36,577 nucleotides of DNA, taken from positions 1 to 36,577 of the forward strand of contig JAQIWT010000095.1 in assembly GCA_034696485.1 (NCBI GenBank), given 5' to 3'. Numbering within the stretch: position 1 is the stretch's first letter; each line of letters starts with the position of its first letter. The notes under the pieces were generated by a model, which saw only the letters and a list, made by a program, of their open reading frames with translations, had not been told where the DNA came from and made no database searches. The translations under genes and the position numbers were made by a program. Shown piece after piece: positions 1 through 36,577 of the stretch. Source of the stretch: Isohypsibius dastychi. Its lineage: Eukaryota; Tardigrada; Eutardigrada; Parachela; Isohypsibiidae.

Positions 1-483
1 TTCAATATCATTTGATATCGCTGTTTGATGCCATCATTCAAAAAATTTGCTCTCCCTGCAGCGTTGTTCTGTCCGGCCGTCCATGTTCCATTTTGAGGAG
101 CAGTGAAATTATGATCAAAAACAAACCCTTCGCAACTGAGTTGACTTTTTTGAGCAGCTGTAGTGAAACCTAACAAATTTTCAAGGTAGGTTCTTAAAAA
201 GTAGAGATTTGATGAATCTGAAAGTGCGGTGCCATGCTTTGACGCTGTAAGTTGTTCTTGCCTCACCATTTCGGACTCGATTGTAGCAGTTCCACAACTC
301 AATCTCAAACAATGGTGCTTTTGAGTCGAAAGGTCTTGTACCGGTTCCAATGTAGATCTCGGCAAATACTTGCTGTGTTTTATCATTTGTTCTGGTGATT
401 ACCGAACTGAAATAAGTGCATTTCGGAAGGAAAAAAAATGGGGTCATGTTCCAAGTTGTCTGATGGTCAGTATTGTTCCAGCA
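1..483 (-). CDS. Double-jelly-roll major capsid protein-like gene, partial (runs off left edge)
   Basis: Two exons are seen on the minus strand: about 483-267 and 217-1. They are separated by a 49-nt GT...AG intron (266-218), and the reading phase is kept across it. The second exon carries a block around SSNLYFLRTYLENLLGF, then a Lys/Gln-Ser step, an aromatic/Asp stretch and LNDGIKQRYQM. This order (Tyr-x-x-Tyr-Leu-Glu-x-Leu-Leu, then KxxL, then N-x-G-I/L-x-x-R) is what Polinton/Maverick and adintovirus double-jelly-roll capsid proteins show in their first barrel. The first exon reads PLFEIELWNCYNRV, like the strand before that block. A TGA TAG pair just upstream of 483 overlaps a possible splice acceptor, so an earlier exon is likely. 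No stop lies inside the visible exons. A capsid would form the virion shell. Identification rests on pattern only. Confidence 0.55.
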
Positions 484-1003
484 CTATCAAAAGTCCAGGA
501 TAAAAATTTGTTTTAGAATTTTGCCTAGAAGTTTGACGTTTTCAAAAACGCTCGCATTGGTACGCGGTGCTCGTAAAAGTGGCCGATCAAACTTCTATCT
601 CATCTTGAATGTAAACATCAGTCGGATAAAACCTGATCACACAGCCGCCATATCGGTACCAATACCATCACCTGCGCCTCATTATGGTTTTGTTAATTGG
701 GAACTGGTTCCTCAGAACGGGCTACGTGGCAGTACTTAGTGATTTTTTTGTATTGAAACATGAACTGCTCAAAGTTTTGAAACGAATCTGTTAAATGCCG
801 TGCTTTGTTTGTGTACGCTTTGTACTTTCGTTGCCTCGCCGCCGCCATCACCACCATCAAACGATACACGGATTTTTTCTGCCCTTTGAAAACAAGACTG
901 GTGGGTTGAAACTGTTGACGGCCCACATGTCAGAGCAGTTCTTCAAAACATTCAGTGTGGTGACGAGACGAGTTTTAATCCTGCTCGTTACCCAGGGCTG
1001 GTC
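484..1003. other. No supported gene
   Basis: Short overlapping frames exist on both strands. None shows a domain, although 930-1058 (+) could be the upstream part of the hAT-like gene, read in another frame. A GT at about 540 with the AG at about 484 on the minus strand could be one more short intron of the capsid-like gene, but the exon before it is not recognisable. Confidence 0.4.
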
Positions 1004-1923
1004 ATGCAGCTCTTTGGTGATGTTGAGCAATTTCTGCAACAACGATTCAAATCTTTGAAAGAACAAATACATGACGGACTCATCAAGAAACTTAGGAGAC
1101 GATTTCCGCACCGTGACGAACAACCGAGCGAACTTGCGTTCTTAATCCTTCAAAGTGGCCCGTCAAGAGCGAAGACTTTTTTGGCGCAGGATATGATGTG
1201 ATAGGCGTTGAAGCAGCAGCGGCAATGCATTATAGAGAAACAACTTTATGTCGTGATAAATGGTTGCAGTTCGTAAAAAATATAGTTGATAATATCTTTC
1301 CTGGCGTGGGAGCGAGAAAGAAGACGACCTTTGTTTTGTGGAGCGAGACGTTGAGTGGTCTCAATTCGTTTTTGTGGGAAGTTCACTGAAACGGTAATCT
1401 CGATTGTTTCCGACGTTTGATTGAGAAAACCCTGATCATTCTGATGTCGTCCATCGATGCTGAAAGAGGATTTTTGGCGCGAAACGCGACCAAGAAAGAA
1501 CAAAGAGCATGTCTCTTGCTGAAATCACTCGACGCCATCATGCGCGTGAAACTCAACGGGAACCTGGTACCGATCGATTTTGTCGGTTCAGCCAGCAAAA
1601 GGGTCAAATATGAATATATTTTTGTCGGATCGCAGAAAGTGCGAACTCAAAAAAAATACTGCCTCCAGTAACGAATCTTCAGATGGCGGTGCAACTCAAG
1701 GTCAGTGCACCCACTTTAACTGCTAAATGAAACACGAAATTTGTTCTCAGGTAAAAATGATGTCACTATTGTAGACGGAATGAAGAACATGGAGGAAGTC
1801 GTTTTCGATGAAATGCAAGTTGTTGAGAAAGCTGAAGATGACTCTGTTGATGCAGAACCACTTTTCGGCATATTCCGGAAACGTCGATTGGAATTTGAAA
1901 CGCTACTGTCGATTAATTGCTGA
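1004..1923 (+). pseudogene. hAT-superfamily transposase-like C-terminal region, broken
   Basis: The strongest part is 1417-1671. It reads SSIDAERGFLARNATKKEQR, then LLLKSLDAIMRVKLNGN. This is the C-terminal dimerisation pattern of hAT transposases and their domesticated relatives (Ser...Glu-Arg-Gly-Phe, Asn, Lys-Thr/Lys, Arg, Leu-x-x-Leu-Met-x-Ile/Val-x-Leu-Asn-Gly). Upstream pieces at 1004-1201 and 1198-1389 lie in different frames, so the gene has frameshifts. An A-run near 1650-1658 seems to shift the frame again; after the shift an exon ends at about 1700, followed by an intron (GTCAGT...TTCTCAG, ending at 1750) and an acidic last exon to the stop at 1923. hAT enzymes cut and paste DNA; this one lacks a visible intact catalytic core. 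A domesticated host gene is the alternative. Confidence 0.68.
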
Positions 1924-2340
1924 CTAAACCTCATTTCGAATGTGAGTTTCATACACTTCGATTCTCAAACATATGTGGAACACGAAACTTTCTATGGAAA
2001 AAATAAAATACTGTGCTACTATAATAAATTTAGAAATCGCAATCTGAATCATCCTGTTTTGTCGAAAGGTGTGCCCAATCAACAATGCTGTTTTTAACAG
2101 GAACATGATGACGGGTTTTCGACGTCGCAACACCTCTCAATTTTGATAATTCCCCGACTTGAATCTCTTCAAGCTTACTCAAATTGTAATTGTTCATTCA
2201 ACAACAACAACTTGTCAACCAGCGCGAACTACATCGAGAGCTCGCCCAGTTGCGATAAGAGTACCTCATAGAAAAAAATGTCCGATTAAGCAGCCAATAA
2301 TGAAGTTGCTGCACTGACTACTGGAACAGATGATTGTCAT
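1924..2340. other. No supported gene
   Basis: AT-rich spacer after the hAT-like gene. I see no domain, RNA or repeat in it. The kinase frame becomes readable at about 2341. Confidence 0.5.
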
Positions 2341-3622
2341 GACATGACAGTGCCAAACGGTCGCTTTAACATTGAGGATAAAGAAACAGTTGGTCAGGGC
2401 GCGTTTAGGAAAGCCTAAGATGCATTTTATCGCATCACCGAATCGGCCGTTGTCGTCAAATTCCAGAAAGCGTGAGGACGAAGGTAGATAATTGGCAACC
2501 TGTGATGATTTGTGTGAGAGGTAGGACGATAAATCAGTCGCTGGACGTCGTCTTCACGATGAACTAGCGTCGTGGTGTTTGACAAGTGCGATATGGATTT
2601 GAAATACTACTCCATCCTAGAGAGAACTTCCACAAGTCGTTGTTACATGCTGAACATACGTGTTAATCAATCCAGTAGATTCTGCAGTGAATTACCTTAT
2701 GCGAAATATGCCTTTTCCTCAGCGTGTATTGTACCAAATATTCAGTGTATTGGGCTAAATGCATGAACGTCATATGGTGCATCGGGATTTGAAACTCACC
2801 AATATTGTCATCAAGCTGGAGACTAGGTGTGCCTGAATAACTGGCTTTGAATTGTCCCGCATTGAACCGCGTCCACTTCGGCCGCTCACACCCGAGATGA
2901 ATGGATTATTCACATTTTATAATACTACCGTCTGGACTTTGAATTTTTTCTCTAGGTGCTCTTGCCACACTACCGCCCGTTTGGATTGCACTTGGGTACC
3001 AACATGTACACCGAAGCAGGTATGAGTCCATTGCAAAGTGGAATCTTGTATCATAGAGACGGTTGTAACAGTTCATATTTGGAGCGCTAGCGTCATGCTT
3101 ATTGAGCTCATCAAAGGCATTCATCCATTTCTGGATGAGAAAATAACACACCGTGTGGAAGTCGTCGCTGATCACCAGCAAGTTGAGAACTCCGAATGCA
3201 GAAGAATGTAGAATGTTCTGCTGCCGCGATTAGATCCAGCCTGGCCGACAATGCTTGCACTGCGTGGGAGTAAATTTCTACATCCTTCACCCCCTTCATT
3301 CACGATCAGCTCAAAGTAACTGATTGTATCCGTATACATATTAGCGGTTATAAAGGGCAAAAATTCATTTGTACAAAAACTGCTGGTTTACAATCCGGCA
3401 GAACGTTTGACATGCTCGCAAGCTCTGAGACATGCATGGTTAGACGGCAGTGACAACAGCGAAGAGGATGGTGAAACCCTGGTTAATCTCATGTATAGAC
3501 TCATGAATGTGCACAAAGAGACGGTCACATCACCACTTCATCCTCGTAACATGATCAGTAAAAAGCGTGCAGCATGCTGTCAGTTAATTTTGGATAAAAT
3601 TCTCAACGTTCATTCACTCTAG
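2341..3622 (+). pseudogene. Protein kinase pseudogene (Ser/Thr, CMGC/CDK-like)
   Basis: Kinase subdomains appear in the right order on the plus strand but in broken frames. A Gly-rich loop (VGQGAFRKA) and the beta-3 Lys (VVVKF) lie at about 2389-2463. The hinge is VFDKCDMDLKYY (2572-2610). The catalytic loop VHRDLKLTN is at about 2775-2805, followed by ITGFELS, where DFG has become GFE. The activation segment and APE-region equivalent is LPHYRPFGLHLGTNMYTEA (from 2956, after an acceptor ending TCTCTAG), then IELIKGIHPF (about 3105) and the C-lobe end LLVYNPAERLTCSQALRHAW (from 3362). In-frame stops occur in the loop region (2416, 2473) and after the catalytic loop, and the third Gly of the loop is Arg. 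The DFG Asp is lost, so the gene is dead. The CDM-DLKYY hinge resembles CDKs. A tail follows to 3622. Confidence 0.85.
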
Positions 3623-3773
3623 TTTTTGTTCTGTAGGTTGGTTGTGTGAAGAGAAATGCTACCTTTTATTCGACCAGAAAACAGAGGTTTTGATGGTGAA
3701 TTGAATCTTCAGTCTGTTTCTAATTGACACAAAATATACACAAACTAGAATGAACACAGTTTTGTTGGGGCAG

Positions 3774-4455
3774 GTAAATTTGACATTGCAACGCGTCAAC
3801 AGACAGTTCCTGGTATGCCTCCATTCTCACTTGATCGATTTTATCGCCGTGCAAGTGTGGCGCATGATCAGATGCTAGAGGTGATTCAAACCAACAGTCG
3901 GCAACAAGCCTTGTGTGCTAACAACTCAATCGAACGGTTTAAAATTTGGAAATCTGTAAGATGCCTAGACCACTGCTTTACATGGATTCCTTCAACGACA
4001 TCACTAGACAATACACAATTGCCCTTGGCTCCATAGCTGGCGGTAACAGTGTACTCCGTTCTCGAATTTAACTGCACCCCCTTTTCGCTGTATCGATCGG
4101 CTCACCACACGCTATGCGTGAGCCCCGAGTGGACCCTCCAACTGCGCACTTGGTGAGCCAATTGGCGCAGTGAAGAGGGGGTGCAGTTAAATCCGAGAAC
4201 GGAGTACTGCATGATGTCAGAAACGTTCCAGAAGAAAGCGATATGACATTCTTTGAGCAATGTTTACTTCGTCGACTCAAACCGGCGCCATGGAATCATG
4301 AGCCTCTGGTTACTGCATGGGAAGACTCAAACATCTTGTTCATTACCCATTTCACCAGTCAGCAGACGAGTTTGTTTCACAGACACGCAGCGGTGAAGTG
4401 TCTAGCTTTTCCTGTCAACGCATCTCCCGGATGCCCGGAAATTTTCGATCTGTGA
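3774..4455 (+). pseudogene. Unknown gene interrupted by a TA-flanked MITE
   Basis: An acceptor-like GGCAG ending near 3773 precedes an open frame from about 3774 (GKFDIATRQQTVPG...). It shifts frame near 3960 into one reading LYMDSFNDITRQYTIALGSI, which runs into the MITE at 4054. After the MITE a frame continues with SDMTFFEQCLLRRLKPAPW and ends at the TGA at 4455. Reading frame is in register on the two sides if one copy of the TA target duplication is discounted, so the MITE landed in coding sequence. I do not recognise the protein family and see no membrane segment or signal peptide. Its place directly after the kinase pseudogene, same strand, could mean it is a further part of that gene or a separate neighbour. 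Confidence 0.5.
4054..4204. mobile_element. MITE 1, Tc1/mariner-like (TA target duplication)
   Basis: A 151-bp element bounded by TA at 4052-4053 and 4205-4206. Its ends are inverted repeats beginning CTCCGTTCTCGRATTTAACT; about 28 bp match with one mismatch. The interior also folds back imperfectly (GGCTCACCA near 4100 against TGGTGAGCC near 4152), so most of the element is one palindrome. It has no coding capacity. TA duplication and a CTCCGTT terminus, shared in part with the element at 30667-30905, point to Tc1/mariner-type mobilisation in trans. Confidence 0.9.
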
Positions 4456-4488
4456 TTTAAACTTACGCAGTTTTATAGTACTTGTACC

Positions 4489-5125
4489 TGAAAAGGGTGA
4501 TGCTCCTTTTGATGGGACTGAGTTTATGTTCTCAAACTTCAAAGTCACAACTTGGAGCACGATCACACCAAGAGAAAAAACGCCACTGTATTTCATGCCG
4601 AAGCGTAAAAACCGAAAATCGAAGTCAAATGTTACAAATCAGGCGATTATCGGAACCGTTCGACTGTAATGACAGTTAGCTGAAAACTTGGATACCACAA
4701 GGTTTGAGCACTCACACACCGAGAGAAAAAAGTAAACAAGTGACAAGTTAAGTGACACCATATTGAAACTGGACACTGGTACGAATCTTAGAAGTAAGTA
4801 CTTCTTCAGATTTGTCAACGGACCACGAACGGGCCTCAGCAATCACATCAGATGTTTATTTAGAGTTGACAATTCAATCTTGGCATGTGGTTCAACCAAT
4901 GGAGCTGCATATCTTTTAAATGTGAGAATAATTCGGTATAGCTGGTCAGAAATGTGATCTTCTGAATCTGCCTAGGTAAGTGACATATCAAAACTCCCCG
5001 ACGAGATTATGTTTTTGTATGCGACATCTGCGAATACGCCTAACGATTGTCACGTTTATGGCGTGATCTTTTGAAGGAGTGGAAGGAGTACAGCTAACAT
5101 GACGGTTGATGGCGACGGTTCGTGT
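4489..5125 (+). other. Possible exons of an unknown gene
   Basis: A frame with GTEFMFSNFKVTTW from about 4515 runs to about 4670. A second at 4763-4920 ends at a good donor (AAAT|GTGAGA), and an acceptor (TGCCTAG) at about 4976 opens a third segment (VSDISKLPDEIMFLYATSA) until a stop near 5072. The block HIRCLFRVDNSILACGSTNG has the order His-x-x-x-Leu-x-x-Val-x-x-x-x-Leu-x-x-Cys-Gly-Thr/Ser seen near the start of sema domains, but that similarity is too short to call a semaphorin. Two partly similar stretches (4552-4580 and 4704-4735, each with CACACC-GAGAGAAAAAA) suggest a small local duplication. Confidence 0.3.
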
Positions 5126-5286
5126 GCGCTAACCTTGGACACACGTGTCTGTATGGCACCAGTTATCTCAGTTTGTTCAGTATGACCCTCTTCTTAGCTG
5201 TCCACCGCACCATGTTTTCGGCAAGAGTTTGACGTTTCAATAATTTGAATGACATCATACTCCGTGATTCGAGCAGAGCACATTCT

Positions 5287-5573
5287 TTAATTTATATCAA
5301 CAAAAATTTTCTCAAGTGAAGGGAATTTGGAGTAGAGTAGTGTTGAGGAGTTTGAGCATGTGAGTAGCGAATTTTTCCCGAATTGAAGGTGTTTCAGGTC
5401 GGAAGATGGTCTCTTTAAGCTCGAGGGCAATTGTTCCAAACAGATATCAGTCCAGTTTCTACTCGCACATGGTGCTCTTGAATCTGGCACCATTGACACT
5501 CTTTGGTTTGGACCTGAAACTTGGAAGCCAGCGTTAGAATTACCAAGACGAGAACGAACTGGTAAGAGGCCAT
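5287..5573 (-). pseudogene. Small secreted leucine-rich-repeat-like protein, frameshifted
   Basis: The ATG at 5571-5573 starts a good signal peptide (MASYQFVLVLVILTLASKF), then ECQWCQIQEHHVR. The frame then slips near 5462-5475 and coding continues in another frame with CASRNWTDICLEQL and SDLKHLQFGKNSLLTC...FPSLEKIFVDIN. Aligned by eye, it is a paralogue of the plus-strand gene at 27686-28358: 12 residues from CxxC to His-x-x-Arg in both, then TDICLE, KHL, LLTC and KFPSLEK. The slip looks like a loss of a few bases at a repeated TGTGCG. The cysteine-rich start followed by one or two LRRs suggests an extracellular ligand-binding protein. No membrane segment is visible before the frame ends at 5287. 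Confidence 0.65.
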
Positions 5574-5699
5574 TGTTTCAGATATGCAGAAAAATTCAGA
5601 AACTGTAGAAAAGGATGCAGATGAAACGAGACTGAGGTACACACTTCTTGATCAATTGTAAAAACTCATAACAAGAGGGCTCGGGGCTGTGGGAGTGAA

Positions 5700-6150
5700 T
5701 TTATTCAAATGAACAACCAATACAAAACATTGACAATACTTCAGGTTCTTTCACGAGTTGGTGTAATGAAAATTCTTGCGATGTTAGCTGAAACAGCTTC
5801 TATGAGTAAAACTCAGCCCGCGTTCGTCGCAGTTGAGCTTTTTGCTGTATTTTGTAGGTTTGCACCAGCCTCCATGTCGGTTTTCGGGTCAGAAGTAAAT
5901 TCCACATCCAAATTGTGGATGTTGTTGATTTATAGAGCGTGAATAAGATTCATAGATGTGAAACCAGACCCTGAGTAACTCACCTTGTCTACGTCAACAT
6001 GAGAAGCAGCATGACTCCTGACAACGGCTACCAACTGTTGTCCATTTGACATTTTCTGCAGGAATGAATGGTATGAGAAAACCAAATCATTCGAAAAGAC
6101 TTTCCACTCACCTGGGGATAATCATCATGGAACGCAATGCCGTGGTTGCA
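5700..6150 (-). CDS. Hypothetical spliced gene, minus strand
   Basis: On the minus strand, a donor (CCCCAG|GTGAGT, about 6113) and an acceptor (TTCCTGCAG, about 6058) enclose a short intron. The next exon reads KMSNGQQLVAVVRSHAASHV and ends at another clean donor (GACAAG|GTGAGT, about 5982). A later frame at about 5920-5745 reads LDVEFTSDPKTDMEAGANLQ, then a stop, then LLIEAVSANIARIFITPT. I do not recognise the product. The splice signals are the main evidence; the internal TGA/TAG suggests it is decayed. The acceptor of the second intron is not clear. Confidence 0.35.
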
Positions 6151-7820
6151 CGGTCGACTTACAAGAAGTGTTAGTCTCTCAAGGCGAGTATTTATTAAAT
6201 ATAATTGTGATCCAAACGTTTTTGACAGTACTCATCTCCAAAGCAAGTGTTCATTCAGTCGGTTATGCTCCCAGTCATTCTCGCTATTGAACCTTTCCTA
6301 GTAAGCCCACATGCGATCTGACAAAACATTTGGAGTTTGCGCGGATTTTTGGACACGAAAATTGAATTTTCGGTGTCAAGTCGACTGTGGCTCCCGCTCA
6401 TGTTCAAGCACTACAATCTGGGAAGTCCTCGCTGAACTGTGCAGCATCTAAACTTCAGAGTTGTCATCCCTCCGAGAACGGATGATGCACAAGCAAGTGA
6501 TGAGAGAACTTTATGTGAAGACAGTGGTTCATGGCCGCTTCCGATTCATAGAGCCATTGCTTGTTTGAAAGGTTTATTGCGGATGTCACCGAGGCTTCCA
6601 AGTTGGTTACCTGTAACAGAGTAATTTTTGATTTTGAGCGACATGACAGTGAAGCATCACTTCGTGCAGGATATTGCGATCGATAAACATAATTCCGCCC
6701 GGATATTGGGTATGGAATTGAACCGAGGTTTCATGTTCATATATGAGACCATGAACGTATGAATTCTGAACTGATCCATGTGCTGAAATCCGCCAATGTT
6801 GACTCCTGCAAGAAGCAACTTCTTATCAAACAACGACGTAAAAATGGTTGCTCACTTTTCAAAAGTGCTTTCCACTTTTTTATTGCAAAGCGTGTTATGT
6901 CATACCACAGTTTCTGCCCCGGGCCGAAACAATGTTGACTGAACCTATGGAAATTGATTACAATGATTTTTGTGAAAAATGCTCTTCATAACAAGACGTC
7001 TATCCTCAGGGTGGGAAAAACTTCCCAGTGTCTGGGAAGGCAATATACATTCAGGCCTTTGAAATCCTCTTGCTCATTTCAGAACAACTCGTGAAATGAT
7101 TAACTCACCAGCTACACGTTACAAACACTGGGGATTTCGAAACCTCTTCTGGGAATCTTTCCCTCGATGAAAGGATCATTAATCGGCAAACTGAGGCATT
7201 CCGTATTAAACACTGCCTTCCCGTGACGGAAAGCGCAACCTTATGCCGCCAAGAAGATGTTGTAATGGGAGAGACCGGTGAGGTTTTCGGTTTTTTTTGC
7301 AAAAAATATTTGATGAGATGACGAAATGTAAGCTCGTTAATTACCATTATGCGCGCTCTTCTAAATAATTATGAAAGCTGTTCTTATTTTGGCCGTGACT
7401 TTGCGTCTCATTCCTCTGGTTCCGTATGAGCTGCATGGATCAGTGAGAACAGTCCAACCGTTGCACATAAAAATATGTGATGTCGAATCTTGTCCATACA
7501 ATAGCGAAGTTCTGACAAGGGGCTAGTCTCGATATTTTCTTGTGGATATTTTCCGAAAAACCATCCGAATGGACGTTAACGAAGAGAAATCTCAAATTTG
7601 AAATTAGGGAGGAATCCGTGTTTTCAGCTGAAAATTACCTCACCCTCGTTTTATCTGTGAAGCTCGTATTTTTAGGAGTATTACTCGTTGTTGGTCAACG
7701 ATTTGACATAACTCTCAGAAGACTGCAAATTCTTTCTCGGTGAGTTCGAGATGAGGTCCTTCTGTACCACCGATCAGTAACACCTATAGATAAGAATGTA
7801 ATTCATCTGTCAGCAGTTGC
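6151..7820. other. No supported gene; scattered short frames
   Basis: Frames at 6439-6624 (+), 7105-7347 (-) and 7540-7743 (+) lack recognisable motifs. The plus frame near 7110-7290 reads DERIINRQTEAFRIKHCLPV and may be a relic exon. The frame at 7540 has one hydrophobic stretch (LVLSVKLVFLGVLLVVG). A perfect 8-bp inverted repeat is listed separately. Confidence 0.4.
7021..7039. repeat. Perfect short hairpin
   Basis: CTTCCCAG, TGT, CTGGGAAG: a perfect 8-bp inverted repeat with a 3-nt loop. There is no T-run or gene end beside it, so its role is unknown. Confidence 0.5.
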
Positions 7821-7823
7821 ACC

Positions 7824-7957
7824 CAACATCAAAAGCTGACATCGAAAGCCAACATTCAAAGCAAACATCAGAAGCTAACGTTATTTCCAACATCAAACAT
7901 CAACAGTTTGCGTCGAAAGCCTACATCAAAAACTGGCTTTGAAAGCTAACATCAACC
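7824..7957. repeat. Imperfect tandem repeat, unit about 15 bp
   Basis: About eight to nine degenerate copies of a unit close to AACATCAAAAGCTGA/C. Spacing is roughly 14-16 bp, with two diverged units in the middle (around 7880-7900). No open frame spans it. It looks like a small minisatellite. Confidence 0.75.
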
Positions 7958-8869
7958 CAATGTAGATGCTACATTTCTTGAGATTTAATGTCTCAATCCA
8001 TTCCATTATTGAACAATGAACTGGTTCAATCCGTGAGAAATCACAACATTCAAGATATTATCTCAAGAAAACAATGAGTTATTTGAATAAATGGAAGAAT
8101 TTAGGGATTATTTTTTGAGTGAACATATTATGTGTGAATGAACAGATAGAAACAGCTTAACGAATGGTTAGCGGTATCAGCCCTGGCAGGTCACAGACAT
8201 AAAACAACAGTGGTATAAAAACCTAAAATTATGTTCATGTGAGAACAAGATGTTGACTGACCGGAAATACAAATTTGCTAACCTTTCTGGATTGATTATT
8301 TATAAAACGGATCATCCTTTACGAGTGACGGGATACATTGGTATTCCGGTGTTGAACAAGATGAATTTGACTATCTCTCGAACAATATTTTGAATGTATA
8401 TACCGATTGAACATAAAAATATGATCTTCAATCGACTGGTCGGTTATCGAGCAAGATTTGATTGCACACCAGAAGTATGGAAATCGTATCAGGAATCACA
8501 AGAAAGCGTGAATCTTTGTGGTTGGAAAGATGAGTTGAGAGTTGTGTCGACTTGAATTTCTAGATAAGAGCATTTGGTTATATGCTTGGAATATTGATTT
8601 CAGTGTGACTCAATCATTACGAACAGTTGTTGGTGATGTTTTCACGACATTTTTTGTATCACAAAGTTAGCGCGTATGTGGATAATATTCTTTTTTCGGT
8701 AGAAAGGTTCATAAGAGTTCGTGTTTATGGCTGAATATTTTCTCCTGTTGTTGGGCTCACATGACTTCGAGGCAACCTTGCGTTTGACCTTGATAGGTGT
8801 CATCTCCCACGCTCATACTTCGCCAAACTGTCGTGCCCATTTAATTTTTGTCTTGCCCCTTTTCACAGG
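7958..8869. other. No supported gene
   Basis: AT-rich, with no frame longer than about 60 codons carrying a motif. On the minus strand, past the integrase break at 8870, a Lys/Arg-rich frame (KRGKTKIKWARQFGEV) is readable. This stretch may hold the missing 3' part and LTR of gypsy B, but I cannot see a matching LTR. Confidence 0.4.
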
Positions 8870-10428
8870 TCATTTCCGGTTATAACCCTTATTGGAGATC
8901 GAGATAGCGGTCCTGGAACATCGGTAGCTACCATCTTGAACGGGTGTGAAGCAACGGTCCAGCTGCAGCATTCCAGCTGGCTCCTGTGTTGAGGTGTTCC
9001 GTGATTGGCATGGCAAACATGACTTTACATATCTTTTGGTGAAGTTTATCATATCAGACCAGAACAACCTTAACTGAACTTTTTCAAAGGTATTTGCAAA
9101 ACCAAGATGTCCGCTAAAGTGGTTCATCTTGGCAGGCTTCTAAAACTTCGATGAGCAGTTGTTTTGGAACGATGAGGAGTTTTCTCTCTGTGGCTTCACT
9201 CTTCCAGATGCGGTAGAGAACTCCAGAGTCATCAACTCCGTAGACTTTCTTCACCGGTTTGACGTCAGTCGAGAGGTCATGAAGAACTTGTGTAATCCAC
9301 GCATTTTTCAACTGCTCTTGCGCGATGTTTGGCCAACCCACAGACTCTTTAGGCTCTTGGAGACTTTTTATCGCGCACATAATCGGGGTGTTCTGGTTCT
9401 CAGGTGAGTAACGGGAAAGACAGTCTCCATCCAAATGGGTTCGCCCGATTTTTGAATGATTTTCAGGGTGTACTCCTGGAGACGAAGGACCCACCTTGCC
9501 AAACGACTGTTTAGTGTCTGCAATGAAAGGAGCCAACACAGAGCATGATGATCAGTATAGACTATGACGGGTTTACCCAGAAGGTAGTATCGAAACTTGT
9601 CACAAGTCCAGACGATGGCGAGAACCTCTCTCTCTGTTGTATGATATCTGTTTCCGGCAGGGATAATTCGTCGATTCCCGTAGGCGAAGAACCTTTCAAT
9701 GTTTCTCTCATGCCGTTGTACGATAACAGCTCCAATGGCAAATTCCGAAGCATCAGGATGAATCTCGCAGGGTTTTTTCCGGATCAGAGTGAGCAAGGAC
9801 TGGGGCACTGGTTAACGCTTCCTTCAGCTTGCAGAATGCTTGATCCTGTTGCTTTGTCCAGGCGAATGGCACGTCTTTCTTCATCAAGTCGTAAAAAGCG
9901 CCAGCAATCTGTGAAAAACCTCGAACAAAGTGACGCTAGTATGAGCAAAGACCCATGAACGACTCAATTGCCCTCAAGTTCTCAGGACAGGGGAAGTATG
10001 TAACGGCACTGGTCTTTTCAGGATGAGGCTTCAATACATTTAACCCGTACAACAAAACCCAGAACACGTGCTCGAGATTAGACGAAATGGCATTTCACCG
10101 GGTTGGAGAGAGAGCCAAATTTTCGTTATCGACTACAAACTCCCTCCAGCAACTTGAGATATTCGTCGATGGTCTTTGTGGCAATCACTATGTCGTCGAT
10201 GTACACAAAAACGTTGATCCAAAAAAGTCTCTCTAATACAATCGTCATAATGCGCTGGAAAACCGATGGAGCGTTCTTGAGGCCAAATGGCAACAACTGA
10301 TACTCGTACAGGGTAGTGCAAGCAAAGTTAGATAGGCGCACAGTACATCGAACCGATACTTCCCTGTACGTTACTTCCGGGTATCTCACTCGCCAGATGG
10401 TAGGCAGATGATCGGTCTAACATTTAGA
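8870..10428 (-). pseudogene. Ty3/gypsy element B: RT (partial), RNase H, integrase N-terminus
   Basis: On the minus strand, reverse transcriptase starts inside its palm (MLDRSSAYHL at about 10420). It continues with LPFGLKNAPSVFQ and the catalytic box FVYIDDIVIA (10389-10126). The connection domain (FAWTKQQDQAF, ALTSAPVLAHSD) is frameshifted. RNase H follows at 9808-9368 (HPDASEFAIGAV; TTEREVLAIVW; YTDHHALCWL). Next come the linker and integrase zinc domain with the HHCC pattern (HFSGHLGF ... CLPCQ, 9127-8990). The integrase DDE core is missing: the element breaks off near 8870. YIDD is intact, but frame changes and missing ends make it dead. Its upstream edge abuts the transposase at 10439. 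Confidence 0.92.
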
Positions 10429-10438
10429 GCAGTTTCGT

Positions 10439-11524
10439 TTGATTTCGTTCAGAATGCCTGCTGCGATTGGTTTTGGGACGAAGTCCCGGATTTTACAGTT
10501 ACGGGATGAAGGTTTATCTTATCCTGAAATCAGGGATCGACTGTTGAAATCTGGAATCAGCGTTTCCACGAGCACAATTATCCGTTATGTCAAGCAAGAA
10601 GAGGACTCGAAAAACGGAGAGCCAGAAAAAATCAGAAAAATCCCGAAGCAATGTCAGCCTTCCGTGAGGACTCCCGCCATCATTAGAAAAGTCAAGCATG
10701 CACTCTATCGAAAGGATCCAGTCACTCAAAAACAACTGGCGTTGCGTCTTGGAATATCAGTGAGGACAGTGAGTACAATCATCATTGTGGATTTGGGAGA
10801 GAAGTCCAAGAAAAAGTCGAAAACCCATCACCTTACCAAGAGGCAAATTCAGCAGCGTCTCGATCGAGCTCGTTTATTCCTGCGATATCTGGATATGTTC
10901 AAAACGCGTCTTATTTTTACTATGAATGAAACAATGATTTCTCTGGATGACTGCAATCGAGGACGAGATATCTATTATGTTGGAGGAGAGAAAGAAATTC
11001 CGGAAGACTGGAAAAGACTGGAGAAGAAGCAATGGCCAGAACAGATCATGGTGGCGATGGGAATTTGTTGGAACGGTGTTTCACCCGCGTATTTCGTGAA
11101 ACCAGCAGCAAACCATCAGCGTACTTTGTGGAAGAGATTTCTTGAGCCCATGGTTCTCGAGGATATTCCCCGACTGTACGGAGCTCGAGCGAAAGATGTG
11201 GTTCTCCAAATGGATTCTGCTCCTGCGCATATTGCTGCTGGAACCATCAAATGGCTCAAAGATCATGGTCAAAAAAGGTTTCCGAAAGAGCATTAGATGA
11301 GTAATAGTCCTGACTTGGCCCCGATGGATTATGGAATAAATGGGATTTTTTAAGATAAAATTGCTGCGCGGAAAGCAACCACGCTGGTCGGGTTGAAGCG
11401 CGTGGTGAAGGAGGAGTGGACGCGTTTTGATTTATCTGTAATTCGTAATACTCTTGGATCTTGGGAAAAGCGTGTGGATCTGATGGTAGAGAGAAACGGC
11501 TATCAGATACAGCAAAGTTTGTGA
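10439..11524 (+). pseudogene. Tc1/mariner-superfamily transposase, DD37D (maT-like), inactive
   Basis: A 361-codon frame with two in-frame stops (TAG 11294-11296, TAA 11351-11353). It opens with two helix-turn-helix regions (residues about 15-60 and 85-130). The catalytic triad reads N163 in FTMNETM (Asp expected), D259 in LQMDSAPAH and D297 in SPDLAPMDYG. There are 37 residues between the second and third acid, counting the TAG as one, so the type is DD37D. The first catalytic Asp is Asn and two stops interrupt the tail, so it cannot transpose. No clear terminal inverted repeats remain at either side. It lies between gypsy halves A and B, opposite to them. Confidence 0.93.
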
Positions 11525-11530
11525 TGATAA

Positions 11531-12240
11531 CTACTTGCGGTGAAGAGGAATAAATATGGGAATTAACCTATTCAACTTTGCTTGCATCGACCTGTAGAAG
11601 CTGTTTCCCGCTTGGAACGCAGTGATCGGCCTGGCTTCCTCTGACAGCGGAATCTGGTAGTAGCCACTCTGTAGATCCAATGTCGAGAACCAGTGTGCAC
11701 CAGCCATGAAGTCCAAGCAGTCATCCACTCGTGGGATCGAGAATTTATCCGACACGTGACTGCGTTCACCATCCGCGAGTAAGAACATAGGCGATGACTT
11801 CTCCCTCAATCTTTACCAACTAGCAGAATAGGAGAATTCGATGCACCTCTCGCTGGGCGGAGGATACCTTCCCTTGGCATGTCCTTGAAGCAGCTCAATG
11901 GTGAATGGTTCCACTTTCGCTCCACCCATTCCACGATTCTTGATGTCGACAGATCCAAGTACCATTTCAGTCGAAGCATGACAAGTTCGCGATGTTGCTT
12001 CGTAAACTCATCGCAGATGTCGAACTGGTCGAGAAAAACGTGCTCCCAGTCTTAGTCCCATGACGACATGTCCACCCCATTCTCTCTCTCCGCAATTTTA
12101 CAGTAGCGTCGAATGTGGTGACCTTCACTTGTGGTGAGTTGAAGTTCCGTCAGGACATGATCACTAACTGTATGACCAAGTGGCGAGTTCTCTTGACCCG
12201 GTGCTCCTCTGTTGCTAGCAATGAGCGTTCCTGCTGACAT
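11531..12240 (-). pseudogene. Ty3/gypsy element A: reverse transcriptase N-terminal part
   Basis: Minus-strand RT with MPREGILRPARGASNSPILLV (shifted frame, about 11880-11820), FSIPRVDDCLDFMAGAHWF and STLDLQSGYYQIPL. It stops after TAFQAGNSFYR at about 11590. Before it, a segment from the protease end (12240) reads through a stop. The RT breaks off just before the usual MPFG box. The palm motif D-x-x-S-G-Y is present both here and, as D-x-S-S-A-Y, in element B at 10420. A and B are therefore two overlapping elements, not one RT split by the transposon. Confidence 0.85.
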
Positions 12241-12997
12241 ATCGAGTAGGAAACCATTCCATGTAGCATATTTGTGCCTACCACGACGTCATGATCAGCA
12301 TCCCCGAAGTCGTCAAAGACATGGAATGGTAAGACACATTTTCTGCCACAGATCTGGAGCTCCAACTTGACCGAGCCAGCAGTGGTGACTGTTATTTTGT
12401 TGGACAACACATCTGAAATCGAGGGTTCCTCCAGTTGTCGTCCAATAGACCGACAAGAAGAACGGTTATCCACAGAAATAGTTGCGCTTGTATCAACCAG
12501 TACAACAACAGGCTTACCCTCGATGGTAGCCCATACGAGTGGCACTTGTCTCGGTTGACTTATGAACTCCGCTTGATCCCTGGATCCAACTGCTGGCTCG
12601 ATGACTGATCTTCCGGTGACAGCAGACTCTTGGTGATCCAACGGCTGAATTAGCACATTGAGCCTCGGCATCTATACCGGATCCTGTGGTGACCAAGGTG
12701 GTGTTTAACTCCGAGAACTGACCTCCCCCAAATCCACATGTCCACTTTGGTCAATTCGATGTGACATCTTGTAGGTCTCGCGGGCTTCAGCCATTTTATG
12801 TAAGGCTTCTTCAGCTTCGAGATGAAGTAGCGCTGTTTGCTTGCCGTGATTCCCATCGATCTTCTGGCTTGCAAGCGACAAAAACGAGCCTCTGGAGTGT
12901 AGTTCTGGCCAAACTCGATTCCCAACTTTCGAATTTTGTGGTCTCGATCGAAGAGATCTATCCGCCAGTATCCCGACCCATCACTGGACAGAATCAC
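12150..12997 (-). pseudogene. Ty3/gypsy element A: aspartic protease region
   Basis: The frame 12671-12150 has the retropepsin signature VVVLVDTSATIS, where the usual D-T/S-G-A is D-T-S-A. It also has the flap and C-terminal region ending DVVVGTNML. The N-terminal extension at 12997-12650 is in a different frame. The protease would cut the Gag-Pol polyprotein. Replacement of the active-site Gly by Ser and the frame breaks suggest loss of function. Confidence 0.85.
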
Positions 12998-13108
12998 ACA
13001 ATCTCAAATGACGCGATGACGTTCTATTTCTTCGTAGATGGCTCGTTCCTCCAGTTAGCTATGGCTCTACAATTTCGCAACGATTCGGTCGTAGCGAAGC
13101 TTCATTGC

Positions 13109-14002
13109 TTACACCTGAACCTCCTGGACAGACTCAGGATGGAAGAGTTGTCCGACGTCTCTCAAGATCTCTTCCTCCTGATCTTCGTCCTCCTCGTGGA
13201 TGATTTCGACGGATGTCAGGTCCGCTTCAACGAGAATGACGTTTAGACGAGTTGTTAGCTTCGACCCGTTCGAAATGGGTGGCTCCATTTTCGGGCAGTC
13301 CCCCATCATATGATGACCCTGGCAATGGTCACAGGTAACTAGCTTCCTTTCTCCTGCTTCGTGAGCTGGGTACCGACCAGTTGGCTTCGGTCCTGTTTGT
13401 TGGCCAAGCTGTCGATACTGATAACCTTTGGAATCTAGTTGCTGTGGCTGTTGTTGTTGTCTTCTACCGTTATTTTCGAAGCGTTGGTTTCGTTGATCTA
13501 TCAATTCTGGTCTGCGTTGGACTTGACTGGAGGATGACGTCATGTTGATTCCGCAGTTAGCATTTGCCCGTGGATCTCCTTCTCGTCCTGCTCCTAGATT
13601 TCTCCCTTCCTCCTTGTTGATTGCTCGGAGCGCCAGACACACATCTTCTGAGAACTCAGTAGGATCGGTGGCTTTCGACAAGAGAAGTTTGGAGTTCATA
13701 TTAGGGTAGAAGCCGTCACGTAACTTATCTACGATCTCGTCGTCAGTCATGGTGTGATCGTATTGATAACACAGCTCCACAACGTCGTTGTAATAGTTCT
13801 CAGTAGGCTCTCCCCACGCAAGTTTCCGTTGGTCCATCTCTGAACGGATTGTCTTTTTGTAGTCCGGAGGGCGAAAGCGTCCACGGATCACTGATTTGAA
13901 GGTTTCATAGTCTGGAAATTCTGACGTCTCATCCTTTGTGGCCATGCGGTACCACTCTCCGGCAACGTTCTCCAGATAAATAGCGGCTTGTTCCAGCTGC
14001 AT
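13109..14002 (-). CDS. Ty3/gypsy element A: Gag
   Basis: A 297-codon open frame on the minus strand. The N-terminal half has the retrotransposon capsid-like pattern (AAIYLENVAGEWYRMA, FKSVIRGRFRPP, YYNDVVELCYQYD, DKLRDGFYP). A Gln-rich linker follows (RRQQQQPQQ), then a zinc knuckle CDHCQGHHMMGDC with slightly short spacing (CX2CX3HX4C). Coding of the same kind continues upstream of 14002, first through a stop (about 14040) and then in another frame to about 14200, so the true start lies further up and the visible ATG is internal. Gag would build the virus-like particle. It is the longest uninterrupted retroelement frame here. Confidence 0.88.
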   Translation of the reverse strand: MQLEQAAIYLENVAGEWYRMATKDETSEFPDYETFKSVIRGRFRPPDYKKTIRSEMDQRKLAWGEPTENYYNDVVELCYQYDHTMTDDEIVDKLRDGFYPNMNSKLLLSKATDPTEFSEDVCLALRAINKEEGRNLGAGREGDPRANANCGINMTSSSSQVQRRPELIDQRNQRFENNGRRQQQQPQQLDSKGYQYRQLGQQTGPKPTGRYPAHEAGERKLVTCDHCQGHHMMGDCPKMEPPISNGSKLTTRLNVILVEADLTSVEIIHEEDEDQEEEILRDVGQLFHPESVQEVQV

Positions 14003-14558
14003 TTCCGGTTGCCACTCCAGCCCTGCCGTGATGACATTGTATCAATTCAGCCAAGCGTTGACAGATTCCCAGCTTTTCCGCGAAATTCTGGTGGTCGACA
14101 ATCACTGTTCAACTGAGCAGCAGCTGAATCTTTCGCAAATGCAGCATGATCTAGAACAACCTGACCTGTTCCTGCGGGCTTGACCTTGTCGCCAATTGTT
14201 TGATCCCCCTTCGAATATCCAATCGTAATTCAAAAGGAAAAAGATTCGGCATCAAATGTTGAAATAATCGAAAGAGAATGCTTACCTGAAATCACTTTAT
14301 TGAAACCCAAAAGCGTCGTCGACAAACAGATGACTTGTGGAATGAAACGAAATGAGAAGTTTAAGTAGGAATAAACAAAAGAGCAAAAGAAATGCGAGCA
14401 CATCCGCAGGAGATTACTTGATAAAGCGAGTTTACAATGAAGAGATGTTCGATTACCGTCAATCCAAGTTTACCATCTCTGAAACGCATTCAAGTCAAAA
14501 CAAGTAAAAAGCAGGTTATGAATTTATGAGGTTGTGCAAGGATGACTGCTGGTAGGTC
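14003..14558. other. Gag 5' remnant and non-coding sequence
   Basis: About 14003-14210 on the minus strand still reads as Gag in two frames (SVNAWLN, then DQTIGDKVKPAGTGQ). Beyond about 14220 a minus-strand GTAAGC donor-like site (about 14283) follows CAATAAAGTGATTTCAG. This may be leader or LTR sequence of element A. I see no long terminal repeat partner. Confidence 0.4.
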
Positions 14559-14993
14559 TTGATCCGAGTGTCCTTTGGTACCGTAAGAGCCATATCCACT
14601 GAACAGCGGTCATGGTGCCACACAGCCGTGGCGATGCGAAGAAGAATGCTGAATCGATGTCGATTCTGCAGAAGGATTGATGGGTCACGCGGAGGGAGGA
14701 TTATTTGTGTAAACTTGACCATGTTTGGACACTCATTAGACGAATACGATGAAAGAATCATTTCCGTCGATGGCAAGAACGAGCAAACTGTACTCATGGA
14801 CTCGTACGGTAAAATTATCCCATCTCCTACTGGAAGAAAAAAGATGAGGAGGCACGGACTGGCATCGTCGGAAACCCACCCAGACTGGAAGGAAAAGTTT
14901 TGCCTACACCTGTTAGGAAGAGCGATGTTGACAGCGGAAGAGGTTCGGATCAAGCTGCAAACATCGTGGGGTCAACGTCGGTCGATGATTTGA
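14559..14993 (+). other. Open frame of unknown origin, possibly Gag-side remnant of element C
   Basis: A 144-codon frame, Arg-rich at the start, then DEYDERIISVDGKNEQTVLM, with no recognisable domain. A frame of the same length lies on the opposite strand (14516-14953). Its position just upstream of the element C protease fits a degenerate Gag, but nothing in the residues proves this. Confidence 0.3.
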
Positions 14994-15002
14994 CTGATGC
15001 CA

Positions 15003-15731
15003 CTACAAGTGAGTCACCCAACGAATTCTGCTTCGGCTTCTTCTGCTGAAGCAGTCGTAGCGGAGGTCGAAGTCGGAAAAAACGCAAATCAAAGAAAAAA
15101 CCCGAGGAGTTGAGTGAAAAACAAAAACAGGATCGAAAGAAACAACGTTAACGTGCTTGTTGTCAAACCGGTGCATCTTCGACTCGGTGGAGCAGCCAGG
15201 TTGCCCATGCGTAACCGACTGGGTCCGGTTGTGGCGAAACTGCCAGTGTTTGAACGGCTTGGACAAGAGGTCACCTCTGCCGAATTGGATTCAGCGGAGT
15301 CAATGCGTGACCTACTGGGACTGGTCACAGCCCTGCTACCCAAGTTATCGATCATTCTCAACAAACGTCAAGTCGATGCCATGATCGACTCCGGCGCCTG
15401 TCTATCAATTGTACCCCGCGGTTTCGTGCGAGGTAGGGGAATCGAGGTCGAGCCGTGCGCGATCGAAGCAAAAATAGCCAAAGGTCAGATGATGGAAGCT
15501 GTCGGAAAGGTCACCCTAGAGGAACAAGTGGGAGAGCAGTTGATTTTCGTTCCATTTTGTGTCTTTGAGGAACTTTTGGTGAACCTCCATGATATCGTCA
15601 TTGGATGCAGTCTATTCCAGCAGATGCGAATTCTGGTTGACGTAGTCAATTGTCAACTCATCCCAATGGAGAGGATATACCAGCGTCCACCAGCGTTCAA
15701 ATGGTCGTTCAACCGTCCATTGAACAAGTAA
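15003..15731 (+). pseudogene. Ty3/gypsy element C: Gag end and aspartic protease
   Basis: The frame 15114-15731 carries the retropepsin active site QVDAMIDSGACLSIVP (D-S-G-A) at about residues 85-100. The C-terminal DIVIGCSLFQQMRILVD follows. Before it (15003-15113) a Ser/Ala- and Lys-rich stretch reads in another frame. The protease frame ends at 15731, and the RT reading continues in a second frame that already overlaps from 15650. Confidence 0.85.
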
Positions 15732-16770
15732 GCCTCATACCTGCTATGCAGTTCCAAAGCAGCAGGGGGCACTTGCGAATGACTGAAGCTGATGAGATGG
15801 ATGTCAGTTGCTGGGAGTACGAGTGGGGCATCACTCCCATGCAGGGCTACGACGTTGGAGAAGCTGAGTCCACTGAAGAAGAGAAAAGGGGCATCTTGGC
15901 ACTTCTCCGAACTCTTATCAGGATCTTTTTCACACTGAGAAAAGAAGAATCAGGGTTGCTGACGTGGCCCCGTTTGAGATCAAACTCATCCCTGGGACGG
16001 AATCAATATCACGTCACCAATACCGTCAGAGAGCATGAGTGGATTGAATGCGAGATCCATTTTATGTTACAGCAAGGAGCAATACGACGCTCACTGAGCC
16101 CTTGGTCCTCTCCAATCATCATCGCTGAAAAGGATTGGGGCAAGGTTATCTGTGACCGCTTCCCAAATTCGAATGTTGATGGTTTTCTCGACCGCTTGAC
16201 GTCGAGTATCTGCATTGCCAGACGAGGTTTTGGCAACAACCTCTTGAGGAGAACAAGAAAGGAATCACTGCGTTTCGGGCCGGGAGAGCCTCTTACGAAT
16301 ACGAATATTACCTTTGGACTGAGAAACGCATCATCGTCTTTTGAGCGTATGATCACCGATGTTCTCAGCGGGCTATTGTGGATAGATGCTTTCGTCTATC
16401 TTAATGATATTGTCAACGGAGGAAGCACCCTCGAAAGACACGGAAGTTATGGATCGTCTTAGGTCAGAACGCCTCCTGCTGAAACTTAAGAAGTGCAACT
16501 TCCTGAAATCCAAAACAAAAGTTCTCGGTTTCGTTGTTGGTCGAAACGGGATTGAGACGGATCCGAGAAAAAGTGCAAGCTGTTGCCAAGTTCCCAACTG
16601 CATCCTATCTGAAAGCTGTTGGGAGCTCCGCCGGACTCTGCTCGTATCACTGACGCTCCATAAAAATTTTCGTTGGAATAGCGAACCCGCTGCATGCACT
16701 CTACAAGAAGGACGTTCCGTTCATATAAAATTATGAGCAACAGGAGTCTCTCGACAAACTCAAAGCTGCC
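15732..16770 (+). pseudogene. Ty3/gypsy element C: reverse transcriptase
   Basis: RT motifs on the plus strand: EIHFMLQQGAIRRSLSPWSS and PIIIAEKDWGKVICD, then a decayed palm region, FGLRNASSSFERMITDVLSG, and the catalytic box FVYLNDIV at about 16391-16414. There the first catalytic Asp of YxDD is Asn. A frameshift near 16430 leads into LLLKLKKCNFLKSKTKVLGF (16386-16736 frame) and the connection domain, broken again near 16560-16620. The Asp loss alone would abolish polymerisation. Confidence 0.85.
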
Positions 16771-17200
16771 ATGACTACCGGACCTGTTTTGATTCATTCC
16801 GACTCGACCAAACCAGTCGATATCCATCTTGACGCGTCTGCATACGCTATTGGAACTATTTTGCTCCAGCGAGACGACAGAACCAAAAACGCGTGGTTAC
16901 TTACGCTAGCCAACGTCTATTTGGTCCGGAATCGCGCTTTTCGACAACCGAGAGGGAGGCTCTTGTGGTAGTGTGGAGATGTGATAAATGTCAGCACTTC
17001 TTGCTAGGCAGAAGGGTTCTGGTACCCTCAGACCATCACAACCCGTGTTGGCTGATGTCGATTCAAACGCTCAACAGTCGTCTGCTTTGGCGGAGCCTGA
17101 GCCTGCAGGAATTCAACCTCGAAATCCAGCACAAGTCGGGAGCTTAACACCTTGATGGTGATTGTTTATCCCGCTTCCCCGTTGAACTGCGACAATTCAA
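16771..17200 (+). pseudogene. Ty3/gypsy element C: RNase H
   Basis: Two overlapping frames carry VDIHLDASAYAIGTILLQRD (catalytic Asp of the first strand) and then STTEREALVVVWRCDKCQHF (catalytic Glu). SDHHNPCWLMSIQTLNSRL follows (the usual T/S-D-H site), ending at HKSGA. A TAA at 17145-17147 separates this from HLDGDCLSR, the usual pre-integrase hinge. One frameshift falls near 16890-16905. Confidence 0.87.
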
Positions 17201-17981
17201 CGTTGAAGACATGGATACCGACAGGGTTTTGAACGACGCCTATATCCAGACGGAACAAGCCAAGAACGCCTTCACTTTTGAGATACTTCGGAATCTGAAA
17301 AGCCCCGAATGCGACAAGCAGTTACAAAAGACGTATGCGGTGAAAAACGGTATTCTCTACCGTCGATGGAAAGCAAAGGGTCGACTGGCAACGCTATTCC
17401 GTAGAACATGCAGGAAGAGATTCTTCGGAAGAGCCAAGACGAGTATTACGCGGGGTATTACGGTTTTTCGAGAACTTGGGAACGGGTCAGTATGCGCTTC
17501 GTCTTGATTTTCACGAATTAATACGTCCAGACATGAACTGAGTGTCAGACACGGAATGTCATGACTCAAAAAGCGGCAGGTCCGTTTCAATCCTTTTGCC
17601 TTGAAACCCCTAGGGAGATTGAAGCAAAGGAAGTGATGGGTCCACTCCCGGCTACTCAATCGACACATGTTTATCATCACGGCTACGCATTTGTTTACCA
17701 AGATAGTAGTTGCGAAAGCACTTCGTTTCCAGAATGCAAAAGAGTTCGCTGAGTTTCTTTTCTCCCTCGCGTTTTCGCGATACTCGGTTCCTAGGCAAGT
17801 TCTGAGTGATGAGGGAAAACCATTCTGCAACAACCTGACAACTGAGTTGTACAAACTGTTCAAAGTCAAGCGATTGACAACCTCAGGCTGTCACCCAGAA
17901 ACAAACGGACAGTGCGAGAGGTTCGATGGTACCCTCGCGGCAATGTTCAGCAAAATCGTCGACAAGGATCAACGACACTGA
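17201..17981 (+). pseudogene. Ty3/gypsy element C: integrase, 3' truncated at polymerase junction
   Basis: The linker frame 17211-17507 (QLQKTYAVKNGILYRRWKAK) is followed by a poorly preserved zinc domain. The DDE core lies at 17600-17981: VMGPLPATQSTH (first acid region, another frame), VPRQVLSDEGKPF (second Asp) and GCHPETNGQCERFDGTL (Glu region). The sequence stops being integrase at about 17981, where polymerase-like coding begins on the same strand. The integrase C-terminal domain and 3' LTR are absent. Confidence 0.87.
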
Positions 17982-18707
17982 GATGATCCTCGACGGCAAT
18001 ATTTTTGGACTCATTCAGGTTTACATTTCAGTGCCTGATAATCTGTTAAAAAAATGTTCTGAGTTTTGTCGGATCTTTGAAAATCTCTATACCACAAAAG
18101 CTGACATTGGACCAGTTTTGCAGAATTATCAGGGCTGGACAAAAACATTTTCGGTGATCTGAAAATGCTGAAAAGTTGATCACAAACCCTTTATTCAAAC
18201 AGTGTGATGAGATTGCGGACGACTGCTATGAAATTGAAATGCAGAAGGGCAGCACAGTCATGAACTTGCCAATTCAAATCGGTATGTAGCCCTTGACACG
18301 AATCAACACGAGATAACTTATTATTTTGTCAGGGTTTACCGTCTACGCTCATGCAAAGCAGCGCATGCTTGAATTTTATTATGAATTTTTGCGTGTCACC
18401 ATACCAAATCGACGGGTTAGACTTGTCTTCTGTGACACGAACTCGTTCTATCTTGGTTTGAGTAACGACAGCTTTCGCGACCTCGTTCCAATTCACCTAC
18501 GTCAAAAATTCAAGGATTTGCGTAACAGCTTCATCGTCCCAGAATCCTCAGCACATAACTTCGAACAGCTTAGGAAAAAACCGGGAGTATTCAAACTTGA
18601 GTTCAGTGGTTGCACTTGGGGCAAAACTATACATCGCCTGGGACTCAATCGGCAAAACAAAGCAAGCCGCGAAAAGAATCATAAAAAGAAGCGCTAATAA
18701 CGGGTTA

Positions 18708-19665
18708 CAAGATTGAGCGGCTGGTCTTAATTGTGAGCATATTCATCAATTTGGGGGCGAGTGGTCATTTAACTGAATGCACCTCATTGGCCTAAGACAA
18801 ATAAGGCAGATTTGAATAAGACCAGGCCAAAACGGAGCTCTCACGTGGACTCAGTCCACGTCGTGGAGTTTCGGTCCTTAGAGTGCGTCTTATTCTGCTC
18901 AACCAAATAACTTCAAATTCACTGAATTCTTTTTTGTACAATAAAGAATTATTTTGAAACGAAAACATTTTGCAAATTGTTACTCAGTAAAATATCAACA
19001 TGGCACCGCCATGCTGTACAAAGTTGTAATTATTAACTGTACAGTAAGTGTTCCAAAAACAATTTGGGGTTATAAGTTGGGTTGTATACTGGTCAAAATG
19101 AGGAAAATCATGTTTCTCATGCTATTTCGTCTTGGCCGATCAAGAAAAAAAATTCGTCAAAAAGTACCGACATTAAATGCGGAGAAGATCCGAAAGCAGA
19201 AGCGTTCTCACTAAGCACAAAACGAGAAAAATTTTGAAATGTTTTTTTTATACGTTTTCGTTCTACAATCGTAGAACCGAACAAGTCAGACCAAAGAACA
19301 GGATAATGCGTTCATGATAATTTTCTCGGTCCTCACGGAACTTATCGGATATTTCTGCATCATTTGCCGGCTGCTGGTCTTCAATATCATAGCAAAACTG
19401 AAAACCCATATTTTTTGTATCTTTTGCAAGATAATGAGATTTCCTGGCGCAATGAGCAGCTGTAAAACTATTTATGTTAGGGATGGAAAATCCCAATACA
19501 CTCTTTAGCAAATTTGGAAGAATAGATATAGCGCTGGCCAGGTGCTCCCAAGAAAAAACTGAACAATTACGCCCGGTATTTGTTGCTATTGGATAAAGTC
19601 TTGAATTAAAGCCACGACCTGTATTTACGATTACGGTCACAACTTAGACCAGCCGCTCAACTTTG
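18708..19665. mobile_element. TA-flanked TIR element inserted in polymerase copy 1
   Basis: A 958-bp element with TA at 18706-18707 and 19666-19667. Its ends are inverted repeats: CAAGATTGAGCGGCTGGTCT on the left against CAAAGTTGAGCGGCTGGTCT read from the right, about 26 of 32 bp alike overall. Polymerase coding is readable right up to it on the left and resumes right after it on the right. The ORFs at 18954-19214 (+, basic) and 19263-19640 (-) have no transposase motif, so it is non-autonomous or badly decayed. TA duplication suggests Tc1/mariner. Confidence 0.85.
18803..18902. repeat. Long imperfect hairpin inside the TIR element
   Basis: Arms of about 50 bp pair imperfectly around a perfect core CGTGGACT-C-AGTCCACG (18844-18860). 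The outer parts match as GAATAAGAC...GGCC-AAAAC...CTC on the left against the reverse complement of TTTCGGTCC...GTCTTATTC on the right. It could be a nested MITE or a structural part of the host element. Confidence 0.6.
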
Positions 19666-19830
19666 TAGCCTGTTAATATGAAAGCCGAACATTACAAAGA
19701 AGTTCTCTTCGATGCCAAGCCTAGCAACGTGGACAACAAAGGTTTCAGATTAACAGACAGAATGTTAATCTATAAACAACATAAGCGAGCAGCATCTTAT
19801 TTGTATGTAACGAGAGAGATGGACACCTAG

Positions 19831-20530
19831 GTTCATTCGATGGAAAAAAGATTTCCAATATGTTTTGTAGGCTATGCCAGATGGGATCTCGACACAACCA
19901 TTGAAGCCATAGTGACGGAAATAATCTCATATTCATGGTAATTCAGCTCAAAATCGCTTGGTTTGACAATCAACAGTATCAACGATATATTTTACAGTTG
20001 GAATACCCGAATGACTTCTCTGCGCGCGTCAATAACATGGTCTATGGTTTCGGAAACATGGCCTCTGGGTTCCCAAGGTCACTCGAACGGTCAGTCCATG
20101 GTTATATTGAAGGAATTGACGCGAGAGGAAAACGAATGTTATATCTTCATCTGTATCCAGAAGGCAGAAGTGGCGAAATGGAACTGAAACGACCTTACCC
20201 GTTGAATTTGATTGAATATCTGTCACTTAGAGCTCTGTATGGAAACCCAAGGTAGATGAAGAATATTTCATAGGTTTTTCGTCCATTTAATTTTTCGAAA
20301 AAATAACGTATGAAGAAAAGAATCAGTTGGTGTATGAGTAAATCTGACAAACAGACACGAAAAATCAAAGTATTCCCCAACTTGGGAGCAAGCTATACCC
20401 ATCCATAAGGCAGAATCTAAGAGGTACTGCATCCTATCATGAAGTCACAAAGAAGGACCTTTCTGCAATGACCAATTCTCCTGGTCTCTCACGATTGTTT
20501 GGGACGTGTCGCCTTAGCTACATGCCAGGG
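19831..20530 (+). other. One unassigned open frame (19935-20255), otherwise nothing recognised
   Basis: The 106-codon frame 19935-20255 reads coherently in its second half (ARVNNMVYGFGNMASGF, then YIEGIDARGKRMLYLHLYPEG). It has no domain I can name. An overlapping frame at 19963-20187 is a shadow. The region 20256-20530 has no supported coding. Confidence 0.3.
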
Positions 20531-21740
20531 TTTTTATGTCATGTCAGCTCAATTCAAACTGGGACAAAATTGATAATGTTTCGCAACACGAATTCGTGAA
20601 ACCAGTTCACGACGGTATTGCAGCAAAAATGTTCGAAGACCGAGTAAGAGCATTCGTGAATTTTCTAAACGATCTGAAAGAACCTTGATCTCCTGAGGAT
20701 CTGTATGAAGCGGATCTGTTTCTCCATTTTCCGAAGAGTGTGTTTGGTCACGTCCATTACATATGCTGAATGGATGAAAAGCTCGAGGTTTTCACAGCAG
20801 GAGCTCAACAACATGTTGTCAAATTATTAATCAGATTCAACACAGTTCGAGGCAGAAACCGCTTTGGAAACACTCTGCTAATATGATGTTTTTCACTGCC
20901 GCTCGGGGATATGCTGCTCATGAGCCACGTCTTGCTGGTCGAGCACGTACAGACAGGTTTGTCGGTCACTGCTCACTCATGGTGTCTGTTTCGAACACAA
21001 ACTGACATGGTTGATCATATTCTTTCCAGTGCAATTTTACAATATGCAAATGTCATCCTATTTCACACTTCAAATTATGGAGTCTATAAACGACCTTCCT
21101 CAGCGAACTACAAAATTAGGTCAGTAGCCAATACATAGGTTGCATTCCAGGATCAAACGTTCTCCAAACACTCCGCCAATGTGGTATTATCTGCTATTCC
21201 GGGATCAGAAATGGCAGACAATTGAAAGATTCATGGAACAGGTAACCAGTCCTTGTAGCAGATTCAAGAATCTGTTCAGCAGCCTGAACCAGTTTATTCT
21301 GAAACATAACACCTGATTGAATTCGATAAACCAAGTATATGTTCGAATTCACTCATACGTTTTCCTAATTGGTGGAACTTGAGAATTGGCAAGACTTGTG
21401 CTTGCACACTCGATTGTCACTCTCATAGCTTCAATGCTTGAACCAGTTCTGGGCGAATTGTGTTTGTTCGCATTTGGTTCAAAAGATTTCGAATAAATCA
21501 GGTGATTGCACGACCCGGGTAAACTCTCTGGACTCTTGCTCAATTTAAATGTGTGTTAATGTTCTTTTTCATGTCAAAATTGTCGTGCAAATACTTTTGA
21601 TAAGCCTGGACTTGCTACGCGTTCTGGTGATCTGATTATAATTAGTATAAATAGATCGCTATAAACATCTGTAGGCTTCAGTCCTCGATCCTTCGAACTC
21701 TTCTGAATAACGACGAAAACAACACTTTTTACCTTATTCA
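20531..21740 (+). other. Relic coding, not identified
   Basis: A plus frame from about 20560 reads EFVKPVHDGIAAKMFEDRVR, then YEADLFLHFPKSVFGHVHY, interrupted by TGA codons, up to about 20880. After a shift, 20911-21138 is open (HILSSAILQYANVILFHTSN). A further piece near 21160-21310 reads MWYYLLFRDQKWQTIERFME. These look like exons of a decayed gene upstream of the reductase copies, but I recognise no family. 21320-21740 shows nothing. Confidence 0.3.
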
Positions 21741-21749
21741 TTCTTGTTC

Positions 21750-21990
21750 AGCGAGCGTCACGCATTGGAAAATATGATGGAATTGATGATTTCCAGCATT
21801 GTAAGCGAGTCGATGTTGAAATTGCGGATGAAGTAGTTGTTGAACCTCAAAAAAAGAGTATATCATCATGGATCAGCGTTTATAAAACAATCATCCTGTG
21901 CACGAGATGCGACAGTTCTGTTGATTCTTCGTGTGATCACCAAGTTGAAAAAAACCAACTTTCATTCTTTTGACCACATGAAATCAAGTT
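21750..21990 (+). CDS. Hypothetical exon with possible zinc-binding OB-fold
   Basis: After a TTCTTGTTCAG acceptor (about 21750), a frame reads RASRIGKYDGIDDFQHCKR, then KKSISSWISVYKTIILCTRC. The spacing of CTRC and a second Cys/His pair (SSCDH) could bind zinc, as in single-strand DNA-binding OB-folds. That is a guess from pattern. A stop follows near 21970, just before reductase copy 1. Confidence 0.3.
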
Positions 21991-22043
21991 TACCTTCATC
22001 CCCAGTCAACGGAATGCAGAATGAAGGTTGAAAAAGATTGGTG

Positions 22044-22500
22044 TTTTTCATGATTGAAAATGTTATGCTGTGGTAATTCCACAAAAAAGCACAAGCATTC
22101 TTTTGGGTTACTGAGGAGATTGCCTTTTCAAAAGATCTCTGAGCGTGATGAAACCAGCAAAAAAGTTGCTCGATCTTGACGTGCTCATTTTTTCGCGGCA
22201 ACTTACGGCCTTGTCATGGAGAATCTTGCAGAGAAGTCCCTGTAGTAGCTCAAGAAACCTGAGGTCCGGGCGTTCTATTAACTTCAAATCCACATGTAGA
22301 ATATTCATTCAGAAGTTTGCTTCTTAGCAATCGCTTTCCACATACAGGATGCAAACAAAGAACTGGATCCTGCAAATTGTGATCACAAATCCAGTTGTTG
22401 CACGAAGAGCAGCATGTAGTGAAGATTTTATACGGTAGAAGAATTTCTCATTTCACGAACAATTCATGGTATTTGCGTGCGTAGAGATGATATTCTTCTG
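22044..22500 (+). pseudogene. Ribonucleotide reductase small subunit (R2) copy 1, degenerate
   Basis: Plus-strand coding in several frames follows the R2 fold from its N-terminal region. FHKKAQAFFWVTEEIAFSKDL (about 22078-22140, cut here at a stop) corresponds to the Lys-Ala-x-Ala-x-Phe-Trp-x-x-x-Glu-Glu-Ile-x-x-x-Lys-Asp start. FFAATYGLVMENLAEKS (about 22190) follows, with Tyr where the first iron-ligand Asp is expected. NIHSEVCFLAIAFHIQD (about 22298) keeps the Glu/His region but has Cys at the radical Tyr position. VFACVEMIFFCDYFAVFVWF (about 22468) retains the third Glu. Several stops and shifts break it. It ends about where copy 2 begins, so copy 2 repeats the middle of the protein. Confidence 0.85.
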
Positions 22501-23197
22501 TGATTATTTCGCCGTATTTGTTTGGTTCAAGAATTTCTGAAATGGTCGAAATTCTAAAAGCAAGATCATTCTACGCCTCCCAAATTTATATTGAGAATAT
22601 CCATTCAGAAGTGTACTCTCTTGCAATCTTGACCTACGTTAAAGATGATCTCAAGAAAAACCAGATTTTACAAGGCGCGGTGAGAAACTCAGCAGTTAAA
22701 CTGCAAGCTAACTGGGTTGAGCAGTTCATCAAGGATTGCGACCCTTCGTTTTGCGAGCGTCTTGTGGCATTTGCCAGTGTCGGAACTGTTCTTCTGCGGC
22801 ACTTTCGCTATATTTTCTGGACAAAAAAAGGTACCTACTCCCGGGCGTGACATTTTTAATGGATCTCATAAATCGTGACGAATCGCTGCATGTTTTGGTC
22901 GCATGCGCCTTTCACGAACAATTACCAGTCAAATGCGAACTTGAGAAGATCACCGAAAATTTCCTTGACGTCTGCCGCGTAGAAAAGAAATTCTGGCGTT
23001 CGACCATCTCAAAAGTAATAATTGGCCTCAATGCAAGCAATATGGAAAAATACATTCCATTTGCATGTGACTACCTGTTGAGCTTGTTCAGTATTCGATC
23101 ATTCTTTGATACACTAAATCCATCCTTTTTTTGGGAATATTTTTCTCGAAAGCAAATTCTTTTTTTCAACGAAATTTTGCAGAGTATAAGCTCGTGA
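22501..23197 (+). pseudogene. Ribonucleotide reductase small subunit (R2) copy 2, frameshifted
   Basis: R2 makes the radical that lets reductase turn ribonucleotides into deoxyribonucleotides. Visible motifs: EILKARSFYASQIYIENIHS, with the ligands Glu and His and the radical Tyr (HSEVY); RLVAFASVGTVLLRHF, where the ligand Glu of VEG is replaced by Gly; LPGVTFLMDLINRDESLHVL, with the last Glu and His; and the C-terminal helix GLNASNMEKYIPFACDYLL. One frameshift falls in an A7 run at about 22823-22829 (IFWTKK to YLLPGV). The stop is at 23197, and no obvious C-terminal reductase-docking peptide is seen. Copy 2 lacks the first part of R2, which only copy 1 has. The missing Glu plus the shift mean no activity as it stands. 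Confidence 0.92.
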
Positions 23198-23393
23198 GAA
23201 TTGGTGATAATACTAAATTATGCACAGACGCAGATTTTTAACGATGCGTGCACCACTCAACAAATCGTATTATTGGATAACATTGCGTTTCTCGGCAGAA
23301 TCGTTAGTCCAGGATCCAAATACAGATGAATTCGAGATAATTTCTTCCATCTTTGCCACTCGATCTGATCCAGGCGAGTCCATTTCAGCTTGT

Positions 23394-24040
23394 TTAAGGA
23401 CGTGAAGGATGATAGAATGGCACCATCGAGCCCCAGTTTTTAACAGCTCCAATGAAAGCTTGACAATATTCTGAGATAGTTTCTTGTGTTTGAGGCGAGC
23501 GGTTGTCATTCATAAGCGAAATCCACAGCAGTTTCTGCACCGCGTCGATTTCGATAGGAGTTTAAAGTGTTGCTGAACTTGAGATTGGAATTCGATGACA
23601 TCGCCAGGTTCAAGATCAGTAACGCGCCACGCAATGAACGTTTCAGAAGAATGTTTCAAATACACTACTAGGTCTGGCTTTAACAATCCTCGCTGGATGT
23701 CGATACAATAACCCAAGCCCCCAACTATTGGCACAACCTTATGCATTTTTGGAATGTAGATACCGGTCGACGATGGGGATATCCTTATTCAGCTGCTGAC
23801 TTCATTTCAGTATCATTCCGCATTGAACAGCAATTGCCTTGCATCTTCACTGAGATTGGATTTTCCGTTTTGCCATGATGTGATGAGCTTGGTGATCGCG
23901 TCGTGTTGATCTCTTGAAGTCAATCAGAAGAGTTTGAGCTTCACGCCACGCGCGCGAAGCGCTGTCATGAGTTATTTGCTTTGATACGTTTTCCCGGTAC
24001 CATCGCCACCCTCAAACACGACCACAGCACCACGCGGCAT
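23394..24040 (-). pseudogene. tmk: Thymidylate kinase, with stops and a frameshift
   Basis: The ATG at 24038-24040 opens MPRGAVVVFEGGDGTGKTYQ, a textbook thymidylate kinase P-loop (FEG-x-D-G-x-G-K). An in-frame stop follows a few codons later, but coding continues (LMTALRARGVKLKLF). EDARQLLFNAE matches the LLF region. IPIVDRYLHS carries the DRY motif and GLLKPDLVVYLKHSSE the LxxPDLxxxL strand; these lie in more than one frame. Near 23560 the frame shifts into PIEIDAVQKLLWISL, the usual C-terminal I-D-A region, ending at a TAA at 23394-23396. The enzyme phosphorylates dTMP to dTDP. It neighbours reductase and faces it tail to tail. Confidence 0.85.
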
Positions 24041-24660
24041 ACTTAAGGGTCAGAATTCTCTGTCAGCGCCTCCAAATTCAAAAGTAGTTGGTCGTTTTCG
24101 TCGAATCAGATCGCCTGGTATCGATGTGAGAACGTCCTCCAGAGTAACTGATGAAGGTAGTGGCCAATTCGCATGTTTGTTCGATGTTTTTATTTCTTTG
24201 CCTTGATGATCACGCGTTATTTGACAGCAAAACTGTCGGGCTAGAGCAAGACCCTTTGTTAGTTTCATGAGAAGTGCTGCAAAGCTGACTGCTCTGATTT
24301 ACATCAAATACGCCAGACGCATGATTTTCGACGGCTCCATCCTTTAGCTGATGAAATAAAGTTGCAAAAATAGTCAAGAATGGCGTTTGGCCAATGAATT
24401 TAAGTGTACCCTCAACGACTTGTTTTTTTTTTCTACAACTGATCAACTTCCCAGCTTTAAAGTAAATGAATAGCAGGCTGAGGGACGTAATCAGCAGAAC
24501 AATGACGATTGTTGTGAAAGATTTATTCGGAGAATTACTAGAGTCCTCGTTTCGCCATCCTTCTGATCGAACCGAAGTTACCCTCAGTAGTTCAGTTAGG
24601 ACTGTTTCTACTCTTCTGAAATGCACAAAACATTACATCAAAAAATCAGTTTGACAGACT
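24041..24660 (-). CDS. Putative single-pass membrane protein, C-terminal exon
   Basis: A minus-strand exon begins after a good acceptor (TGTGCATTTCAG, about 24615) and reads RVETVLTELLRVTSV. A membrane helix follows (FTTIVIVLLITSLSLLFIYF) and then a basic CRKKK stop-transfer patch. The layout resembles the membrane end of the LRR gene at 27686-28358. The frame runs to 24210. A second frame (24268-24050, DVLTSIPGDLIRRKRP) may be a further exon. The upstream exon is not clear; 24780-24680 holds a hydrophobic stretch (IETIIFLAIISTGYF). Likely a type I membrane protein, function unknown. Confidence 0.4.
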
Positions 24661-26030
24661 CAATCAAGAGCGCTTCCATTCCTGATATGCTACAATGTAA
24701 CAGATCAGGATTTCACATTCACGGTGAAAGTAACCTGTACTTATTATCGCTAGAAAAATGATCGTTTCAATCTCGAAACATAATCTTACATCGATTCACA
24801 ATGAAAAGAACTCGCAAACCTGTAATTACCAAAAAAACAGAAAGACACTTCTTTCCTAAAAAAGAACCACTACACAGTTCACATTTTTCATCTTTCACAT
24901 CAAGAATAATATTTCTAACTGGAATTCACTCAGGTTTTTTGTTCCATATCATTGATCTCTTCCGAATCGTCAACCGGAGCCCTGAATCAATTGAGAGCAC
25001 CATCTTTCCGGCATTCACGAGATGGCAACTAATATCAATACAGTGAGCCCATTTATTACTTTCTCACATTTCAGATATAGTTTGATATTTCAACCTAACA
25101 TTCAAATCCGTGCCATATGTTTTTAGAGGCTCCACCTGGTGGATGCTGCGGACTGTCTTCACAGGTGGTGCTGAATGTCCTGAACCAACAAACTCCTGCC
25201 AATTTTCGATTTCTTGTTTGGACTAAGCCAGAAATTTGCTACCATGTGTGATTTTATTAAACGATCTTTCCATTTATTATATAAAATTAAACCCAGCTCG
25301 AACTTTCTGTTCAATTCTGTCTGGCCATAACCCAACAGAACAAAAAAACATTCTTGCGATTTATTAGGCAAAGGTAAGACTCCGAAGCATGACTCCGAAG
25401 TAGACTCTGAATCATGTGGTCATGACTCCGAATCCTCATTACTCTGCATCATGTAGCCACCATCATTTGTTGCCGTAACTATATATTCGTATATATACAC
25501 ATATAGTATATGACAGAACCCACAATTAAGATTGGCTCACAAGGACCACATCTCCAAATCTCTGGACAAGATTTCAAAAAAAAATAATGGAAATCTACCT
25601 TGTTGCCATAAGGAACCACGAGAAGTATGAGAATTTTCATGAGATTTATGGCTGCACTAAGGTGAGAAAACAATTCTCCGACATCAAGGTAATCTTATTT
25701 ATTTTTTCAAGCTGTCGTTCCTCAAACACAGTTCCGGCGATTTTTTCTAGCAACATTTTCGAGCAAGAGTAGAATCTGGTGTATTTGGAGAGATTGTATA
25801 TCCGGCGAATCGCTTCCGAAAGGCAGAATATTTAAGAATGGAATGCACCTATCAATCTATTGTATTCTTCACAAACATCATAACCTACGAAAACGGACCA
25901 TAATTTACGATCAAAGACCTCTTTACTCAAGCTGTTGATGCGTAAAATTATTTTTTAATTTTTATTCTGCACCTGTATAACTATCTATTTATTTCAGGGA
26001 AAAAACGAAGCCAATAGCTGACCTCCCGGA
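24661..26030. other. No confidently supported gene
   Basis: Frames at 24801-25046 (+), 25159-25371 (-) and 25587-25772 (+) are coherent but carry no recognisable domain. 25587-25700 (IYLVAIRNHEKYENFHEIYG) ends near a possible donor (CTAAG|GTGAGA, about 25661). It could be an upstream exon of the JmjC gene that follows on the same strand. 25880-25980 is AT-rich. Confidence 0.35.
25376..25437. repeat. Degenerate repeat of GACTCCGAA
   Basis: Four or five copies of GACTCCGAA (one as GACTCTGAA) with irregular 8-20 bp spacing, some joined by CAT/ATG triplets. Too short and irregular to be a CRISPR or satellite. It could encode Asp-Ser-Glu-rich sequence, but the frame is not kept. Confidence 0.5.
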
Positions 26031-27341
26031 TAACGTTTTATTTTGTAAATGATGGTATTTTGGACAGCCAAAGAGTGGGCTCACGTCAAAGACAGGAAAA
26101 TCATTCATACTGAAACTTTGGACGTTTAACTCGTAAAGTCCTTCATCAACAAACTCAAAGTGCAGGGGAACCTCGCTGTACCTGATGTTTTGAACATCTA
26201 CCTGGCCAACCAACATTTTCATGAACTATTTATCAACATTTGTCCAGGAGATAGAATCTCTACTGCATGGTTCTACATCGGGTTTCCTGGGACGGGAACC
26301 TTCTTCCATATTGAAGATGGAGGACTAGAAGGGGGTTTTTCATATATTTTTTAAATCATGTATTTTACTCTTGACATACACCTCACAAGGTTCCGTCAAT
26401 ATGAATTGAGGAGCTTGTCGAAAACCTGGGTACCATGTCTCCGCGCATATGAACCTGAATAGAACGAGTTAATATCAAGTAGAAGAATTACCAAATCAAA
26501 AAAGTTCCGCAAATAATAATTTTCTCGTTCTTCTAGGTCTTCGGCCGTGAACACATGGATATAAGATTAATTATAATTTGCCGCTGTCCTTCCTCGCTGT
26601 GCATGATATCCCTGTCCATTACCACATTCAAAATACCGGGGAAATTATGATTATAGACCCTTATATCCCTCACGAGGTTGATGAGCATATTTCATGTAAT
26701 TTTTCTGAATTTTCTCTATTTCCAGGTGATTAATTTGGAAGTTTCACTTTCTTCAGCTGTCAATCTTTCTGCATGAAGATTGGATTCGTTTCGCCCGAGA
26801 TCAGAGGCAGCGATTTTTGAACGTGTTCATGTAGGTAACATTTTATTTTTCAACCTTAATCTAATTATTGTTTCACACAGTGCAGTGAACTGAGTGCGTC
26901 ATGTCCCACCGTTAACTATGGCGCAGCATGCGCCGTAACACAGAACCCGAGAGAATTGCAAAACATCTTCAGATTATCCGCTTCACGGTTATGGACATAC
27001 TTGGAGAAGTATGCGATGGTTGAGGACTGGATCCATATTGACCCCAAAGAAGCTCTAAAATGGGAGATTTGCACTCCGAAAAGGTCAATATTTTATATTA
27101 TTTTATTATATTATTTTATATTTTATATTTTATACATTCAATATTTTATTTTGTGAAAATTACATTGATAAATCACTTTCAGAAAAAGCATCTCCCTGGG
27201 AGCAAACCATGTGACCGGTTGATGAAGTTTTACAACGATTTTGTGGAGTCTGAGGAGGTGAAGTCTAACTCCACAATCTTATATTGTCCAAACTCCAACA
27301 AATTCCAAACATCATGTGAATGCGTACACACTATTGAATAA
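26031..27341 (+). pseudogene. JmjC-domain protein (2-oxoglutarate/iron oxygenase-like), split into short exons
   Basis: The frame 26160-26354 reads FYIGFPGTGTFFHIEDGGL, the first JmjC iron-binding block (G-x-G/S-x-x-F-H-x-E-D). Later, around 26600-26690, coding gives IPVHYHIQNTGEIMIIDPYI followed by PHEV, the block with the second iron His and the Gln-x-x-Gly-Glu strand. After a short intron (GTTGATGAG...TTTCCAG, ending about 26726), INLEVSLSSAVNLSA matches the G-x-N-x-x-E-x-x-N-x-A end of the fold. A further exon (about 26880-27083) reads ASRLWTYLEKYAMVEDWIH and ends at a donor; a last piece stops at 27341. An upstream frame before 26160 has stops. JmjC enzymes remove methyl groups from histones or hydroxylate proteins. 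Upstream JmjN or PHD domains are not seen. Whether it is still expressed cannot be told. Confidence 0.68.
27089..27155. repeat. TATTTTA low-complexity tract in an intron
   Basis: Almost only A and T, built from ATTTTATATT/ATTTTATATTTTATA units. It lies between a donor at about 27083 and an acceptor near 27182 in the JmjC-like gene, making this intron about 100 nt, longer than the others. Confidence 0.6.
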
Positions 27342-27685
27342 TCGATTCATTCAAGTGTTTGAAAAAACCAGCACAACGAAACGGCCTGAGAATTCGTTTT
27401 CATTGCATGGTCCGCGGATGTTGAATGGACTACTCATGTTGCCGGAATCTATACAGACATGAAGTCGCTGATCATTGGAGACCAAAGTCTACCAAATCTG
27501 TGGTAAAGTGGTCTCCACGATGATATCATTTTATTATTTTATCCAAGCATTTTCTGTCTATCTCCCACGATGATCGAATGAACCATCCCATTCCTTGCCT
27601 GATTTTGCCTCAAGCGTATTATTTTGATATGAAATCCATTTACATTAAACAGTTTTACAGTCATTCTTCTGGCTTTTGCAACATA
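27342..27685. other. No supported gene
   Basis: Spacer between the JmjC-like gene and the LRR gene. The reading frame of the LRR gene is open from 27578, but the hydrophobic signal peptide starts at the ATG at 27686, so 27578-27685 is more likely leader. Confidence 0.5.
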
Positions 27686-28358
27686 ATGTTTTCCATCATT
27701 TTTCTTATTACTGTCTTCAGTCATACTTCGCTGGCATACCCCGACTCATGTCCAACTTGTGAGTCAATTTTTCTCCATGCACGCTGCGTCTCAAAAAAAT
27801 TTACCGACATTTGTTTGGAAGAATGATAAACCAGGATGTCCAAACCCAGCCCATACGTCAAACATTTGGATCTCCATCAGAACACATTACTGACTTGCCT
27901 ACCATCCATCAGCCTGTTGTCTGCAAAATTTCCTTCGCTGGAAAAATTATACATCGACCACAATCCAGCAATGTGTTGTCAAAAACTCGACGAGTTTATA
28001 GTTATTCATTGCTTGAACCTAGTGACCTTTATAAGCTCGGCGGTCATTGGCAACCACTCTATTCGGAAACAGGTTTTATAAAAACATAACAGTAAACTAA
28101 TCAAAAAAAATTTCTTGGTGTATGAGGTGACTACAGTTTCTTCTGTGAGGCTACCAACCAGTCCCACAACTCCTGATATTATACTGACAGTTGTCTTATC
28201 TGTGGTGTTAATCGCTGTGATTACACTTGTAGTCATCATTCGGCGAGGACGGTGTGCGCTAGAACAAAACTCGAAAAGCAGACATAATGTAAGTGTGATT
28301 TGGGTCACATAGTCTGAATGTATTAAATGATCGATTTTTCCAGGTTACCATGCGTTGA
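27686..28358 (+). pseudogene. LRR membrane protein gene with two consecutive in-frame stops
   Basis: The start at 27686 gives a signal peptide (MFSIIFLITVFSHTSLA) and a Cys-x-x-Cys head (CPTCESIFLHARC), then KKFTDICLEE and TGA TAA (27824-27829). The same frame goes on with YVKHLDLHQNTLLTCLPSI and KFPSLEKLYIDHNPAMCC, a leucine-rich repeat and a Cys cap. A 54-nt intron (28073-28126) is skipped in phase. The next exon has a membrane helix (IILTVVLSVVLIAVITLVVI) and a basic tail. A second intron (28289-28343, GTAAGT...TTCCAG) leads to the last codons and TGA at 28358. The paralogue at 5287-5573 has two ordinary codons in place of the two stops, so they are mutations, or part of an unrecognised intron (GTGAGT at 27761, AG at 27834). 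Product: small cell-surface LRR protein, ligand unknown. Confidence 0.72.
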
Positions 28359-28538
28359 GAACGCCAACAACTTCACTGGAAAGGTGATCCAAAACGAGTC
28401 GAATCCGAAGAAAACGGTGACGGGAGCGAGAATCTAAGCAGTGATTCATCCAACTCTTACATTCCAACTTCTACTCATGAAGTGTCGAAGTGATATCTTT
28501 ATTGGTTGAGAAAAACTCGAAAATATGGCAATAAACAA
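28359..28538. other. Intergenic spacer
   Basis: Space between the LRR gene and the convergent dUTPase. It holds AATAAA-like signals on both strands around 28500-28530, fitting a shared 3' end region. Confidence 0.35.
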
Positions 28539-29088
28539 TCATTGCATTCCTGTTGAACCAAAACCCGATGTTCCACGCACAGTCTCGGAGCCAATGTCTG
28601 AATGCTCCTCAACAACATAAGGTCGATCGATTATTTCACAGATGAGTTGGGCTATGCCGTCGCCCTTGTAAACAAAAAAAGCTTGATCACTCAGGTTGCA
28701 GAGAATAACGGCGACTAGACCACGATAGTCTGGATCAATGACACCGCCACCGACAATGACGCTAAAATTCCAAGCCAAACCCGAACAAGGAGCTAGCAAA
28801 ATGGGATGTTTAATGGACCAGCCATCATGCTCTGAGAGGAATCAAACCTATCCGTCCATAAGCTTCTGGTGGCAGAATAATTTCGAGATTGGTATCAATC
28901 CAAGCTTGACCTCTCGCAGGCACAACATCATCACGAGCACTGCAAAGAAAATATTTCAAATTCATGATTAGTGAAGGAAAAAAAGTAATATACCTCGGCA
29001 GGTTCAATCCAACAGCACCTGCTGATCCATAGCTTGGTCGCTGAGCATCTCGTGTAGTTAAAAAATATCGGAGAACTAGAGTATCCAT
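28539..29088 (-). CDS. dut: dUTPase, complete, with two short introns
   Basis: Hydrolyses dUTP to dUMP, keeping uracil out of DNA and feeding thymidylate synthesis; works as a homotrimer. Three exons: 29088-28994, 28939-28848 and 28792-28539. The GT...AG introns are 54 and 55 nt, and phase is kept throughout, giving 146 codons, the usual length of the trimeric family. All five motifs are there: AVGLNL (motif 1, Asn where Asp is common); GRI at the end of exon 2 and CSGLAW in exon 3 (motif 2, split by intron 2); GGGVIDPDYRG (motif 3, catalytic Asp); KGDGIAQLI (motif 4, Gly where Arg is common); RGTSGFGSTG (motif 5). The start Met is the first in the frame. There is no stop, frameshift or repeat inside, unlike almost every neighbour. 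It could be a host gene or a retained viral gene. Confidence 0.95.
28793..28847 (-). other. dUTPase intron 2
   Basis: 55 nt, GGTTTGATT donor region to TTTTGCTAG acceptor, inserted in phase 1 inside motif 2. It contains an in-frame TGA, so the gene needs splicing. Confidence 0.9.
28940..28993 (-). other. dUTPase intron 1
   Basis: 54 nt, GTATAT donor to TTTCTTTGCAG acceptor with a good pyrimidine tract. It lies just after motif 1. Confidence 0.9.
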
Positions 29089-29457
29089 CGTTGTACAACA
29101 AACGTTTTCGTTTCACAATCGATACAACGAACCTGTTTGATACCTAGATAATTTGTCGAGATAATTATGGTGTGGTTTGATTGATTTTGTCTGGTCGCGC
29201 GTTCCGCCCACAGAAAAAAACGCTACTTTTCCAGGTCACGTCATGAAATATAATGTCTCAAAAATTTAATCTTAAGAAGTCCCGACACAACAGATCACAG
29301 ACACCAACTTAATGACATGTTTGGACGAGAAAGTAATTTTCTCATCAACCTCTCAACCGCGGGGAATTTTTGAATCTCATAATAAAATCAGACAACGTTC
29401 AATCTTTTGAATATTGTTTCTTTAACATAGCTTTTCATCTCACAACCAGCTTTAAAA
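29089..29457. other. Divergent intergenic region
   Basis: Lies between the dUTPase start (minus) and the next plus-strand gene. It probably holds both promoters. No TATA box or repeat stands out with confidence. Confidence 0.35.
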
Positions 29458-29979
29458 ATGTCGTCAACCAAGATGGGTGCTCGCGGAGGACGTTTGGTAA
29501 ATATGATCGAGCGTGATGCAGTCATTACGCTAGATGCTTTTATGTTTGTGGTATGTACGCTGTCATTCATCCATCGATACCGCTCTCATCTTTTTTTTGC
29601 TCTGGATCGTAACAGCAGAAGAGAAACTTGGTTTGGCAACCATGGAAATTGTTCGATATAAAAAGAGCACGGCAAATGATAACCTGGTGGAAATTGGGTA
29701 TGAAGTTTACATGGATGTTGTCCACGATTTTTTGATAACTTTTTTTGTAGATGGGGAAATGATTTGACCGCAAATCAGGAAAACACCCTCTTTGAAAAAA
29801 TTGATATCTTCAAGAAAGAAATCAAACAAGTCAAGGGGACAGCTGAAGGCTTGTCGAAAAAGCGAAGATTTGAAATTGTTTTGTTTCCCTCGTTAACAAT
29901 CTCTTACTTTGCGTGGCAGCTGCCCCCGTGCCCGAAAACTGGATTGCGGCCGTTCAAGCGCAGTTTGGCGTGGCAATGA
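29458..29979 (+). CDS. Hypothetical spliced gene
   Basis: The ATG at 29458 (MSSTKMGARGGRLVNMIERD) opens an exon that meets a donor at about 29551 (GTATGT). An acceptor (GTAACAG) near 29617 opens EEKLGLATMEIVRYKKSTAN. A second clean intron (GTATGAAG...TTTTTGTAG, about 29699-29751) leads in phase to GNDLTANQENTLFEKIDIFK, a Lys/Glu-rich, probably coiled-coil segment, ending at 29979. The first junction does not keep phase with the obvious sites, so there is either an indel or another acceptor. Family not recognised. Confidence 0.4.
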
Positions 29980-30036
29980 GAATAAAACAAGCAAGAAAAA
30001 AAATTACAATGATAGTGTGTCAGGTCTTGAATCGGT

Positions 30037-30520
30037 ATGGCTGTGCAAACGCTAGCTGATATACAAAATATTGTGGAAGCTGTTGAAGCTCGTTATAATG
30101 ATGATCCATTTTTTCTGTATGTTCATCGCAGAGATTAATATGTCATCTGTGAAGTCTTGGGGGCTGGTCATCTTGTACGACGTTATAACTTTGTTCTCAG
30201 GATACCGTTTGATATCGAACAACTGTCTGATTTGATTACTTGTGTTTCTCGACAGCAGAGACCTTCCAGTTTCAAAATCAATTTGTCATTTGGCGCAATT
30301 TTCCGAAATATTGGCGCGATGCCGGGTAATGAAGAAGAAGCCGGGCTCAACGCAGATGATTTCTTTATATACCACTACGCTTCAGAAAACACGATTTTTT
30401 TTTCGTGAACCGCTGGTAGTCACTTCGGGGTATGAACTTCAACGAATTCTCAACGCCAGACTGAACCATGAGGATGAACATCAATCTGAGTTCGCAGGTC
30501 TCCAAACAATTATCTGAAGA
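30037..30520 (+). pseudogene. Family B DNA polymerase N-terminal-like fragment
   Basis: The frame from the ATG at 30037 has one stop (30136-30138), then runs to 30408. A T-run near 30398-30406 shifts it into LVVTSGYELQRILNARL. Features: FFLYVHRRD, YNFVLRIPFDIEQLSDL, RPSSFKINLSFGAI and YHYASENTIFF. The order F/R-x-P-F-x-I-E-x-L, then F-K-I-N-L-S-F-G-x-I, then Y-A-S-E-N-x-x-x-F is what I associate with the N-terminus of polymerases encoded by Polinton/adintovirus-like elements in invertebrate genomes. It lies in the opposite direction to copy 2 and 1.9 kb from that copy's C-terminus, so it would come from another copy or a rearrangement. Confidence 0.5.
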
Positions 30521-31010
30521 ACTCAGTCCCACCACCCATACTAGATGGCAAGTAGCCCTCAGAGTGGCTGAGCCTGGCAAGAACGCTCACGGAAGACCTT
30601 GAGCTACTCTCTCAAACATGGATTCCACACGCTTTTGGAATTCAAACACCCACCCCAATAAGTGTACACTCCGTTAAGAAATTAACTGGAAAACTGCAGT
30701 CAGCTCTTGATTGAATCATATAGCCGTGGATTGTTTTATACATGGTCACGTGCAAATTTCGAAGCCGCGTGCACAAGGCGCTAGACAGATGAGCACGACC
30801 TGATGGGGGCTTGGAAGTTGCCAAACATGGAGTGCAAACAATCAACGGCTATATGATTCAATCAAGAGCTGACTGCAGTTTTCCAGTTAATTTCTTAACG
30901 GAGTGTACGTGGATCAACTGCAGGCTGTGCTCTGTCCTCAGTAAAAGTGTTCAAAAGAGCGATGTGGACATCGAGACAACCGGCACTTGAATTCAAGTAA
31001 AACCTTTCCA
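30521..31010 (+). other. Possible exon split by MITE 2
   Basis: After an AG at about 30563 a frame reads EWLSLARTLTEDLELLSQTW and IPHAFGIQTPTP up to the MITE. On the far side STAGCALSSVKVFKRAMW continues in register to a stop near 30993. No family recognised; it may belong to the gene before it. Confidence 0.35.
30667..30905. mobile_element. MITE 2, long near-perfect inverted repeats, TA-flanked
   Basis: A 239-bp element with TA at 30665-30666 and 30906-30907. The two arms match over about 70 bp with one mismatch (GTGGATT against GTTGATT). Termini are CACTCCGTTAAGAAATTAAC. It has no coding capacity. It shares CTCCGTT and a following TTAACTG with MITE 1. The high arm identity suggests it is younger than most of the debris here. 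Confidence 0.93.
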
Positions 31011-32374
31011 TAAGTTTTGTGAACCCCAATTGCACCACTTTCTTTCTGGCTCCTCGTGGATCACCCAATTAATATGACGTGATTCTAGTTCTTGCTGGAG
31101 CGACTGTTTGAAGCAGTTCTGCAGTTTCTTCAGCTCGAAATTTGACCACAGCGGGAGCAATCTCAAAGAACAACAAAAGTCCAAACAGTATCAAGACTTT
31201 AAAAGCTTATCAGTTATACAGAAAAAAAAACTGTGCAACAAACCACATACGTATGAAAGTTGCTCTTATCGCAAACACAATCTGATGGCCCGTAATAATA
31301 CATGTGAACGAATGCTCCAACCAACGAAAGACGATTGAGATCGTATGAAAGAATTTGTCAAATTTCTTCACGAAATAAAACTGTCTTACGCGTCACTTGA
31401 AATGAATCTCACTTTTCCTACGGCTTGTATCGGAACAGTCTTGCCAACTTGGAACGATCACGCAGATTGTATCAGTTGGCACCTAGTTGGGCGAACGGAT
31501 AAGCCAGCACTGATATGGATTGATAACAAGACAGGATATTACAGATTTCAAGAAAACTCACTGTTATCGGCAGCTGGAATATTCCGGTAGATCTGAGCAT
31601 TTCCAGTTCCTGTATTGACGACGGCAGGAATAACATTTGAATCTATAAATTGTAGATGTTATCACTAGTTCCACTACCAATTTCGAAAACTGATTACCTA
31701 GAGGATTTCAACCATGGCTGGTGCTTCGACCGGAGCTTCGCCTTTTGAGAAGCTGAGGATATATTCGTTGAATTAGGAGAACATGGTTGTGATACGAAAT
31801 ACCTTCATCGTTGCCGGGTTGTTCATCTTCAGCAACTTCAAAAGCAATAATAAATCAGTTACGAAAACGCGTTGTAGATCAATTTATTCATTCTCTTGTC
31901 TTTTGGAACGTTACAAGCAATATCAAATCTTGCTATGGCTCTGCAGAGCATATGGTCGACTTCCTCTTTTATATTTTCAGTGATTCATCCACATGGAATA
32001 CCCAGGCTGGAGCAGCTATAGATAACAAGTTTCAGTTGTTTGATTTTTTCTCGTCAACAGAAATATCCGGGTTGAACTGCTCGTTGAAAGGCTGAACTCG
32101 TCCAGTCATATGCGGCGAATAGAAGAAGATGAAATACTTGCTGTCAAGGCGCTTCCCTGTAGTATTCGTTTCCAATGAAGAGGGATTGAGTGAGAATGAC
32201 GATGCCGGCCAGTGGATGATGCGAGTAGACACAGAAGAATTTGCTCAACCAAGCAATGATCTCAACGTTCGGTATTGTGTTAAGAAGTGTTCTATGGAGG
32301 TCTTGTGAAGCACCACAATATTACAATATCTTGCTGGGTGTGGGATGAAAAAGTTCTCTTGTAAGCACTCTGAT
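31011..32374 (+). other. Unidentified coding-like segments
   Basis: 31108-31590 is one frame with a single TGA (31336-31338). It reads KKLCNKPHTYESCSYRKHNL, then FPTACIGTVLPTWNDHADCI and KPALIWIDNKTGYYRF. Cys/His content is high but no domain is recognised. 31640-31760 reads DYLEDFNHGWCFDRSF. Frames at 31783-32095 overlap and are weak. 32130-32310 (+) reads RFPVVFVSNEEGLSENDDAG. The minus frame 32232-32032 is an alternative. I cannot assign a function to any of them. Confidence 0.35.
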
Positions 32375-35030
32375 TCAGAACGAGGTTCTTCCTGATTGAG
32401 TTTTTCCTATGAGCAACAGTGATTCTGAGACATCACACATATCACATATGTGCAAAACAAGACACGTCAACCTACCACATGTGATAGCTGTAAAGCGATG
32501 TTGATAGCGAAAGAGCACCATATAGTTTTGTGGAGGGAGGTAGCTTGTATGAATGCCGTCCGCTAGAACGCGTTGCTTGACATATAAGTAGGAGAGCGAA
32601 CGTTTGATCAGTTCATGAGTCAACATCTGACTTCTGTACAATTGAATTTCCTTATTTGTTACCTGAATAAACTGTTGAGTGGCAAGGGTGGACATATACC
32701 CCGCCTTTCGTAAGAGGTTCTTTTTTTGAATGCTTTTGTGGCACCTGACGAAATTGTCGGAACCGGCGAGATATAGCTCCGAAGACAAGGCAATCAGAAA
32801 CGTCCCACTGAATTCTTTGTGAAAGAAGCCTGGACACTGTCGGAGGCCTTTGTAGGTAACCGATATCTCGAGCGGGACAAGCCAGATGTCCCGATTGTAG
32901 TCAAACCTGAGCCATAACTCGTCTCGCACTAGCTCATCAAGCGTCATCCCGGCGATGAGCATGTAGAAGCTGCCCGTGTCTATAAACTATGCGCTAGATC
33001 AGCGGCCATATTCGCAGACAAAATGTAGCAAACCAAGAAGTCGTAGTAAAAATTTCAAAAGGCGTAATTCTCCTTAACCATACACGAAAAAATCAATTTG
33101 TAGGGATAGGTTGCAATGGATTTTCTTGTTTAGCATTTGCAACTTAAAGAAGCACGGCGTTATTCCCTCGGCGCTCACGTAGCGCGCGTTCTGAACGTGA
33201 TTTTCATACGTCGTCTTGTTGCAGAAAACGGTGTTAACGTAAGTCTCCTTCTGCATAAGCGTACTATTCTCAGGAGAAAATCAATTGCAGTTGTTGTTTT
33301 TTTGTTAACACAAGCATATTCTGACATCCTGGCCATACGCCCTGTTGGTTGATAGTTTCATCATTAAACCGACAATTCTATGATTGGGATTGACATCCGC
33401 ACGGCATCTTCCATTGATGACATCCTCGCCAAAGCTCTTGAAACAGACAACGGGTTGCCATCAAAGAACATGACAGATTTTGCAAACTGCCAGTCCATGA
33501 CGAAGATAGAATTGGAGGGGCGGAGTCATGAGCATAATAATCGAATCGCTCATCACACCACACTTTGAACGTCGCTCAAGAAGAGTATGTCCCGTGTTCG
33601 CAAGGTAGGTCTGCATGTTCTCTCCAATCTGATTGTAGTTTATGATGATGTTGCGGAATATGGGTGTAATTTCTGCGGAGAAGTCAGGTCACTGCTCTGT
33701 AACAGAAATATCGCACTCAACAATCTCAGAAATACGACCGTCTTCAATATCCCGTAATATTTCCAGCTCGCTCGCACGAGCTCTTGAGAAAGAACTGATG
33801 CGGTAGGTTTGATAGAAATCGGCCAGTCCCGTATTCGCGCGGAGTTCTTCCAGAAATGCTCATTCCTATTTAATACGCAGCTTTCCACATTCGCTCTTAG
33901 TTGACTCACGCGTTCAAGCCAGACTGGGTACAGATTATGATATTTTTTTGCGCGAACTGCAGCATTGGCCTTGGAGAGTAGGCAAATAGTTGCCGTGTGC
34001 TGATGAATGTAACATCTGTGAATCGAATGATCAGGATCAGACACAGTAATCTCAAAATGTGGTTGTAGAATACATGTTGAATTCGGGAGCAATTCCGGCT
34101 TTGGAGCCCTCTTGCCATCCGTCGAATAACATCTGCGTTCCATCGTCAGCAACAAGGAGGTGTTCGCCAATATTATCTTTATGATGAATGTTCCAACCGT
34201 GTTCAAGATAGTTTACCCAGATGGTCGCCAAAGGGTCTTCCAGTGTCTCGACGCGGAATCCGTTGGCCAATCTTTTTATCAAATTTGTAGCATTGGCTTG
34301 CGAAGTGCCAAAAGGTAGGGACTTTTGGCATCCAGTCCAAGAAAAGCGCTGCAATTCAGAACCTACTGAAATGGCCCAGGGTGATTTTGGTCACATCAAC
34401 TTTAGCGTGCCGTAGGAAAATGATGAAAGGACAACCGAAAACTTCTTCTCCCAGTCTCCTGACAGCTCTCGGTTTGTCTTTTCAAAGAGTGCAAAGTAGT
34501 GATTCGGTTGTAGATTTCCGAAGACATACCGGGTGCACAGACTAGAGAGACTGATTGCATATCCCAGCATACATAATTTGCGCTCACGATAAAACCGGTA
34601 ATTCTTGTTACTCCATCTAGTAAAGGTGTATCCTCCGAACAGTTATAGTAGCGAATGAAATCGAGAAACGTCTCCATGCGCTGACGCTCAGACAACAGTT
34701 GAGTGAGTGTGGTTAACGTCAGATATGCCCGCATCATGCAGGTCGTCATGGAATTCAGCTTAAACTGGTTATCAGGTTTGCGCCAGTTATGTTTACGAGT
34801 CAAACCAAGAGTAGGGAAAATGTTGTTTTTGTAGGTGGTTGCCTTGAGCCCGTTAAAAAAATTGGCCATACTTTGGTCGAAAAACTGCAGGTGGGCACCA
34901 GCCGTGAGACACATGTAACGCCTATTCTTTTTTATGCACGTCAGTTTGGTTTTATATATGGCGAATTACCGGATGTAAAGCTGCTCACGATTCAGTCGCA
35001 GGTCATAGTAGCTCCCACTGAACGACACCA
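32375..35030 (-). pseudogene. Family B DNA polymerase, Polinton/adintovirus type, copy 2 (nearly full catalytic region)
   Basis: Minus strand, reading down from about 35030. CLTAGAHLQFFDQSMANFF is an exonuclease-region block. YNCSEDTPLLDGVTRI resembles the N-x-D-V-x-P-x-L-E-A-V stretch. FALFEKTNREL and GCPFIIFLRHAKV lie in two frames. Next comes DPLATIWVNYLEHGWNIHHK, then GEHLL...LFDGW, an endonuclease-like insert seen in these polymerases. It continues with DGRISEIVECDISV and ITPIFRNIIINYNQIG; PLQFYLRHGLAVCKI; MMKLSTNRAYGQ (motif B, 33332-33358); LNKKIHCNLSLQIDFFVYG; and FIDTGSFYM (32969-32980), where D-T-D-S has become D-T-G-S. PGFFHKEFSG and SYLYVKQRVLADGIHTSYL close the C-terminus. Stops include 33074-33076, 32999-33001 and 32987-32989, plus frameshifts (for example near 34065). 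Gypsy D abuts its 5' side. Dead. Confidence 0.88.
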
Positions 35031-35049
35031 CAGGTACTCAACTGATGCG

Positions 35050-36577
35050 TTTCTGAAGTGAGGTTTGTAAGCGCTTCAACTACCGTAGATGTTGTGTACC
35101 ACGTGAACAACACCAAAGATAACCTACCTTTCAAACAATCTTTCCGAAGACAGCTCGTTTGGAAAACAGATATTATCGATAAAGAAACAAAAGAACTTCT
35201 GGAACAGTATATTATCGAAGAAAGCATGTCCAACTGGGCATCAAATATACTACTAGTTCCAAAACCAGATAGGAGCTCACGCGTGTGCATCGATATTGTT
35301 GATCTGAACAAACTGACTAAAAAGGATAACTATCCGCTTCCACGTATCGATGACTGCTTGGACGCACTTTGTGGTGCTAAGTGATTTTGTGGTTGCGACT
35401 GCAACTGTGGCTATTGAGAAAACAGCGTTTAAACTCGTGACAATCTTTGTCAATGGGGAAGGATGCCTTTTGGTTTGTGCAATGCACCTGCCACCTTTTT
35501 GCGTCTGATGGACAAGGTTCTCGAAGGCATCAAGATGAAGACGGTCCTGGTCTATCTTGACGATGTCAACATTCTCGCGCCGAGATTCGACGAACCTCTC
35601 GTTTGATTGCGTGAAGTTCTGATATGTTTTCGGAGAGCTAGCCTGAAAATCAAACACATAAAGTGCAAATTTGGCACTAAGCGACTCGAATTTCTTGGTC
35701 ACATGATCGACAAACACGGAGTTTACCCAAGGCCGGATAAAATTGAGACGATTAAAAATATCAAACCACCCACCAAACTGCACGAGCTAAGATCCTTTCT
35801 TGTCGCTGCCTCGTACTACCGAAAAGTCATTCGCGACTTCTCCAAACTTGCGCATCCTCTCAAATGAGCTCACGAAAAAAGATGTCGATAACATCTGGAC
35901 TGCGTCTCAATAACAATCGTTCGAAACACTCAAAACCTGTTTGATGACAAGCCCCGTTTTGGCACATTCCGATCTCCGTATGATAATTCCGACGTTCCCG
36001 ACGCAAACGTTCTCTCTTTTTTGCGTTTTTCGCTAACACTGTTGATTTGACTATACTGCAAAGAGATGATCTTCTCTGTGGCAACTTAATACAGACTCTT
36101 TCTAAACCACCCTACCCTGCTTTTTAAAGCAGAAACCTCTCATACGCACTGAAAAATGATTTATTTTATCGTATTGTTTTTCGGGACAACCGTACATGTT
36201 TGCTGTTGATTATCTCAGCAATTATTATGTCACCCTTTCTCCTGGAGCCGTGAATTGCTATTTTTGTGGAAACAGGTAGACCAACATGATACTTTTGCAA
36301 CTGTTTTAGATAATAAGTGACCTTCATTTGGGCTGGCACATTCCGAAGGAGGCGACTGGGAAATCCTCAGCTGAATTGGTCGACTCCCATGCTGATTTGG
36401 TCCCAGCTTGCTCGATGATCTTACATCTAATAATTGCACTCGCTGTCAAACAAGTCAAACGAACCATATCACGTAGCCAGCTGGAATGGACTCAAACTTC
36501 GGCTCCTGTTGGAAACCCCCAAAAAAATAATCCCCAAATATGCGCCGTGTGCATTTGCGGCGCCATACGTTCGATAT
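35050..36577 (+). pseudogene. Ty3/gypsy element D (RT to integrase), runs off right edge
   Basis: RT N-terminal part at 35058-35384 (LLEQYIIEESMSNWASNILL, SRVCIDIVDLNKL, YPLPRIDDCLDAL). A stop and a damaged palm follow. Then GRMPFGLCNAPATFLRLMDK, the catalytic box VLVYLDDVNILAP (35545-35583, YLDD intact), FLGHMIDKHGVYPRPDKIET and LRSFLVAASYYRKVIRDFSK to 35867. After a shift, FETLKTCLMTSPVLAHSDLR marks the start of RNase H; most of that domain is gone. From about 36310 pieces of the integrase zinc domain are readable in three frames, including NCTRCQTSQT. 36080-36300 shows nothing clear. Gag and protease are absent: the element starts where polymerase copy 2 ends. Confidence 0.88.

What the first reader, a model, noticed from the sequence alone, without database searches (positions are those of the whole stretch)
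22044..29088. A dTTP-supply gene set (RNR2, thymidylate kinase, dUTPase) beside Polinton-type polymerase and capsid-like genes
Seen: motifs of R2, thymidylate kinase and dUTPase within 7 kb, with family-B polymerase copies 2-4 kb to either side and a capsid-like fragment at the left edge. Known: this enzyme set is common in large DNA viruses, while Polintons and adintoviruses usually carry only polymerase, integrase, protease, ATPase and capsid genes. Inference: the window may hold an endogenised, expanded Polinton-like or other large DNA virus that has not been described. Host-gene capture or several separate insertions are alternatives.
Basis: partly seen in the sequence, partly recalled or inferred. 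Interest (0 to 1): 0.9.

Follow-up and report, generated by a model that had tools for sequence, protein, structure and literature searches.

The report
Broken Polinton viruses with nucleotide genes
This stretch of an animal-like genome is a scrapyard of several dead virus-like mobile elements, some of which had carried genes for making DNA building blocks, a cargo that intact-looking relatives elsewhere in the same genome still hold.

Summary
The genes named are there, but broken, and not one set. RNR2 is two abutted remnants of different lineages: 22011-22534 (nearest C389/C98) and 22545-23238 (nearest C450/C121). TMK (24046-23400, minus) and a membrane-protein gene (24554-24055, minus) continue the second in the order of C450. 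dUTPase (29079-28545, minus) goes with a different, C211-like remnant. The polymerase pieces (18.0-18.6, 32.3-34.8 kb) match C211 but no library profile, so that name rests on motifs. I found no capsid piece inside the coordinates; one hexon-like shard sits at 3-257. Elsewhere in the genome, C276 and C450 carry open dNK, TMK and RNR2 frames beside family-B polymerase, hexon-like, integrase and packaging-ATPase frames (integrase and ATPase profile-tested in C276 only). So nucleotide genes as Polinton-type cargo is supported; a single dTTP set in this window is not. The window's frames are broken; host use was not tested beyond that. Eight literature searches showed no paper with this cargo in Polintons, though the founding adintovirus paper was not available; a virophage type with RNR2 is known.

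The parts
3..257 (-). Shard of a hexon-like gene (85 aa) that runs off the window's left edge; a different element from the nucleotide genes
   Evidence: tblastn with the C134 hexon-like frame, 55% identity, E 5.9e-17
5161..5364 (-). Second copy of the C211-type LRR-like gene piece, another element remnant
   Evidence: 42.6% identity to L005 5571-5756, E 5.8e-12; that C211 piece itself has no Pfam hit
18001..18604 (+). Probable family-B polymerase remnant, C-terminal half; more than one frame
   Evidence: Matches to C211 pieces, E 6.6e-8 to 7.2e-6; no profile hit for 18317-18694
21658..21925 (+). N-terminal part of a RING-protein gene that stands next to RNR2 in C389, C98 and C1136
   Evidence: 56% identity to L003 frame 3288-3992 over 62 aa, E 1.2e-13; that frame has RING E 4.3e-12; C98 and C1136 read by eye
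22011..22534 (+). RNR2 remnant A, codons about 15-194, several frame changes, 7 in-frame stops in three matches
   Evidence: DNA nearest C389 (77.5% and 71.1%) of 7 relatives compared
22545..23238 (+). RNR2 remnant B, codons about 97-332, two frame changes, no in-frame stop in the three matches
   Evidence: DNA nearest C450 (78.5% and 79.1%) of 7 relatives compared; tree 98/95 with C276, C450, C121, on a very long branch
23400..24046 (-). Thymidylate kinase remnant, 5 in-frame stops over 173 codons, tail in another frame
   Evidence: tblastn with C450 TMK, 47% identity, E 3.3e-43
24055..24554 (-). Remnant of the membrane-protein gene that overlaps TMK's start in C450 and C276; three frames
   Evidence: 55% identity to C450 frame, E 3.7e-39
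26130..27260 (+). Shards of a C211-type gene, possibly JmjC demethylase-like (tentative)
   Evidence: 26551-26730 JmjC E 0.001, 19.9 bits, under the cut-off of 24; 26950-27260 matches C211, E 3e-8 and 5e-7
27773..27979 (+). LRR-like gene remnant, C211 type
   Evidence: 27830-28078: LRR_4 E 3.5e-4, 21.2 bits, under the cut-off of 27; C211 matches E 6e-8 and 1.5e-6
28545..29079 (-). dUTPase remnant, at least one frame change
   Evidence: Pfam dUTPase E 1.8e-18 (28542-28841) and 0.039 (28828-29112); C211 43%, E 2.8e-14
30901..31175 (-). Deoxynucleoside kinase remnant, two frames
   Evidence: tblastn with C450 dNK, E 4.8e-11 over two matches; that frame is dNK E 4.3e-32
32303..34831 (-). Probable family-B polymerase remnant, C211 type
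   Evidence: C211 matches E 1.2e-16, 6.1e-16, 8e-8, 2e-7; no profile hit for 32375-32962 and 34402-34914

Best explanation
The stretch is decayed debris of at least three Polinton-type (adintovirus-like) elements. Piece 1 (21658-22534): RING gene plus 5' part of RNR2, C389/C98 type. Piece 2 (22545-24554): rest of an RNR2, TMK and membrane gene, C450/C121 type. Piece 3 (about 26.1-29.1 kb): JmjC/LRR-like shards and dUTPase, C211 type; the dNK and polymerase remnants (30.9-34.8 kb) may belong with it, though the polymerase is turned the other way from C211. Pieces 1 and 2 meet inside RNR2 in the same direction and repeat about 98 codons, so they were most likely joined by recombination between two related elements at RNR2. 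In the elements with open genes, the likely role of the cargo is to raise dNTPs for replication by the element's own polymerase in cells with low pools: RNR2 (radical-bearing small subunit) would pair with the host's large subunit through its C-terminal tail, dNK and TMK phosphorylate deoxynucleosides and dTMP, dUTPase (other lineage) clears dUTP. Shown: gene identities, linkage, kept metal-ligand columns, constraint on RNR2. Inferred: every activity, the pairing with host R1, the cell setting, the recombination. In the window the frames are broken, so I expect none of these to act.
For: Of 7 relatives compared, DNA of 22001-22240 and 22241-22540 is nearest C389 (77.5%, 71.1%) while 22541-22830 and 22831-23240 are nearest C450 (78.5%, 79.1%); the two repeated parts are 63.4% alike. 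Neighbours agree: RING beside RNR2 as in C389/C98/C1136; convergent TMK then membrane gene as in C450/C276. The TMK piece has 5 matches in the genome, on 5 contigs that all carry RNR2. dUTPase, LRR-like and 26.95-27.26 kb pieces run in the same order as in C211. Six full-length RNR2 frames without stops among 41 matches; 4 of those 6 contigs also have polymerase and hexon matches. The 5 of 6 that I aligned share every column recalled as iron ligand or radical tyrosine. 3 of these 5 end in DADF as human p53R2 does. C276 and C450 RNR2 differ 74:33:175 by codon position. R1 family: 0 matches while the control rang in 11 of 14.
Against: The window polymerase pieces hit no polymerase profile. The hexon-like proteins have no Pfam, PHROGs, NCBIfam or PDB relative where scanned (one search gave one chance-level hit, E 0.54) and no IMG/VR relative; they are named from mutual similarity (99.9%) and neighbours. 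The minor capsid match is weak (11%). No clear terminal repeats were found. The host's own R1 was not seen either, so the genome held is incomplete and absence means little. The tree leaves C265's RNR2 apart, on the side of IMG/VR viruses with long branches (90/93), so RNR2 may not be one acquisition. The codon-position test of decay depends on the control: with C389 or C1136 as yardstick both RNR2 pieces show extra second-position change; with C265, B need not. An assembly chimera at 22540 cannot be excluded, though 63% identity makes it unlikely.
Confidence: 0.8

Rival explanations
1. One element once carried RNR2, TMK and dUTPase together and later broke up, with an internal duplication in RNR2.
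For: All lie within about 7 kb; C276 and C450 do carry RNR2, TMK and dNK on one contig.
Against: RNR2 A and B differ in nearest lineage on the two sides of 22540. dUTPase shares its order with C211. Of 9 dUTPase contigs only C95 and C98 also have RNR2.
Confidence: 0.1
2. Remains of a large DNA virus (nimavirus, nudivirus or asfarvirus kind), which often carry RNR2, TMK, dUTPase and IAP genes.
For: Such gene types are known there (recalled; the listing has nimavirus and nudivirus papers that mention dUTPase and inhibitor of apoptosis).
Against: The same genes sit with rve integrase, family-B polymerase, hexon-like gene and A32-like ATPase within about 20 kb of C276. Of the 80 IMG/VR loci kept (of at least 526) with the nearest RNR2, none had a match at E<=1e-4 to the element's hexon, penton, integrase, ATPase, TMK, dNK, BIR or membrane protein in the stretch held (up to 6 kb a side); 7 matched the dUTPase query.
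Confidence: 0.05
3. Host nucleotide genes or processed pseudogenes that happen to be neighbours.
For: RNR2 of C276 is about as near to human p53R2 (165 of about 311 identical) as to the IMG/VR ones (47-52% among the 80 kept).
Against: Conserved neighbourhood RNR2-TMK-membrane gene in C450, C276 and window; the window piece 22721-23194 groups inside the element clade, 98/95 (host RNR2 was not available for that tree).
Confidence: 0.03

Closest known systems
Polintons/Mavericks and adintoviruses of animals (definition from passages of PMC11071308)
   Same: In C276: family-B polymerase, rve integrase, packaging ATPase and hexon-like protein in about 20 kb; adenovirus-type protease beside the C134 hexon-like gene
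   Different: Carry RNR2, TMK, dNK, and in another lineage dUTPase and an NMP kinase. The words ribonucleotide, dUTPase and thymidylate do not occur in the main text of PMC11071308 or PMC10120064
Virophage element EMALE07 of Cafeteria (PMC8547959, passages seen)
   Same: A small integrating virus type with an RNR small-subunit gene
   Different: Protist virophage; dUTPase and thymidylate have 0 occurrences in that text
Large DNA viruses with dNTP genes: white spot syndrome virus, poxviruses, baculoviruses with a TMK-dUTPase fusion (passages of PMC8961515; rest recalled)
   Same: Functional logic: viral supply of dNTPs, in some with RNR2 only (recalled)
   Different: Much larger genomes, other polymerase and capsid machinery (recalled)

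Membership tests
[quoted passage not shown]
   Family-B profile met in relatives C276, C450, C154 and others (77 matches); protein priming not tested; window pieces match only C211, no profile
Polinton/Maverick (adintovirus-like) | Retrovirus-like (rve) integrase | tested here: met
   In C276, PF00665 E 2.4e-14. Window: not met; only a gypsy-side integrase piece, 26.2 bits, under the cut-off of 32.6
Polinton/Maverick (adintovirus-like) | Genome packaging ATPase | tested here: met
   In C276, Pox_A32 E 6.2e-6, above its cut-off. No match in the window at E<=1e-3
[quoted passage not shown]
   Hexon-like proteins of two sets match at 99.9%, but have no library or PDB relative where scanned; fold not predicted. 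Window: one 85-aa shard
[quoted passage not shown]
   hhalign 11%
Polinton/Maverick (adintovirus-like) | Ulp1/adenovirus-type protease | tested here: inconclusive
   Met beside the C134 hexon-like gene, PF00770 E 7.5e-7; not sought in C276 or C450
Polinton/Maverick (adintovirus-like) | Terminal inverted repeats and target duplication | tested here: inconclusive
   C276's two sides share inverted repeats of 67-77% identity but not in one order; the 13 inverted pairs of window 17500-36577 show none that brackets the pieces plausibly; target duplications were not sought
Class Ia ribonucleotide reductase small subunit | Iron ligands, radical tyrosine and R1-binding C-terminal tail | tested here: met
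   In 5 of the 6 open relatives (C147 not fetched): ligand and tyrosine columns invariant, tail DADF in three, DVDF and TEDF in two; residue roles recalled. Window copies are frame-broken

The most novel reading that the evidence does not exclude
This animal-like genome hosts a branch of Polinton-type viruses that evolved the life style of large DNA viruses in about 20 kb: their own dNTP supply (RNR2 borrowing the host's large subunit, dNK, TMK, and in a sister lineage NMP kinase and a dUTPase fused to a BIR domain), IAP-like BIR and RING proteins against cell death, Fic proteins, and a KDM4-like JmjC demethylase that could lift silencing of the integrated copy. Cargo is exchanged between lineages by recombination within shared cargo genes, and the RNR2 junction at 22540 is a fossil of one exchange.
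Probability: 0.4. Interest if true: 0.8.

Novelty: new variant of a known kind. Interest (0 to 1): 0.6.

Why it matters
Polintons are usually described as lean elements with replication and capsid genes (recalled). A branch with a dNTP cargo would suggest that small integrating viruses of animals can depend less on dividing cells, and would bear on how large DNA viruses gathered such genes. The window also offers a layered example of two element lineages fused inside a cargo gene.

Tried and rejected
Nematode or arthropod host by marker domains: PF01484 and PF00379 gave 0 matches, but the controls could not ring, so nothing follows. No call names the host; KDM4-like exons on C821 near human KDM4A (E 3e-30) only suggest an animal.

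Relatives in IMG/VR: the C276 hexon, the BIR-dUTPase, hexon alignments A1 and A3 and one C211 polymerase piece found none; the RNR2 alignment found 526 or more, 80 kept, at 47-52%, with only dUTPase-like matches nearby, in 7 of 80.

Single RNR2 gene with an internal duplication: rejected on nearest-lineage grounds. JmjC in the window: kept as tentative only. Age in years: not given; no host rate, and the yardstick is unsure. By hand, with a second-to-third position ratio of about 0.24 (C389, C1136) I get about 0.09 unconstrained changes per site for B and 0.2 for A; with 0.46 (C265) B needs none and A about 0.1.

Literature: 8 searches. Polinton + TMK + dUTPase + ribonucleotide reductase: 0 papers. 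Polinton + ribonucleotide reductase: 20 papers, of which I opened passages of one (PMC8547959) and saw the listing of the rest. The adintovirus founding paper is not held, so its gene lists were not seen.
Full report
What the window is. No tRNA was found and no Rfam family reached its gathering score. Its left half holds retrotransposon debris (RNase H E 1.5e-33 at 9368-9808, gag E 5.2e-7 at 13109-14002).

Checking the observation. Open pieces between stops were searched apart. Of 10 pieces scanned, 2 hit RNR small subunit, 2 hit dUTPase (one below its cut-off), 1 hit LRR below cut-off and 5 hit nothing. The TMK piece is among the 5, but relatives match this place at E down to 3.3e-43, and the C276 relative is a thymidylate kinase by Pfam (E 5.7e-28). 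With 969 open pieces of at least 60 aa from the loci then held as queries, the window gave 122 matches at E<=1e-3, 106 of them at E<=1e-5; the same queries reversed gave 2 (best 3.6e-4).

Two RNR2 remnants. tblastn with full-length relatives shows codons 15-194 at 22011-22534 and again codons 97-332 at 22545-23238. DNA alignment against 7 relatives shows the first to be C389-like (77.5% and 71.1%, against 64.9% and 60.5% to C450) and the second C450-like (78.5% and 79.1%, against 67.4% and 62.9% to C389); the repeated parts are 63.4% alike. Neighbours agree: RING gene before RNR2 in C389, C98, C1136 and the window; convergent TMK and membrane gene after RNR2 in C450, C276 and the window. A tree of 27 rows (19 of the 80 IMG/VR loci, 5 of the 6 full-length frames, three stop-free pieces) puts the 22721-23194 piece with C121, C450 and C276 (98/95), on a very long branch; C265 falls toward the IMG/VR rows (90/93), which may be long-branch attraction or a second acquisition. 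Chance insertion of one element just inside RNR2 of another, in the same direction, is less likely than recombination at the shared gene; this last step is inference.

The dUTPase belongs elsewhere. 26.95-29.08 kb follows the order of C211 (about 13.5-15.9 kb there): an unknown, perhaps JmjC-like piece, an LRR-like piece, then convergent dUTPase. A dNK remnant (31175-30901) and polymerase remnants (34831-32303, and 18001-18604 on the other strand) follow; the polymerase matches C211, but C211 has it turned the other way relative to dUTPase, so joint origin is not shown. A second LRR-like piece (5364-5161) and the hexon-like shard (257-3) show yet more elements in the left half.

The polymerase and capsid claims. 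The window and C211 polymerase pieces hit no profile where scanned: Pfam for all six, NCBIfam for four, PHROGs for one, PDB for one; the PF03175 search of the genome lists neither C95 nor C211; hhalign to profile-positive polymerases of this genome was 3.5% and 2.7%. The name rests on a DTDS motif in C211 (DTNS in the window) and a YNCSD region (YNCSE in the window), read by eye and recalled as polymerase motifs. I found no capsid piece in 22044-29088.

Relatives with open genes. The genome has 41 RNR2 matches, 6 of them full length and free of stops, 77 family-B polymerase matches, 39 hexon matches and 9 dUTPase matches; the tool calls such counts lower bounds. C389 and C1136 have neither on their contigs in these lists. 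C276 carries an LRR-like gene, dNK (E 3.1e-30), Fic protein (E 9.5e-18), A32-like ATPase (E 6.2e-6), polymerase, hexon-like gene, minor-capsid-like gene (weak), rve integrase (E 2.4e-14), membrane gene, TMK (E 5.7e-28), RNR2 (E 1.1e-85), BIR protein (E 6.6e-18) and RING-like proteins (by eye; RING profile tested in C389). C154 holds dUTPase with an N-terminal BIR domain in one 294-aa frame (BIR E 1.1e-18, dUTPase E 5.4e-28); C1099 has the same in two frames (by eye). Beside them lie an adenylate-kinase-like NMP kinase (ADK E 1.2e-11 in C154; C1099 by eye) and a dNK (E 1.3e-33 in C1099; C154 by eye).

How it likely works. RNR2 of C276 is nearest human p53R2 among solved structures (E 6e-101; 165 of about 311 identical), and the five aligned copies keep the columns recalled as iron ligands and radical tyrosine. 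No large subunit was found (0 matches; control rang in 11 of 14), but the host's was not found either, so the held genome is incomplete. Thymidylate synthase was found on C68 and C131, not on RNR2 contigs; C131 also has polymerase and hexon matches. The picture is of a cargo that supplements host enzymes. C276 and C450 RNR2 differ by codon position 74:33:175, TMK 88:67:147, the membrane gene 91:61:93, so RNR2 at least has been under clear protein constraint.

How broken. RNR2 A: 7 in-frame stops in three matches to C450 and several frame changes; RNR2 B: 0 stops in three matches, two frame changes, codons before about 97 missing; TMK: 5 stops in 173 codons; membrane gene: 1 stop and three frames; dUTPase: at least one frame change (dUTPase). 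Codon-position counts at sites where two open relatives agree are 16:15:36% for B and 32:27:47% for A; open C389 gives 21:14:56%, C1136 22:13:55%, C265 30:26:57%. A looks more decayed than B, but the substitution test is not decisive. No kept frame was seen that would suggest host use; expression and small RNAs were not tested.

JmjC. JmjC matches (26) occur on 18 contigs, 6 of which also carry element matches, against 0.7 expected if contigs were alike (P 3e-5; 2.1 expected if element contigs weigh three times more). The pieces on C450 and C276 are 54% alike and 28-45% like the other five compared. On C450 the gene stands at the left end, on C276 at the right, in opposite directions. Whether it is cargo or flank is open.

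Literature. The eight searches named under Tried and rejected listed no paper that I could see to describe this cargo in Polintons; most listed papers were not opened. From passages of PMC8547959: a virophage type, EMALE07, has an RNR small-subunit gene. From passages of PMC8961515: dUTPase fusions with TMK and others are known in viruses; the one place with 'bir' is the word birds, so BIR is not named in its main text. One search for BIR domain, dUTPase, fusion and virus listed 3 papers, of which I saw the listing only. From passages of PMC8363768: three Drosophila adintoviruses of 13-15 kb, with 0 occurrences of ribonucleotide, thymidylate kinase or inhibitor of apoptosis.

Noticed in passing
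L007 2371-3252 (C154), L010 1964-2455 and 2485-2895 (C1099): BIR domain fused to dUTPase; one open frame in C154, two pieces in C1099 (by eye). No IMG/VR relative found.
   Followed up: partly
L021 2-1219 (C450), L020 3096-4349 (C276): KDM4-like JmjC gene in exon-like pieces at opposite ends of two sister contigs, in opposite directions.
   Followed up: partly
L019 4166-4975 (C276), L010 4378-5400 (C1099), L016 1483-2226 (C134, by eye): Fic-domain proteins next to element genes (profile in the first two).
   Followed up: no
L007 3281-3925, L010 1332-1952, L006 1297-1809, L008 129-497: Adenylate-kinase-like NMP kinase beside dUTPase in the other lineage (profile tested in C154 only).
   Followed up: partly
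G000 C68:36878-37681 and C131:20139-21260: Thymidylate synthase: a full-length 270-aa frame without introns on C68, and a split one on C131, a contig with polymerase and hexon matches; host or captured genes not known.
   Followed up: no
window 30664-30736 and 30836-30908: Inverted repeat of 73 nt, 99% complementary, young-looking amid old debris, touching the dNK remnant.
   Followed up: no
window 18695-18750 and 19623-19678: Inverted repeat of 56 nt, 79% complementary, about 1 kb across; may be a small DNA transposon next to the left polymerase piece.
   Followed up: no
window 19905-20252: Open piece of 116 aa without any Pfam or PHROGs relative.
   Followed up: partly
window 10439-11296: Open 285-aa frame, transposase-like by eye with helix-turn-helix hits below cut-off.
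   Followed up: no
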